64,000 bases of DNA from Candidatus Kuenenia stuttgartensis (GTDB lineage Bacteria > Planctomycetota > UBA11346). The notes beneath the pieces are model-generated. The model saw only the letters and a program-made list of their open reading frames with translations. It searched no databases and was not told the DNA's origin. Location of the stretch: the NCBI GenBank assembly GCA_945876185.1, contig CAMCMZ010000002.1, forward strand, positions 88,073 through 152,072, in the 5' to 3' direction. Shown piece after piece: positions 1 through 64,000 of this stretch (its first letter is position 1; every line of letters starts with the position of its first letter). A program made the position numbers and the translations under genes.

Positions 1-1
1 G

Positions 2-505
2 CTGGATGAGGATCTGGCGCGGCTCTTCGGGGTCACGACCAAGGTTTTCAACCAGGCGGTAAAACGTAACGGCAAGCGTTTCCCCAAGGACTTCCGCTTC
101 CAATTGACCCCTGAAGAAACTGGCCTCTTGAGGTCACAGATTGTGACCTCAAGTCCCCACGGTGGCCGCCGCTACCTGCCGTGGGCATTCACCCAAGAAG
201 GTGTGGCGATGCTGTCTGGCGTGCTGAACAGCCCGCGCGCCATTGCCGCCAACGTCGCGATCATGCGCGCCTTCGTGAAGCTGCGTCAGGCCATTGCCGT
301 CAATGCCGAACTGGCGAAGCGGCTGGCGGTGGTCGAGGCAAAACTGGATCAGCACCGGGCCGAGTTCGGCAAAACCGCATCCGAGACCGCACGTACACTT
401 GCTGAGCACGATGAGCACATCCGCATCGTGTTCGAGACCATCCGCCGCCTGATGGTCGAGGACGACCCCAAGCCACCGGTCCGGGTCGGATTCAAACTGA
501 CGTAG
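2..505 (+). CDS. ORF6N domain-containing protein (5' end cut by window edge)
   Basis: Frame is open from base 2: LDEDLARLFGVTTKVFNQAVKRNGKRFPKDFRFQLTPEE...YLPWAFTQEGVAMLSGVL matches the ORF6N/KilA-N-type domain pattern. Confidence 0.8.
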   Translation: MDEDLARLFGVTTKVFNQAVKRNGKRFPKDFRFQLTPEETGLLRSQIVTSSPHGGRRYLPWAFTQEGVAMLSGVLNSPRAIAANVAIMRAFVKLRQAIAVNAELAKRLAVVEAKLDQHRAEFGKTASETARTLAEHDEHIRIVFETIRRLMVEDDPKPPVRVGFKLT

Positions 506-513
506 GGGCCCGT

Positions 514-1563
514 CTACCCCGCCGCGAACTGCCTGAGAGAGCGCAAATCGGCGCCGTTCATCACCCGGATGTCGGCGATGCCGTGGCGGATCATCGCCAG
601 GCGCTCCAGGCCCATGCCGAAAGCAAAGCCGCTCCACTGGGTCGGATCGATGCCGCCGGCCGCGAGCACGTCGGGATGGATGAGGCCGCAGCCCATGAGT
701 TCCATCCAGCGGTGGTAGCGCACCGACGGATCGGCGCCGGGTGCGCGCACGTCAACATCGAAGCCCGGTTCGACGAAGGGATAGAACGCCGGACGCAGGC
801 GAACCTCGACATCGTCGCGTTTCAGCGCCGCCCCGAGCATGGTGCGGATCGCGCCGACCAGATGCGCGACGGTGATCTCGCGGTCGACCACAAAGCCTTC
901 GACCTGGGTGAAGGTGTTGTCGTGGGTGGCGTCGATGGCCTCATAGCGGAACACCTTGCCGACCACGACGTAGCGGAACGGCTGGTCTTTCGGGAGCTGA
1001 CCTGAGCCAGCGAGCTGATAGATCCGGCTCTGCACCGAACTGGTGTGGGTGCGCAGCAGGCGGCTGTTCGCACCGTGCTGGGGATGGTCGAGCCAGAAGG
1101 TGTCCTGCGCATCGCGGGCGGGATGGTTCTCGGGGATGTTGAGGCGGGTGAAGTTGTAGTCGTCGAGTTCGATGTGCGGGCCGTCGATCACGGCGAAGCC
1201 CATGGAGCGGAAGACGTCTTCGATCTCGTGCGCCAGAACGCTGAGCGGATGCAGGCTACCCGGACGCTGGCGTGGTTTCGGCTCGGTGAGATCGATCGGC
1301 GCGTCGATCTCGACCGCGCTGACCCGCGTCTGGGCCGCCTGCAGCGCGGCCTCGATCGCGGCTTTGCTTGCGTTCAGCTTCGGCCCGAGCACGCGTTTAT
1401 CCTCGGGCGGGGCGCTGCGGAAGGTATCCTGCAGGGCTTTCAACCGGCCCTGGCGGCCGAGGAAGGCAATGCGCACGGTTTCCACCGCAGCGGCATCAGC
1501 GGCGGCGGCGAAACCGGCCTCGGCCTCGGCGCGGGCGAGATCCAGATCGTCGGCAAGGGCCAT
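514..1563 (-). CDS. pheS: Phenylalanine--tRNA ligase alpha subunit
   Basis: Class II aaRS motifs (RPGSLHPLSVLAHEIEDVFRSMGFAV; FGMGLERLAMIRHGIADIR); ATG at 1563 preceded by GGAGGA. Confidence 0.95.
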   Translation of the reverse strand: MALADDLDLARAEAEAGFAAAADAAAVETVRIAFLGRQGRLKALQDTFRSAPPEDKRVLGPKLNASKAAIEAALQAAQTRVSAVEIDAPIDLTEPKPRQRPGSLHPLSVLAHEIEDVFRSMGFAVIDGPHIELDDYNFTRLNIPENHPARDAQDTFWLDHPQHGANSRLLRTHTSSVQSRIYQLAGSGQLPKDQPFRYVVVGKVFRYEAIDATHDNTFTQVEGFVVDREITVAHLVGAIRTMLGAALKRDDVEVRLRPAFYPFVEPGFDVDVRAPGADPSVRYHRWMELMGCGLIHPDVLAAGGIDPTQWSGFAFGMGLERLAMIRHGIADIRVMNGADLRSLRQFAAG

Positions 1564-1573
1564 GAAATCCTCC

Positions 1574-1628
1574 AACGGGCGGGCAACGGGCGGGCAACGG
1601 GCGGGCAACGGGCGGGCAACGGGCGGGG
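1574..1628. repeat. Five tandem copies of an 11-bp unit AACGGGCGGGC
   Basis: Direct read of sequence: aacgggcgggc x4 then aacgggcgggg. Confidence 0.95.
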
Positions 1629-1712
1629 AAACTAGCGCCGGCCGCGTGTTCGGGAAGCGTGCCACCTCGCCGCCATTGCCCGACCGGCCACGGGACTAAC
1701 GTCCCCCTCCTC

Positions 1713-4043
1713 ATGGCGATCGACGTCTTCAAGGACATGAACCCGGAACAGCGCGAAGCGATCGCGCACCTCGACGGATCGCTGCTGGTAATCGCGGGCG
1801 CGGGCTCGGGCAAGACGCGCGTCATCACCCACCGCATCGCCCACATCATCCAGGCCAAGGCAGTGCGGCCCGACCGCATCCTCGCGATCACCTTCACCAA
1901 CAAGGCCGCCGGCGAGATGAAGGAGCGCGTCCACCGCCTGATCGGCCTGCAGACGCCGTGGATCACCACTTTCCATTCCGCCGGACTGCGGTTCCTCAAG
2001 CAGGAATCCGAGCGCCTGGGCTTCGAACATCCCTTCACCGTCCTCGACCAGGATGACCAGGTCCGCATCTACCGCCGCATCATCAAGGAAAACGGCTGGG
2101 ATCCCAAGATCGTCGACGCGAAGAAGGTCCAGTCGCGCATCAGCGCCTGGAAGAACGAACTCAAGGACATCGCCACCTACAATTCCGATGATGAAGAGGC
2201 GATGTGGGCCAAGCGCTGCTGGGAACATTACGCCCGCATCTGCCGCGCCGAATGCCAGCTCGACTTCGACGACCTGCTGGTCAAGCCGGTCGAGCTGATG
2301 GAGCGCGACAAGGATCTGCATGCGAAGTGGGTCGACCGTTTCCCCTATGTGCTGATCGACGAATTCCAGGACACCAACGCGGTGCAGTACCGGCTGGTCA
2401 AGCTGCTCGCGGTGCACCGCAACGTCTGCGCCACCGGGGACCCGGACCAGGCGATCTACGGCTGGCGCGGGGCGGATCTGGGCAACATCCTCACCTTTGA
2501 GCAGGATTTCCAGCCCTGCCGGCGCGTGCTGCTCGAGACCAACTATCGTTCGACCAAGATCATCCTGCGCGCGGCCCAGGGCGTGGTGTCCAACAACGAA
2601 CGGCGAATGGACAAGACCATCCGCACCAACAACGCCGACGGCGAACGCATCCGCCTGCTCGCGGTCGATGACGAATCGGCCGAGGCCTTCGCCGTCGCCG
2701 CCGCGATCGATCGCATGCGCAACCTCGGCCGGCCGCTTAACCACATCGCGGTGTTCTACCGCATCAGCTCGCTCTCGCGTACGCTTGAGGACGCTCTGCG
2801 CCGACGCGACCTGCCGCACCGCATCATCGGCGGCCTGCGCTTCTATGACCGCGCCGAGATCAAGGACGTGCTGGCCTATCTGCGCCTGATGGTCAATCCC
2901 GCCGACCGCACCAGCCTGGCGCGCATCGCCAACGTGCCCCGGCGCGGCCTCGGCCCGGCCACGATCGAAAAGCTGTTCACCCTCGCCGACGATGAACAGG
3001 TTGGTCCGCTGGAAGTGCTGGAACGCGACGACCTGCTCGACCGCATCGCGGTCGGCCGCGCCAGCACCGGCTTCCGCGATTTCGCCCGCATCTGGCGCAT
3101 GCTGCGCGTGGTGCCCAAGGGCGACCCGGTCGCCTGCGTCCGCGCGGTGCTCGGCTTCACCAACATCGAAGAGCACTACCAGCGCGACGACAACGAGGAT
3201 GAATCGGCGGAGGCCTTGCCCGGAGCGAAGCGCAAGGCCGGCGAGGCGGCGGAAAGCGGCACCGAAAAGGTCGCCAACGTGCGCGAAATGGGCAACGCCG
3301 CCGCCGGCTACCGCGAGGCGCACCCCGACGGTGGCCTGAACGGCTTCCTCGAACACGTCGCCCTGGTGACCAGCGTCGACCAGGACGACGACACCGCCGA
3401 CCAGGTCCGCCTGATGACCCTGCACGCCGCCAAAGGCCTGGAATTCCCCGTCGTCTTCATCGTCGCCTGCGAACAGGGCATCTTCCCGCTCATGCGCGGC
3501 GGCCAGATCGCCGACCTGGAAGAGGAGCGCCGGCTGATGTACGTCGGCATCACCCGCGCGATGGAGGAACTGTATCTCAGCCGCGCGCGCCAGCGCCGCC
3601 AGTGGGGCGAGACCAACCAGACCGAGGACAGCCAGTTCCTGATCGAGATCCCCGCCGACTGCTTCACCGACAAGGACGCCAGCACCAACCGTCCGCCACC
3701 GCCACCCAAACGCTGGCAGCGCGGCAGCCAGGGCCGCGGCGCCTATGTGCGCGATGCCGTGCCCGCCGGCCGCCAGCGCGGCGGCGATCCGCGCAGCGAC
3801 TTGCGCGAACCGGTGGGCGATGATCCGCCCGATGCCCAGCACGATCCCGACGACGAACCGGTGATCTTCACCGATGATCCTTTCCGCCCCGGCGACCGCA
3901 TCGTCCACGATATGTTCGGCCAGGGCCGCATCGAACGCCTGACCGGATCATCCGGCAACCGCACCCTGGTCGTGCGCTTCGAACGGCACGGGCGCAAGGA
4001 ATTGGCGTGGGCGTTTGCGAAGGACAAGATCCTGATGCGGTGA
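1713..4043 (+). CDS. UvrD/PcrA-family ATP-dependent DNA helicase
   Basis: MNPEQREAIAHLDGSLLVIAGAGSGKTRVITHRIAHII, LIDEFQDTN, LMTLHAAKGLEFPVVFI; ATG at 1713. Confidence 0.95.
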   Translation: MAIDVFKDMNPEQREAIAHLDGSLLVIAGAGSGKTRVITHRIAHIIQAKAVRPDRILAITFTNKAAGEMKERVHRLIGLQTPWITTFHSAGLRFLKQESERLGFEHPFTVLDQDDQVRIYRRIIKENGWDPKIVDAKKVQSRISAWKNELKDIATYNSDDEEAMWAKRCWEHYARICRAECQLDFDDLLVKPVELMERDKDLHAKWVDRFPYVLIDEFQDTNAVQYRLVKLLAVHRNVCATGDPDQAIYGWRGADLGNILTFEQDFQPCRRVLLETNYRSTKIILRAAQGVVSNNERRMDKTIRTNNADGERIRLLAVDDESAEAFAVAAAIDRMRNLGRPLNHIAVFYRISSLSRTLEDALRRRDLPHRIIGGLRFYDRAEIKDVLAYLRLMVNPADRTSLARIANVPRRGLGPATIEKLFTLADDEQVGPLEVLERDDLLDRIAVGRASTGFRDFARIWRMLRVVPKGDPVACVRAVLGFTNIEEHYQRDDNEDESAEALPGAKRKAGEAAESGTEKVANVREMGNAAAGYREAHPDGGLNGFLEHVALVTSVDQDDDTADQVRLMTLHAAKGLEFPVVFIVACEQGIFPLMRGGQIADLEEERRLMYVGITRAMEELYLSRARQRRQWGETNQTEDSQFLIEIPADCFTDKDASTNRPPPPPKRWQRGSQGRGAYVRDAVPAGRQRGGDPRSDLREPVGDDPPDAQHDPDDEPVIFTDDPFRPGDRIVHDMFGQGRIERLTGSSGNRTLVVRFERHGRKELAWAFAKDKILMR

Positions 4044-4065
4044 TGGCTTGGGTTCCAGGAATTGG

Positions 4066-4443
4066 TCAGATCCGGAAAATGTCCAATTCCAGATCATTGA
4101 TGACGCGAAAATGCTTGGCGTTCCCCGTGCTGAGCACGATTCCACGTTCGACCGCCGTCGCCGCGATCAGGGCATCGGCCATGGTCATGCCGTCCTTGAT
4201 CGCGTGTTCCTCCAGGTAGATGGCCGCGCGGTGGCCGATGTTCTCGCTCAGGGGCAGCACGGGAATGCCCAGGTCGGTCAGGAACGCGGCGATCACCGTG
4301 AGTTCCTTTTTGTCGCGCGCTCCTTGCACCAGTTCCATGTAGGTGATCACGCTGATGGTCGGGGTCGCGTCGCTCTCGATCGCCCGGGCCGCCTTGGCGA
4401 CCCCCCGGAAACACCAGATCAAGACATCAGTGTCAAAGAGCAT
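4066..4443 (-). CDS. PIN-domain (VapC-like) toxin
   Basis: MLFDTDVLIWCFRG... acidic PIN residues, MADALIAATAVERGIVLSTGNAKHF. Confidence 0.85.
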   Translation of the reverse strand: MLFDTDVLIWCFRGVAKAARAIESDATPTISVITYMELVQGARDKKELTVIAAFLTDLGIPVLPLSENIGHRAAIYLEEHAIKDGMTMADALIAATAVERGIVLSTGNAKHFRVINDLELDIFRI

Positions 4444-4702
4444 GCCCGCGTCCCCGGCGCAGGGCGCGGACCTGGGCCGGGACATCGGCAGCATCGGCAC
4501 GATCCGCCCACATGCCGAAGGCGGGATGATCGCTGACGCTGCGCCGGGCTTTTCCGGACTTCCCGCCGATCTTGCTGCCGCCGGCCGCGACCAGGATGGC
4601 CCGTTCCTTGCCGCGATGGAGGATGGTCACCTGCCCCTGGCGATCGAGGGCGCGCAGCACTTCCGGCATGCGGCGGCGGAGATCGAGGATGGTGGCCTGC
4701 AT
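4433..4702 (-). CDS. Antitoxin, Phd/YefM-like, partner of the PIN toxin
   Basis: MQATILDLRRRMPEVLRALDRQGQVTILHRGKERAILV; overlaps the toxin start. Confidence 0.75.
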   Translation of the reverse strand: MQATILDLRRRMPEVLRALDRQGQVTILHRGKERAILVAAGGSKIGGKSGKARRSVSDHPAFGMWADRADAADVPAQVRALRRGRGHAL

Positions 4703-5157
4703 GACAGTGCTCCGGTGTACACTCGGAGTGTGCAGTTCAGCGATTCCCGGGCAAGGTCGGGTCGAACCGGGCCAGGTAAAAATCAGCCTAAAATTCGCAA
4801 ACGAGCCTCGCATTTTTCAGCAAGTTGGCACGGGTAATAGGGTTGGTGAATTTCCCGCGGGCACCAATCGGGTGAGGAGATCGGATCGGCCTTCCCCGCC
4901 TTGAACGCGGGCCACACCGATCATCGTCCAGACCGATGCGCCAAAAAATCCAGCAAAAATCGCAAGTGCGCCCCAGATGCAAGGCGGGAGGAAGGAGTTG
5001 GGCAGCGCCGCGTCGGGACGGGTGAGGCCATACGGCTTCCTGGCCCAGAAGGAAGACCTGACGTCAACCCTCGTTCGGTGGCGGCGACAATCACCCGTCC
5101 TGACAATGACAACTGACGACCAACGCAGCAGGTGGGGTGCAATTGCGATTTTTAGAG

Positions 5158-5799
5158 TCAGCGCGCCTCGACCACCAGATCGTCGAACAGGATCGGCTTG
5201 CCACCGACCGGGATGCCCCAGGCGACGGCGCGGCCGGCGGGCAGGGGTTTGTCGAGGGTGGCGGTGATGGTCGCGGTGGCAGGTTCGGGCTGGCCGTCGG
5301 CCCAGACTTTTCCCTCGACGGTGACGCCGCCATTGGAAATGGAACGGGTGGTGATGGCGAAGCGGGTCCAGGTCGCCGTGGCCCAGGTGGGGTAGGGGAC
5401 GGTGGCGAGCACGGTGTCGCCCTGGGCGATTTCGACCGCGTCCTTGGCGGTCGCCAGGCGCACGGTGGCGCCGCTGACGCCGTTGAGGCCGATCCCGAAC
5501 GTCGGCGACTGGCGGCCTTTCTTCTCGGCCTTGATCTTCAACCGTGCGGTGGCGGCGTCCTTGCGCTGCGGTCCGAAAAGCACGCTGTAGGTGTCGAGCG
5601 GGGTCGGCGTCAATGCCAAGGCCTTGCCGGCGCCGTCCGCGACCAGGGTGTACTCGCCGCTGCACATGAGGTCGTCGGGCACGGCCTCGAGCTTGTCGAA
5701 GTTCTCGGCATAGAGCGGTGCGGCGTCACCGGCGCGGAGGCCGCAGACCGACAGTGCGGCGCAGCAGGCGAGGGTGAGGATGGGAAGAGATGGGCGCAT
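5158..5799 (-). CDS. Secreted hypothetical protein
   Basis: Signal peptide MRPSLPILTLACCAALSVCGLRAGDA; beta-rich body; no family recognised. Confidence 0.65.
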   Translation of the reverse strand: MRPSLPILTLACCAALSVCGLRAGDAAPLYAENFDKLEAVPDDLMCSGEYTLVADGAGKALALTPTPLDTYSVLFGPQRKDAATARLKIKAEKKGRQSPTFGIGLNGVSGATVRLATAKDAVEIAQGDTVLATVPYPTWATATWTRFAITTRSISNGGVTVEGKVWADGQPEPATATITATLDKPLPAGRAVAWGIPVGGKPILFDDLVVEAR

Positions 5800-5849
5800 G
5801 GGAGATTCCTCAAAGATAGGAGGGATGTGGAAGGAAGCGGGAGGAGATA

Positions 5850-5990
5850 GCCACAAAGAGCACAAAGGTCACAAAGGGGGGGAAAAGAAACAGGCGCAGT
5901 GAACGCAGGACAGGGAGATGGCAACCGAATGGGGAGCGGTATGAATGCCGTCATCCACAACCCTTTGTGAACTTTGTGCCCTTTGTGGCC
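5850..5990. repeat. Inverted repeat element, copy A of the GCCACAAAGAGCACAAAGG family
   Basis: Left arm gccacaaagagcacaaaggtcacaaagggg (5850-5879); right arm ccctttgtgaactttgtgccctttgtggc (5961-5989) is its near reverse complement. Confidence 0.9.
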
Positions 5991-6008
5991 AATCCATCTC
6001 CCGCGGAT

Positions 6009-7280
6009 TCATAGCCGGATCCAGCGTTTGGACTTCAGCTCCGGTCGCGGCAGGGTGCCCGGCGAAACCGATCGCACCGGGATGCGCAGCGACAGCGCGG
6101 CGCGCAGTTCCTCGTGCAGGCGCTGGGCGAGCTGGTCGCCGTCGGCGCCCGGCTGCGGTTCAGATTCGACGGTGAGTTCGAGCATGCCGCGCTCGCTGGC
6201 GAGCAGGCAGCGGAACTCGGCGAGTTCACCGAATCGCCGCGCCACCGATTCGATAGCGGCGGGCCAAACGTTGATGCCGCGAATCACCACCATGTCGTCG
6301 CTGCGGCCAAGAATGCCGCCGTCGAGCGCAAGATGCGCCACGCCCTCCGGCGGTTCAGTGGCCGCGCGCACCAGATCACCGGTGCGGTAGCGCAAGAGCG
6401 GCGAGCCGAGACGGCCGAGGTTGGTGAGCACCAGTTCGCCAATCGCGCCGGCTGGCACCGGCGCCAGGGTCGCGGGATCGATGATTTCGGCGATGTAGGA
6501 CGTTTCCAGGATGTGGAGGAATCGTGGATGTTCCACGTTCTGCCACGACACCGGGCCGATCTCGGTCATGCCGTGGTGGTCGACGACCACCGCGCCTGGC
6601 CAAAGACGGTTCAGGATGGCGCGGGTCTCGGGAATGCTTCCGCCGGGTTCACCGGCGACAAACAGGCGGCGCAGGGTCGGCACCGCGATGCCCTCGGCCT
6701 GCGCCGTCTCGCCCAGTCGAATTGCATAGGTCGGGGTTGCGAGCAGCACCGTGACGCCGGCATCGCGCATGAGTTCCAACCGGGCGCGGGAACTCAGGCC
6801 ACCGCCGGGCAGACAGCAACAGCCCAGGCGAGCGGCGGCTTCGAAGGCGGTCCAGAAGCCGAGGAAAGGCCCGAACGAAAATGCTGCGAAAACCCGGTCA
6901 TTCCGGCCGATTCCCACAAAGTGCAGGAAGCGCACCCAGTTGCCGAGCATCCATTCCCAACTGGAGGCGGTGTCGAGCCAGCGCAGTGGCACCCCGGTCG
7001 AACCGCTGGTCTGGCAAAAGCGCGAGTAGCGGCCGAGGTCGTAGGTGAGGTTGCTGCCGAACGGAGGATGGGCGCGTTGATCCGCAACCAGTTCCGCCTT
7101 GGTGGTGAATGGGAAACGTGCGTGGAAAACAGCACGATCGCAGGTCGCGGTCGTCAATCCGGCCTGGCACAGCTTCGTCGTCCAGAATGGATTCGCGCCG
7201 TCGATTTCGCGCAACAACGCTGCAAGCAGGCGATCCTGCTCCTCACGTATCAATTCGCGGGTTTCCACGCTGCGCGGCAT
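6009..7280 (-). CDS. PaaK-like AMP-dependent acyl-CoA ligase
   Basis: FCQTSGSTGVPLRWLDT, YRTGDLV, GRSDDMVVIRGINVWPAAIE, C-terminal PRPELKSKRW. Confidence 0.85.
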   Translation of the reverse strand: MPRSVETRELIREEQDRLLAALLREIDGANPFWTTKLCQAGLTTATCDRAVFHARFPFTTKAELVADQRAHPPFGSNLTYDLGRYSRFCQTSGSTGVPLRWLDTASSWEWMLGNWVRFLHFVGIGRNDRVFAAFSFGPFLGFWTAFEAAARLGCCCLPGGGLSSRARLELMRDAGVTVLLATPTYAIRLGETAQAEGIAVPTLRRLFVAGEPGGSIPETRAILNRLWPGAVVVDHHGMTEIGPVSWQNVEHPRFLHILETSYIAEIIDPATLAPVPAGAIGELVLTNLGRLGSPLLRYRTGDLVRAATEPPEGVAHLALDGGILGRSDDMVVIRGINVWPAAIESVARRFGELAEFRCLLASERGMLELTVESEPQPGADGDQLAQRLHEELRAALSLRIPVRSVSPGTLPRPELKSKRWIRL

Positions 7281-7283
7281 GGC

Positions 7284-7850
7284 TCAGCGCGTCGACGCAA
7301 CGCTGGATACTGGTGCTTCGGGCGCCTTCACGACCTCGGCTGGCTTCTTGGGCGGTGGATTTGCGGGCTTGTAGAGCGACACCAGCGAGGCACCGGCAAT
7401 GGCGAGCAGGATACCGAGCACGAACTGCCAGCGGATCGCGCCGAGTCCCTCGGCGGGCGGATGCAGGATAATCGCGGTCACCGCGTTGATGATCGGTGCC
7501 CCGGCGAAGACGATAGTCATCACCACCACCGGGTTGCCTTTCGCTCCGAAGGCGAGCAGCACGCCAAGGGCGCCGATCGCGCCCACGATGCCAGCCGCCA
7601 GCGACCACCACAGGCCCTTGCCGGGATAGCTCCAGTCTGCTCCGTTCATCCACAGGATGGCGAGCGGCGCGAGCACGGCGGTGAGAAAGTAGGCTACGCC
7701 GACGATGAGGAACGCTTTGATGCGGCCGTTCGCGGGATCGGCCATGCCGAGCTGGCCGGTGTGAAGAAGGATGCCGTAGACACCCCACGACACCACGGTG
7801 GTGAGGGTGAAGACGATCCAGAGGGCGGGATTGGTGAGGGCGGAGGGCAT
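7284..7850 (-). CDS. EamA/DMT-like membrane protein
   Basis: Multiple TM helices; WGVYGILLHTGQ...VGAIGALGVLLAFGAKGNPVVVMTIVFAGAPIINAVTAI. Confidence 0.65.
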   Translation of the reverse strand: MPSALTNPALWIVFTLTTVVSWGVYGILLHTGQLGMADPANGRIKAFLIVGVAYFLTAVLAPLAILWMNGADWSYPGKGLWWSLAAGIVGAIGALGVLLAFGAKGNPVVVMTIVFAGAPIINAVTAIILHPPAEGLGAIRWQFVLGILLAIAGASLVSLYKPANPPPKKPAEVVKAPEAPVSSVASTR

Positions 7851-7870
7851 GGGGTCCTTTTAGGCTTCGA

Positions 7871-8305
7871 TCAAAAGGGGAAATCGTCGTTACGTGATAC
7901 ACGCTCGACTTCCCTGTCCTTTGAAAACAGGGCGAAAACATCAGACATAATCCGATTGACCGAAGCCACTCGGTCAACCGCAATCACCTTCGTGAGTTTT
8001 CTCCAACTCCAGACCTTATCTTCGGTCACCGAGGACATGACAGCATAGTCGTGCACATTTCCCGCCTCATCTGGACGGCAATACACGGTGAGTCCAAGGG
8101 GAATCGCCAGGCCCTTGACCTCAATCCACCAACCCCAGTCCTCATTGCAAAACCAGGGGATGTCGTGGTCTGCTTCTCTCAGGTTGTCCTGAAGGTACTG
8201 GCAGATCGCCCGTCCATACATCCCGGGATTGACCAGTTCCTCGTCCTCTCCAGGCATCTTGTGAAATTTCCTGGTATGGATGGCAACGCAGATGCCAGGG
8301 ATCAT
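7871..8305 (-). CDS. Hypothetical protein
   Basis: Open frame with ATG at 8305; no family recognised. Confidence 0.45.
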   Translation of the reverse strand: MIPGICVAIHTRKFHKMPGEDEELVNPGMYGRAICQYLQDNLREADHDIPWFCNEDWGWWIEVKGLAIPLGLTVYCRPDEAGNVHDYAVMSSVTEDKVWSWRKLTKVIAVDRVASVNRIMSDVFALFSKDREVERVSRNDDFPF

Positions 8306-8348
8306 GGGATGACCAGTCCGTCGCATCGGCCCACGTCGGCACCACCAC

Positions 8349-8457
8349 GTAGCGCCGGCTTCAGCCGGCATGGACGGTGGGCTTCAGCCCACCGATCGCT
8401 GGTGCAAACTTGTGGCGACTGAAGTCGACACTCCGAGCCGGCTGAAGCCGGCGCTAC
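8349..8457. repeat. Intergenic hairpin cluster with TTCA/TGAA loops (REP-like)
   Basis: gtagcgccggcttcagccggc (8349-8369) and its exact reverse complement gccggctgaagccggcgctac (8437-8457), with ggtgggcttcagcccacc between. Confidence 0.9.
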
Positions 8458-8485
8458 GGAAGGCAGATCCGGGGAAATCACCGCT

Positions 8486-8914
8486 TCAACCTGCCACCGT
8501 CAACTGCTCCGCCCACGCCGGCAACGGCTGCGAGCGGATCTGCCCATCGACGCGCCCAACCGGGACGACGACCAGGCGGCCGGTGGCGAGGGGCGGTTGG
8601 CTTTCCTCGCCGGGACGGGTGAACGTGAAGCCGTAGGTGATCGCGCGCTCTTTCTTCTCCAACACGCTCAAGGTCACCGCCACCTCGTCATCGTAGCGCA
8701 GCGGGCGGCGGTAGTCGCACTCGGCGTGCACGCGCGGCCAGCCGATCACGCCCTCGGGCGCGTCTTCGCCGGGATGGACGCTGGCGCCGAGCGAACGCAC
8801 GAAGGCGTGCTCGCAGGCCTCCATGTAGCGGAAGAAGACCGAGAAATGCACGATCCCGGCCATGTCCGTTTCGTGGAACTCGACCCGGCGCAGGTGGGTG
8901 AAGGTGGCGGGCAT
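8486..8914 (-). CDS. Hotdog-fold acyl-CoA thioesterase (4-hydroxybenzoyl-CoA thioesterase-like)
   Basis: RRVEFHETDMAGIVHFSVFFRYMEACEHAFVRSLG is the typical YbgC/4HBT signature. Confidence 0.9.
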   Translation of the reverse strand: MPATFTHLRRVEFHETDMAGIVHFSVFFRYMEACEHAFVRSLGASVHPGEDAPEGVIGWPRVHAECDYRRPLRYDDEVAVTLSVLEKKERAITYGFTFTRPGEESQPPLATGRLVVVPVGRVDGQIRSQPLPAWAEQLTVAG

Positions 8915-8922
8915 GGGCGGGG

Positions 8923-10188
8923 TCAGGCCTTCGCCGCCGCGCGCTGCGGGAAGTACGGCGTGCCGAAGTCGAGCAGGGGCGGGATCTTGGCGAATTCGCC
9001 AAATGCGGCGAAGAGCTTGGTGAAATCCTTGTCGACCGCGCCGATGATGCAGTCGGTGAGATCGGCTTTCAGTTCCGGGTACTTGCGGATGAAGCTGCCG
9101 TAGTTGGTCGACGGGTCGTAGAAGGCGTAGACCAGCCGGCGCATGTTCTCGACCCCGTTGCAGTACTGCTTGCCGTAGCCGGCGAAGGCGGCGGCCGAGG
9201 TGTCGCCCTTGACCAGCGCCGCGTGGACGGCGTCGGCGGCGAGTTCACCGCTGCGCAGCGCGAAGAACGCGCCGGACGAGAATACCGGATCGAGGAAGTT
9301 GAAAGCGTCACCGGCCAGCACCAGGCCGTCCGTGGCACAGTGCTGAGAACGGTAGCTGTATTCATTGGTAATCTGCACGTCTTCGATCTGCTTCGCCGGA
9401 GCAAGGTGCTCGACCAGCCACTTGTTCTCGCGCACTTCGCGGTGGTAGATCTCGGACAGGTCCTGGGTGTCGCGGAAGAGGTATTCCTTCTTCGCGACCA
9501 CGCCGACGCTCATCACGTCGTCGTGCAGCGGGATGTACCAAAACCAGCCCTTGTCAGGAATATAGCAGACCGTGGTGGCCCCCCCGGCCCGGCCGGCATC
9601 GCGGGTGGCGCCCTTCCAATAGGTCCAGATCGCGAAGCGGTCGAGCGGCACGTCGGGCCGGCGCCAGTTGAACTGGTTGACGGATAGGCAGTCGCGGCCC
9701 GAGGCGTCGAGTACGATGGGTGCGCGCAACTCGAATTCTTTGCCGGCAGCGTCGGTGCCGGCGACGCCGACCACGCGGCCATCTTCAAGGACCAGGCGCT
9801 TGGCCTGGTAGCCATGGCGGATCTCGGCGCCTTTTTCGCGGGCGTTGTCGCGCAGCATCGCGTCGAATTCGCTGCGTCGGACCTGCCAGGTCTGAGTCGC
9901 GGGATGATCGAAGTGGCTGTCGAAGAAGAACGGCTGCGACTGCTTGCCGTCGGTGCTGACGAAGCAGATCGAGTACTTCTTGGTAAAATGGCTGGCCCGC
10001 ATCTTGTCGAGCATGCCGATGCGTTCGAGGGTGAAATACGTGTACGGGATCAGCGATTCGCCGATGTGGTAGCGCGGGAAGGCGGACTTGTCGAGCACCG
10101 TGACCTTATGCCCGTGCTGGGCGAGCACGGTGGCGGCGGTGGTGCCGGCGGGGCCGGCTCCGACGACGATGACTTCGGGAGTGCTCAT
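8923..10188 (-). CDS. FAD-dependent oxidoreductase, flavin-dependent halogenase-like
   Basis: VIVVGAGPAGTTAATVLAQHGHKVTVLDK; FPRYHIGESLIPY; WFWYIP matches WxWxIP; LVLAGDAFNFLDPVFSSGAFFAL. Confidence 0.85.
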   Translation of the reverse strand: MSTPEVIVVGAGPAGTTAATVLAQHGHKVTVLDKSAFPRYHIGESLIPYTYFTLERIGMLDKMRASHFTKKYSICFVSTDGKQSQPFFFDSHFDHPATQTWQVRRSEFDAMLRDNAREKGAEIRHGYQAKRLVLEDGRVVGVAGTDAAGKEFELRAPIVLDASGRDCLSVNQFNWRRPDVPLDRFAIWTYWKGATRDAGRAGGATTVCYIPDKGWFWYIPLHDDVMSVGVVAKKEYLFRDTQDLSEIYHREVRENKWLVEHLAPAKQIEDVQITNEYSYRSQHCATDGLVLAGDAFNFLDPVFSSGAFFALRSGELAADAVHAALVKGDTSAAAFAGYGKQYCNGVENMRRLVYAFYDPSTNYGSFIRKYPELKADLTDCIIGAVDKDFTKLFAAFGEFAKIPPLLDFGTPYFPQRAAAKA

Positions 10189-10823
10189 GGCTGGGTCTCC
10201 GGTTGGGTTGGGGTTTGGGGAAGATGCGAAAGATGAGGGAAGAGAGCTGCCGGCGGCAGGATCTCGACCACCTCGGCTAATGGATGACCGTCTGCCAGCG
10301 CGATGGTGTTGCAACGGCCGTACAGGGTCGGCTGTTCAGTCGGTAAGATCGCGAACAGCCGAGCCAGAACGCGGTCGGTTTCGACGCGGAAGAATGCCGA
10401 CGGCTGGCTGAAATGCGGCACCTGGTAGTGCGCCAGGATGCCACCGAACGGCTTGCAGCCGTGCAGGATCTCCTCCTGGGCCGGGGCGGGCAGGCGGTCG
10501 AGGTGGATGCGGATCGCGCCGTATTCCACCGGACGGTCGCCGCTGTCGAGCAGCATCACCTGGCGGCGGTAGTCGGGATGGTGGTGGATCGAATCGAGCA
10601 CGACGATGTGCAGCGGACAGCCGTGGAACGCGATGAGGTTGGGCGTCATGTCGCGCTGATTGACGAGCAGGGTGCGGTACGGCTCGGGCATCGCCGAGCC
10701 ATCGATCACTGCCGGGATGGATGACGGCGTGCCGGCCCCGGCTTCAGCCAACGGCGCGAAGCGAGGGTCGCGGGTGGCGACCTGGGCCAGCTGGGCCCGA
10801 CGGCGGATGGTCGCCGTGGTCAT
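10185..10823 (-). CDS. Chorismate pyruvate-lyase (UbiC)-like protein
   Basis: PYRTLLVNQRDMTPNL...YRRQVMLLDSGDRPVEYGAIRIHL...LYGRCNTIALADGHPLAEVVEILPP resembles the UbiC fold pattern. Confidence 0.6.
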   Translation of the reverse strand: MTTATIRRRAQLAQVATRDPRFAPLAEAGAGTPSSIPAVIDGSAMPEPYRTLLVNQRDMTPNLIAFHGCPLHIVVLDSIHHHPDYRRQVMLLDSGDRPVEYGAIRIHLDRLPAPAQEEILHGCKPFGGILAHYQVPHFSQPSAFFRVETDRVLARLFAILPTEQPTLYGRCNTIALADGHPLAEVVEILPPAALFPHLSHLPQTPTQPETQP

Positions 10824-10852
10824 GTCAGGCGGCCTTTGGCTGGAGCTCAAGT

Positions 10853-12229
10853 TCACGCATATCTGGCCCCAGCGTGCTTGGGAAGGAAGAACGCGTGCAG
10901 CAGGCGGTCGACTTCGAGCAGCGCGCCGCGGGTCAGGGTCAGGCGGGCGCCGTCGATCTCGGCCAGTTTCTGGCTGACCAGGTCATCGAGCTGCGGCTTG
11001 AAGCGCACCAACGGATCAGTGCCGAACTTCTTGGTGAAATAAGAGGTGTCGAGGTGGCCGAGCTTCATCTGCAGGATGAACTCGCGGATCAAGCGTTCAT
11101 CGTTGTCCGGGGTCAGCGCCCGGTGGATGGGCAGCTCGCCCTTCTTCACCCGGTCGACGTAGGGCGCGAAGTCGTGCTCGTTCTGGTAATGGACCCCATT
11201 CAAGTGCCCGAACGAAGCCACGCCGAGGCTGAGCAGATCGGCGCCGGCCCACAGGCTGTCGCGGTAGACGAAGCTGGTCTTGCTCGGATTGCGCACGGCG
11301 GTGTAGGCGCTTTTCACTGCGTAGCCGGCGGCTTCGAGCGCGGCGAAGGCCTCGGCCACCCAGCGTCGCTTGGTCTGCCAGTCGGCGACCGGGGCGGTGA
11401 TCTTGCCCTCGGCTTTCATCTGCTTGTAGATCGTCGTATTGTACGGGACCTCCATCTGGTAGATGGTCACCGAATCCGGCGCCATCGCGATGGTCTTGAC
11501 GATATTGGCGCGCCAGTTGTCTTCCGTTTCGTTCATCATCCCGGCGATGAGGTCGATGTTCACCTGCGGAAATTCGCACGAGCGGGCGTAGTCGTAGGCG
11601 CGCTGGATCTGGGCCGACAGATGCGCGCGGCCGTTGCTTTCCAGGATGTGGTCGTCGAAGTTCTCGACCCCAAGGCTCAGGCGCGTGACGCCGATATCGC
11701 GGATGGTGCGGATCTTGCGGTCGGTGAGCGTCCCTGGCTCGCACTCGAAGGTGACCTCTTCGGCGCCTTCCCACGACACCTCGCGCTTCATGCCATCAGT
11801 CAGCGCGACGAGCTGTTCCGGCGAGAGGAACGACGGGGTGCCGCCGCCGAAATAGACGAACTGGGCTTTGCGGCCGACGATCGCGGGCTGCTTGGCATAG
11901 AGCGCAAGTTCGGCCAGGGCGGCGTCGAGATAGCCTTGGATCTCGTCGTTCTTCTTGTCGGTGTAGACCCGGAAATAGCAGAAATGGCAGCGCTTGCGGC
12001 AGAACGGGATGTGCAGGTACACCCCGAGCGGATTGCCGGGCCGGGGCGGCTTGGCGATCGCGGCGTGGGCTTCGTTGACGCGGGCTGTGTCCCAGTACGC
12101 GTACGGCGGGTAGTTGGAAACGAAGTAGTTGCCGACCGTGGTCTGCTCGGCGCTGTCTCCGCCCGCACTGTCTCCGCCTGCACCGGTGGCAGCAGCGAGA
12201 TCCGTGGAAGCCTGGGGCTCGGTGGTCAT
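10853..12229 (-). CDS. HemN-like (coproporphyrinogen III oxidase family) radical SAM protein
   Basis: GVYLHIPFCRKRCHFCYF (CX3CX2C), VYFGGGTPSFLSPEQL, FECEPGTLT, TRLSLGVENF. Confidence 0.85.
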   Translation of the reverse strand: MTTEPQASTDLAAATGAGGDSAGGDSAEQTTVGNYFVSNYPPYAYWDTARVNEAHAAIAKPPRPGNPLGVYLHIPFCRKRCHFCYFRVYTDKKNDEIQGYLDAALAELALYAKQPAIVGRKAQFVYFGGGTPSFLSPEQLVALTDGMKREVSWEGAEEVTFECEPGTLTDRKIRTIRDIGVTRLSLGVENFDDHILESNGRAHLSAQIQRAYDYARSCEFPQVNIDLIAGMMNETEDNWRANIVKTIAMAPDSVTIYQMEVPYNTTIYKQMKAEGKITAPVADWQTKRRWVAEAFAALEAAGYAVKSAYTAVRNPSKTSFVYRDSLWAGADLLSLGVASFGHLNGVHYQNEHDFAPYVDRVKKGELPIHRALTPDNDERLIREFILQMKLGHLDTSYFTKKFGTDPLVRFKPQLDDLVSQKLAEIDGARLTLTRGALLEVDRLLHAFFLPKHAGARYA

Positions 12230-12281
12230 GGCTGCCGTCCTGTCTATTGGTGGCGGTGGGGCACCGCCGGGGAATTCGAAC

Positions 12282-13460
12282 TCAGGCGGCGTGGAGCGCC
12301 GCGCGATACAGCGCGAGGAAGGCCTCGCGATCGACCGGCCGCGGATTGAACCGGCCGGTCCATTGAGTGGTGGCCGATTCCACCAGGGCGGGAAGGTCGG
12401 CCTCCGCGACGCCACAATCGGCCAAGCCGGAGGGCAGTCCGGCGAGACGGGCAAGCCCTTCGACCCGACTGATGAGCGCATCGACGGCGGCGACCGTAGT
12501 CCCGCCTGGGTTGAGTCCAGCCTGCACCGCCAGCGCGGCATAGATCTCGGCCGTGGCTGGATCACCGGCGTTGAAGCGCAGGACGCTCGGCAGCATCATC
12601 CCCACCGCCTGGCCGTGCAGGATGCCGTGGCGGATGGTGAGCGGATTTGCGCAGGCGTGGGTGGCACCCAGCATGCTGTGCTCGATCGCGACGCCGGCCC
12701 AGGCCGCGCCGACCTGGATCGCCTGACGGGCGTCGAGGTCGGACGGGGTTTCCAGCACGCGGGGCAGGTTGGCCTGGATGAGGGCGAAGGCCTCGCGGGC
12801 GAACAGCGACGACACCGGCGTGCGCTTGGTGGTGACCGCCGTTTCCAGCGCATGCACCAGGGCATCGAAGCCGGTCAAGGCGGCGACCCGGCGCGGCTGG
12901 GTCAGGGTCAACTCGGGATCAAGCAGCGCGATGCGGGCGAGCGCCTTGGGATCGCCGCAGGCCATCTTCTGGTGGCTCTCTTCATCGACGATGAGTGCGA
13001 ACGACTGGCATTCGCTGCCGGTGCCGGCGGTGGTCGGCACCGCGATGAGTGGCAGGAACGGCTTGCTGGCCGCCCCGGTGTGCCAGTAGTCGCGCATCTT
13101 GCCGCCATTCGAATACAGGAAATTGCAGCCCTTGGCGGTATCGAGCGAACTGCCGCCACCGGCGGCGACGATGGCGTCGGGGCCGAAGGCGCGCGCGGCG
13201 ATCAGGCAGGCGTCGACCTCGCGGGTGCCGGGATTCTCGCGCACGCGGTCGAAGACCTCCACGGCGATCTCAGCCGCTTGCAGGTTGGCGACCAGCCGGG
13301 CCGCATGGCCGGCGCTGACGATGCCGGGATCGGTGACCAGCAGGACGCGGCTGGCGCCGAGTTCACGCGCCAGCGCGCCCAATCGCGCGGCCACCCCGGG
13401 GCCAGAGATGATCCGAGGCCGGGCGGCGAAGTCGAACGCGCTGACCACCCCGGCAGTCAC
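12282..13460 (-). CDS. Iron-containing alcohol dehydrogenase
   Basis: GGGSSLDTAKG, PTTAGTGSE, GFDALVHALE, HACANPL...HGILHGQAV metal-ligand motifs. Confidence 0.9.
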   Translation of the reverse strand: MTAGVVSAFDFAARPRIISGPGVAARLGALARELGASRVLLVTDPGIVSAGHAARLVANLQAAEIAVEVFDRVRENPGTREVDACLIAARAFGPDAIVAAGGGSSLDTAKGCNFLYSNGGKMRDYWHTGAASKPFLPLIAVPTTAGTGSECQSFALIVDEESHQKMACGDPKALARIALLDPELTLTQPRRVAALTGFDALVHALETAVTTKRTPVSSLFAREAFALIQANLPRVLETPSDLDARQAIQVGAAWAGVAIEHSMLGATHACANPLTIRHGILHGQAVGMMLPSVLRFNAGDPATAEIYAALAVQAGLNPGGTTVAAVDALISRVEGLARLAGLPSGLADCGVAEADLPALVESATTQWTGRFNPRPVDREAFLALYRAALHAA

Positions 13461-13469
13461 GCTGCCGCC

Positions 13470-14906
13470 TCAGCCAGCGACCTGCACGGCGCGGCGGCGA
13501 TAGAGGAACTCGAAGAGGTTGCCTTCATGGGGCTGATCCCAGTGGACGTGACTGGTCGGCATCGCGCCGAGATTCAAACGATGGATGAGCGGCGAGGCCA
13601 GCAACGCGCGGCGCCAGGCGGGATCGTCACCGATGGCCGAGACCACCAGCGAAGGCCCGATGAGGTCGAGCATGCGGCTCTGCGGCACCTCCACCACAGA
13701 CGTATACGGGAAGAGGAACTCGCGGTTGGCGAGTGGATGGTCGAAGCTTCCACAAGCGACCACGGTGGGCAGCAGGTAGGTGCGGCCGTCGTGGACGACC
13801 AGGCGCGGACCGGCGCGCAGCTTGGCGCTGTGGTCGACCGCGCCGGGTTCCTTGAGCCCCTGATCGATGCTGGCCGAGATCGATTCCGCCATCGCCGGGT
13901 TGGCGAAGCCGGCGAGACCGGCGCCGGCATCGTCGGCCGAGCGCGGAACGATCGTCGCCAGACGTTCGGCCAGGGCAGCGGCGATGGCAGCGCCGTTGCG
14001 CGGGACCACGATCGCCGAGGCGTTGACGCACGAGCGTCCGCCATTGGCGGCGACGGAATCCGCCAGGACGGGGATCAGTTCCTGCCAACGGTCGATGTGC
14101 GTCTCGCCAATAAGCACCTTGCTGTAGCCGGGGCCGTGGACTTCCACGCGCGGATCGCTGGCCCAGCGCTTGGTGATGCTGGCGTCGCCGAACAGCAGCG
14201 AGCGACCGCAGCCGGCGAGCACGGTGTGGGCGCCGTCGTGGCCGGTCGGGTAATAGCCGAACGCCTTGGCCGGGACGCCTCCCGCGATCAGCGCCTGGAT
14301 GATGCGCCAGGGTGTCCACGGATCGTCGCGACCGGGCTTCAGGATCACCGGCACCTTGAGGGCGAGCGCGGGGATCCACAGGGAATTCACGCCAGGCGAG
14401 TTCGACGGCAGCACCACGCCCAGGGCGTCGGCGGTGCGGTAATAGCTGACCGGCACGCCGGACTGGGTGCCCAGGCCGGCATCGATCACGGCGGGATCCA
14501 ACCCGCGCGTCAAGCCGCGCAGGATCTCGTCCATGTTGTTCAGGACATAGGCGATCTTGCCCATGTTGTTGCGCACCAAGGCGTGCGGCAGACCGGTGCT
14601 GGCCGAGGCCTGACGCACGTAGTCCTCGGGCGCTTGCTGGTCGCCGGCGTCGCCCACCGGCAGGGTGCCGTGCTGGTAGAGTTCACCCGCCTTGCGGCAC
14701 ATGGCGAACAACTGCGCCGTCGGGATGTCCTGCAGGGCCGCGACGGCGCCCGACAGATTGAGCAGATCGCGGCGGATCAGGCCGGAGTTGACCTGGCTGA
14801 CTACGGCCCCGGCCGTGGTCGCGGTGTCCTGGCTGCGGTAAGCAGTGCCGAAGCGCAGGGCGGGGATGTGAATGCGGGGCCCCTCTGGGGTGTCGTGTGT
14901 AGCCAT
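13470..14906 (-). CDS. Aldehyde dehydrogenase-superfamily acyl reductase, LuxC-like
   Basis: GVVLPSNSPGVNSLWIPALALKVPVILKPG; ELGG region replaced by EVHGPGYSKV; catalytic Cys in GGRSCVNASAIVV. Confidence 0.75.
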   Translation of the reverse strand: MATHDTPEGPRIHIPALRFGTAYRSQDTATTAGAVVSQVNSGLIRRDLLNLSGAVAALQDIPTAQLFAMCRKAGELYQHGTLPVGDAGDQQAPEDYVRQASASTGLPHALVRNNMGKIAYVLNNMDEILRGLTRGLDPAVIDAGLGTQSGVPVSYYRTADALGVVLPSNSPGVNSLWIPALALKVPVILKPGRDDPWTPWRIIQALIAGGVPAKAFGYYPTGHDGAHTVLAGCGRSLLFGDASITKRWASDPRVEVHGPGYSKVLIGETHIDRWQELIPVLADSVAANGGRSCVNASAIVVPRNGAAIAAALAERLATIVPRSADDAGAGLAGFANPAMAESISASIDQGLKEPGAVDHSAKLRAGPRLVVHDGRTYLLPTVVACGSFDHPLANREFLFPYTSVVEVPQSRMLDLIGPSLVVSAIGDDPAWRRALLASPLIHRLNLGAMPTSHVHWDQPHEGNLFEFLYRRRAVQVAG

Positions 14907-14909
14907 GAT

Positions 14910-16031
14910 TCAGTACACGCCTTCGATGATCTTGCCGCTCTGGGCCCCGAACGGCCGCACGTCGGCGACACCATCCCAGGGATAACAGACGTAGGGTTCG
15001 CGGCGCTGGGCCTCGTCGCGCTCCAACAGACGCGGCATGAAGAACTCCTTGGTGAAGGTCGACAGCTCGACCCGGCCCCAACCCCCGACGGCGACGTCCT
15101 TGGTCGAATCAGCGGGGTCGACCACGCGCAGCACGGCGCGCGGTTGCGGCGCGTGGTAGACCACGCTCCAGCCGCCCTTGGCCGAGACTGGCTCGCTACA
15201 GGCCAGACCCATCAGGGTGTTGCCATAGGTCGGCACGAACTGGGCTTTGCCTTCCAGCACTTCCTCGGCCAGGAAGCGCACCACTTGCGGCGTCATTGAG
15301 GTGCCGCCGCAGAACACGCCCTTGATGCCGAGGCCGACCAGCGAGGTGCGCTCGGCCATGGCTTCCAGGATCTTCGGGGTGGTGAACAGGCAGTTGATGC
15401 CCTGGCGGTGGCGCAGGATGGTGATCGCCTGGTCGACGACGTGCTCTTTGTAGGCCTCGGCCTGGGCGTAGTCGCCCTTGCCGATGCAGCGCTTCACCCA
15501 GCGCGGGTCGAGGTCGAGGTGATAGCAGCAGCCGCCGCGCACGTTGGCGAGGTGCTCGATCGCCAGGCGCAGCCGGCGCGGGCCGGTCGGACCGGCCATC
15601 AGCCAGTCGGAACCCTTGGGGAAGTACTTCTCTTCGATGGTGTTCGAGAATTCCGAGTAGTCGTGGTCGTGGTCGGTCCACGAGATGCGCTGCTTCGGCA
15701 TGCCGGTGGTACCACCGGTCTCGAAGATCTTGAACGGCTTGCCGGCGTAGGCCTTGGGCACCCAGCGCTTGGGCTGTTCGTCGCGCAGCCATTCGTCGTT
15801 GAAGTTGGGGAAGCGCAGGATGTCGGCGAAGCCTTTGACCTCCTTCGCCGGATCCCAGCCCGCCTGCTTGGCCCAGTCGAGCCAGAACGGGCTGCCGGTC
15901 GCCGGCGAGAAGTGCCACTTCACGATCGCGCGCACGTGCGCGTCGAGCTTATTCTTCGCCTCGGCGACGGCGTCGGCCTTTGCTGAAGATTTTGCGGCGG
16001 AGGACTTGGCGGTTTTGGCGGACGAGGTCAT
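14910..16031 (-). CDS. Short AMP-dependent acyl ligase, PaaK/LuxE-like
   Basis: FETGGTTGMPKQRISW ATP-binding loop; 373 aa, ends just after YPWDGVADVRPFGA, so lacks the usual C-terminal lid domain. Confidence 0.8.
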   Translation of the reverse strand: MTSSAKTAKSSAAKSSAKADAVAEAKNKLDAHVRAIVKWHFSPATGSPFWLDWAKQAGWDPAKEVKGFADILRFPNFNDEWLRDEQPKRWVPKAYAGKPFKIFETGGTTGMPKQRISWTDHDHDYSEFSNTIEEKYFPKGSDWLMAGPTGPRRLRLAIEHLANVRGGCCYHLDLDPRWVKRCIGKGDYAQAEAYKEHVVDQAITILRHRQGINCLFTTPKILEAMAERTSLVGLGIKGVFCGGTSMTPQVVRFLAEEVLEGKAQFVPTYGNTLMGLACSEPVSAKGGWSVVYHAPQPRAVLRVVDPADSTKDVAVGGWGRVELSTFTKEFFMPRLLERDEAQRREPYVCYPWDGVADVRPFGAQSGKIIEGVY

Positions 16032-17680
16032 GGGGTGACAGCTCCGGTGTTGGCGTTCTTGGGGGGGAAGTACTTGTCGATGATTGCCTGCGGCGGCGGC
16101 CGGCTGATCAGCGACCCGACGACCATCAGGACGGCTCCGATGAGGACCATCGGCATGACCGGCAGGAAGCCATAGATGGTCACCCCGCCACGGCCGCGCA
16201 GGAATAGTTCACCCAGGTCAGCGAAGATCGGCACATAGGGCACGCCGGGCTTGAGGGTCTTGATCAGCGGTTCGCTGTAGTTGTGCAGCCACCACACCCC
16301 GATCATCGCGATCACTACCCAGATCACCGCGAGCCAGGCGCCAAGGGCGGTCGATCGCTTCCAGAACATCGCGCCGAGCATGACCGGCGCGAGCGCGGCG
16401 AAGCCCGAGAACGCGAAGCGGATGGCGAGTTCGAAGATGCCTTCCTGCTTCTTGAGGGCGACCGCGATGAGGTAGGCGACGAGGCAGATGACCACGATGA
16501 AGATGCGGCCGGTCCAGATCTGGACCTTGTCGCCAAAGCGCTTCTGGCCGCCGTAGTGCGCGAATATGTCCTGGGTGAACATGGTGGTCAGGGCCATGAT
16601 CTGGCTGTCCGACGCCATGACGCAGGCCATGATGCCGGCCCCGAGGATGCCGGCCATCCACACGCTGGTGTACTTGGTGAGCAGGTCGGGAATGACGTCG
16701 TTGGTCTCGCCCGGCTTCAATCCGGGCAGCAGGTCGGCCGAGATCAGGCCAAGGTAGACGCAGGGCAGCCAGATCGCGGCGATGCAGAGCGGGTAGAAGA
16801 TCACGGTCTTCTTGAAGTGGCTGACCTTTTCCGCGGTGAAGCACATGATCGCGATATGCGGGAACATGATCGCCGACAACGGGATGAACATGTAGCTGAA
16901 GAACTCGGCCTGAGGGATGCGATCGCGCGCGAGCAGTGGGGCGAGGGTCTTGTTGTTGGCGATGCGTTCCATCACCACGTCGAAGCCGCCGATGTTGTGG
17001 CTGAGGATGATCACCGCGACGGCGCCCATGCCGAGGAACAGCACGGTCTGGAAGGTGTTCACCCAGGCCGTGCCACGCATGCCGCCGAAGAACACGTAGC
17101 TCATCACGACCAGGGCGACCAGGGCGCCGCCGAGTTCATAGGGGATCCAGTGCTGGTGCTCCTGCACGGCCTTGCCGTTCCGCATGACCTCGACCAGGAC
17201 CGCCTTGCCGTCAGCCCCGGTGACCACGCTGATCGATTCCATCACCTCGCCGCCACCCATCACCCCGATGATGATGTAGGGCACGAGCATGACCGCGGTG
17301 ACCAGGAAGATCAGGGTGCCCAGCGACGACGAACCCCAGCGGTCGCGGAAGTAGCTGACCTGGGTCATGTGGCCGAACTTCTTGCCCAGGCTCCAGAGCC
17401 GGGTGCCGATGAAAAATATCGTCAGCGGGATGACGATGGCCGAGGCCGAGGCCATCAGGCCGAACACGCCGATGCCGCGTGAATAGGTCAGTCCCGAGCT
17501 GCCGAGGATGGCGAACGCGGTCATGTTGGTACCGAACAGCGAGAGCAGGAAGACCCACTGCCCGAGCGACCGGCTGGCGACGAAGTAGTCCTCGCTCGAA
17601 TTCTTGCCCTTGCGGAAGGCGAAGACGCCGATGTAGAGGACGATGGCAAGATAGATGAAGACGACGATCGCGGGAATCAC
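16028..17680 (-). CDS. Sodium:solute symporter (SSS) family transporter
   Basis: Many TM helices; FRKGKNSSEDYFVASRSLGQWVFLLSLFGTNMTAFAILGSSGLTYSRGIGVFG. Confidence 0.9.
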   Translation of the reverse strand: MIPAIVVFIYLAIVLYIGVFAFRKGKNSSEDYFVASRSLGQWVFLLSLFGTNMTAFAILGSSGLTYSRGIGVFGLMASASAIVIPLTIFFIGTRLWSLGKKFGHMTQVSYFRDRWGSSSLGTLIFLVTAVMLVPYIIIGVMGGGEVMESISVVTGADGKAVLVEVMRNGKAVQEHQHWIPYELGGALVALVVMSYVFFGGMRGTAWVNTFQTVLFLGMGAVAVIILSHNIGGFDVVMERIANNKTLAPLLARDRIPQAEFFSYMFIPLSAIMFPHIAIMCFTAEKVSHFKKTVIFYPLCIAAIWLPCVYLGLISADLLPGLKPGETNDVIPDLLTKYTSVWMAGILGAGIMACVMASDSQIMALTTMFTQDIFAHYGGQKRFGDKVQIWTGRIFIVVICLVAYLIAVALKKQEGIFELAIRFAFSGFAALAPVMLGAMFWKRSTALGAWLAVIWVVIAMIGVWWLHNYSEPLIKTLKPGVPYVPIFADLGELFLRGRGGVTIYGFLPVMPMVLIGAVLMVVGSLISRPPPQAIIDKYFPPKNANTGAVTP

Positions 17681-17922
17681 TTGCCGGCTCCTTTGTTTTT
17701 AGCGGCGGCGGCAGCTTCTTTTGCTTCGTCTTCATCGAGGTGCTTCGGCCACATCGTCTTGACCAGCAGCAGCATGGTCAGCGAGGCCGCCACAGCGTAG
17801 CAGGCGTGATAGAACAGGCCGATCGGAATCAGGCCGCCGACCAGGGACCGGTCAGGCCAGTTCCAGAAATCCTGGTGCAAGGCGATCAGCAGCACCACCC
17901 AGGCGGTGACGAGGTATTTCAC
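17677..17922 (-). CDS. Small membrane protein, DUF3311-like SSS partner
   Basis: 81 aa, two TM helices (PIGLFYHACYAVAASLTMLLLV); 4-bp overlap with the SSS gene. Confidence 0.65.
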   Translation of the reverse strand: MKYLVTAWVVLLIALHQDFWNWPDRSLVGGLIPIGLFYHACYAVAASLTMLLLVKTMWPKHLDEDEAKEAAAAAKNKGAGK

Positions 17923-19514
17923 TTGGAACCTTCAGCCGCGACGGCGTACAGATGGGTGTTGGTGGTGACGAACAACGTCCGATTGGCGTAGATCGGCGAG
18001 GCGATGACCGAGGCAGGCAGGGCGGTGACGCCCAGGACCTGCTTGGTCTTGCCCAGGGCGAGGCAGGTGAAGTTGCCTTTTTCGTCGCCGATGAAGACCT
18101 TGCCATCCAACGCATAGGTCGAGGACCAGACTTTTTCCTTGAGATCGTGGGTCCAATACGCCTTGCCGGTCAGGGCGTCGACGCAATGGACGGTGCCGGA
18201 GAAGTCGGCGACATAGATCAGGTCATCGACGATCGACATGGTCGAGATCGAACGACGGATGGCGTCGTACGACCACACCTTGCCGCTGGTGGTGATGTCG
18301 CCGGTCTTGGTCGGATCGATGCAGTGCAGGAGGCCAAGGCCTTCGCCATGTTCGGGATCCTGCCCGACCTGGGCGTAGACCTTGCCCTTGTACAGCACCG
18401 GGCTGGCGATGAGTTCGCTGACGCCGTCATAGGCGGGATACTTGATCGCCTTGCCGTTGCGGCTCTTGCGGTCGGCGGGATTGCAATCGTACCACCAGAT
18501 CTTTTTCAGGGTGTCGACGTCACCGATCTTCGTCGGGACGGGCTCGATGCCATAGCACCAGCCGTCGCCGCCACCGTAGACGAGCTGGTTCTTGCCGTCG
18601 AAGCTGCCGTAGGACAGCGACGACCAGAGCCCATGCAGGATGCGCGGGCCCTGCTGCAGATCGTCCTCGGCGATGAACTTGCCGGTCTTCTTGTCCAGGG
18701 CGATGAGCGATGGCGCCTTGGGCGCGGGCACGTTGACGTGGGACCAGTCCTGGCCGTTGGAGGTCACGACGTAGATGGTGTCACCAATGATGAGCGGAGA
18801 CGAGTTCGCCGCGTTGTGATGGAAGACGCCGAGTTCTTCCATCATGTCAAAGCGCCAGACGATGTCGGCATCGGTCGGGCCGGTCGGGATCGGGCTCGCG
18901 TTGGCGCCAACGCCACCAAGGTACTTGGCCTCGTCCTGGAAACCCTCGTTGCCGCCGGCCAGACCCTTGACGGTCAGGCAGAGCACCTCGCAGCGCGGGG
19001 TGACGACGTAGACGTAGTTGCCCTCGACCGTGGGCGAGCAGGTCATGCCGACGAATTCCCAGTCGTTGACCTTGCCGCTTTCGAGTTTCGGGGTCGCGAG
19101 CTGCCACAGCAGCTTGCCGGTCTTCTCGTCCAGGCAGTAGAGGCAGTTCTTGTCGCCCTTGAACTTGGGATCGCGCGGGGCCTCGTTGTTGGTGCCGACG
19201 AAGATCCGCCCACCAGAGACGGTCGGGGTGCCAAAGGACTGGGATCCCAGCTTGGCGACCCAGCGCAGGCCCTTGGTGGTGGCGGGATCGATGTCCTCTT
19301 TGCCGGGAAATGGCTTGCCCGGCTCGAAGGTCGCCGGCACGCCCTTGGCACCGGGGTGGTACATGTTGCGGCTCGGATTGCCGCCCCACTGGGGCCAGTC
19401 GGCTCCGACCTCGGCCAGGGCCGCCGGGCGGGGCGTGTCAGCGCAGGCCGCCATGCTGATCAGGACGGGGGCGGCGCAGACCAGGGATGTAAGGATGCGG
19501 GCGATGGCGTTCAT
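17919..19514 (-). CDS. Secreted PQQ-binding-like beta-propeller protein
   Basis: Signal peptide MNAIARILTSLVCAAPVLISMAACA; repeated blades such as CLDEKTGKLLWQL, ALDKKTGKF, CVDALTGKAYWTHDL. Confidence 0.85.
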   Translation of the reverse strand: MNAIARILTSLVCAAPVLISMAACADTPRPAALAEVGADWPQWGGNPSRNMYHPGAKGVPATFEPGKPFPGKEDIDPATTKGLRWVAKLGSQSFGTPTVSGGRIFVGTNNEAPRDPKFKGDKNCLYCLDEKTGKLLWQLATPKLESGKVNDWEFVGMTCSPTVEGNYVYVVTPRCEVLCLTVKGLAGGNEGFQDEAKYLGGVGANASPIPTGPTDADIVWRFDMMEELGVFHHNAANSSPLIIGDTIYVVTSNGQDWSHVNVPAPKAPSLIALDKKTGKFIAEDDLQQGPRILHGLWSSLSYGSFDGKNQLVYGGGDGWCYGIEPVPTKIGDVDTLKKIWWYDCNPADRKSRNGKAIKYPAYDGVSELIASPVLYKGKVYAQVGQDPEHGEGLGLLHCIDPTKTGDITTSGKVWSYDAIRRSISTMSIVDDLIYVADFSGTVHCVDALTGKAYWTHDLKEKVWSSTYALDGKVFIGDEKGNFTCLALGKTKQVLGVTALPASVIASPIYANRTLFVTTNTHLYAVAAEGSK

Positions 19515-21826
19515 GGGGCCTTCTTCGCGGAAGCGTTCGGGGTGACCGAGATATTGTCGAGGTAGACGCGCTGTTCGGTCGGGCTGAAGCCGAACAAGCC
19601 GGGGGATCCCTGGCGATGGGCGACCTGGTGCGTAGTTTCGATGGTCCAGGCCGCCGGTTCGGCTTCGTCGCGTTTCCAGGCCTTGGCGCGGACGACCCCG
19701 CTGCCGTCGGGGTTGAGATCCACCCGGGCGGTCATGCGATACCACACTCCGGGGGTGACCGTGAACGGCACCGAGGCGCGGATGCGTTCGAGGTTGGAAT
19801 TGATCTCAAGTTCCTGGGCATTGCCCTTGAGGATGATCATGTAGCGCTGGTTGATCAGGCCGACCTCGCTCATCTTGCGGCGGTTGCCATCCGTCTTCAT
19901 GTCGGCCTGGATGGTGTAGTCGGACTGGTCGGCCAAGCCGATGAACACCGTCGCACGCTGGAAGAGACGGTTGTCGATGGTCTTGGTGAACACCTTGTTG
20001 CCGTCGACCTCGGTGACCTCCCACTTGAGGCGCGCGCCGATCCACGGCAGGGGCGGGTAGGCGAAGACATGGTCGAACTTCACCGGTTTCTTGTCGAACA
20101 TGTGGGTGTCGCTGAGTTCGTATTGCGAGAAGTCCTCTTTGATCGGCAGGTTGTTGAGGATGCGGCCGCGCAGGTAGCCGGTGAGGTTGCCGGCGGTGGC
20201 CTTGAACATGCCGGCCGACGGGCGTGGCTTCACCTCGGCGATGATGGTGCCGGGATCGGTCCACGAGGCGTCGAGCAGGCTCTGGATGCGGGCGGTGGGC
20301 GGAATGAATTTTTCCCAGGTCACGGGCGCGCTGGCGTGGTAGTCGACCGGCAGACCATCGGCGTCGACCGCACCCATCTTGACCGCCCGATTTTCACCGG
20401 TGCGCAGGATGACCTCGGCGGGAATGGGCTGCAGTTTGACCGGCGCAGCGGTGGACTTGGGCAGCGTGGCCACCGGTGCCGGGGTGGGGGAGGCGCGCAC
20501 GGTGCCGAAGCAATAGAGTTTCTCAGTGCTGTGGATGTAGACGCGGCCGTGGGCGATCGCGGGGGCGCCATTGTTTTCGCCCGCCAGCTTGACCGACGAC
20601 AGGACCTCTGCCTTGGTGTCCGTGGGCCGGACGATCAAGAAAGTGCCATCCTTGATCGGCACATAGAGTTTGCCGTCGCCGTAGGCGATGGACGAATGAA
20701 GCTGATCGATGCCGAATTTTTCATGCCAGAGCTGCTTGCCGGTCTTGGCATCGACCGCGACCAGTTCGGCGGTTTCGGTGGTCAGGTAGATCCGGTCACC
20801 GACCACGATGGGCGAACTCGACCAGGCAGCCAAGCCGGGGTTGCGCCAGACCTCTGCCGAGCGCGGCAGGATCGGGGTCTGACTGACCTCGATATCGGCC
20901 GGACCGGCCTTGACCTTCAGGTCGATGGCGACCAGCCGGCCGCTTTCGCTGGTGTCGACGTTTTCCTTGGCGTGGATGGCGACCAGGCGATCGTCGCCCA
21001 GAAGAAGCACGGAACTGTTGATGCCGCCATAGGACAGCGGGAATCGCCACTGCGGTTCCCCGGTGTTGGCGTCGATCGCCACTACGTTGCCGCAGCCGGT
21101 GCCAGAGAAGAATACTTCGCGTTTGCCAAGCTTTCCGAACACCGGCGTGCCCATCGAGTTATCTTTGGGCCGGATGCCGGGGCTTGAGGACCAGATCTGG
21201 TCGCCGGTGCGTTTATCATAGGCATAGAAGCGGTCCTGCACCGGTCCGTGGGCGCCCCAGTTCGAGGTCATGCAGTGCACGATCACCAGATCGCGGTGGA
21301 TCGACGGCGGTCCGGTGCGGCCGTTGGGGAAAGTCATGCGGCCGAGTTCTTCCATCAGCGATCGGTGCCAGAGCGCCTTGCCGTCGGCCGTGAACGCCGC
21401 GAGCATGCCGGCCGAGGTCTGGACGTAGACGTTGCCGGTGTCGCCGTCGATGACCGGCGCACCAATCGAGTAGCGGCTGTAGATGATGTCGCTCAGGAAA
21501 TCGCTGAAGCCCTGTTCCCAGACGGTCTTGCCGGTCGCGGCGTCGAGGCAGCGCAGAACCTCGCGCATCATTTGGCCCTCGCCCTGGTAGCCCAGGACGT
21601 AGACGCGTTCACCCCGGATGACCGGGGTGCCGCGGCCCATCAGGGCGACCTCCCACAACTGGCCAGCCCCACCCGGCGTCCACGACCCGGGCAGGTCCTT
21701 CTCATCGCTGACCCCGTTCTGATGCGGACCGCGCCAACCCAGCCAGTCGGCCTCGCTGGCAGCGGTGGGGGTCGCAGCCAGGACGGCAAACATGAGGCAG
21801 CCGAACAGGCAAAAACGGGAAATCAT
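19511..21826 (-). CDS. Secreted PQQ-binding-like beta-propeller protein with C-terminal domain
   Basis: Blades CLDAATGKTVWEQ, AIDANTGEPQWRFPL, AVDAKTGKQLWHEKF; N-terminal signal; 4-bp overlap with next gene. Confidence 0.85.
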   Translation of the reverse strand: MISRFCLFGCLMFAVLAATPTAASEADWLGWRGPHQNGVSDEKDLPGSWTPGGAGQLWEVALMGRGTPVIRGERVYVLGYQGEGQMMREVLRCLDAATGKTVWEQGFSDFLSDIIYSRYSIGAPVIDGDTGNVYVQTSAGMLAAFTADGKALWHRSLMEELGRMTFPNGRTGPPSIHRDLVIVHCMTSNWGAHGPVQDRFYAYDKRTGDQIWSSSPGIRPKDNSMGTPVFGKLGKREVFFSGTGCGNVVAIDANTGEPQWRFPLSYGGINSSVLLLGDDRLVAIHAKENVDTSESGRLVAIDLKVKAGPADIEVSQTPILPRSAEVWRNPGLAAWSSSPIVVGDRIYLTTETAELVAVDAKTGKQLWHEKFGIDQLHSSIAYGDGKLYVPIKDGTFLIVRPTDTKAEVLSSVKLAGENNGAPAIAHGRVYIHSTEKLYCFGTVRASPTPAPVATLPKSTAAPVKLQPIPAEVILRTGENRAVKMGAVDADGLPVDYHASAPVTWEKFIPPTARIQSLLDASWTDPGTIIAEVKPRPSAGMFKATAGNLTGYLRGRILNNLPIKEDFSQYELSDTHMFDKKPVKFDHVFAYPPLPWIGARLKWEVTEVDGNKVFTKTIDNRLFQRATVFIGLADQSDYTIQADMKTDGNRRKMSEVGLINQRYMIILKGNAQELEINSNLERIRASVPFTVTPGVWYRMTARVDLNPDGSGVVRAKAWKRDEAEPAAWTIETTHQVAHRQGSPGLFGFSPTEQRVYLDNISVTPNASAKKAP

Positions 21827-22087
21827 GGATGGTTCTCCGGGACGGATGGTTCAGAGCGCGGGAAGAAGTTGGTTCAGTTCGACGGGGTCGGTTGCGTTTG
21901 CACCAGGGCGGAAGGCGGCGGTTCCAGCTATGTGGTCCATAGTATTTGACGGTCGGATCCGCGAGGCGTTGGGGGGTAGGGCCGGAACGTTATACATCAC
22001 CGCACCAGGCGCGAGGCGGAAGGCGGATCACCATGGACGGGCGAGGAGACTCGGCGCAATTCGCACGTTTCCTCGAATAAACTCTGT

Positions 22088-23617
22088 TCATCGCTTGATC
22101 TCAGCGGGATCCCAGCCCGCCAACGGTGGCCGGGTCGGCACGGCGAACCGGTCGGCCAGACCGGCGCGGGCCAGCTTGCCGCCAGGTCCGGTCGGCAACG
22201 CCTCGACCCACAACCAGCGGCGTGGCCGCTTGTAGCCGCTCAGGTTCGCCTGCATCCAGGTCGCCAGTTCTGCGTCGTCGGGAATCACGGTTTTCGCCAC
22301 CAGCACCGCCGCCACCGACTGGCCCCAGGCCGGATCAGCCAGGCCCACGACTGCCGCAGCGGCGATGGCGGGATGACGCACCAGGACGGCTTCGACCTCG
22401 GCCGGGTAGATGTTCTCGCCGCCGCTCAGGATCAGGTCATCGCGGCGACAGGCGATGGTCACGAATCCGTCATCATTAAGCGACCCCAGGTCGCCGGTGG
22501 CGAACCAGGCTCCAGTGATCTCGCCCAGTTCCCCGTCGGATTCGTAACCGGCGAACAACGTCGGCCCGGCGATCTCGATCTGACCGATCGTGCCGTTCGC
22601 GACGGGCAGGTCGCCGTTGCGGATGCGCAGGCGCACCCCCGGCAACGGGCGACCCGCGCTGGTGGGATGCGCCGTATATTCGCTGGGCAGCAGGGTGGCG
22701 ACCTGGCTGCACGCCTCGGTCAGACCATAGGTCTGGCTTGGTGCCAGGCCGAGATCAGCCGAACGCCGCGCCAGATCTGCGTCGAGCGGCCCGCCGCCGG
22801 TCAGCAGGCAGCGCAAGCGGCGCGGCCACGGTCGACCGGCGCGATCATCGATGAGCCGCGCGAGCATGGTCGGCACCACGCTGATGCCGGTGATGGGTTC
22901 AGCGTCGAGCAGGTGGTTGATCTCGGCGGCCTCGAAACGGCTGGTGATCCACAGGCCGCAGCCGCTCCAGGCGGCGCGCAGCACGGTCGCCGCGCCACCG
23001 ATGTGGTCGAGCGGCAACGGACAGCACCAGCCGTCCTCTGGCGTCAGCCCCAGGTGCGTCACCGCCGCCTGCGCCGCCCGATTCACCGCCAGCATCGGCA
23101 GGCGGGCCGCCTTGGGGCGTCCTGAGGTGCCCGAGGTGAACAGCACCAGGGCCGGATCCGCGAGCGATGACGAACGCACCGGCGCGTCGTCATAGGCCGG
23201 TGCCGGCGCCAGGGTCAACCGGCGCGGCCCGGTCGGCGGACTGAGGACGGATCGGGGTTCGCGCGGATCCGGGAGTTCGAGGCCTGGCGGGGAAATTTCC
23301 TCGTCGGTCAGCGCTGCGGCCGGATGGTCGGGCGCCGCCAGCAACCAGTCGAGGTGCGCCCGCAGAACCTGGTCCCGCAATTCAGCGTGCGCCAGACGGT
23401 GGTTGAAGAGCACCATGGTCGCACCGAGTCGAGGCAAGCCGGCGAGCGCCGCTGCCGCCACCGCGTCATTGACCAACCCCAACCCGACCCGATCGCCCGG
23501 GCGGATGCCGGCCCGGCTGAAGGCCCGCGCCGCTGCGGATTCTCCGGGGAATATCCAGGGCGGATCGTCCTCGCCGGGATCCGGCCGCCGCGTCGGCCTG
23601 AGCCAACCAAGGGTCAT
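22088..23617 (-). CDS. menE: o-Succinylbenzoate--CoA ligase-like AMP-dependent synthetase
   Basis: LVLFTSGTSGRPKAARL, FATGDLGSLNDDGFVTIACRRDDLILSGGENIYPAEVE; adjacent to menC and menA. Confidence 0.8.
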   Translation of the reverse strand: MTLGWLRPTRRPDPGEDDPPWIFPGESAAARAFSRAGIRPGDRVGLGLVNDAVAAAALAGLPRLGATMVLFNHRLAHAELRDQVLRAHLDWLLAAPDHPAAALTDEEISPPGLELPDPREPRSVLSPPTGPRRLTLAPAPAYDDAPVRSSSLADPALVLFTSGTSGRPKAARLPMLAVNRAAQAAVTHLGLTPEDGWCCPLPLDHIGGAATVLRAAWSGCGLWITSRFEAAEINHLLDAEPITGISVVPTMLARLIDDRAGRPWPRRLRCLLTGGGPLDADLARRSADLGLAPSQTYGLTEACSQVATLLPSEYTAHPTSAGRPLPGVRLRIRNGDLPVANGTIGQIEIAGPTLFAGYESDGELGEITGAWFATGDLGSLNDDGFVTIACRRDDLILSGGENIYPAEVEAVLVRHPAIAAAAVVGLADPAWGQSVAAVLVAKTVIPDDAELATWMQANLSGYKRPRRWLWVEALPTGPGGKLARAGLADRFAVPTRPPLAGWDPAEIKR

Positions 23618-24669
23618 AACGTCGGCGGATCCTTGAGGTCACCGATGCCCAACCCGGCCCGGGCGTGAATGGTGATATCGCCGCCGCTCATCTTCAGGGG
23701 TTCAGTGGTGAGATCGTCGACGATCAGATCGCCGGTCGCCAGACCGTGCGCCTGCTGGTCAAGCGCGAGCGCCGCCGCCATGTGGGTGGCGTGGGCGCGG
23801 CCGATCGCTCCATCCAACGTCGACGACAGCACGATCCCCAGGCCGCACGACTTGGCGAGCTGCACCGCCTGGCGGATCGGCCGCCAGCCGCCGAACAGCA
23901 TCGGCTTGAGCACCACCACATCGGCGGCCTGGGCGGCGCCGATGCGACCGACATCGGCGGGGACGCGAGCGGATTCGTCGAGAGCGATCTTCACCGCCGC
24001 ACGGCGGCGCAGTTGCGCGGTCCGGTCGAGGTCCGCCGCCGGCAGGGGTTGTTCCAGGTATTCGAGCGCATCCGGGCCGATCTCGCTGGCGAAGGCCAGG
24101 GCCTGCTCGGCGGTCCAGGCACCATTGGCGTCGGCGCGCAGGGCGATCCGCTTCGCCACCCGGGTACGCAAGGATGTCACCTGCTTGGCGGCAAGGTGAT
24201 GGTCGGGCGACAGCTTCACCTTCACGGTGCGGAAACCGGCCCGCACCGCCGCATCGGCGGCAGCGAGCTGGTCGTTGCCGCTGATCAGCGCGTTGACCGG
24301 GATCCAGGGCGAATACTGGGGCGAGAGCAGTTCCGCGAGCGGCACCCCGTGCAGCTTTGCGAGGAGATCGAGCAGGGCGCCTTCCACCGCCGAACGGGCG
24401 CAGGGCGTGGCGGCGAGGACGCGCTCAAGCGGCCCGAGCGGCGCGTCGGGCCGGCCGCGATCAAGCCAGGTAGCGATGAAGGTGTCGTCGAGCAGGTCCA
24501 CCGCCTGGGCCAGCGCCGCGGCGCAGTCCTTGGGTTTTTCCCCGCCGAACAAGGGCAAGGGCGCGGCCTCGCCCAAGCCCGTCAGGCCGCTGCCGTCGCC
24601 GACCGCCAGCACCCACACCCGGCGCAGGCCGATGGTGCCCTGGCTGGTATGCACCGGCCGGGCGAACAT
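23614..24669 (-). CDS. menC: o-Succinylbenzoate synthase (start uncertain)
   Basis: Enolase superfamily: TVKVKLSP, LRADANGAWTAEQAL, YLEQPLPA, KIALDES. Confidence 0.8.
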   Translation of the reverse strand: MFARPVHTSQGTIGLRRVWVLAVGDGSGLTGLGEAAPLPLFGGEKPKDCAAALAQAVDLLDDTFIATWLDRGRPDAPLGPLERVLAATPCARSAVEGALLDLLAKLHGVPLAELLSPQYSPWIPVNALISGNDQLAAADAAVRAGFRTVKVKLSPDHHLAAKQVTSLRTRVAKRIALRADANGAWTAEQALAFASEIGPDALEYLEQPLPAADLDRTAQLRRRAAVKIALDESARVPADVGRIGAAQAADVVVLKPMLFGGWRPIRQAVQLAKSCGLGIVLSSTLDGAIGRAHATHMAAALALDQQAHGLATGDLIVDDLTTEPLKMSGGDITIHARAGLGIGDLKDPPTL

Positions 24670-24764
24670 CAGGTCACGAACGGAGAGGATGGCGGGCACG
24701 GCGGCAGGGTTCGGGTTGGCTTGTATTTGGGATAGACGGAAGCGGTTCGGGATCCCTGAGCGTG

Positions 24765-25715
24765 TTACACCGTAACGCCGCAAACCAAACGCGAAACCCA
24801 GGTGGTGAACTCGGCACTGGACCAGGCGCCGAAACAGGCGCTGATGCTCACCGTGGCCGCTGTCAGCAGTTCAACCGCCGCCGTGCGTCCCAGCCAGGGA
24901 TTGAGCGCGGCGCCCTGGGCCCGTACGGTGCCAATGCCGGCCACCACCGCGCCGAACGCGGCAACGCCGACCGCCGGCCACAGCCAGGACAGCGCGATGG
25001 CGGCCACGGCAAACAATGCCACGGCCGAAGCGTGCAGCGCCAGCAGATAGACCCGGCTCAGGCGATCCCCCAGGCGCACCGCCAGAGTCCGCTTGCCGAC
25101 CCGGCCATCGGTCGGCAGGTCGCGCAGGTTGTTCACCGCGAGGATCGCGGTGGCCTGCAATCCGATCGCCCCGGCCACCGCCCAGCACGGCCAGGGCGGA
25201 ACCCCCGGCACGCCCGCCGCCGCCACCTGCACCCACCACGATCCCAGCACCGCCGCAAAGCCGAAGAACAGCAGCACGAACAGGTCGCCCAGACCCAGGT
25301 AGGCAAGCGGGAACGGCCCGGTGGTGTAGGCCAGCGCCAGGACGATCGACACCACGCCCAAGATCAGGATGGGCCATCCGGCGATCGCGGTCAGCCACAG
25401 CCCGACCAGGAAAGCGAACGCCAGCACGATCGCCGTCGCCACACCCATCGCCCGCGCGCTGATCTCGCCCGTCGCCACTGCCCGGCGCGGCCCGAGGCGG
25501 TCGGGCGTGTCGCCTCCCTTCAACGCGTCCCCCAGGTCATTGGCGAAATTGCAGCCGATCTGGATCAGGATCGCCCCGATCAGACAGGCCGCGACGCCAT
25601 CCCAGCGCACCGGCACCGTGGTCGCGGCCAACGCGGTACCCACCGCCACCGGCGCCGCCCCGGCAGCCAGGGTGCGCGGACGGGTCGCGGCCAACCAGAC
25701 GGTGAGACGTGCCAT
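24765..25715 (-). CDS. menA: 1,4-dihydroxy-2-naphthoate prenyltransferase
   Basis: UbiA family: MARLTVWLAATRPRTLAAGAAPVAVGTALA, GCNFANDLGDALKGGDTPDRLGPRRAVATG, AVNNLRDLPTDGRVGKRTLAVRLG. Confidence 0.9.
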   Translation of the reverse strand: MARLTVWLAATRPRTLAAGAAPVAVGTALAATTVPVRWDGVAACLIGAILIQIGCNFANDLGDALKGGDTPDRLGPRRAVATGEISARAMGVATAIVLAFAFLVGLWLTAIAGWPILILGVVSIVLALAYTTGPFPLAYLGLGDLFVLLFFGFAAVLGSWWVQVAAAGVPGVPPWPCWAVAGAIGLQATAILAVNNLRDLPTDGRVGKRTLAVRLGDRLSRVYLLALHASAVALFAVAAIALSWLWPAVGVAAFGAVVAGIGTVRAQGAALNPWLGRTAAVELLTAATVSISACFGAWSSAEFTTWVSRLVCGVTV

Positions 25716-25836
25716 GATCGGCGCAGTACAGGGTGGATGCGCGGACAGCGCAAGGCGCCGCCGGACCAGGACGTGACGGAGATGGCTGCGCGCCCCAGAC
25801 TGCGAAACCGGTTGCCGCACGGGTACTAACACAAGC

Positions 25837-26304
25837 ATGCCCGGCATGCCGGTGCGCTGGATCATCGCATGCGTCCTCCTGGTGATCATCGGCGTAGTCC
25901 TGATCCAGGTGCCGGTCTCCACCCGGGTGACCAAGGTGGACGCGCATACTGGCAGCCGCTCAGGTCATACCCGCACCTGGTTCGGAACCTTCGGCCGTTG
26001 GCAGGAGATCACCGCGTTCGAACGACGGTTGGAACGGCTGCTTTCTGGCGGCGTCGAGCATCGTTGGGTCTTCATCTCGGGGGACGAATACAATGTCTAT
26101 GGCGGCACGGTCGCCTTCAATTGCGGCAACAATCCGGCATTTGAACTGCACGGAGCCTGGATCGACCGTTGGGTGGAGCAGGCGTCCGACGCCGACCTCC
26201 TCGACCTCTATCACCTGCTCCGTACTCGCGATCGGGTGAAGATCACCGCTGCGGTGCGAGCGATTGCTGATCGTGGACTGGAGTTGCTCCGGAATCAGCC
26301 GTGA
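25837..26304 (+). CDS. Hypothetical protein with N-terminal TM helix
   Basis: VRWIIACVLLVIIGVVLIQVPV; open frame. Confidence 0.5.
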   Translation: MPGMPVRWIIACVLLVIIGVVLIQVPVSTRVTKVDAHTGSRSGHTRTWFGTFGRWQEITAFERRLERLLSGGVEHRWVFISGDEYNVYGGTVAFNCGNNPAFELHGAWIDRWVEQASDADLLDLYHLLRTRDRVKITAAVRAIADRGLELLRNQP

Positions 26305-26308
26305 CGCC

Positions 26309-28267
26309 TCACCCGTCGCTGCGCCACGGACACGCCGGGATGCCGGTGCCGTCGGTCAGGTTCGCGTCGACCGGATTGTCGGCCCAGGCGTAGCGCACGG
26401 CGGCTGGCGTACCGATCTCGGGGTTGCTGACGATCACGGTGTCACCCTCGATCCGGGCCTGGGCGATCTTCCAGATCCGGTTGCTGCCGGTGATCCAGAA
26501 ACCCGCCACCGGGCGGCCGTCGCGGGTGACCAGGCCGCCCGTCACCGCGAAGCGCACGCACACCTGAAGACCAAGGATTTCCCAGCCGGACACGACGGGG
26601 CCGTTGGCGGGATGCGGGTCACCGTGGACCAGGCGGCTGAGGTGCCGGGCGAGACGCTCGCCGGGCACGCGCTTGTTGCGGGGATGGATGTCCTCGGCAT
26701 CGCCGCAATCGAGGATCACCGCCTGACCGGTGGCTGGCAGACGCAGGGTGCGGGTCTGGGCTTCGCGCAATTCAGCCCAGGTCGAACGCTGGCCGGGCCG
26801 CTCGGCCGGCATGCGCCAGGCGGTCAGTTGCGCCCAGACGAACGGCAGCGGCGCTGCGCCGGATTCACTGCGGAACCAGCGCCGCCAATCGAGGATCAGG
26901 CCGGCGAACAGCGCCCGGTAGGCCTCGGCACGATCGGCGTTGCTTTCCCCCTGATACCAGAGGATGCCCGCCAATGACGCCGGGATCAGCGGCGCGATCA
27001 TGCCCGCGAACAACGAGGACGCGCAGCCGGGACCGAGCGCATCAGGCCCGTTCAGCACCAAAGGCAGCGCCGGTCGCTGACTGATGAGCGACGCGCCGAT
27101 GCGACAGCGCCAGGTCGCTGGCAGCGCCACCTGCACTGTGCCAAAATCCAGGCACATCCCTTGCGGTCCGCCGCCGAAGCCGCCCCGACCACCGTAGTCG
27201 ATGACCCGTACCGCGATCCGGTTGCGGCCGGCGCGGATGGCCGCGCCGGGCACCACATGGTTGCGCTGCAGGTTCCAATGGTCAGGTCCGTCGCGCAGAT
27301 CGATGCCGCCGACGAACTGGCCGTTCCACCAGGTGGTGTCCTCGTTGTCGACCGAGCCAAGGCGCAGGATGGCGTCGCGTCCGGCGCAGGCGGCCGGGAT
27401 GTCGAGGTCGCAGGCGAACCAGGCGACGCCTTCGTGGCTGCCCATGACCGCATTGGGCCAGAAGGCCGGCATGGGGTGGTCGCGCCAAGCCCCTAGGGCT
27501 TGGTCCGGCTGATGGAATCCAGCGGTCTCGCCACCATCCGCAGCCAGGATCGCCTGGTGCCAGGCGAGGAAATTCCTCTCGAAGTCGGCCCAGATGCTGG
27601 ACGCCATCGCCTGATGCGCGGCCGGATCCTGCTGCCGCAACCGATCGAGGTCCACGATCTGTTGCCGGGCCTGGTTCGATTCCGGAAAATGCTGGAGCTC
27701 CTCGGGACTCAGCCACGACTCGATCGCGGTGCCGCCCCAGCTCGCGTTGATCAGGCCGACCGGGATGGCGGGATCGCGCTGCCGCAACGCCCGGCCGGCA
27801 TGCCACCCGACGGCCGAAAATGCGGGTGCCGTCCCGGGGGTGCTGACCTGCCAGGCCGCATTGAGATCACGGCGCGGAAACAGCGCGGTGCGCTTGGGCA
27901 CCGTGAGCAGGCGCAGGCCGTCATCGGCGGCACTGGCGATGGCCGCCGCTGCCTCGGTGGTGTCCGCCAGTGGCCATTCCATGTTGCTCTGGCCCGAACA
28001 CAAAAACACATCCCCGATCAGGATGTCGCGGCTGAGGGCGCGTTCCCCGGTCGACGATTCCGCCAGCAGGCCATACGGACCACCCGCCGGCAGGGCTGGC
28101 AGACGCACCAGCCAGCGTCCATCAGCCTCAACGCTGCCGACCGCCTCGCCGCCGGCGAGTTCTACCCGCACCGTCGTCCCCGGCTCACCCTCGCCCCAGA
28201 CCGGCAGCGGCGCTTCGCGCTGGACCACGGCATGATCGCGGAAGAGGGGATGAAAGGAGAGCGGCAT
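26309..28267 (-). CDS. Sialate O-acetylesterase-like SGNH hydrolase
   Basis: LCSGQSNMEWPLADT, GLINASWGGTAIESWLS, GILWYQGESNADRAEAY. Confidence 0.9.
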   Translation of the reverse strand: MPLSFHPLFRDHAVVQREAPLPVWGEGEPGTTVRVELAGGEAVGSVEADGRWLVRLPALPAGGPYGLLAESSTGERALSRDILIGDVFLCSGQSNMEWPLADTTEAAAAIASAADDGLRLLTVPKRTALFPRRDLNAAWQVSTPGTAPAFSAVGWHAGRALRQRDPAIPVGLINASWGGTAIESWLSPEELQHFPESNQARQQIVDLDRLRQQDPAAHQAMASSIWADFERNFLAWHQAILAADGGETAGFHQPDQALGAWRDHPMPAFWPNAVMGSHEGVAWFACDLDIPAACAGRDAILRLGSVDNEDTTWWNGQFVGGIDLRDGPDHWNLQRNHVVPGAAIRAGRNRIAVRVIDYGGRGGFGGGPQGMCLDFGTVQVALPATWRCRIGASLISQRPALPLVLNGPDALGPGCASSLFAGMIAPLIPASLAGILWYQGESNADRAEAYRALFAGLILDWRRWFRSESGAAPLPFVWAQLTAWRMPAERPGQRSTWAELREAQTRTLRLPATGQAVILDCGDAEDIHPRNKRVPGERLARHLSRLVHGDPHPANGPVVSGWEILGLQVCVRFAVTGGLVTRDGRPVAGFWITGSNRIWKIAQARIEGDTVIVSNPEIGTPAAVRYAWADNPVDANLTDGTGIPACPWRSDG

Positions 28268-28406
28268 GGAATACTCCGGCGATGGCGTGCGAGCGGACGG
28301 GAAAGTCTGATCCTGGCCCCAGTACGGGCAAGCCGGCCGACCGCCGTTGCGCCAGCCGACCGTCCCGCCACTGGCACGCGCCCGATGCAGCGGCGATGCT
28401 GCCATC

Positions 28407-29756
28407 ATGCTCACCTCGATCTCGCCTTGGGACGGCACGCCGGTCTGGCGCGCCGCAGCCGCCACCACCGCTGAGGCCGCCAGCGCCGTGGCCGCTGCCG
28501 CTGCGGACCTTCCGACCTGGGCCCTGGATGTCGACCGGGCCGGCAAAATCCGGCGCTTCGCCGAGGCCGTGCTGCACCATCGCAAGGCGGTGGTGACGCT
28601 GCTGGTGCGCGAAGCTGGAAAAACCGTGGGCGACGCCGAAGCCGAGGCGGATCAGTTGGGAACGGTGATCGACACCACGCTGGGCGCCGGCCTGGGCCGC
28701 ACGCCTGGCGTGCCGGCGTTCGGCCACGCGCTCGCGCTGCCCTGGCGACCGCGCGGGCCGGCGGTGGTGATCGCGCCCGGCAACCAGCCGCTCCTCGCCC
28801 TGCATCAGCTTGTCGTGCCGGCGCTGGCGGTCGGCTGCACCGTGGTCGCCAAGCCCAGCCCGGAGGCGCTCGGACTCGGCGAACTCTACCGGGCCCTGCT
28901 CAAAGAAGCCGGCCTCGACGGCGTCTGCACCGTGCTGCTGGGCGGCTGCGAGGTGGCCGAAGCGCTCGTTGACCAGCCCGGCGTCGCCACCGTCGCTGCG
29001 ACCGGGTCGCGCGCGATGGGCGCGGCGCTCGCGCGCCGGCTTGCCGGGCGCAGCGAGGTCGTGTTCGCCGCCAGCCTGGGCGGGGTGAATCCGGTGCTCG
29101 TCCTGCCGGACGGCGACTTGCCGGCGGCGCTGACCGCCGTGGCAGAAGGCGCCTGGCGCCTGGCTGGCCAGCACGGCACCGCGAGCCGGGTGGCGTTCGT
29201 GCCGCGCGCTCAGATGGACACGGCGCTGGAACAACTCACCCACGAGCGCCAACGTTGGCTGCCGACCCCGGCGCTCGACGGCGCGGTCGGCCCGATGCGG
29301 TCGCTGGCGGCGCGAACGGCGTTCCTCGCCGGTCTGGCAGACCTACCTGGGGGCACGGATCTCGTCGCTGGTAAACGAGAACCCCTGGAAAAACCCAGTG
29401 CCGGCACTGATCCGCTGCTGATCGTCCTGCGCCAAGGTGCGACCGCCGGGCATCCCTTGCTGACCCGCGAGCACGCCGGACCGGTGCTGGCTGTCGTGCC
29501 CTACGACGATGCGGCGCAGGCGGTCGCGTGGCTGGAAACCAATCCGCATCGGTTGGCGGCGGCGGTGTGGACGACCGACCGCGACCGCTTCCTCGACCTC
29601 GCCCGACGCCTGCGCTATGGCCGGCTCTTCCACAACCGCAGCACGCTCAGTGCGCGCCTCGACCTGCCCGCCGCCGGCTGCGGCCTGAGCGGCACCGGCC
29701 AAGCAGCCGGCGTCGCGGCCTGCCAGATTTTCGCCGACGAGACCGTGGTATGGTGA
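28407..29756 (+). CDS. Aldehyde dehydrogenase-fold protein (AstD-like), probably catalytically inactive
   Basis: ALDH-like throughout, but the Glu of ELGG reads SLGG and the active-site Cys block reads GQHGTASR. Confidence 0.75.
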   Translation: MLTSISPWDGTPVWRAAAATTAEAASAVAAAAADLPTWALDVDRAGKIRRFAEAVLHHRKAVVTLLVREAGKTVGDAEAEADQLGTVIDTTLGAGLGRTPGVPAFGHALALPWRPRGPAVVIAPGNQPLLALHQLVVPALAVGCTVVAKPSPEALGLGELYRALLKEAGLDGVCTVLLGGCEVAEALVDQPGVATVAATGSRAMGAALARRLAGRSEVVFAASLGGVNPVLVLPDGDLPAALTAVAEGAWRLAGQHGTASRVAFVPRAQMDTALEQLTHERQRWLPTPALDGAVGPMRSLAARTAFLAGLADLPGGTDLVAGKREPLEKPSAGTDPLLIVLRQGATAGHPLLTREHAGPVLAVVPYDDAAQAVAWLETNPHRLAAAVWTTDRDRFLDLARRLRYGRLFHNRSTLSARLDLPAAGCGLSGTGQAAGVAACQIFADETVVW

Positions 29757-30862
29757 CCAATGGCGAAGCGGCCCACCCGCCGGGGGCCAACCGCTACATC
29801 CATCCGCTGCGCATCCGCGACCTGCGCCTAGCCAACAACCTCTGCCTCGCGCCGATGGCGGGCTTCACCAACCTCGCCTTCCGCCTGATCGCCAAAGAGG
29901 TCGGTGGCTGCGGCCTGGTCGCGACCGAGATGGTCGCCGCCATCGCGCAGGATCAGCAGGGCGAGGCCCAAGCTGAACGTTTCCGCGTCCTGACTGAGAA
30001 CCTGCCCGAGGAAAAACCCCTCGCGATGCAGGTTTACGGCCGCGAGCCTGACCGTTGCGCCCGCACCGCCGCCGCGCTCGAACGCGCTGGTGCGGACCTC
30101 ATCGACCTCAACTGCGGCTGCCCGGTCAGAAAAGCGAAAGAGGCCGGCTGCGGCGTCGCCCTGATGCGCGAGCCGGATCAAGTCGGCCGCATCATCGCCG
30201 CGATGCGCGCCGCCGTCAGCCGCCCGGTCACCGCCAAGATCCGCCTTGGCGCCAACGCGAACGAACGCAATGCGGTCGAGGTCGCCCTCGCCGCCTGCGA
30301 AAACGGCGCCGACGCGGTGTTCGTCCACGCCCGCACCGGTGAATCGAAACACGGCGTGCCGGTCGATCTGGCCGGGGTGGCCGAGGTCAAACAGGCTATT
30401 TCCGCGCGCTGGGGCGACCGCATCCCGGTGATCGCCAACGGCAGCCTCGACACCGCCGCCGCCATCCGCGCCGCCAAAGACGAAGCCGGCGCCGACGGCT
30501 ACCAGATCGGCCGCAAGGCCTGCGGTGATCCCTGGATCTTTAGGAACCTCATCGCCGAACTGTCTGGCGCCGCACCGCATCGCCCGACCCCGGCCGAACG
30601 CCGCACGCTGCTGGAGCGCCACTTCGACCTCATCCTGCGCCTCTACGGCGAATACCGAGGCGTGCGCGTGATGCGGAAATACACGTTTTTCTACTGCAAC
30701 GGCCTGCCCGGCGTGCGCCGCTTCCGGGACCAGTTCTGCCGCATCACCAGCCGTAGCGACTTCGCCCAGGTGGTCGATGGGTTCTTCAGCGACCTCGCCA
30801 GCGGCCGAATCAACGGGCAGGCGGAGCATCTGGAGTTGTTCGAACGGCACGCGGAAGGGTGA
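29750..30862 (+). CDS. tRNA-dihydrouridine synthase
   Basis: LAPMAGFTNLAFRLIAKEVGG, DLNCGCPVRKAKEAGCGVALM, VIANGSLDTAAAIRAA. Confidence 0.9.
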   Translation: MVTNGEAAHPPGANRYIHPLRIRDLRLANNLCLAPMAGFTNLAFRLIAKEVGGCGLVATEMVAAIAQDQQGEAQAERFRVLTENLPEEKPLAMQVYGREPDRCARTAAALERAGADLIDLNCGCPVRKAKEAGCGVALMREPDQVGRIIAAMRAAVSRPVTAKIRLGANANERNAVEVALAACENGADAVFVHARTGESKHGVPVDLAGVAEVKQAISARWGDRIPVIANGSLDTAAAIRAAKDEAGADGYQIGRKACGDPWIFRNLIAELSGAAPHRPTPAERRTLLERHFDLILRLYGEYRGVRVMRKYTFFYCNGLPGVRRFRDQFCRITSRSDFAQVVDGFFSDLASGRINGQAEHLELFERHAEG

Positions 30863-30958
30863 TCCGCCTCCGACGTCGGCCGGCAGGTCTATTCCCGGAA
30901 ACAGGGCGACGGTCTTGCGTTCATCTTTTGGTCATCCTGGCGCGGTTCCGTGCGGCGC

Positions 30959-31350
30959 TCATTTTGCCGGGCTGAAGACCTGGAACTCGCTGATGTTGAT
31001 GGGACGTTCGGCCTTGAAGACGTGGAGGCGCACTTCCCGGGCGCGGACGGGCGCGAAGGAGATGTCTTTGTCCGCGCCGATTGTCGTGCCGCGGGCGACT
31101 TCCTTCCACGCGTTGCCTTGCTTCACTTCGAGCGCGAACTCGCGCGTCTCCGGCCACTCGATCTCACTGATCCAGACCCGGCCGATCTCCTTCTCTTCGC
31201 CAAGGTCCACCGCCAGCCATCCGTCCCGGGCCTGGAAATCCGAGGCCCAGCGCGTCGCGATGTCGTCGTCCACCGCGCGCGCCGCGTCGTATCCGGGCTG
31301 GTCGATCTGGCTCGACACCGTCACCGGCTTGCCCTGGTTCAAGGGCCGGG
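30959..31350 (-). pseudogene. F5/8 type C (discoidin-like) domain, out of frame with the upstream GH-like gene
   Basis: LNQGKPVTVSSQIDQPGYDAARAVDDDIATRWASDFQARDGWLAVDLGEEKEIGRVWI... continues in the -1 frame after the GH-like ORF stops. Confidence 0.75.
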
Positions 31351-33651
31351 CGGCGGCGAGATGGGCTCGCAGGCGGGGCTCTTGCCCAGCCAGTTGACGA
31401 TGTCCATGGCGCGGGCCTTCGGGGTGACCTCCAGCGAGACGAGCTTCCCGCCGCGCAGCACGCCTTCCACAATGGTCGGGCCGGGCGCGTGAAGCTTGAA
31501 GTCCACATCCCACTCCGCCGGCCACGCCGGGAACAAGTTCAGTTTCCCCTGCGGCCCCGGTTCCGGCGCGAGCAGCATCTCCTGGAGGCCGGTCAGGCCG
31601 CTGCCGCCCCAGTTGTGATCGGGCAGCCAGTCGTGGCCGGGGCCGAAGAAGGCCGGGAAACGCGCCTGCGGCGCCGTGTTGTTGGCCAGTTTATAGATCG
31701 CGCGCTCCTTTGCCTTATCCGGCCAGGCTAGGGCGGCCATGTTGACCACGTTGGCCATCCACGAATAGTCCTGCTTGCACAGGCGCGCGCGATCGGCCGG
31801 CACGGTCTCCCAAGTGTCGCGGGCGAGTTGAAGGGTCTCCGGCTTCACGATGCCGACCAGCCGGTATGGCCAGCAGGCGAACATTTCTATCGGCTCCCAT
31901 TTGTTGTACTCACGCGTGAACTTCCGGGCCGGCAGCAAAGACAGCCGTCCCTGCCGGCGACCGCTCGGAAGGGCCGGCAATTTCCCCTGGAACTCGCGCA
32001 CCCACGCTCGGGACGCGGCCGGGAACTCCGGCAATGCCAGCAGCCCGGCGGTGATGCGTGTCAGTCCGGCCACGACCTCGATGGGATCGGTTGCATCGCA
32101 GGCGTATTCGAGGCCGTTGCTCGGATAGATGACGAACTTGCCGTCGGGTCCGACCTTGTAAAAAGTGGCATAGAACCTCACGGCTCCTTCCATCCACGGC
32201 AGGTCGTCTTGCAAGGAGATGCCCAGCGCATCGTGCGCCTGCAGCGCCATCCACGCGTGCTCGAGCATCATCGAGAAATGGTAGGTGAGATGGTCCGCGC
32301 CGCAGAGACCGTCCGTACGGCTGGCCACACAGCAGAGGCCCCAGACATCGAGCGGCTCGGGGTACACGACGCCCTCCGCGCCGTTGGCTTTCGCCCGCGC
32401 GGCGGCGGTGGCGGCGCGGTCCCGGTAGAACGCGAGCGACGGCGCGAGCAGGTCGGCGTCGCCGTTGGCCAGCGTGGGCCAGCCCAGCCAGCGCTGGTTC
32501 TGCGACATGAAGTGGCAACCCATCCACCGCCGGAAGTCGGGCGTGATCGGCTCACCCTCGGAAATAGGCAGCTCGTTGTTGTTGTTGCCGGTGATGCGGC
32601 CGGGCTTGTTGTCGGTGGTGAAGATGCCGCCGTTGAACAGCAGAGGGAGTTCCCCGCCGCGGTTGCAGGCCAGCATGTAGCGGAAGAGCTGGTAGTTCCG
32701 CCCAACGAGCCGGCCGGGATCGTCGGGCGGCGCAGTTGGGTTGATGAAGACGTGCGAGCGCGACCAGAACTCGCGCCAGCGCTTCACCTCGCCGTCCTTT
32801 GCCGTCCGGCGCGCCGCCGGCTCCAGCAGGGCCTTCGCCTCCGCGCGCCAGGAGGCAGGATCCACGCCGATTCCTGCCCCCAAGCGCATGGCGATCGCGT
32901 GGGTGCAGCCGGCTGGGGCCCGCCCGGCCCAGGCCTTGCCATCCCAGAACTGCCAGCGCACGGACGATTCTGCCGGGACGGACAATCCGCCGGCCACCGC
33001 GATCGCCCCGCCGAAGACCCGCTTCGTGGTGGCGTCGTGCACCGCCTCCGGCGGAATCCCCTGCTTCCGCGCCATGCCGGGCACGTCCGACGGCTTGTCG
33101 CTGTTCCGATGATGCCAGACGAAGCCGCCGGCGTCGGCTTCGACGTGGTCCTTCGTGAAGCACCCTTTCGCGCCCATCATGTCGCAGCAGATGCCGTCGC
33201 GATCCCGGTCGCGCCAGGTGCCAAACGCGACGTCGATTGCGCCGGACTGGCCAGAGTTGGATTCGAACAGGAGCGTTTCCCCGGCGAACCAGAGCGACGC
33301 CGTGAACCCGCCCTGTTGGATGCGGATGCTCCCGTCGGCAAGATCGAGATCCTGTCGGAATCCGGCATCACCCAGTTTGAGGTTCGCCGGCGTGATGCGG
33401 ACGCAGCCGAGCTTGAGCAGCCGGCCCTGCTCGTCGTAGGCGCCGTTGTGCGCGAGGTACAACCAGATCGAGCCGTCCTGCACCCAGACGTTGGCGCCCG
33501 CCCCCATGCGCCCCGACAGCGGCATCGAATCCAGCGAGTCCAGGGACGGCGAGTCCCAGACGATACGGCACGCGTCGAGGCTGGCGGCCCCGGCGGCGGA
33601 GGCGAAGATCAGGCTCGGCGCGGCCTGACATTGAATTCGGCTGGATCGCAT
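31339..33651 (-). CDS. Glycoside hydrolase-like protein (DUF5703/GH95-like); C-terminus cut by frameshift
   Basis: SLDSMPLSGRMGAGANVWVQDGSIWLYLAHNGAYDEQGRLLKLGCVRI; long catalytic-type body. Confidence 0.75.
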   Translation of the reverse strand: MRSSRIQCQAAPSLIFASAAGAASLDACRIVWDSPSLDSLDSMPLSGRMGAGANVWVQDGSIWLYLAHNGAYDEQGRLLKLGCVRITPANLKLGDAGFRQDLDLADGSIRIQQGGFTASLWFAGETLLFESNSGQSGAIDVAFGTWRDRDRDGICCDMMGAKGCFTKDHVEADAGGFVWHHRNSDKPSDVPGMARKQGIPPEAVHDATTKRVFGGAIAVAGGLSVPAESSVRWQFWDGKAWAGRAPAGCTHAIAMRLGAGIGVDPASWRAEAKALLEPAARRTAKDGEVKRWREFWSRSHVFINPTAPPDDPGRLVGRNYQLFRYMLACNRGGELPLLFNGGIFTTDNKPGRITGNNNNELPISEGEPITPDFRRWMGCHFMSQNQRWLGWPTLANGDADLLAPSLAFYRDRAATAAARAKANGAEGVVYPEPLDVWGLCCVASRTDGLCGADHLTYHFSMMLEHAWMALQAHDALGISLQDDLPWMEGAVRFYATFYKVGPDGKFVIYPSNGLEYACDATDPIEVVAGLTRITAGLLALPEFPAASRAWVREFQGKLPALPSGRRQGRLSLLPARKFTREYNKWEPIEMFACWPYRLVGIVKPETLQLARDTWETVPADRARLCKQDYSWMANVVNMAALAWPDKAKERAIYKLANNTAPQARFPAFFGPGHDWLPDHNWGGSGLTGLQEMLLAPEPGPQGKLNLFPAWPAEWDVDFKLHAPGPTIVEGVLRGGKLVSLEVTPKARAMDIVNWLGKSPACEPISPPPGP

Positions 33652-33716
33652 GGATGCGTCCTCCTAGATGGGATAGTGGCAACTTTTCCAAGACTAATAT
33701 CTGCCTATTAGACTGC

Positions 33717-33970
33717 CACGCGTCAAGACCCGGCTGACGGCGCTGATCGGTGCTGGTGCACCAGGCCACGGGCCAGACCCCGGCCCGGTTGCTGGAGCGG
33801 CTGCCTTGGAACGCGCTGGCGAATGGCTGCTGATCGAGGACCTGCCGTTGGCTGACCTCGCCAGGCGCACCGAGTTCTGCGACGCCTTCCACTTCAGCCG
33901 CCGGTTCAAGCACTTCGCCGGCTGCCCATCGCTGGAGTATCGTCAGCGTTTCCGCGGCTGGTGGCGCTGA
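33717..33970 (+). pseudogene. AraC-family regulator remnant (C-terminal HTH), frameshifted
   Basis: VLVHQATGQTPARLLERL in one frame, then RAGEWLLIEDLPLADLARRTEFCDAFHFSRRFKHFAGCPSLEYRQRFRGWWR* in another. Confidence 0.7.
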
Positions 33971-34022
33971 GGCAGACTTCTCGGCATGCAACTCGATGAC
34001 CTCCGCCGTCGGTCCAGTCGGT

Positions 34023-35012
34023 TCAGGCCGGACGTGTCCAGCGTTCGATCCATGGCCCGCTGATGGCACCGGCAGCCTTGGCCGGATCATCGATGTTAAA
34101 GCCGCCGAGCTTTTCGCTGCGGTTGTGCCCGAGGTAGGCGTCCCAATCGATCTTTACCGGGGCTCCTCCAACCCGCATGCGCACTGGCGGTGCGATGGTA
34201 TCCATGCCGGTGGGCTGATCCGGGCGCTGCCAACGCAGGTCGACGCTCCAGCGGATGCGATCGCTGAAGTTCTCGGTCGACCGATGCGGCACCAATTGGT
34301 CAAGCAGCAGCACCGAACCGAACGGGACCGGCACGGTCACGCGTTCACCGGCGGGCAGGTCGCTCTCAAGAATCTGCAAATACCAGGAATTGCGCGGTCC
34401 CTGATCGCGATGCAGACGGTGGGGCAGAACACCTGACTTGTTGCCACCCCGGACGAACTGCAGGGTGCCTTCGCGTTCACCGGCATTGAGAAACGGGATC
34501 CAGGCCGCCGGCTGGAAGGTGGTCTCGCTGCCCGGGGCGAGATAGGCGGTGTCCTGATGCCAGGGCACGGTCGCCAGGGGATTGTCCGGGGTCTTGGTGC
34601 GGATGTTCCAGACCGGATGGCCCGCGATGTCGGGACCGAGCAGTTGGCCGATAAGGTCGAGCAGGCGCGGGTGCGACCACAACGCGGCCAGGGCTGGTTC
34701 GAGCACGCCGGCGGTGTGCAGCATCACGCTGGCGCCCGGGCATTCGCGCTCGATCAGGGTCAGCCGCTGGTAGAACCCGGCCTCGGCATGGAGGTTGGCC
34801 AGGCGTCCGCATTGACTGAGGTCGCGCGCTAGACGATCCACCTTGCCGGCGATCTCGTTGATCACCGGTTGCAGGTCGGCGGCGGTGAAGACGTCGGGCA
34901 CCAGCAAGAAGCCATCGGCGCGGAAGCGCGCTATTTGCTCTGCCGTGAGCTGGGCCGTGAGCTGGGCCGTGAGCTGAGCAGAGGTCTGGGCAGCAGGTCG
35001 CGTGGCGGACAT
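34023..35012 (-). CDS. Phytanoyl-CoA dioxygenase (PhyH) family protein
   Basis: EQIARFRADGFLLVPDVFTAADL; PWHQDTAYL; HRSTENFSDRIRWSVDLRW. Confidence 0.9.
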   Translation of the reverse strand: MSATRPAAQTSAQLTAQLTAQLTAEQIARFRADGFLLVPDVFTAADLQPVINEIAGKVDRLARDLSQCGRLANLHAEAGFYQRLTLIERECPGASVMLHTAGVLEPALAALWSHPRLLDLIGQLLGPDIAGHPVWNIRTKTPDNPLATVPWHQDTAYLAPGSETTFQPAAWIPFLNAGEREGTLQFVRGGNKSGVLPHRLHRDQGPRNSWYLQILESDLPAGERVTVPVPFGSVLLLDQLVPHRSTENFSDRIRWSVDLRWQRPDQPTGMDTIAPPVRMRVGGAPVKIDWDAYLGHNRSEKLGGFNIDDPAKAAGAISGPWIERWTRPA

Positions 35013-35114
35013 GGCGGAATCTCCAGGCCATAGAAGGTAACCCTGGCCGGATACGGTCGATGGTCGGTTCTCACCAAGTACTGGTCGCGGCCCACCATCC
35101 GGCTATGGTCCGGC

Positions 35115-35927
35115 ATGGCATCCTTGCCGATTCCGCTGCGTTGCCGCCCTGAGATCTCACAGATCGGTTCCAACCTGCACGGCCGCCGCCGCCGCGAACG
35201 CTTCCGGTTCGACCACCAGTGGGGCGTCCATGCCTATGCCTATGCCGGGACGGTGGTGGTCGCCGGTCAGCCCATCGCCTTCGAAGCTGGCGACCTCACC
35301 GTCACTCCACCCGGCACCGATCTGGAGTGGATCTTTCCACCCCAGGCGCCGCATCACTATGCGCTGCTTCGTTTTCCCGGCGCAGCCTCGGTGGACCTGA
35401 TCACCATGCCGATGTGGCATCGCCCCAGCGGGCCACTCGCTGATCTCATCGCCACCGGATTCCCGCGCATGGTGGCCCTCGCCACCAGCGAACCGGTGCG
35501 CGCCACGATCTGGCTGTGGGAGCTGCTCTGGAGCCTAGCCCCGGTTCGCGCCGCTATCGCGGTCCGCCCCACCTGCGTCGTGCCCCGGCTGCCCCACCTG
35601 CGTTCGGACCGCGTCCACCCCGTAGTGCAGACCGCGCTCGCGATCATCGAAAATGAACTGTCCCTACGACCGTCGCTGTCCGGCCTGGCGCACCGCCTAG
35701 GCGTGTCGCCCAACCACCTCCTACGATTGTTCCGCGCCCACACCGGCAGCAGCGTGATGGCCTGGGTGCGTACGCGCCGGGCCGCCAAGGCGCGCCAACT
35801 CATCGAAGGAGGATCGCTGCCCCTGGCGGCCATCGCCCGAACGGTCGGGGCCAGCGACCTGCAACGTCTCAACAAGCTCGTCCGCGCCGCGCATGGGGTG
35901 TCGCCACGGGCGCTACGCGGGGGGTGA
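35115..35927 (+). CDS. AraC-family transcriptional regulator
   Basis: Cupin-like N-terminus; SLSGLAHRLGVSPNHLLRLFRAHTGSSVMAWVRTRRAAKARQLI. Confidence 0.9.
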   Translation: MASLPIPLRCRPEISQIGSNLHGRRRRERFRFDHQWGVHAYAYAGTVVVAGQPIAFEAGDLTVTPPGTDLEWIFPPQAPHHYALLRFPGAASVDLITMPMWHRPSGPLADLIATGFPRMVALATSEPVRATIWLWELLWSLAPVRAAIAVRPTCVVPRLPHLRSDRVHPVVQTALAIIENELSLRPSLSGLAHRLGVSPNHLLRLFRAHTGSSVMAWVRTRRAAKARQLIEGGSLPLAAIARTVGASDLQRLNKLVRAAHGVSPRALRGG

Positions 35928-36023
35928 TTGCGGAATTGCTGGAAACGGATCCGGCTCTCCTTGCCCACCCAGCGTTTCTGAGCAGTCTGCTACGCGACGC
36001 CGCCGAACCGGAACCAGCCGCCC

Positions 36024-36416
36024 ATGAACGATTCTCCCCGACCTGGAATCTGGGCCAAGATCCTCTCCTGGACCACCTGCATCCTGGCACTGGTGATCTC
36101 TGCCTGGGGAGTCTATCAACTCACGTTCGCCTTGCCGAAACTCGAAAGGATTTTCGAGGATCTCAGCATCAAGGAAATGCCAAGGATTACTGTCTTTTTC
36201 CTCTCTTTTTACCATTCGGGCGGAGCGTACATCTTGATGCTTATCTCGCTCGTGGTCTTGGCTCTGGAGTTATTCTTCTCTGGAAAACCATGGAAGATCG
36301 GGGTAAATGGCCTGTGGGCCTGTTTTTCCTTCTTTTTTCTCTGGTTAGGGTTCATCGCCATGATGCAGCCATTGATCGGCATCGTGAATGAATTGAGCCT
36401 CCAATCTGCGAACTGA
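36024..36416 (+). CDS. Hypothetical membrane protein
   Basis: Three or more predicted TM segments (ILSWTTCILALVISAWGVYQ; GAYILMLISLVVLALELFF; GLWACFSFFFLWLGFIAMM). Confidence 0.6.
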   Translation: MNDSPRPGIWAKILSWTTCILALVISAWGVYQLTFALPKLERIFEDLSIKEMPRITVFFLSFYHSGGAYILMLISLVVLALELFFSGKPWKIGVNGLWACFSFFFLWLGFIAMMQPLIGIVNELSLQSAN

Positions 36417-36433
36417 ATCCGAAAAAATCCCTA

Positions 36434-37426
36434 TCACCCCACCCCGCACGCCCGATCGATCTCTTTCAACTCTTCAGCGGTGAACGCGAGATTGGCGACC
36501 GCGTCCAGGTTCTCATCGAGTTGCGCGACGGTGCTGGCGCCAATGAGCACCGAGGTCACGCGCGGGTCCTTGAGCAGCCAGGCGATGGACAGCTGGGCCA
36601 GGGTCTGGCCGCGCTTGGCGGCGATCGGTTCGAGGCGGCGCGCGGCTTCGATCTTGGCGGCGTTCTTTTCCAAGGCTTCGCGGGTCAAACCGCCGTTGCC
36701 CTGGTTCTGCACCGCGCGCGAATCCGGCGGCAGGCCGTTGCGGTATCGGCCGGCGAGGATGCCCTGTTCGAGCGGCGAGAACGCGATGACGCCGACGCCG
36801 CGCACTCCGGTGGTCGGCAGCACCTCGCGCTCGGCCCGGCGGTCGAGCAGGCTGTAGCGCGGCTGATGGATGGTGATCGGCGCGAAACCACGGTGCTGGA
36901 CGATGTCCAGGGCGCGGGTCAGGCGCGGGTCGGGATAATTCGACAACCCGGCGTAGAGCGCCTTGCCCTGGCGCACCAGATGGTCGAGCGCGCCGAGGGT
37001 TTCTTCCAGATCAGTCTCGGGATCGGGGCGGTGTGAATAGAAGAGGTCAACCTGGTCGAGTCCCAGGCGCTTGAGCGACTGCTCGCACGATTGGATGAGG
37101 TATTTGCGCCCGCCGCCATCACCGTACGGCCCCGGCCACATGCGGTGGCCGGCCTTGGTCGAGACGACGATCTGCTCGCGCGGCAGGTCCTTCAGGATGC
37201 GGCCGAACAGGCTTTCGCTCGCGCCGGCCGGGGTGCCGTAGTTGTTCGCCAGGTCAAAATGCGTGACCCCGCGCGCGAAGGCGCGCAGGATGATGTCCCG
37301 CGCGACGGATTCGTCGCGGTAGCTGCCCATGCCTTGCCACAGGCCGAGGCTGATCGCGGGAAGAAGAAGCCCCGAGCTGCCGCAGCGGCGGTAGGGCATG
37401 ACGACGGATCCGGTGGCGGTGGTCAT
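36434..37426 (-). CDS. Aldo/keto reductase
   Basis: MPYRRCGSSGLLLPAISLGLWQG, VTHFDLANNYGTPAGASE, LFYSHRPDPETDLEETLGALDHLV. Confidence 0.9.
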   Translation of the reverse strand: MTTATGSVVMPYRRCGSSGLLLPAISLGLWQGMGSYRDESVARDIILRAFARGVTHFDLANNYGTPAGASESLFGRILKDLPREQIVVSTKAGHRMWPGPYGDGGGRKYLIQSCEQSLKRLGLDQVDLFYSHRPDPETDLEETLGALDHLVRQGKALYAGLSNYPDPRLTRALDIVQHRGFAPITIHQPRYSLLDRRAEREVLPTTGVRGVGVIAFSPLEQGILAGRYRNGLPPDSRAVQNQGNGGLTREALEKNAAKIEAARRLEPIAAKRGQTLAQLSIAWLLKDPRVTSVLIGASTVAQLDENLDAVANLAFTAEELKEIDRACGVG

Positions 37427-37640
37427 GGTGAAGGCTCCGCTTCGGATGGTGGGCGGGTGGGCAGAGCGCGCCATGACCCGGCTCGGCCGCGCGGCGGCGG
37501 CGGCAGCGGGCCCGTGCCGGGCGGACCTGAATCTCGGGTGGCGGCGTGCTGCGCATGTTCTGGAATTTGGCCATTTGTACGGGGTGGGCCGGCGATCCAG
37601 CCAAGGCTGATCACGATTTCACTGCAATTCCAAGGTCATT

Positions 37641-37805
37641 CCGGCCTTGGCCGGATCGCCACATGGCCAACGGCCGGTTGCAAACCGGCGGTCCCAGGCG
37701 CAAGCGTTTAATCAGCATTTCCGTGACATTGGGACTGCATGGCCAATCCCCAGGACGTGCTGCGCACGCACGCTCCCAGGCGGACGAGACGTCCACGATC
37801 CCAGG
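37641..37805. repeat. Intergenic array of hairpins each followed by TCCCAGG
   Basis: gccggtt-gca-aaccggc then gtcccagg; cgtgc-tgc-gcacg then ctcccagg; ggacg-aga-cgtcc then atcccagg. Confidence 0.75.
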
Positions 37806-37872
37806 TTTTCAGCACTCGGGTCCGGGCGGAGGATTGATCGTTCGCAGACCGGGGTACAAGCCGATCATCGTG

Positions 37873-38535
37873 ATGAAAACCACCATTTCCCGCCTCGCTG
37901 TGTTCGATCTGGATGGGACCCTGGTCGACAGCCGCCACGACCTGGCGGCGGCGGCCAACGCGGCACGCGCGGCCCTGGGTCTGCCAATGTGGCCGGTGGA
38001 ATCCGTGGTGCGCTGCATCGGCGAAGGGGCGCAGAACCTGATCAAGGGGGTGACGCCGGAAGCCACGCCGGAACAGCGCGACGTCGCCATGGCGGCCTTC
38101 AAGGCCCACTACGCGGCGCACTGCTGCGACGCTACGCCGGTCTACGACGGAGTGGTGGAGCTCATCGACCAGCTGACTGCGGTGGGTTGGCGGCTCGCGG
38201 TGCTAACCAACAAGCCGGATGGGTTCTCGCGCACGATCCTCGCGCATCATGGTCTGGCGCAGCGTTTCCTGGCCATCACCGGCGGCGACCGCTTTCGCAA
38301 ACCAGATCCGCGTGGGCTCAATGAGCTGATCACAGCGGCGGAAACCACGCCGGCGCAGGCCTGGATGATCGGCGACCACCACACCGACATCCAGGTGGGT
38401 CGCGCCGCCGGTTGCCGCACCCTGTTCGCCGCGTGGGGTTTCGGGCGGCTGGAAGGTCAGGTGCCGCACGCCACCGCCACCGATCCAACTGCGGCCGGCA
38501 ACGTACTGCTGGACGGGCCATGGCCGGCGATCTGA
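37873..38535 (+). CDS. gph: Phosphoglycolate phosphatase-like HAD hydrolase
   Basis: AVFDLDGTLVDSRHDLAAAAN, LTNKPDGFSRTIL, MIGDHHTDIQVGRAAG. Confidence 0.85.
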   Translation: MKTTISRLAVFDLDGTLVDSRHDLAAAANAARAALGLPMWPVESVVRCIGEGAQNLIKGVTPEATPEQRDVAMAAFKAHYAAHCCDATPVYDGVVELIDQLTAVGWRLAVLTNKPDGFSRTILAHHGLAQRFLAITGGDRFRKPDPRGLNELITAAETTPAQAWMIGDHHTDIQVGRAAGCRTLFAAWGFGRLEGQVPHATATDPTAAGNVLLDGPWPAI

Positions 38536-39245
38536 GACCCAGACCAAATCAACGCGACCGGCTGATCCTCGATGCGGATGGCAGTCCGGTGACGCCGGAG
38601 CTGATCCTCACCGCCTACCGCCAGCGCTGCTTCCCGATGGCCGACAGCCGCCGGGGCAGGATCCGCTGGTACCGGCCGACGCTGCGCGCGGTGATCACCT
38701 GGGACCGCTTCAAGGTGCCGGAAAGCCTGGCGAAAACCATGCGCCGGCATCCGTACCGTTACACCTGCGACGCCGCCTTCGCGGCCGTGATCGCAGCCTG
38801 CGCCGAGCGCAGCAGCACCTGGATCAGCGGCGACATCGAACGGCTGTACGTCGCCCTGCACGAGCGCGGCCTCGCGCATTCGGTCGAGGCGTGGGACTCC
38901 GCCGGAGCGCTCGTCGGCGGCCTGTATGGCCTGACGATCGGCGCCTGCTTCTGCGGCGAGAGCATGTTCCACCGCGCCGACGACGCCGCCAAGATCGCCG
39001 TCGTGCTGCTGGTCGAACGCTTGCGGAAACAAGGCTTCCGCGTGCTCGACTGCCAGCAGCAGACGCCGCACATGGAGCGCTTCGGCGCGCACGAGATCAC
39101 CGATGACGCCTATGCCGCGCTGCTGGGCGACGGCGACGAGGCGCTTCCGTTCGGTCCGACCGGGGAATGGGATTCGGGACCGAGCGTCATCCGGGAAGAA
39201 AGGCAAGGAATGGCCACAGAGAGCACAAAAGACACAAAAAATTAA
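38520..39245 (+). CDS. aat: Leucyl/phenylalanyl-tRNA--protein transferase
   Basis: LILTAYRQRCFPMADSRRGRIRWYRPTLRAVI, HSVEAWDSAGALVGGLYGLTIGACFCGESMFHRADDAAKIA. Confidence 0.9.
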   Translation: MAGDLRPRPNQRDRLILDADGSPVTPELILTAYRQRCFPMADSRRGRIRWYRPTLRAVITWDRFKVPESLAKTMRRHPYRYTCDAAFAAVIAACAERSSTWISGDIERLYVALHERGLAHSVEAWDSAGALVGGLYGLTIGACFCGESMFHRADDAAKIAVVLLVERLRKQGFRVLDCQQQTPHMERFGAHEITDDAYAALLGDGDEALPFGPTGEWDSGPSVIREERQGMATESTKDTKN

Positions 39246-39285
39246 GGCAATTTCTTCTCTGTGATCCTTGTGCTCTTTGTGGCCA
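39211..39285. repeat. Inverted repeat element, copy B of the GGCCACAAAGAGCACAAAG family
   Basis: tggccacagagagcacaaaagacacaaa / ttctctgtgatccttgtgctctttgtggcca. Confidence 0.9.
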
Positions 39286-39294
39286 TTTCTTGGT

Positions 39295-39969
39295 TCAGAC
39301 CTGCGGTGGCGCCACCGGCTTGTGCTCGCCGCGCATCCCGGCAGCGATGAATTCGACCAGGCGCTTGGTGATCGCGTCGGGATCGCTGACGTCGCAGGCG
39401 CCCTTCGAAACCAGTTCCAGGCGATGGGTCTGGGCCAGGGTGTAGGCCATCGCGCCGCCGGCGAAATGGACGCGCCAGAACAGTTCCTCGTCGCTGAGTT
39501 CGGGCAGGACGCGGCGCAGCGCCTGGGTGAAGCGGGCCAGCACCGGTTCCAGTTCTTCCTTGAAGAGCGGGGTCAGGTACGAGCCGGGTTCGTACAGGGC
39601 GCGGCCGAGCAGCCGCATGAATCGCTCGCCACCGTTCGCCTGGTCGTGGACGAGGCGGATCACCGGCGCGACGTAGCAGGTCAGGATGTCGGTCGCGGTC
39701 GGCGGCTGGCCACCCTGGCGCTGCTCCAACTCGTCGAGCAGACGCAGGCGCTCGGCGTTGACCGGCCGCAGCCGACGCGCGTAGACCTGGACGATCAGCT
39801 CTTCTTTGGAGCCGAAGTGGTAGTTCACCGCCGCCAGGTTGGCCTTGGCCAGGGTGGTGACCTGGCGCATCGAGGCGGCCTCAATCCCGAAGTCAGCGAG
39901 GAGCTGTTCGGCGGCGTCGAGGATGCGCGTCTGGGTATCGGCGGAGCGGGCAAGGATGCGTTGTCTCAT
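39295..39969 (-). CDS. TetR-family transcriptional regulator
   Basis: TQTRILDAAEQLLADFGIEAASMRQVTTLAKANLAAVNYHFGSKEELI. Confidence 0.9.
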   Translation of the reverse strand: MRQRILARSADTQTRILDAAEQLLADFGIEAASMRQVTTLAKANLAAVNYHFGSKEELIVQVYARRLRPVNAERLRLLDELEQRQGGQPPTATDILTCYVAPVIRLVHDQANGGERFMRLLGRALYEPGSYLTPLFKEELEPVLARFTQALRRVLPELSDEELFWRVHFAGGAMAYTLAQTHRLELVSKGACDVSDPDAITKRLVEFIAAGMRGEHKPVAPPQV

Positions 39970-40106
39970 ACGTTCGTTTCAAAATAATACCTGGAACAGA
40001 GAGCGCAAGCCTGTGCTGAACCACAGGGAAAAAATCGCTTAACAAACGGTGGCAGGAAACCGGCGGAGCATTTCAGGCGCCAATCGCGCGCCATACGTCG
40101 CCTGGT

Positions 40107-42200
<2,094 letters not shown>

Positions 42201-42253
42201 GGCGGTTCCTTGGGTTTTTCTACAGTATTCCGGCAACGAACGCCGGCCGCCGA

Positions 42254-42463
42254 TCAGAGCGTGATCGCGCCGGTCTCGGCGAGCAGGGTCAGCACCAGCG
42301 CCCGCGCGCGGTCGCGCGAGATCCAATGCCGGCACTGGATCTTGGCGCTGAGCAGATCGACGCGGCCCTGGCTGTCGGCGATATCGGCCGGGGTCAGGCG
42401 CGGGCAGCGCGCCCGCACCAGGGGCACGAGGAGGTTCCAGGCAGGTTCAGGGACGACGTTCAT
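42254..42463 (-). CDS. Small hypothetical protein, weakly CsbD-like
   Basis: WNLLVPLVRARCPRLTPADIADSQGRVDLLSAKIQ pattern. Confidence 0.4.
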   Translation of the reverse strand: MNVVPEPAWNLLVPLVRARCPRLTPADIADSQGRVDLLSAKIQCRHWISRDRARALVLTLLAETGAITL

Positions 42464-42609
42464 GGGCGGGGACGCTACCGGGGCAGCCACCGGGGCAAAC
42501 GATAGTCGGCGGTGCTGACGTTGGCGTTTGCCCTTGCTGACACCGGCTTTCGCCGGTTTCGGGCAACTCCGCCCTTCCGGATTCCTTGGCCCTGAGCTAC
42601 CATGAATCC

Positions 42610-43998
42610 ATGCCGATCACCACCGCAGTCGTCGCTGACGACGAGATCCTCAATCGCGAATTGCTGGCCGAGATGCTGCCGCGCCTGGGGGTGCAGGTGC
42701 GCACCGGCAAGGACGGCGTCGCCGCGCTCAAGGCGCTCGAGGCCGAACCGGCGGATCTGCTCATCACCGACATCCGCATGCCCGGCATGGGCGGGCTGAA
42801 ACTGCTGCTCAAATCCAAGGAGAAATGGCCGGAGATGCCGGTGGTGATGATGACCGCCTTCGCCTCCGTCGAATCCGCGGTCGAGTCGATGCGCCAGGGC
42901 GCCTACGACTACCTGATGAAGCCGTTCGGCGTCGAACAGGTCGAGGCGCTGCTGCTGCGCCTCAACGAACGCCAGGGCCTGGTGCGCGAGGTCAAGCGCC
43001 TGCGCGCCGAGACCCGCTCACGCCACGCCGGCCGGAGGATGCTGGGCGATTCGCCGGCGATGCAGCGCGTGGCGGAATTGGTGGAGCGCGCCGCGAAGAC
43101 CTCGTCGACGGTGCTGATTCGCGGCGAATCCGGCACCGGCAAGGAACTCGTCGCGCGCGCCCTGCATGAGCAGTCGGCGCGTTCCAGCGGCCCGTTCATC
43201 TCGGTGAACTGCGCCGCGCTGACCGAGACGCTGCTCACCAGCGAACTCTTCGGCCACGAAAAAGGCTCGTTCACCGGCGCCGATGAACAGCGCCCCGGCC
43301 GCTTCGAACTTGCTAACGGTGGCACCATCCTGCTCGACGAGATCAGCGAAATATCGGCAGAATTGCAGGCGAAACTGCTGCGCGTCCTGGAAGAGCGCGA
43401 GTTCGAACGGGTCGGCGGCGGCAAGGCGATCGCGATCGACGTACGCGTGATCGCGACCACCAACCGCGACCTGCTGGAGCACACGAAGACCGGCCGCTTC
43501 CGCGAGGACCTCTACTACCGCCTCAACGTCATCCCGATCGACACGCCCGCCCTGCGCGACCGGCGCGAGGACATCCCGACCCTGCTCAAGCACTACCTGG
43601 ACGTGTTCAGCCGCGAACTCGGCGTGAAACCGAAACTCGCGGATGAGGCCGTGGCGCTGCTCGCCACCTACCGCTGGCCCGGCAACGTGCGCGAACTGGT
43701 CAACATCGTCGAACGCCTGGTCGTACTCGGCGGTGGTGGAACCCTGGATGCCGACGCGGTGCGCCGCTGCCTGCCCGAACTCGGCCCCGCAACCACGCTC
43801 ACGCCAGCGCCGACCAGCGATCTCGATCTGACCTTGGAAGAAGTCGAGAAACGCCACGTCCTGGCCGTGCTCGCGGCCTGCGGCAACAACCGGCAACAGG
43901 CCGCCGACCGCCTGGGCATCGCCCGCCGCACCCTGTTCGACAAGCTCGCGCGCTGGCGCGGTGACGCGCCGGAGGCGGAAGACGCAACGGCAGGGTGA
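42610..43998 (+). CDS. Sigma-54-dependent response regulator (NtrC family)
   Basis: Receiver domain VVADDEILNREL..LLITDIRMPGMGG; AAA+ GESGTGKELVARALHEQS; GHEKGSFTGADEQRPGRFE; C-terminal Fis-type HTH. Confidence 0.95.
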   Translation: MPITTAVVADDEILNRELLAEMLPRLGVQVRTGKDGVAALKALEAEPADLLITDIRMPGMGGLKLLLKSKEKWPEMPVVMMTAFASVESAVESMRQGAYDYLMKPFGVEQVEALLLRLNERQGLVREVKRLRAETRSRHAGRRMLGDSPAMQRVAELVERAAKTSSTVLIRGESGTGKELVARALHEQSARSSGPFISVNCAALTETLLTSELFGHEKGSFTGADEQRPGRFELANGGTILLDEISEISAELQAKLLRVLEEREFERVGGGKAIAIDVRVIATTNRDLLEHTKTGRFREDLYYRLNVIPIDTPALRDRREDIPTLLKHYLDVFSRELGVKPKLADEAVALLATYRWPGNVRELVNIVERLVVLGGGGTLDADAVRRCLPELGPATTLTPAPTSDLDLTLEEVEKRHVLAVLAACGNNRQQAADRLGIARRTLFDKLARWRGDAPEAEDATAG

Positions 43999-44015
43999 AC
44001 CGGGCGGGAAACCTC

Positions 44016-44257
44016 GTCGATGTGGACATTGACGCTCCATGCGCACGGCCGCCCTTGGAGCGGCGATGTCCACATCGCCGTCGTTGTCGGAGATACCCGT
44101 CGATGTGACCGGAGATATCCGTCGATGTGGACATCGACGCTCCTTGCGCACGGCCATCCGCCTTAGGGGCGGCGATGTCCACATCGCCGTCGTTGTCGGA
44201 GATGCCCGTCGATGTGACCGGAGATATCCGTCGATGTGGACATCGACGCTCCTTTGG
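44016..44257. repeat. Tandem repeat, about 2.2 copies of a 105-109-bp unit containing two complementary hairpins
   Basis: gtcgatgtggacat(t/c)gacgctcc starts at 44016, 44121 and 44230; ggcgatgtccacatcgcc between each. Confidence 0.95.
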
Positions 44258-44265
44258 CCCAAGCC

Positions 44266-45159
44266 CTACCGCTTTGATCTCCCTGGCGGTTTGGGCGCGT
44301 CGGCGTTCGGTTGAGAGACGAGTTCTTTCAACTGCTGCAGCGTCAGGTTGGTGCCGAAGCGCTGATTCAACTGCTTGAGCAGTTGATCGCGGTCGGGCCG
44401 GTTGAGCATCGCCTCGATCTGCGCCGGTGACAACTGGCCGACGAGTTTCTTGAGGTCGTCGACCCCGCCGTCTCCCGTGGCAGACTTTTTCCCTGCCGTC
44501 TTCGGATTCTTAGGCGGCTTCTTCTTGTCGTCCTTGCCCGCGTCCTTGCCGGAACCGTCAGCGGAATCGCCATCGGCCTTGGCGAGCAGGATCGTCATGT
44601 CGTGGGTGCTGCCGGCCGGGTCACGGAAGCGAACGATCGAGTCGGCGGTGATCGCCAGCAGCGTCCAGCCGCCGATCGCTTCGCCGACAGCCATCGGCTT
44701 GGCCTCTTTTTCATTGGGAGCGCGGACCAGCACCACCGGCGCACGGTTGGCCACCTCGATCAGGCCGACGCAGGTCGGCGCGGACGGATCGCTGCCATCC
44801 AGCGACGGCCACACCAACGGCGGCTGCGGTGGCAGGATGACCACTGTACCCCCGACCGGGGGAGGGAAATTGGGCGGTGCTGGCGGCGCGACCGGCCTGG
44901 TGCCGTACTTGCGCGACCGCTCCGGAACCCGGTCATTGTAGGGAATGAATGGGTTCTCGTTGTTAACCGCGTAGTTGTCGTACGGGCCGATGTCCGGCTT
45001 GCTCGCCGCCAGCAGGACCACGGCCGACCCGTCGATCAGCGGCGCGGTGCGCTGGTGCAACTCGATGGCGGAGATTGTCCAGGCGACGATGGCGACGATG
45101 AGCGCCAACGCAGCCACCAGCGAAACCACCCGTCCGATCTGACCGACACCGGAACTCAT
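44266..45159 (-). CDS. Pilus/T2SS-associated inner-membrane protein, GspC/PilP-like (paralogue 2)
   Basis: N-terminal TM; DGSAVVLLAASKPDIGPYDNYAVNNENPFIPY..; MAVGEAIGGWTLLAITADSIVRFRDPAGSTHDM. Confidence 0.65.
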   Translation of the reverse strand: MSSGVGQIGRVVSLVAALALIVAIVAWTISAIELHQRTAPLIDGSAVVLLAASKPDIGPYDNYAVNNENPFIPYNDRVPERSRKYGTRPVAPPAPPNFPPPVGGTVVILPPQPPLVWPSLDGSDPSAPTCVGLIEVANRAPVVLVRAPNEKEAKPMAVGEAIGGWTLLAITADSIVRFRDPAGSTHDMTILLAKADGDSADGSGKDAGKDDKKKPPKNPKTAGKKSATGDGGVDDLKKLVGQLSPAQIEAMLNRPDRDQLLKQLNQRFGTNLTLQQLKELVSQPNADAPKPPGRSKR

Positions 45160-45866
45160 AACCGGTTCCGGATTGGGGCGATCCCGGACGGCATGCTGGC
45201 CGCAGGTCGCACCGATGGCTTGGTCGGGGTCCGCAAGGATTTCACCGGCCGGGAAGAAGCCTCGCGCAGATCCGAAAGGCCGATCGCCAACTGGTGCTCG
45301 CTGCCTGCGGGATCGCGGAAACGCGCCAGATTTTCGGCGGAAATCGCAAGCAGGGTCCAGCCCGCGGCGACGTCGCCGATGTTCATTGGGATGGTGTCCG
45401 TCTGACCGGTCAGACGGACCAGCAACACTTGCGGCTGCTGCTCGACCGCGATCACGCCGACGCAGTGCGGGGCACGAGGGTCCTCGCCGGCGAGCGTGGG
45501 CCAGGTCAGTGGTTCGACGCAAGAAACCGTGACGATTGCCTCGTCCTTCGTCGGCTTCCATCGGTCGGCCAGATCCACGCCTGCTTGACCCGCTGCAACC
45601 TCGGGCTGCTTCCGGCCAGGATCCTGATAGGGGACGAACGGATTCAGGCGGTTGACCCGATAGCGGGTGAACGGCCCGATGTCCGGCTGGTCAGCGGCGA
45701 GCAGCACCGACGCGCTACCTTCGATCAAGGTCGGCTCATGCACCCGCTCAACGGTGCGGGGCTGCAGCCACGCCACGACCGCAGTGACCAGGGCCGCCGC
45801 GCTGATCAGCACCGCCACCCAAGCCAGACGCTCGGCTAGCCACCGATGGAGATTCCATGCGCTCAT
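45156..45866 (-). CDS. Pilus/T2SS-associated inner-membrane protein, GspC/PilP-like (paralogue 1)
   Basis: N-terminal TM; EGSASVLLAADQPDIGPFTRYRVNRLNPFVPY..; MNIGDVAAGWTLLAISAENLARFRDPAGSEHQL. Confidence 0.65.
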   Translation of the reverse strand: MSAWNLHRWLAERLAWVAVLISAAALVTAVVAWLQPRTVERVHEPTLIEGSASVLLAADQPDIGPFTRYRVNRLNPFVPYQDPGRKQPEVAAGQAGVDLADRWKPTKDEAIVTVSCVEPLTWPTLAGEDPRAPHCVGVIAVEQQPQVLLVRLTGQTDTIPMNIGDVAAGWTLLAISAENLARFRDPAGSEHQLAIGLSDLREASSRPVKSLRTPTKPSVRPAASMPSGIAPIRNRL

Positions 45867-46753
45867 GGCCGGGCTCCTCGGGATCCACCACCGCTGGACG
45901 CGCTGCCCGACCTGACGACTGGCGCGTTCACACCGCGATCCTTGTCGGACAGGAACTGCATCCCGGCGAGGGTGAATCGGCCGGTCAGGATGGGGATGTC
46001 ATCGCGGCTGGTGCGGTTCGCGCTGTCGATGCTCGCGCCCAGAAGGATGACCGGATAGTCCGCCTTTCCCTTCGATTCCGGCGATTCTTCGACGTAGGCG
46101 AACTGGTGCAGGATCCAGAGCAGGGTGTCCAGGCGCGCCTTGATCTCGATGGTCAGGTTGTACTGCCGTAGCAGGGCCGGGCGGCCCGTCGGTCCGTCGA
46201 GCTTCCCGCGCAGGTCGCCCAGGACGATGCTGGTGACCTCATGGATTGGCTCGGGAGTGGTGACCACCGTGGTCATGACCTTGTCGACCAGTTGCAGCAT
46301 CGCGAGGCTGGCAGGGATGTCTTCGGGTTTGGGGATGTCGCGCTCGCTGGCGAGGGCGAACCCCAGCATCGGTGGGAAGCCTATGTTCTTCACCTTGGCA
46401 TGTCCGGCGATCTGGCCTTGGACCTGCTGGAAGCGGAACAGCCAGCGGGCGCCTGGTTCACGTTCTTCGGCTTTGCCAGACTCGGGCAGGATGCGGAAGT
46501 CACGAGTCACAGCGAAACCGGTATTGTCCTTGAGGTTCTTGATGCTGGCACGCAGCTTCTCATTGGCCTCGGCCTGCTCGGTGATGCGTTTGGTGACCTC
46601 CTTGCCCTTGGCACTGCCGATCGGTGGCAACTTCTCCACCGATTCGGCGAGATCGGGTTCGTAATACCAGTACAACCCGCCTACGCCGAGAACGAGCACG
46701 CCAGCCAAGGTGATCCAGCCATTGCGCAGCGGAAGTTTGATTTCAGGTGCCAT
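45863..46753 (-). CDS. Pilus-associated protein, Amuc_1100/PilO-like
   Basis: N-terminal TM then coiled region; sits between PilM-like and PilP-like genes with 4-bp overlap downstream. Confidence 0.55.
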   Translation of the reverse strand: MAPEIKLPLRNGWITLAGVLVLGVGGLYWYYEPDLAESVEKLPPIGSAKGKEVTKRITEQAEANEKLRASIKNLKDNTGFAVTRDFRILPESGKAEEREPGARWLFRFQQVQGQIAGHAKVKNIGFPPMLGFALASERDIPKPEDIPASLAMLQLVDKVMTTVVTTPEPIHEVTSIVLGDLRGKLDGPTGRPALLRQYNLTIEIKARLDTLLWILHQFAYVEESPESKGKADYPVILLGASIDSANRTSRDDIPILTGRFTLAGMQFLSDKDRGVNAPVVRSGSASSGGGSRGARP

Positions 46754-46759
46754 GGGATC

Positions 46760-48883
46760 TCAACGCGCCGCCTGGATGGCCTGGTCGAGGCTGGTGGGTT
46801 CGAAGAAAAGATGAAAGCGGAACTCGGTGTAGCCCTTCTTGGGCACCACCAACGGATTCCGCGTCGTGGTCTCGACCCGTCGACCCAGATCCTCATCGAA
46901 GATCCTAATCCAGTCGATCTTGCTTCCGCGCAGAAATCCGTTCGGGGGATCCTTCGGCACCTTTATCGGCGTCCATTTCCGCAGGACGTCATAATAGGAG
47001 GTGAGGTACTTTTCTATCTCGTCACGATTCATCACCACGTCAAACTTCACCTGCCCAGCCACCACTACTGAACCTCGATCGATGGCGGAGTCGGTCCACC
47101 TTTGACGGTTGGCGACTCCTCTTGTAGTCGGTGCTGGCCTTCCCCCAGCCGGGGCCAAAGCAGAGCCCTCGACGGCACTGACCGCACCGTCAACCCCGAC
47201 CGCCTCGGTTGCAACCCGCGTCACCCAAACGTAGTGCGAATCCGGCGCCTCCGCCGCCTCCTTCAACATCCGCACGACGTTAAGAAAATCGCGCCCCGCA
47301 TAGATCCGGCTCGCGATCGCGCGCAGGTCCTCGGACAGGGCCTCCTTCTCTTTGTCGAGTTCCTTGAGCTTGGCGAGATTACGCTCGTATTCCTTGACCG
47401 CCTCCTGGTGGTTGCGCTTTTCCTGCTCGTAGGTGCTCTGGCGTTCATAGAGCGCGAGGCCGGCAATGATGCACGCGGCAGCGGCGAGGCCGGCGGCGAG
47501 CCAAGGCCAGACCACGACGTCGCGGATGGCCTCTTTGCGCAGGATGCCGTCGGGGCGCAGGTCGTAGCGTACCGGTTGCAGCAGCTGGCTGTCGACCCCG
47601 CCCAGGGCGAGGCCGAAGGCGGCGGCGAATTCGTGGGGGCGCTCTGGTTTAGAGGCCTTGCCGGCGAAAGTGTAACCAGCGAACGGGTCCCAGACTTTGA
47701 CCGGGCATTCGCAGCGGCGGGCGAGATAACCGTCGAGGCCGCCGAGTCCGGCGCCGCCGCCGCACAGCAGCACCTTGGCCAGCTTGACATCCTTGACCTT
47801 GGCCTGGGCCTTGAACCAGGTCAGGGAACTGGCGATCTGGGCGTACAGGCCCTCGGCGGCCTTGGCCAGTTCGGGGCCGAGGGTGGTGTTGCCGACCGCG
47901 ATGGTTTCGACGCCGGGCGGGGCATGTGCCACTTCGCCATGATCTTTGGTCTCTGAATCGAGTAAAACTACGAAGTTTTCAGCATCGTCGGATTCATCGA
48001 CTTGCTCTGCCTCAGCCCCATCACCTTCCCCGACTTTCCGGACTTGCCCAACTTGCCCGACTTTCCCAGCTTTCCCAACTTTTTCCACCGCATCAGTCAC
48101 CGCCTCGTCGAGGAATTGACCGAATGGGTCGTCTTCCGCCATGGCCGGTTGGGTCATGCGGATGATCGAGGTCTTGCCGGACAGCTTCGCCGCCTCGGCC
48201 TTGGGCCGGGTCATGCGCGAGGTCACCACCACGTTCTCGGTGAAGGTCTCGCCCCCGACCGGGATCAGGCGGCAGGCGAGGAAGCGGTCTTCGCCGACCA
48301 GCGACACGGCGGTGCCACCGGCCCCGATGTCGACCACCAGGGCGAGCTGGTCACCGCTGACCGGACGCGCGCCCGGTTCGGTGAACAGCACGGGATTGGC
48401 CATCTCGGCCGCGGCGAAGCCGACGCGCGCGGGTTCGACCTTGGCCGCGCGCAGGTCAACCAGCAGCGAGTACACCTGCGCCGGCTGGGCGATGGCACAG
48501 CAGTGCACGAACTCGTCTGCCGCCGGCAGCGACATGTGGTCGGCGGCAAGTTCGCTGCCTTCGGCCTGCTGTTGCAGGTCCAGGCGCAGGAGGCGGTTCA
48601 GGCGGTCGGGCGGCATCGGTGCGGTGGTCAGGTACCGCACCAGGCAGTTCACCTCACTCGAGGCCACCGCGATCGTACCGCGCAGAGGTAGCTTGTTGTC
48701 GAGTTCGACCAAAGCGGCTTCGAGCGGCTTGGGCGGCGCCTCGGCCCCGTCCGCGTCGTCGCCGGACATGATGCGCGACACCGTCGCCGTCGCGACGATC
48801 TCGATCCGGCCGCGCTGGTGCCGCACCGCCACCGCGCGCACGGTGTGGCGACCGATATCCAAGCCGATGACGGTGGCGGCCAC
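46760..48883 (-). CDS. PilM-PilN-like fusion protein
   Basis: VIGLDIGRHTVRAVAV, VVDIGAGGTAVSLV, KVLLCGGGAGLGGLDGYLARR (actin-like PilM), then TM and PilN-like coiled coil; GTG start. Confidence 0.8.
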   Translation of the reverse strand: MAATVIGLDIGRHTVRAVAVRHQRGRIEIVATATVSRIMSGDDADGAEAPPKPLEAALVELDNKLPLRGTIAVASSEVNCLVRYLTTAPMPPDRLNRLLRLDLQQQAEGSELAADHMSLPAADEFVHCCAIAQPAQVYSLLVDLRAAKVEPARVGFAAAEMANPVLFTEPGARPVSGDQLALVVDIGAGGTAVSLVGEDRFLACRLIPVGGETFTENVVVTSRMTRPKAEAAKLSGKTSIIRMTQPAMAEDDPFGQFLDEAVTDAVEKVGKAGKVGQVGQVRKVGEGDGAEAEQVDESDDAENFVVLLDSETKDHGEVAHAPPGVETIAVGNTTLGPELAKAAEGLYAQIASSLTWFKAQAKVKDVKLAKVLLCGGGAGLGGLDGYLARRCECPVKVWDPFAGYTFAGKASKPERPHEFAAAFGLALGGVDSQLLQPVRYDLRPDGILRKEAIRDVVVWPWLAAGLAAAACIIAGLALYERQSTYEQEKRNHQEAVKEYERNLAKLKELDKEKEALSEDLRAIASRIYAGRDFLNVVRMLKEAAEAPDSHYVWVTRVATEAVGVDGAVSAVEGSALAPAGGRPAPTTRGVANRQRWTDSAIDRGSVVVAGQVKFDVVMNRDEIEKYLTSYYDVLRKWTPIKVPKDPPNGFLRGSKIDWIRIFDEDLGRRVETTTRNPLVVPKKGYTEFRFHLFFEPTSLDQAIQAAR

Positions 48884-48893
48884 GCGGGGGTCC

Positions 48894-51260
48894 TCAGCGG
48901 CCGGTCGGACGCGTGCGCGTCGGAGTTGATTCGGGGGCCTTGGCTGCTGCCGCAGCCTTTTCTGCCTCCTTCGCCGCTGCGGCGTCCTTCACCGCCTGGG
49001 CGTCGCGCGCGTCCGGCGGCAGCACGATCTTCACCGTGTCGCGCAGGGTTTCGATCTCGTCGCTGACCTCGGCCCCGGTGGTGTCGAGCAGCGTCGCGCG
49101 CACGGTGATGATCAGATTGGTGCGGGTGGTGGTGTCGGTCTTGCGGCGGAAGAGCACACCCAGCACCGGCAGGCGCGACAGGCCCGGCGTGCCCGAGGTA
49201 TTGGACTCCTCGTGCTCGCTCGTGAGTCCGCCCAAGACGACAGTCTGCCCGCTCTTCACATTCAGGCGGGTGAACAGCTTGCGGGTCGCGAACTCGGGCG
49301 GCGAATCAATGGGCGTGATCACGGTTGAACTGTCGCCGGAGGAGGTGCCCTGCTGGCGCTGCGGCGCCCGCACCATTTCGGTCACGGTCGGGCTCACGGT
49401 CAGCGAGATGACATCGCCATTGCGAGCCACTGATGGGGTGATGTCGAGGGTGATCCCGGCCTTGGCGGTGGCGAAGGTCGGCACCAAGGCGTTGTTCGAC
49501 TGGAAGGTGACCGAGCCGGTGCCGCTCGAGGTCACCGGCTGGTTGATCGCCTGGTTGTTGTAACCCGAGATATAGACGATGTCCCGCGTGAGGTCGATAA
49601 GACCGCGCGCGTTGGACAACGTGACGATCGCCGGCTTGGTCAAGGTGTTGGCCTGGCCCTTGGTCTCGAGCGCAGCGATCTGCATCTGGAACTGGCCGTA
49701 GTGCTTGGAGTCGTAGATGAGCTGGCCAAGGATGCCGGTCGACGACGAAGCGACCGCGCCACCCCCGATGGAAAATGGGGTTGTCGGCACCGTGCCATAA
49801 GGCGCCGGGCCTGAGAACGACAGGGTATCCGTCCCGATCTTGGCCGTTCCCCCGGTCGCCAAGTTCACTCCGAGATCCTTAAGGCCCTGGTCGGTGATCT
49901 CGATGAAACACGTCTCGATCTTCACCTGGAGCGGGTTGTAATCCAAGGCGGCCAACAGCCGCTTGAGTTCGCTCAGCGCCCACGGCGTGGTCTTCACGAA
50001 CAGGGTGTTGCTCTTGCGGTCGAGGTGGAATTTCCCTTCGCTCGGCCAGTTGACGATGATGTTGGGCACTTCCTTGAGGAAGCGTTCGAGGTCACTGTTG
50101 GCGCCACCGCCGTTTCCACCCCCCGCACCGCCGCCACCTGCCGGCCGCGGCGGCGCACCACCGCCGGGAATGGCCGGATTGTAGGGCGTGTTGGGGTTCG
50201 TCCCCGCACCGGCACCGCCGCCGCCGCCACCACCGCCGCCGGTATCGGAAACGCCCATCGCCGCTGCCGCCGTCACATCGACCAGGCCGGACTGGAGGAC
50301 GATCTTCTCGGTGACCAGAATGTCGCTGTCAGCCGAGGTGATGAACACCGAGTTGCCGCGATAATTGTAGGTGATCTTCACCATCTTGGCGATGGTGTCG
50401 AGCGCCTGCTCGATCGTTTCGTTGACCAGGCTGACGCTGAGCGTCTCGTCGCTGATCGCCGAATCGAGGATGACGTAGTTGATGCCGGCGAGGGCGAACA
50501 GCGGATCCAGCAGTTCCCGGATCGCGACCTTGTTGCCCTTCAGGGCGGGGATGCGCTCCTGCAGTTTGGTGCGCATCTTCAGGCGTTCGGCCTCCTGGAT
50601 GTCCTCATCGAAGATCCAGACCTTACGCGCGACCCGGGGCTTGTCGTAGGGCCAAATCGCACTCTCGGTGGCCTCGTTCAGGCCGCGTTCGCGCCGGATC
50701 GCCTTTTCTTTGAAGAGCGCTTCGCGTTCACGTTCGACCAGGACGTTGAGCAGCCGGTATTTCATCCGCATCGCCGCCGGTTCATGCGGGTGGTCGCGCA
50801 GGATGGCGTTGCAGCCGTCGACGGCCTCGGAATAGCGGCGCTGGGCGATTAGGACCTCGACCACATCGAGCCGGCCGGCGACCGAGCGTTCGCTGCGTGC
50901 CTTGGCTTCTTCGTAATCCGGGCCGCCAACCAGCAATTGCCTGGAATCCGCCTGCTGCGTCAGCAGATCGCGGATCTCGGCTTCAAGCGCCGACACGCGC
51001 GCAGCGATCAGGGTCTGCTGCGCCAGCTTGTCCTCGGGATGGGCGGCGCAGTACGGTTCAAGCAGGATGACGGCCTCGCGCGATTTGCCGCGCGCCATGA
51101 GCGAGGCGGCGAGCGCAGCCGGTTCGACTCCCCCGTTGGCTGGCGTGATCGCGGGTTCGCCAGCAAAAGCCGGCAGGCCCAAAGCCGGAGCCAGGACCAG
51201 GGCCGCCAATCCGGCGACCAACCGCGCTGGCCGACGGATGCGATGGAAATGCTTGGCCAC
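48894..51260 (-). CDS. Secretin (type IV pilus/T2SS outer-membrane channel), Amuc_1098-like
   Basis: Signal peptide; STN/N-domains; PAIVTLSNARG, ITLDITPSVARNGDVISLTVSPTVTEMV, VKSGQTVVLGGLTSEHEE..LPVLGVLFRRK; GTG start with GGAGG. Confidence 0.9.
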   Translation of the reverse strand: MAKHFHRIRRPARLVAGLAALVLAPALGLPAFAGEPAITPANGGVEPAALAASLMARGKSREAVILLEPYCAAHPEDKLAQQTLIAARVSALEAEIRDLLTQQADSRQLLVGGPDYEEAKARSERSVAGRLDVVEVLIAQRRYSEAVDGCNAILRDHPHEPAAMRMKYRLLNVLVEREREALFKEKAIRRERGLNEATESAIWPYDKPRVARKVWIFDEDIQEAERLKMRTKLQERIPALKGNKVAIRELLDPLFALAGINYVILDSAISDETLSVSLVNETIEQALDTIAKMVKITYNYRGNSVFITSADSDILVTEKIVLQSGLVDVTAAAAMGVSDTGGGGGGGGGAGAGTNPNTPYNPAIPGGGAPPRPAGGGGAGGGNGGGANSDLERFLKEVPNIIVNWPSEGKFHLDRKSNTLFVKTTPWALSELKRLLAALDYNPLQVKIETCFIEITDQGLKDLGVNLATGGTAKIGTDTLSFSGPAPYGTVPTTPFSIGGGAVASSSTGILGQLIYDSKHYGQFQMQIAALETKGQANTLTKPAIVTLSNARGLIDLTRDIVYISGYNNQAINQPVTSSGTGSVTFQSNNALVPTFATAKAGITLDITPSVARNGDVISLTVSPTVTEMVRAPQRQQGTSSGDSSTVITPIDSPPEFATRKLFTRLNVKSGQTVVLGGLTSEHEESNTSGTPGLSRLPVLGVLFRRKTDTTTRTNLIITVRATLLDTTGAEVSDEIETLRDTVKIVLPPDARDAQAVKDAAAAKEAEKAAAAAKAPESTPTRTRPTGR

Positions 51261-51415
51261 GTGGGAACCTCCGCTCAGCGCTTGTTCGAATGCGAGTACA
51301 TGAACATGGGGAGCCTTCGCAAACGTATTGTTCCCGGTCGGCCGGGGCGTACCAGTTCGTGTACGCAGCGAACCGGCCCGATGCCCGGTTACCTGCCCCC
51401 ATGTGGAGTCCCTCA

Positions 51416-52492
51416 ATGTCGAACCGCACCGTCCTCTACCCGCTTCAGGTCGCAACGGGTGGAAAAATGATCGATTTCCACGGCTGGACCATGCCGGTCC
51501 AGTTCAGCGGCATCGCCGCCGAGCACCAGGCGGTGCGCACCGGCACCGGCATCTTCGACCTCGGCCACATGGGCCGGCTGCGGATTTCCGGCGCCGGTGC
51601 GCTCGCGTTTCTCGCCCGCCGGGTCTGCCGCAAGCTCGATGACCTGCGCGACGGCCAGATCCGCTACGGCCTGGTTTTGGCCGCCGACGGCACGGTTGAG
51701 GACGACGTGCTGGTCGGACGTGAATCCACTGATTCGTATCATGTCGTCGTGAATGCCTCGAATGTTGAGAAGATCGTCGCCTTGTGGCGACCGGAACTTG
51801 CTGGCGACGTGCGCCTCGACGACCTCACCGCGACCCAGGCCATGGTCGCCGTGCAGGGCCCGCAGGCGGCGGCGCTGCTCAAGCGCATCGGCCTCGACCT
51901 GGGTGCGACGCGCTACTACCACTTCACCGACGTCGCCTGGCGCGGCACCACGGTGCGCCTGTCTCGCACCGGCTATACCGGCGAAGACGGGGCCGAGTGC
52001 TTCCTGCCCATGGACCGGGTGTGCGAACTCTGGACCGCGCTGACTGACGCCGGCGCCACGCCCTGTGGCCTGGGCGCGCGCGACATCCTACGGTTGGAAG
52101 CCGCGATGCCGCTCTACGGCAACGAACTCGACCGCAGCGTCACCCCGGTCGAGGCCGGCTTCGATTTCGCCATCAACCGCGCTGGCGGCTTCATCGGTGC
52201 CGAAACTGTGCTGGCGCAGCTCGCCAACGGACCGGCGAAGAAGCTGGTCGGCCTGCGCCTGCGCGACCGCCGCGTGCCGCGCACGCATTACCCGATCGTG
52301 AAAGACGGCGCGGTCATCGGCCAGGTGACCAGCGGTACGCTCTCGCCCAGCGTCGGCGCGGCGATCGGACTCGGATACGTCGACAGCCGTTTCGCCGCCG
52401 TCGGCACCAGCCTCGACATCGACATCCGAGGCGCGATCTGCACCGCCGACGTGGTGGCGCTGCCGTTCTACCGCCGGGCGAAGCCAACCTAG
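51416..52492 (+). CDS. gcvT: Glycine cleavage system aminomethyltransferase
   Basis: MIDFHGWTMPVQFSGIAAEHQAVRTGTGIFDLGHMGRLRISG; LSRTGYTGEDGAECFLP; LRLEAAMPLYGNELD. Confidence 0.95.
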   Translation: MSNRTVLYPLQVATGGKMIDFHGWTMPVQFSGIAAEHQAVRTGTGIFDLGHMGRLRISGAGALAFLARRVCRKLDDLRDGQIRYGLVLAADGTVEDDVLVGRESTDSYHVVVNASNVEKIVALWRPELAGDVRLDDLTATQAMVAVQGPQAAALLKRIGLDLGATRYYHFTDVAWRGTTVRLSRTGYTGEDGAECFLPMDRVCELWTALTDAGATPCGLGARDILRLEAAMPLYGNELDRSVTPVEAGFDFAINRAGGFIGAETVLAQLANGPAKKLVGLRLRDRRVPRTHYPIVKDGAVIGQVTSGTLSPSVGAAIGLGYVDSRFAAVGTSLDIDIRGAICTADVVALPFYRRAKPT

Positions 52493-54465
52493 CCGGCCGC
52501 TGATTCCGCCGCGACCGCCGGGAAATACTGGGTCTTTTCGCCGATGCGATGGCCGGGCGCGATGCCAGTGCCGAGTTCATCGACGCGGTAGACGTCGGCA
52601 GGCAGATTGAGCGACCCGCGCAGGCGCTCCATCGTCGTCGGCACGAACGGGTGCAGCATGATGAGCAGGTTCTTGAGCACCTGGAAGCAACCGACGAGAG
52701 CGTCGCGGCGCTGGGTCTCATCGTGGCGGTCGTCGTGCGGCTTGAAACGGGTGAAGAGCGAATTCACCAGCCGAGCGTAGTTTTCGAGCTCGAAGAGCAG
52801 ATTCGGATAATCCGCCTTGGCCATGCATTTGACATAGCGGGCGACGATCTTGGCGGTCGCGGCGGCCACTTCGTCGCTGACTTTCCCTTCCGGCACCACG
52901 CCACCAAACTTGGCGTGCACGGCCGAGATCGGTTTTTCGAATGCCGCGTTCATCGGCCCCGCCAGGAAGGCGTTGCGCTCGCCGAACTTGGCAAAGTCGA
53001 AATCCGCCGGCTTGTCGGCCAGACCCAGCAGCGCGAGGTAATACCGCACCTGATCCGCGTCGTACCCGCGTTCATCCAGCAGCTGGTCGCCGGTGAAATA
53101 GTTGCCGCGGCTCTTCGACATCTTTTCACCGCCGACCATGAGGTGGCAGTTGCCGACGATGTCGGTGAGCTGCAATTCACCCGCAATCGGCTGGCGATGC
53201 GGATCCGCCTGTGCGCCCAGCCACAGCGCACCCTGCATGAGGACGTAAAAGAAGACGTTGTCCTGGCCAAGAAATTGCACCACCTGGGATCTGGGATCGC
53301 ACCAGAATTCGCGCCACGCGGCCGGGTCGCGCCTGGCCCGGGTCAGGGCGACCTGGGTGAAGGCGATCGGCGCGATGAGCGAATCCGGCCAGACGTAGAG
53401 CGTCTTGCCCGCCAGTTCAGCGTCGCACGGCCCGACCGGGATGCCCCAGCCGATGTCGCGGGTGATCGAGCGGTGCGCCCATTCATCGGCCAGCGCGGCC
53501 GGGATGCCGGCGGCGGTCAACGCCGCGCGACCCGCTTCCAGGCCGACCTTGTCAGCGAATTGCAGCAGCACCTTCTTGCCCGGCGCGTATTTCGATTTGT
53601 GCGGCGGCAACGTGGTTTTCAACGCCTTGTAGGCATCTTCATGGCTGTTGGCGAAGTGCAGCGACGGCAGCACCTGCTCGCGCACCTGCGCCAGCACGTA
53701 GGGGCGCCAGGTCTTCTCCTTGCCCTGGATCCAGGTCTTCAAGGTTTCCGACACCGCCCACATGTCGAGCCACCAGTGGGTGGTCTCACGCATGACCGGC
53801 GTGGTATCGGACAACGAACTGCGCGGGTTGATGAGCGCACTGGGATCGTGCTGGTGCCCGCAGCGTTCGCATTCATCGCTATAGGCATCGTCCGCGCCGC
53901 ACTTCGGGTTCGGGCAGGTACCGCGCACCAGCCGGTCGGGCAGGAAGCGGCCAACCTGCGGGTCAAACCACTGCTGGCTGCTGCGCTTGCGCAGCAGGCC
54001 GTTTTTCGCCATCTGGGTCAGCATGTCCTGCGACTGCTTGGCATGGATCGGGAAGCATTCCGGGCGGGAGGTACCCGAATAGGTGTCGAGGCTGATGCCG
54101 TAGCGCGCCAGCGTCGTTTGCTGCGTCGCATGGATGCCGGCGAGGAACTCCGGCACCGGCACGCCGGCCTTGGCCGCTGCGAGTTCACTGGTGGAACCGT
54201 GATCGTCGGTGCCGCACACGAACAGCACGTTGCCCTTCCCGATCAGCATCCGGCACCAGCGGGCGAAGATGTCGGCCGGCAGGTGCGCCCCGGCCAGATG
54301 CCCGATGTGCAACGGCCCGTTGGCGTAGGGCATGCCCGCGGTCACCACCATCCGGCTCGGACGCGGCACCCGCGCCAGGATCGCGGCAAGGCTGGGCGGG
54401 CCGGATTGCGTCCCGGCACCGGGAAGCGCGGAACCAGCGGAATCAACAGGGGCCGGATTGGTCAT
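52489..54465 (-). CDS. metG: Methionine--tRNA ligase
   Basis: MPYANGPLHIGHLAGAHLPADIFARW; zinc-binding CPNPKCGADDAYSDECERCG; GGEKMSKSRGNYF. Confidence 0.95.
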   Translation of the reverse strand: MTNPAPVDSAGSALPGAGTQSGPPSLAAILARVPRPSRMVVTAGMPYANGPLHIGHLAGAHLPADIFARWCRMLIGKGNVLFVCGTDDHGSTSELAAAKAGVPVPEFLAGIHATQQTTLARYGISLDTYSGTSRPECFPIHAKQSQDMLTQMAKNGLLRKRSSQQWFDPQVGRFLPDRLVRGTCPNPKCGADDAYSDECERCGHQHDPSALINPRSSLSDTTPVMRETTHWWLDMWAVSETLKTWIQGKEKTWRPYVLAQVREQVLPSLHFANSHEDAYKALKTTLPPHKSKYAPGKKVLLQFADKVGLEAGRAALTAAGIPAALADEWAHRSITRDIGWGIPVGPCDAELAGKTLYVWPDSLIAPIAFTQVALTRARRDPAAWREFWCDPRSQVVQFLGQDNVFFYVLMQGALWLGAQADPHRQPIAGELQLTDIVGNCHLMVGGEKMSKSRGNYFTGDQLLDERGYDADQVRYYLALLGLADKPADFDFAKFGERNAFLAGPMNAAFEKPISAVHAKFGGVVPEGKVSDEVAAATAKIVARYVKCMAKADYPNLLFELENYARLVNSLFTRFKPHDDRHDETQRRDALVGCFQVLKNLLIMLHPFVPTTMERLRGSLNLPADVYRVDELGTGIAPGHRIGEKTQYFPAVAAESAAG

Positions 54466-54602
54466 GCGCGAGGGCTTATCGCTCGGTTCCAGTCGGCGCA
54501 ATCGCCGGTGCCCAAGCCGCTTGCATCCTGATCGCACCGGCTGCCCAAGCCCAGGGTCTTCGTGGTATCCTCATCCGCTCACCCGACCTATCAGGATCGC
54601 CC

Positions 54603-55409
54603 ATGCGCTTCCGGACCCTGCCCCTCATCGGCGGCCTGCTCAGCGCCGCCGCCGTCGAAAACGAGGCGACCAAGCTCGCCGTGCCCAGCGGACTCCCGGT
54701 CGGAGCGGGTGGGGTCGAGGTCGGTCTCGTCTGCGAACTCAGCCGCGCGTCCCGGGCCTTCGATGCCGCCGGAACGGCCGGCGATCGCGGGGGTGCGGCC
54801 GTTTCGACGACCGTCACCGCCTCGGTGGTGGTCGGAGTGATCCCGCGCGCCGACCTCGGCCTGGCGGTGGGCTGGGCAACGGTGCGGGACGACGCTTCCT
54901 TTGCGGAAACCAGCAGCGGCCCGACCCAGGCGGTGCTCGCCTCCACCATCCTGCTGGTCGAGAAGAAAACCTGGGCCATCGCCGTCATCCCCCGTCTCGA
55001 CGTGCCAATCCGACGCACCGTGCCTGACGACCGCCCGACCACCGGCGCGACCGATGCCGCCTATGGTTTCACCGCTGCTGCGACCTGGGAACATGGCGAA
55101 TTCACCAGTAATGTCGCGGCCGGCTACACCCGCCACACCGGGGTCACGGCGCAAACCAGCCGGGGCAGCCTCGATGCCGGTCTGGCCGGCGGCTATGTGC
55201 TCACGCCGTGGCTCCAGATCGAGGCGGACGTGGTCTACGCGCGCGAGCTGCGAGTCGACCGCAGTCAGGCCTGGTCAGTGACTGGGTTCGCCGGTTTCCA
55301 GATCCCGACCCCGGCCTGGCGCGGCTCGCTCGGCCTCAGCTGGACGCTCCTGGGGCGTCAGGCCGATGTCGCCACCGCCGTGAGCGCTTCGATCACCCGG
55401 ATCTGGTAG
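54603..55409 (+). CDS. Hypothetical protein, possible outer-membrane beta-barrel
   Basis: Alternating beta-like strands, ends in aromatic ITRIW; no family recognised. Confidence 0.5.
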   Translation: MRFRTLPLIGGLLSAAAVENEATKLAVPSGLPVGAGGVEVGLVCELSRASRAFDAAGTAGDRGGAAVSTTVTASVVVGVIPRADLGLAVGWATVRDDASFAETSSGPTQAVLASTILLVEKKTWAIAVIPRLDVPIRRTVPDDRPTTGATDAAYGFTAAATWEHGEFTSNVAAGYTRHTGVTAQTSRGSLDAGLAGGYVLTPWLQIEADVVYARELRVDRSQAWSVTGFAGFQIPTPAWRGSLGLSWTLLGRQADVATAVSASITRIW

Positions 55410-55468
55410 ATCGCAACCGATCACATCAGGCTGCTTCCGGCGCGCGGCCGAGGCCCTAGAAACCCGCC

Positions 55469-56122
55469 ATGCTGCCGATCCGCGTCCTGCCCAGTCTGTT
55501 GTCCGCCGACTTCACCCGCCTGGGCGAGGAGCTCCGCCGCTGCGAAGCCGCCAGCGCGCGCGTCCTGCACGTCGATGTGATGGACGCGCACTTCGTTCCC
55601 AACCTGACGCTCGGACCGTTCATCGTCGCGCACATGCGCAAGGCGACGCGGCTCGAACTCGATGTCCACCTGATGATGACGGATCCCCTGCGTTATGCTG
55701 AGGATTTCCGCAAGGCCGGCGCGGATGCGATCACCATCCACGTCGAGGCGGTGGGCCCGCGCACGATGGCCAAGGCCATCCAGCAGGTGCGCGCCACCGG
55801 GGCCAAGGTCGGGCTGGCGTTCAATCCCGACACTGATCCCCGGCTGTGGTTCCGCTTCATGGATCAGGTCGATCTGGTGATGTTCATGACCGTCTACCCC
55901 GGCTTCGGCGGCCAGGCTTTCATTCCCGAGGTGCGCGACTTCATCCGCGCCACCCGGGCGCGCTTCCCCGCGCTCGACATCCAGGTCGATGGTGGCATCG
56001 GCCGCGCCACCGCCGCCGACGTGGTCGCCGACGGGGCCAACCGCCTGGTGTGCGGCAACGCGTTCTTCAGCGATGCTGATCCGGCAGCATTCGTGCGCGA
56101 GCTTGAGGCGTTGAGGCCATGA
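55469..56122 (+). CDS. rpe: Ribulose-phosphate 3-epimerase
   Basis: VLPSLLSADFTRLGEEL, VDVMDAHFVPNLTLGP, LDVHLMM, VDGGIGRATAADVVADGANRLVCGNAFF. Confidence 0.95.
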   Translation: MLPIRVLPSLLSADFTRLGEELRRCEAASARVLHVDVMDAHFVPNLTLGPFIVAHMRKATRLELDVHLMMTDPLRYAEDFRKAGADAITIHVEAVGPRTMAKAIQQVRATGAKVGLAFNPDTDPRLWFRFMDQVDLVMFMTVYPGFGGQAFIPEVRDFIRATRARFPALDIQVDGGIGRATAADVVADGANRLVCGNAFFSDADPAAFVRELEALRP

Positions 56123-56171
56123 GTGCTCTGATAACGGAGGGCTGGCCACCCAAAAGACGGACTACGAAGGG

Positions 56172-56355
56172 ATGGCCACAAAGAGCACAAAGGGCACAAA
56201 AGACATCCGGGGGAAGGCCGGGCTCGGCGTCGTTCCAGTTTGGCGATGATCGGTTTTCCCCCGGTCGTGTTGATGTCGCTGCCAGGATCCATCCGGGATC
56301 ACGGGCAATGTCCAGGCACAACATCCTTTGTGACCTTTTTGCTCTTTGTGGCCAT
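56172..56355. repeat. Inverted repeat element, copy C of the ATGGCCACAAAGAGCACAAAG family
   Basis: atggccacaaagagcacaaagggcacaaaagacat / acatcctttgtgacctttttgctctttgtggccat. Confidence 0.9.
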
Positions 56356-56384
56356 TCCCCTGCTGTTTGCTTGGAAACGCAGCG

Positions 56385-57542
56385 ATGACCGCACCCAGCG
56401 ATGTCCGCCGCAGCGACCTGGAATCGGCGGAGGCTGCCAGTCTGGCGCCCTATGCGATGACCGCAGCGGCGAGCCGGGGCCGCGACCACGCGCACCAGGA
56501 AGATCCCTACCGCACCGCCTTTCAGCGCGACCACGATCGCATCATCCACAGCCGGGCGTTTCGCCGCTTGCAGTACAAGACCCAGGTCTTCCCCAACGAC
56601 GAAGGCGACCTCTTCCGCACCCGGCTGACCCACACGCTGGAGGTGGTGCAGTTGGCGCGCAGCGCCGGGCGGCGGCTGGGACTGAATCCGGATCTCATCG
56701 AATGCGTGGGCCTGGTGCATGACCTCGGCCATCCGCCTTTCGGTCATCGCGGCGAGGCGATGCTGGCGGAACTCATGGCCGACCACGGCGGCTTCGAACA
56801 CAACCGCCAGGCCCTGCGCACGGTCGAGGAACTGGAGGTCCGCTACCCCGACTTTGCGGGCCTGAACCTGACCTACGAGGTGCGCGAAAGCATCGTGAAG
56901 CACGGCAGCGATCGGGATCCCGCCCGCATTCCGCAGCGCTTTCATCCTAGTGACGCCGCACTGTTGGAAGCGCAACTGGTCGACGAGGTCGACTCGATCA
57001 CTTACGACTGCCACGACCTCGATGATGGTCTGCGCGCCGGCTACATCGATCCCGGTGCGGTGCAGGAAGTCCCGCTCTGGCAGGCCGCCTGGCGCGAGGC
57101 CGCCGAAGCCAGCCCGCGCGCCACCGCGCCGAAACTCATCAGCGACCGTGCGCTGCGCATCCTGCTTGACGCGATGCTGGGCGACCTGATCGACACCTCG
57201 CGCGGCCTGCTGGCGGCGAAAGACGTGACGACACTGGCCGACGTGCGCGCCGCGCGCGAACCGCTCATCCAGCCCAGCCCGAGCATGTATGAAGCGAAAA
57301 AAACGCTGGAACGCTGGCTGTTCGCCAACCTCTACCGCCACTGGCAGGTGAACCGCAAGTTTCACCTCGCCCAGCGCATCGTCGCCGACCTGTTCGCCTT
57401 CTTCACCGCCCACCCCGACAGCCTGCCGCCCGAGCACGCCCAGCGCGCCGCCGGCGCCGGCCTGCACCGCGCCGTCGCCGACTACATCGCCGGGATGACC
57501 GACCGGTTCGCCGGGGATGAGCACCGGCGGCTGTGTCGGTGA
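56385..57542 (+). CDS. dgt: Deoxyguanosinetriphosphate triphosphohydrolase-like protein
   Basis: HD domain: FRRLQYKTQVFPNDEGDLFRTRLTHTLEV, LVHDLGHPPFGHRGE. Confidence 0.9.
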   Translation: MTAPSDVRRSDLESAEAASLAPYAMTAAASRGRDHAHQEDPYRTAFQRDHDRIIHSRAFRRLQYKTQVFPNDEGDLFRTRLTHTLEVVQLARSAGRRLGLNPDLIECVGLVHDLGHPPFGHRGEAMLAELMADHGGFEHNRQALRTVEELEVRYPDFAGLNLTYEVRESIVKHGSDRDPARIPQRFHPSDAALLEAQLVDEVDSITYDCHDLDDGLRAGYIDPGAVQEVPLWQAAWREAAEASPRATAPKLISDRALRILLDAMLGDLIDTSRGLLAAKDVTTLADVRAAREPLIQPSPSMYEAKKTLERWLFANLYRHWQVNRKFHLAQRIVADLFAFFTAHPDSLPPEHAQRAAGAGLHRAVADYIAGMTDRFAGDEHRRLCR

Positions 57543-57565
57543 CGTAAGAGCAGAAACCGAACGGC

Positions 57566-58012
57566 ATGCCTGACCTGAGCGATCAGCAATTCGACGCGGC
57601 CTATGACCTTTGGCTGCAAACGGGATGGAATCACAACTACCAGATTTCCGCCGCCGACTTTGCCAGGTCCTGGCGGGCGTCCCTGGTAAAGAAGTGCCTC
57701 GTCGTAAACGGTCAGATGGTCGCCATCGGTCGGGCGAATTCTGACGGAGTCCTCTATTCCATGATTCATGACATCGTCGTCCATGTGGACTGGCGTGGAC
57801 GTGGTCTGGGCCGAAGCATCGTTCTCGAAGTGGTCAATGAACTCCGGGCGATGAAGGTGAAGTCCATCCAATTGATGGCGGCAAAAGGTCAGGCAGGTTT
57901 CTACGAGAAACTTGGCTTCGAGTTTCGTCCAACCGATGGGCCTGGCATGCAATTGAAGAGGATAGCCCTACTGGATGAACCCCCAGCGCACGTCGCGTCT
58001 GGTGATCGATAA
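57566..58012 (+). CDS. GNAT-family N-acetyltransferase
   Basis: IHDIVVHVDWRGRGLGRSIVLEVVNEL, QAGFYEKLGFEFRPTDGPGM. Confidence 0.85.
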   Translation: MPDLSDQQFDAAYDLWLQTGWNHNYQISAADFARSWRASLVKKCLVVNGQMVAIGRANSDGVLYSMIHDIVVHVDWRGRGLGRSIVLEVVNELRAMKVKSIQLMAAKGQAGFYEKLGFEFRPTDGPGMQLKRIALLDEPPAHVASGDR

Positions 58013-58035
58013 AAACTGAAACGACAAAAATCCCC

Positions 58036-59478
58036 ATGCACACCAGCATAACCGCCCATGGCGCCCAAACCGGCCGCCTGTCCACCACCTCCATCCAGGC
58101 CGCGATCGACGCGGTTGCCGCTGACGGCGGCGGTCAGGTGCTGGTGCCACCGGGTGAGTGGCTGACCGGGATGATCCGCTTGAAGGATCGCGTGCGGCTG
58201 CACCTGGATGCCGGTGCGGTGCTGCGCGCCTCGGGCCGGGTCGAGGACTACGCCCAACGCGAGGATCTTGCCCAGGCGCCGTACTGCGACGTCAGCGGGT
58301 CGGGGCACGGGAAGTTCCACCTCATCCTGGCTGATCATTGCCGCGACATCGCGATCACCGGGCTGGGCCGGATCGACGGCAACGGCACCGCCTTTTACAC
58401 CCCCGGCGCGGCGCTGAGCTGGCCGCTGGCGACCGACAATAAACGCCGGATGCGCTCGTGCGTCGAGATCAGCCATTGCACCAATGTCCTGATCGAGGAC
58501 GTGACCATCGGCAACACCTGCAACTGGACGCTGCATCTGCACGAATCCGACATCGTGCGCGTGCGCGGTGTGCGTATCGACAATCCGGGCAACGCGCCCA
58601 ACGCCGACGGCATCGACATTGGCGGCTGCCGCGGCGTCACCATCAGCGACTGCCACATCAACACCTGCGACGATGCGATCTGCCTGAAGACCTATCCGGG
58701 CGGCCGCAGTTGCGAGGATATCGCAGTGAGCAACTGCGTGATCCGCACCCACTGCGTCGCGCTCAAGCTCGGTTGCCTCGAATCCTTCGCCGACATGCGC
58801 AACGTGGTGTTCAGCAACTGCACCGTGCGCGGCAGCCACCGCGCGGTGGGCATCTATTCGCTCCATGGCGGCCACATCGAGAACATCCAGGTCGTGAACG
58901 TGGTCTGCGACACCTGCCTGCCGCTGATGTTCACCCGTCCGATCCATATCGACGTGCGCTGCAAGACTCCCGGCACCGGCCAGGGTTCGATTCGCAACGT
59001 GCTGATCGCCGGACTCACCGCGACCACCACCGGCCGCATCCTGCTGACCGCCGCGCCGGGCTTCACCGCATCCGACATCCGCCTGCGCGACATCACGCTG
59101 CGCTACGTCGCGGTCGATGATCCGGCGATCCGTGGCACGGTGGTCGGCGGCAGCCAGTTTTCCAACGCCAACCCCTGGGCGCGCAGCGAACGTGCTGCGC
59201 TGGTGGCCGAGAACATCCAGGATCTCGACATCCAGGGCTTGAACGTCCGTTGGCCCACGGGTCCGACCCCGAACGCGTGGCGCTTCCCGCAGAAAATGGC
59301 CAATGGCGCTCACGATCTTTATCACCCGTCCGACTGGGGCGAGGACACCGAATTTCCCTTCGCTGCCGTGAGCGCACGCGGCGTGACCGGTGGCCGTCTG
59401 GTCAGTGCCGGGTTGAGCGGGCGTGGTGGTGCCCAGGCGGTGCGCAGTGAACAGTGCCAAGGATTCAGCGTCGTCTGA
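58036..59478 (+). CDS. Glycoside hydrolase family 28-like right-handed beta-helix protein
   Basis: STTSIQAAIDAVAADGGGQVLVPPGEWLTGMIRLKDRVRLHLDAGAVLRAS; NADGIDIGGCRGVTISDCHINTCDDAICLKT. Confidence 0.9.
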   Translation: MHTSITAHGAQTGRLSTTSIQAAIDAVAADGGGQVLVPPGEWLTGMIRLKDRVRLHLDAGAVLRASGRVEDYAQREDLAQAPYCDVSGSGHGKFHLILADHCRDIAITGLGRIDGNGTAFYTPGAALSWPLATDNKRRMRSCVEISHCTNVLIEDVTIGNTCNWTLHLHESDIVRVRGVRIDNPGNAPNADGIDIGGCRGVTISDCHINTCDDAICLKTYPGGRSCEDIAVSNCVIRTHCVALKLGCLESFADMRNVVFSNCTVRGSHRAVGIYSLHGGHIENIQVVNVVCDTCLPLMFTRPIHIDVRCKTPGTGQGSIRNVLIAGLTATTTGRILLTAAPGFTASDIRLRDITLRYVAVDDPAIRGTVVGGSQFSNANPWARSERAALVAENIQDLDIQGLNVRWPTGPTPNAWRFPQKMANGAHDLYHPSDWGEDTEFPFAAVSARGVTGGRLVSAGLSGRGGAQAVRSEQCQGFSVV

Positions 59479-59484
59479 AGCCGT

Positions 59485-60297
59485 TCAGGCGGTGGCGTCG
59501 AGGCCGCCGCCGATCGCCACCGCCGGCGCGTAGGCCCGGCGGGCCTGGTCCGGCTTTGCTGAAATCGGCATCGCTGAGTCCGGATTCGATGCACCGCCGG
59601 GACCACCGTCCTGCTTGCCGCCTTTCAGCTTCGCGGCGGTTTCCTCGCGCTGCTGCTGGCGCGCGGCGGCCTCAATCTGAGAAGCCTGGGACGCGACCGC
59701 CAGATCCTGGGCGGATGGATTGGCCGGAGCGAGCGCAGCCGCACGCACGCGCTGCATCTTGGCGATGGTCGCGGCGGGATCGCGTTCGCTGCCCATGTCG
59801 ATCGAGACCTCGCCGCCGACGGCGTAGCGCTTGCCGTCGGGGCCGGTCTCATAACTGAAACTCGCGGCTCCGGCGAGGCCACCGCCGGCGGCCTGGTGCG
59901 CCGCCTCGTGCGTGCGCACCTCGCGGTCGCGGGCCGCAAGTTCGGCACTTTCCTGCTGCTTGGCGGGTTCCTCGGCGTCGCTGCCGGCGGCTGCGTCGGT
60001 CTTTCCCGCTTTCGCCTGGGCACCCTGGGCCGGTTGGCCGGTTGCCGCGGACTGGCTGGGATCAACCGGCTGCCCGTCCTCACCGGATGGATCGGGAGCG
60101 CTCCGCACCGAGGTCGGTTCCCAGGAATCCGTCCGTCGCTGACCCAGGACGGACGCGTCAGCGGATCCGCTCGACGGTACCGCTGATGATCTGCTGCCCT
60201 GGCGCACCTGCCAAGGATCGCGTTGCACGCTGGTGAGACCCAAGTCCATGGCGGAGGATACCCCGGTATTGCCGCCGATGCCAATCGACATTTCCAT
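59485..60297 (-). CDS. SprA-related putative metalloprotease (CJM1_0395-like)
   Basis: REVRTHEAAHQAAGGGLAGAASFSYETGPDGKRYAVGGEVSIDMG. Confidence 0.8.
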   Translation of the reverse strand: MEMSIGIGGNTGVSSAMDLGLTSVQRDPWQVRQGSRSSAVPSSGSADASVLGQRRTDSWEPTSVRSAPDPSGEDGQPVDPSQSAATGQPAQGAQAKAGKTDAAAGSDAEEPAKQQESAELAARDREVRTHEAAHQAAGGGLAGAASFSYETGPDGKRYAVGGEVSIDMGSERDPAATIAKMQRVRAAALAPANPSAQDLAVASQASQIEAAARQQQREETAAKLKGGKQDGGPGGASNPDSAMPISAKPDQARRAYAPAVAIGGGLDATA

Positions 60298-60299
60298 CT

Positions 60300-62594
60300 T
60301 CACCCCCGCGCCGAGATCCCGTCCACCGCGACGACGCGCTCCTGTCCATCGACACGGCCGAAACGCAGGACCTCGGTCGGACACGCCTGGACGCAGGCGG
60401 AACAGCGCACGCATTCGGGGTCCTGCATGTGGTTTCCCTTGTTGGCGAAATTCATGATGTCGATGCCCTGATGGCAGACGGCGGTGCAGGCATTGCACGA
60501 GATGCACTTCTTCTGCTCGACCACGATGCGGAAGCGGCTGAAGCGGGCGTAGATGTGCATCAGCGCCGCGAGCGGGCAGGCGAAGCGGCACCACACCCGA
60601 CCCGAGTAGGCGAAGTAGAGGCCGGTGCCGAGCGCGCCGGCGAGGAAGAAGTCGACCACCGGTTTCCAACCGTGGAGGAGCGCCTCATGCCCGAGCGCAC
60701 TCGACCAGGCCCAGCCGGTCGACCAGCTCAGCACCCGCAGCACGAACAGCGCGACGGCGATGGCGAGCAGCACCTGGCCAACCAGGTTGAGGCGGTTCCA
60801 AAACCGGCCGTGCGGCATCTTCTGGCGGTGGCGATCGCCCAGCGTCTCGGCCAGGGCGCCGCACGAGCACAGCCAGCCGCAGTAGGCGCCCTTGCCCCAG
60901 CGCCAGACGATGAGCGGGATGATGACGAAGGTCTGGACCAGGCTGATCGCCAGCCACCAGCCCTGCGGCTGGTCGGTGAAGACGTTCCAGACGAAGAGCG
61001 GCCACGCGAGCAAAAATCCATACGCTCGCCAGTATTCGCGCCCGTTGGCGTCGTAGCTGGCGGCGGGAAAGAGGTTGTCGGCCGCCGTCTTCCACCAACC
61101 GCTGTCCCACGCGCCCTGATGCCCCAGCCACGGCAGGATGATCTCGGGCAGCAGGAAGAGAGGCAGGCACTGCACCAGGATCAGGGTCGTGGTTTGCAAT
61201 CGCACGTACGGCGTGCGCCGTCGCCGCATGCGATCGACGCCGAAGACCAGCACGGTCAGGCAGTAGAGCAGTGCAATGAAGAAGCCGATGCCGTTGCTGG
61301 CCGAGGCGGCCACGGTGTAGAGCAGATCGCCGAGCGGTCCGCTCTCTGCCGGCCAACTGATCTCGCGCATGCCTTCAAGCCAATGCCCGGCTGCGACGCT
61401 GGGATTCCACCACGCGTGGCCGAGCAGTCCGAACGCCTTCATGGCGTACAGGGTGGTGACCGCGAGAAAAAACGCGCCGAGTCCCATCCATACGACCGCC
61501 GAGCGTTCGCCCCGGATCGGCACGCCGCTCTTGCGGAAGAACGCGAGCGGAGCCTCACGGCCGATGAGCGCGAGCACCTCATCATTGGGCAGGCGCGCGG
61601 TGGCGCCGCCAGACACGATTTCGACCGCATCGGCGCTGATGCGCTGGAGTTTCGTGCCGAGTTTGAGCGCGAGGCTGCCACCGCCCGGCAGGATGCCGGC
61701 CCCGGCGAGCGCGATGACGCGGGCGGCATTACCGGACTTCGCCTTGGCCAGATCACTGCCACGATGGACCAGGGTCACGCGTGCGCCGGCTTCCGCGCAG
61801 GCGATGGCCGCCTCACAGGCGCTGTCGCCGCCGCCGGCCACCACCAGATCCTGGCCGTGATGATGCTTGGGATCGTGCAGACGGTTGACCACCTTGGGAA
61901 GATCCTCGCCGGGCACGCCCAGGCGGCGGAAGTTTCCGCTGCGGCCGATCGCCACGATCACCCGCCGCGCGAGCACCGGCGCGCTGTCCGGCACCATCAC
62001 CGCGAGCAGCCCGCCGCGACGTTCGACGTGGGTGACGGTGGCGGCGCGCAGCGGCAGGTCGCGGCCGGCGAGCTGCCGTTCGAGTTCCGCCAGCAGATCT
62101 TCCTTCACCGTCGCCGCGACCTGGAGTTCACCGGCTGGCCGCATGTCGACCGGATAGGTGAAGATCGGCTTGCCGGCCGGGAAGTTGGCGAGCGTCGCCA
62201 GGCGCTGGTTCGACTCGAAGATGGCGAAGCGCAGACCGCTGCCGACGAGTTCAACCGCCGCCGCCATGCCGGCCACGCCGCCGCCGATGATCGCCACGTC
62301 GAGCACATCAGCGCCGGCAGCCTGGTTTTCCCCAGCCAATTCGCGCCGGCACCGCTGGGCCGCCTTGGCGCCGGAATCGAGGGCAAACTTCAAGAGCGGC
62401 ACCCCGGTCAGGTCGCCCACCACGTTGAGACCAGGCACGCGGGTACTGCCGTCTGCCGCGACCACCGGCAGGCGTTCCGGTACGCCGGCCGGCCATTGCA
62501 GGTGCAGCCACTGCGCGAAGCGGGTGAAGAGATTGCCCGGCGCTGCTTTTCCAGCCAGCGCGGCGTGACCGGTAGGAGCGGCGATCGTGGTCAT
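60300..62594 (-). CDS. NAD(P)/FAD-dependent oxidoreductase fused to NapH-like membrane polyferredoxin
   Basis: DVAIIGGGVAGMAAAVEL, VVAGGGDSACEAAIACAEAGARVTLVHRG; C-terminal TM segments and CISCNACTAVCHQG...CVRCSACVQACPTEVL. Confidence 0.85.
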   Translation of the reverse strand: MTTIAAPTGHAALAGKAAPGNLFTRFAQWLHLQWPAGVPERLPVVAADGSTRVPGLNVVGDLTGVPLLKFALDSGAKAAQRCRRELAGENQAAGADVLDVAIIGGGVAGMAAAVELVGSGLRFAIFESNQRLATLANFPAGKPIFTYPVDMRPAGELQVAATVKEDLLAELERQLAGRDLPLRAATVTHVERRGGLLAVMVPDSAPVLARRVIVAIGRSGNFRRLGVPGEDLPKVVNRLHDPKHHHGQDLVVAGGGDSACEAAIACAEAGARVTLVHRGSDLAKAKSGNAARVIALAGAGILPGGGSLALKLGTKLQRISADAVEIVSGGATARLPNDEVLALIGREAPLAFFRKSGVPIRGERSAVVWMGLGAFFLAVTTLYAMKAFGLLGHAWWNPSVAAGHWLEGMREISWPAESGPLGDLLYTVAASASNGIGFFIALLYCLTVLVFGVDRMRRRRTPYVRLQTTTLILVQCLPLFLLPEIILPWLGHQGAWDSGWWKTAADNLFPAASYDANGREYWRAYGFLLAWPLFVWNVFTDQPQGWWLAISLVQTFVIIPLIVWRWGKGAYCGWLCSCGALAETLGDRHRQKMPHGRFWNRLNLVGQVLLAIAVALFVLRVLSWSTGWAWSSALGHEALLHGWKPVVDFFLAGALGTGLYFAYSGRVWCRFACPLAALMHIYARFSRFRIVVEQKKCISCNACTAVCHQGIDIMNFANKGNHMQDPECVRCSACVQACPTEVLRFGRVDGQERVVAVDGISARG

Positions 62595-63229
62595 GGCGCA
62601 CTTTCGTGGTGGCTTGGCGCGGTCAGAAATCCTGCCGCGATGGCGGCGGCCAGGTCAGCGGCGTCATCGCAATCGGCGAGCGTGGCTCCCTGACCGTGCG
62701 CCACCCCGGCGGCGTCGAGCCGTTGCCGGCTCGCTGCCAGGATGCGTTCCGTCGACCACGGCAGCGCGTCCTCGGCGATGACCGGCACCACGGCTCGATC
62801 CCGGCAGGCCACGCCCCAATAGCCGCCGTCCTGGGCCGGGCCGAAGGCGATGGGAAAATCCTGCAAAATGTCAGCCAGCTCTGCCAAGTGATCCAGGCGC
62901 AGGCCAGGGCAGTCGGTACCGATCACCACCGCCCGATCAGCCTCGGCGAAACCCCACGCGAAGGCGGCGGCGATACGCGAGCCCAGACCGCCCTCGGGCT
63001 GCGGCCGGCGCGGCAGATGCTCCAGCCCGGTGCCGGTCCAGGCCGAGTCGTCGCCGTGGGTGAGCAGCCGCACCGGCCCGCGCCAGCCCGCCTGCGCGCG
63101 CGCGACGATGGCCAGCAACTGGCGGTAGACCGCGAGCGCTCCGGCGACGCCGATGCCAGCCGCCAACCTCGTCTTCACCCGGCCCAGCTCGGGTGCGCGT
63201 GCGAGGATGACCAGGGCGGCCTCACCCAT
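62591..63229 (-). CDS. TIGR04282/DUF2064-type glycosyltransferase-like protein
   Basis: ALVILARAPELGRVKTRLAAGIG, VVIGTDCPGLRLDHLAE, FGPAQDGGYWGVAC. Confidence 0.85.
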   Translation of the reverse strand: MGEAALVILARAPELGRVKTRLAAGIGVAGALAVYRQLLAIVARAQAGWRGPVRLLTHGDDSAWTGTGLEHLPRRPQPEGGLGSRIAAAFAWGFAEADRAVVIGTDCPGLRLDHLAELADILQDFPIAFGPAQDGGYWGVACRDRAVVPVIAEDALPWSTERILAASRQRLDAAGVAHGQGATLADCDDAADLAAAIAAGFLTAPSHHESAP

Positions 63230-64000
63230 GCGACACCGACGCGGAACAGGTGGTACTTCCCCGACAATGCCTGGCTTCGCTGGCCAGCAGCAGCATCGCC
63301 GGCCAGTGCGCCAGGACCGTCACCCACGGCGTTTCCGTCCAGCCGCCAACCTGGGCCATCCGGATGCCATGCAGCCAGTAGATGCCGGCGCTGGCCGTCC
63401 ACACGGCCAAGGCCCAGGAATGCGTGAACGGCAGCAGCGCGACCAGGACCAGGAAATACCACGGATGCAGGGTCGGCAGGCAGATCAGCAGCAGCGCCAG
63501 CGACCAGGCGACCTTTTCGACCAGGATGGGCGATCCAGGCGGCGTCGCTGACCAGCGCCAGACCAGCCCCAAGCCAGCGACCAGGAGCAACCCCAGCACG
63601 ACGCGCACCGCCTGCTCAACCCAGGCGGGCTCCACGAAGGCGCGCAGCAGCCAGCGCAGGCCGGGATCGAGCACGCCGTGGAAATGCCGATCGCCGCCAA
63701 AAGTGAGGAAGCTCGCGACCAGCCCCGATCCGGCAGCGGCAAACGGCAGGTAGGCGAGCACGGGCAGCAGCAGCACCAGCCACCAGCCGCGCCAGCGCCC
63801 GGCGTGCAGCACCGGCAGCAGGGCGACCACCGCGAACGGCTTGGCGAGGCAGGCGAGCGCGGTCAGTCCGGCCGCGAGCCGATGGCGCACGCTGGCCGCA
63901 GCGTGGAGCGCCAGGAGCAGCAGCACGCACATGATCAGATCGTTGTGCGACTCGCCGCTGCCGAAGATCGCCAGGACCGGATTCCACGCGACGATCACGA
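63222..64000 (-). CDS. Multi-TM membrane glycosyltransferase-like protein (5' end beyond window)
   Basis: Hydrophobic helices; NPVLAIFGSGESHNDLIMCVLLLLAL; LPTLHPWYFLVLVALLPF. Confidence 0.7.
   Translation of the reverse strand, partial: VIVAWNPVLAIFGSGESHNDLIMCVLLLLALHAAASVRHRLAAGLTALACLAKPFAVVALLPVLHAGRWRGWWLVLLLPVLAYLPFAAAGSGLVASFLTFGGDRHFHGVLDPGLRWLLRAFVEPAWVEQAVRVVLGLLLVAGLGLVWRWSATPPGSPILVEKVAWSLALLLICLPTLHPWYFLVLVALLPFTHSWALAVWTASAGIYWLHGIRMAQVGGWTETPWVTVLAHWPAMLLLASEARHCRGSTTCSASVSHG

Follow-up and report, generated by a model that had tools for sequence, protein, structure and literature searches.

The adjacent ligase and reductase genes described here very probably encode a two-component carboxylic acid reductase, dependent on ATP and NAD(P)H, of the kind represented by EhpF/EhpG and GriC/GriD. 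This assignment is built on homology, conserved residues, operon structure and conservation of the pair, with the enzymatic function taken by analogy from known systems. All coordinates given below are positions within the window, which is the whole 64,000-nt stretch of DNA analysed. The pair and its immediate neighbours are as follows.

16028-17680, minus strand: sodium:solute symporter (Pfam SSF, E=1.2e-39)
14910-16031, minus strand: ligase of 373 aa with an ATG start, a putative EhpF/GriC-type carboxylate-AMP ligase without the C-terminal lid domain (phmmer and the ends of homologues)
13470-14906, minus strand: reductase of 478 aa with an ATG start, a putative EhpG/GriD-type acyl-AMP reductase of the ALDH superfamily (tblastn, residue counts and AlphaFold model)
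12282-13460, minus strand: iron-type alcohol dehydrogenase (Fe-ADH) of 392 aa (Pfam Fe-ADH, E=1.4e-48), conserved as third in order, following the pair

The stop of the symporter gene and the start of the ligase gene overlap as ATGA, the ligase and reductase genes are separated by 3 nt, and the reductase and Fe-ADH genes by 9 nt, an arrangement which suggests that the genes from symporter to Fe-ADH form one transcript. Scans for promoters and terminators gave scores at or below chance. The open reading frames, the motifs and the Fe-ADH neighbour named in the original prediction were all found in place, with the frames intact and the Fe-ADH gene directly after the pair. An antisense open frame of 1056 aa (12129-15299, plus strand) lies opposite the operon and most likely results from codon use at high G+C.

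The sole sequence relative of the ligase found in the PDB by phmmer was EhpF (3hgu/3l2k, E=3e-48), a D-alanylgriseoluteic acid biosynthesis protein, which aligned over residues 17-373, including the EGVY terminus, at approximately 32% identity. Against Pfam, the ligase matched only AMP-binding, and this below threshold. The ATP loop ETGGTTGMPKQ is retained at residues 104-114 and the stop falls about 10 residues after GVADVRPFGA, just as had been predicted; the C-terminal lid domain is absent, with the frame ending before it and the next gene following 3 nt away. Alignment of 13 ligase-family members showed hardly any variation in the ETGGTTGxPK ATP loop or in the YGNT and ERD motifs, and no invariant cysteine; catalytic residues were unvarying in 56 ligase rows. 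The same terminal tyrosine, followed by a stop, is found in all of the distinct homologues collected (55/55). The stop is therefore not misplaced, which rules out a truncated PaaK, and the loss of the lid domain is ancestral to the ligase family. The phenylacetate-CoA ligase PaaK shares the N-terminal ANL core with these proteins, but the EhpF-family members all lack its C-terminal lid. The EhpF structure of Bera et al. (2010) is reportedly that of an atypical ANL enzyme without a C-terminal domain, and the same authors are said to have proposed that EhpF and EhpG reduce phenazine-1,6-dicarboxylate via an adenylate. If this description is right, the lid-less anatomy was already known for the EhpF family. 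In full-length ANL enzymes, a C-terminal lysine helps adenylation; this residue is absent from the ligase, so that adenylation here would rest on the precedent of GriC.

The reductase matches only Aldedh in Pfam (33.3 bits against a cut-off of 23), a model that all of the family reductases compared also pass, and its AlphaFold model (pLDDT 82) adopts the ALDH fold with a TM of ~0.7. In a tblastn search over plasmids, it matched the proteins encoded just after the EhpF homologues of Pantoea, Streptomyces, Burkholderia, E. coli and haloarchaea, and its identity to EhpG is ~26%. Both motifs that had been read from the sequence are present, the cysteine-bearing GGRSCVN at residues 289-295 and HGPGYS, where ALDHs have ELGG, at 257-262. 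Asn169, Cys293, Glu396, Gly258, Gly260 and Lys263 are invariant in 40/40 reductase sequences, while the ELGG glutamate is missing in every row and a GPG(x)SK-type block (HGPGxSK) stands in its place. The HGPGYSK block, Cys293, Asn169 and Glu396 are hallmarks of the EhpG family, and the reductase groups with EhpG. Hydrolysis of the acyl-enzyme in ALDHs normally depends on water activated by the ELGG glutamate, and loss of this residue fits an enzyme running in the reducing direction. Nor did the analysis find the outcome that would have refuted the original prediction, a canonical ALDH beside an ordinary PaaK with a misplaced stop.

The ligase and reductase genes are kept together well beyond this genome. 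In 26 of 30 relatives from the phylum, the reductase gene lies downstream of that for the ligase at a distance of at most 1.5 kb, so the adjacency is not due to chance. Queries with either protein retrieve the same adjacent pairs in Pantoea (the ehp cluster), an E. coli phz plasmid, Burkholderia, Streptomyces and haloarchaea. Of 392 Planctomycetota genomes, 125 carry EhpF-family genes, mostly with EhpG adjoining, which extends a known but little-studied type of enzyme, the two-component carboxylic acid reductase, to much of this phylum. At four loci (L022, L040, L102 and L104), EhpF homologues have no EhpG gene in the surrounding locus, and this counts against the two-component reading in some relatives.

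The chemistry of the pair is inferred from GriC/GriD. The lid-less ligase would convert an aromatic acid and ATP to an acyl-AMP, the acyl group would then move from AMP onto Cys293 of the reductase, and hydride transfer from NAD(P)H to the resulting thioester would release the aldehyde. The Fe-ADH, if it works in the reducing direction as we expect, would probably carry the aldehyde on to a benzylic alcohol. As described in the part of PMC10179220 that cites Suzuki et al. 2007, GriC activates 3-amino-4-hydroxybenzoate as its acyl-AMP, from which GriD produces the aldehyde by reduction. The grixazone enzymes of Streptomyces griseus share with the pair the reduction of an acid by two proteins via an acyl-AMP, differing in their 3-amino-4-hydroxybenzoate substrate, and they are its closest tested function and presumably its kin. 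A plasmid homologue annotated as an arylcarboxylate reductase also aligns with the ligase (32%). The EhpF/EhpG pair of D-alanylgriseoluteic acid biosynthesis in Pantoea agglomerans is alike in the end-to-end ligase match, the ligase-reductase gene order and the reductase motifs; it is unlike in the low identities given above and in its setting, as the pair here is accompanied by a symporter, Fe-ADH and β-propellers instead of phenazine core genes. Griseoluteic acid carries a 6-hydroxymethyl group, and EhpF-O act on phenazine-1,6-dicarboxylate (PMC3175449); the hydroxymethyl at the corresponding carbon is thus a precedent for onward reduction to an alcohol. Phenazine biosynthesis itself can be set aside, as there are no phz core genes among the annotated neighbours, though the nearest named homologues are phenazine genes. 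The earlier view of the pair as an acid reductase, followed by an alcohol dehydrogenase, is well supported by sequence and by analogy. The homologues also offer many new candidates for aryl aldehyde production that would not need the phosphopantetheine step found in ordinary CAR enzymes.

In the window, the pair is part of a longer gene cluster (6009-21826, minus strand), whose further members are listed here.

19511-21826, minus strand: PQQ-type β-propeller protein 1 (Pfam PQQ_2), the first conserved gene of the cluster
17919-19745 (start tentative), minus strand: PQQ-type β-propeller protein 2 (Pfam PQQ_2), in a conserved position
10853-12229 (ATG at 12229 chosen), minus strand: HemN/HutW-like radical SAM enzyme (Pfam Radical_SAM, E=2.9e-19; PDB 1olt HemN and 9p2u NocN)
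10185-10823, minus strand: chorismate-lyase-like protein of UbiC/DUF98 fold (AlphaFold model with Foldseek, and motifs)
8923-10188, minus strand: flavin-dependent halogenase-like enzyme of the CndH/CmlS/PltA group (GWFWYIP motif; PDB phmmer)
8486-8914, minus strand: 4HBT hotdog thioesterase (Pfam 4HBT_2, E=4.3e-10), conserved in the cluster
7284-7850, minus strand: small membrane protein, EamA-like (its homologue at locus L031 weakly matches EamA, E=0.0019), conserved in the cluster
6009-7280, minus strand: full-length PaaK-like aryl-CoA ligase with a lid domain (Pfam AMP-binding and AMP-binding_C_2), conserved in the cluster

Gene-family HMMs run over 20 kb loci recovered a recurring order of approximately 12-17 genes in Planctomycetota and Verrucomicrobiota, and in part in Acidobacteriota (besides the window, loci L018, L020, L031, L096 and L110). 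The order begins with a divergent MarR gene, followed by propeller 1, propeller 2, the symporter, EhpF, EhpG, Fe-ADH, propeller 3 and the radical SAM enzyme, and continues with a small protein, the flavoenzyme, a GT4 glycosyltransferase, the hotdog thioesterase, the EamA-like protein, the PaaK-like ligase, an ABC ATPase and a MacB-like permease. The MarR, propeller 3, GT4 and ABC genes are not in place in the window cluster, and a GT4 homologue (42%) is encoded elsewhere in the same genome. In a tree, 49 sequences from the PVC group and Acidobacteriota form one clade (100/99), separate from those of Pantoea, E. coli and Streptomyces, with long branches leaving the deep order unsure. The shortest version, symporter-EhpF-EhpG, occurs on plasmids of the haloarchaea Halalkalicoccus and Halomarina (L114 4178-8236 and L116 3331-7212). 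This genome alone has MenE, MenC and MenA-like genes (22088-25934, minus strand) immediately upstream of the cluster, overlapping by 4 and 19 nt. A link to menaquinone was rejected, as these genes lie outside the conserved cluster in relatives. A literature search for the cluster returned no description, and while the pair belongs to a known kind of enzyme, its conserved cluster is new to us and appears to be undescribed.

The nature of the acid is suggested by two cluster genes. The flavoenzyme at 8923-10188 matches halogenases in the PDB (8zop, 3e1t, 3i3l and 5dbj) with phmmer E-values down to 1.8e-53. Pfam gives no match for the protein at 10185-10823; Foldseek places its AlphaFold model nearest to DUF98 AF1396 (E=7.6e-8) and also matches it to E. 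coli UbiC (1jd3, E=1.9e-3), and hhalign against a UbiC profile gives a weak E of 0.072. A conserved Met-Thr, Arg86 and an L[YW]GR motif align with E. coli UbiC. Chorismate lyase activity is a reasonably likely prediction from model and sequence, held at a moderate level because UTRA domains have the same fold. Together, the chorismate-lyase-like and halogenase-like genes favour a 4-hydroxybenzoate-type acid as substrate or precursor, and the substrate of the pair is probably an aromatic acid derived from 4-hydroxybenzoate. The symporter suggests that acid may also be taken up. From its gene content, the cluster is likely to be a pathway for a 4-hydroxybenzoate-derived metabolite. A fuller scheme, which we put forward tentatively as one possibility, is an undescribed pathway inherited widely among Planctomycetota, Verrucomicrobiota and Acidobacteriota, in which chorismate would be converted to 4-hydroxybenzoate, modified by the halogenase-like enzyme, the HemN-like radical SAM enzyme and the glycosyltransferase, reduced at the carboxyl by the pair to an aldehyde or alcohol, and exported. 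Planctomycetota have few characterized natural products, and the product of this unassigned conserved cluster could be found by deletion or expression.

Alternatively, the module may be catabolic, with the symporter importing an aromatic or other carboxylate which the pair reduces for use or detoxification rather than for synthesis of a metabolite; the chemistry of the pair would be the same. The overlap of the symporter and ligase genes is in keeping with this, as are the haloarchaeal plasmids, where the three genes occur without biosynthetic ones, and the divergent MarR gene of several relatives. It is nonetheless somewhat unlikely, as the bacterial cluster contains the halogenase-like enzyme, relatives add the glycosyltransferase and the MacB-like exporter, and the chorismate-lyase-like gene would supply the acid from inside the cell.

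It is improbable that the ligase activates its acid for another acceptor, such as CoA, an amine or a carrier, and stands beside an ordinary oxidising dehydrogenase. All of the reductases do pass as Aldedh, and the PaaK-like ligase and thioesterase indicate that CoA thioesters are also handled in the cluster, but the general base of ELGG has given way to an invariant HGPGxSK-type block, the second half-reaction calls for a lid domain that the ligase does not have, and bacteria and archaea alike inherit the two genes as a pair.

The family label attached to the pair by sequence reading alone, LuxE/LuxC-like, needs correction to EhpF/EhpG (GriC/GriD). The suggested HMM comparison with the LuxC and LuxE families gave no match for either protein: Pfam LuxE (PF04443) matches none of 13 ligase-family members at E up to 1, and Pfam LuxC (PF05893) does not match the reductase at the same limit, with weak, sub-threshold matches in 3 of 10 reductase-family members (best 3.8e-4). 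The whole genome likewise contains no match to LuxC or LuxE. For profile-profile comparison, genuine LuxC and LuxE proteins were collected from the same phylum. By hhalign, the EhpG family scores slightly better against LuxC (prob 96.7, E 4.5e-10) than against three ordinary ALDHs (prob 94.6, E 6.8e-8), and the EhpF family matches LuxE at E=5e-8 and the PaaK-like ligase of the cluster at E=6.4e-9, although small alignments make any ranking of these scores weak. LuxC rows carry an [HY]G[HP]xxS block at the position of HGPGYS, so the likeness that had been noted there was fair, and by sequence the EhpG family is remotely related to LuxC. The families nevertheless score separately: with EhpG-family models, LuxC proteins reach no more than 19 bits in local HMM searches, and the reverse comparison no more than 24 bits. 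The C-terminal region of LuxE rows contains the invariant acyl-accepting cysteine (GCSL), to which the ligase family has no counterpart. The pair thus resembles LuxE/LuxC in outline, in its lid-less ligase and its ALDH-superfamily reductase without ELGG, yet by its sequence it is not a member of the Lux families and differs further in its operon and in the expectation of an aromatic rather than a fatty acid. A true fatty acyl-protein synthetase and acyl reductase, passing the acyl group through a ligase cysteine, would follow the same two-protein logic and would account for the remote profile similarity, but with the Pfam results, the genome search and the missing cysteine against it, this is very improbable and we reject it.

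Genuine LuxE-LuxC neighbours, with genes overlapping or nearly so, do occur elsewhere in Planctomycetota (loci L049 and L050, in genomes G023 and G027), and these score separately from the EhpF/EhpG families. A single planctomycete protein of 873 aa (L047 1393-4014) joins a LuxC half to a following PaaK-like ligase half, and this fusion is possibly a single-chain acid reductase.
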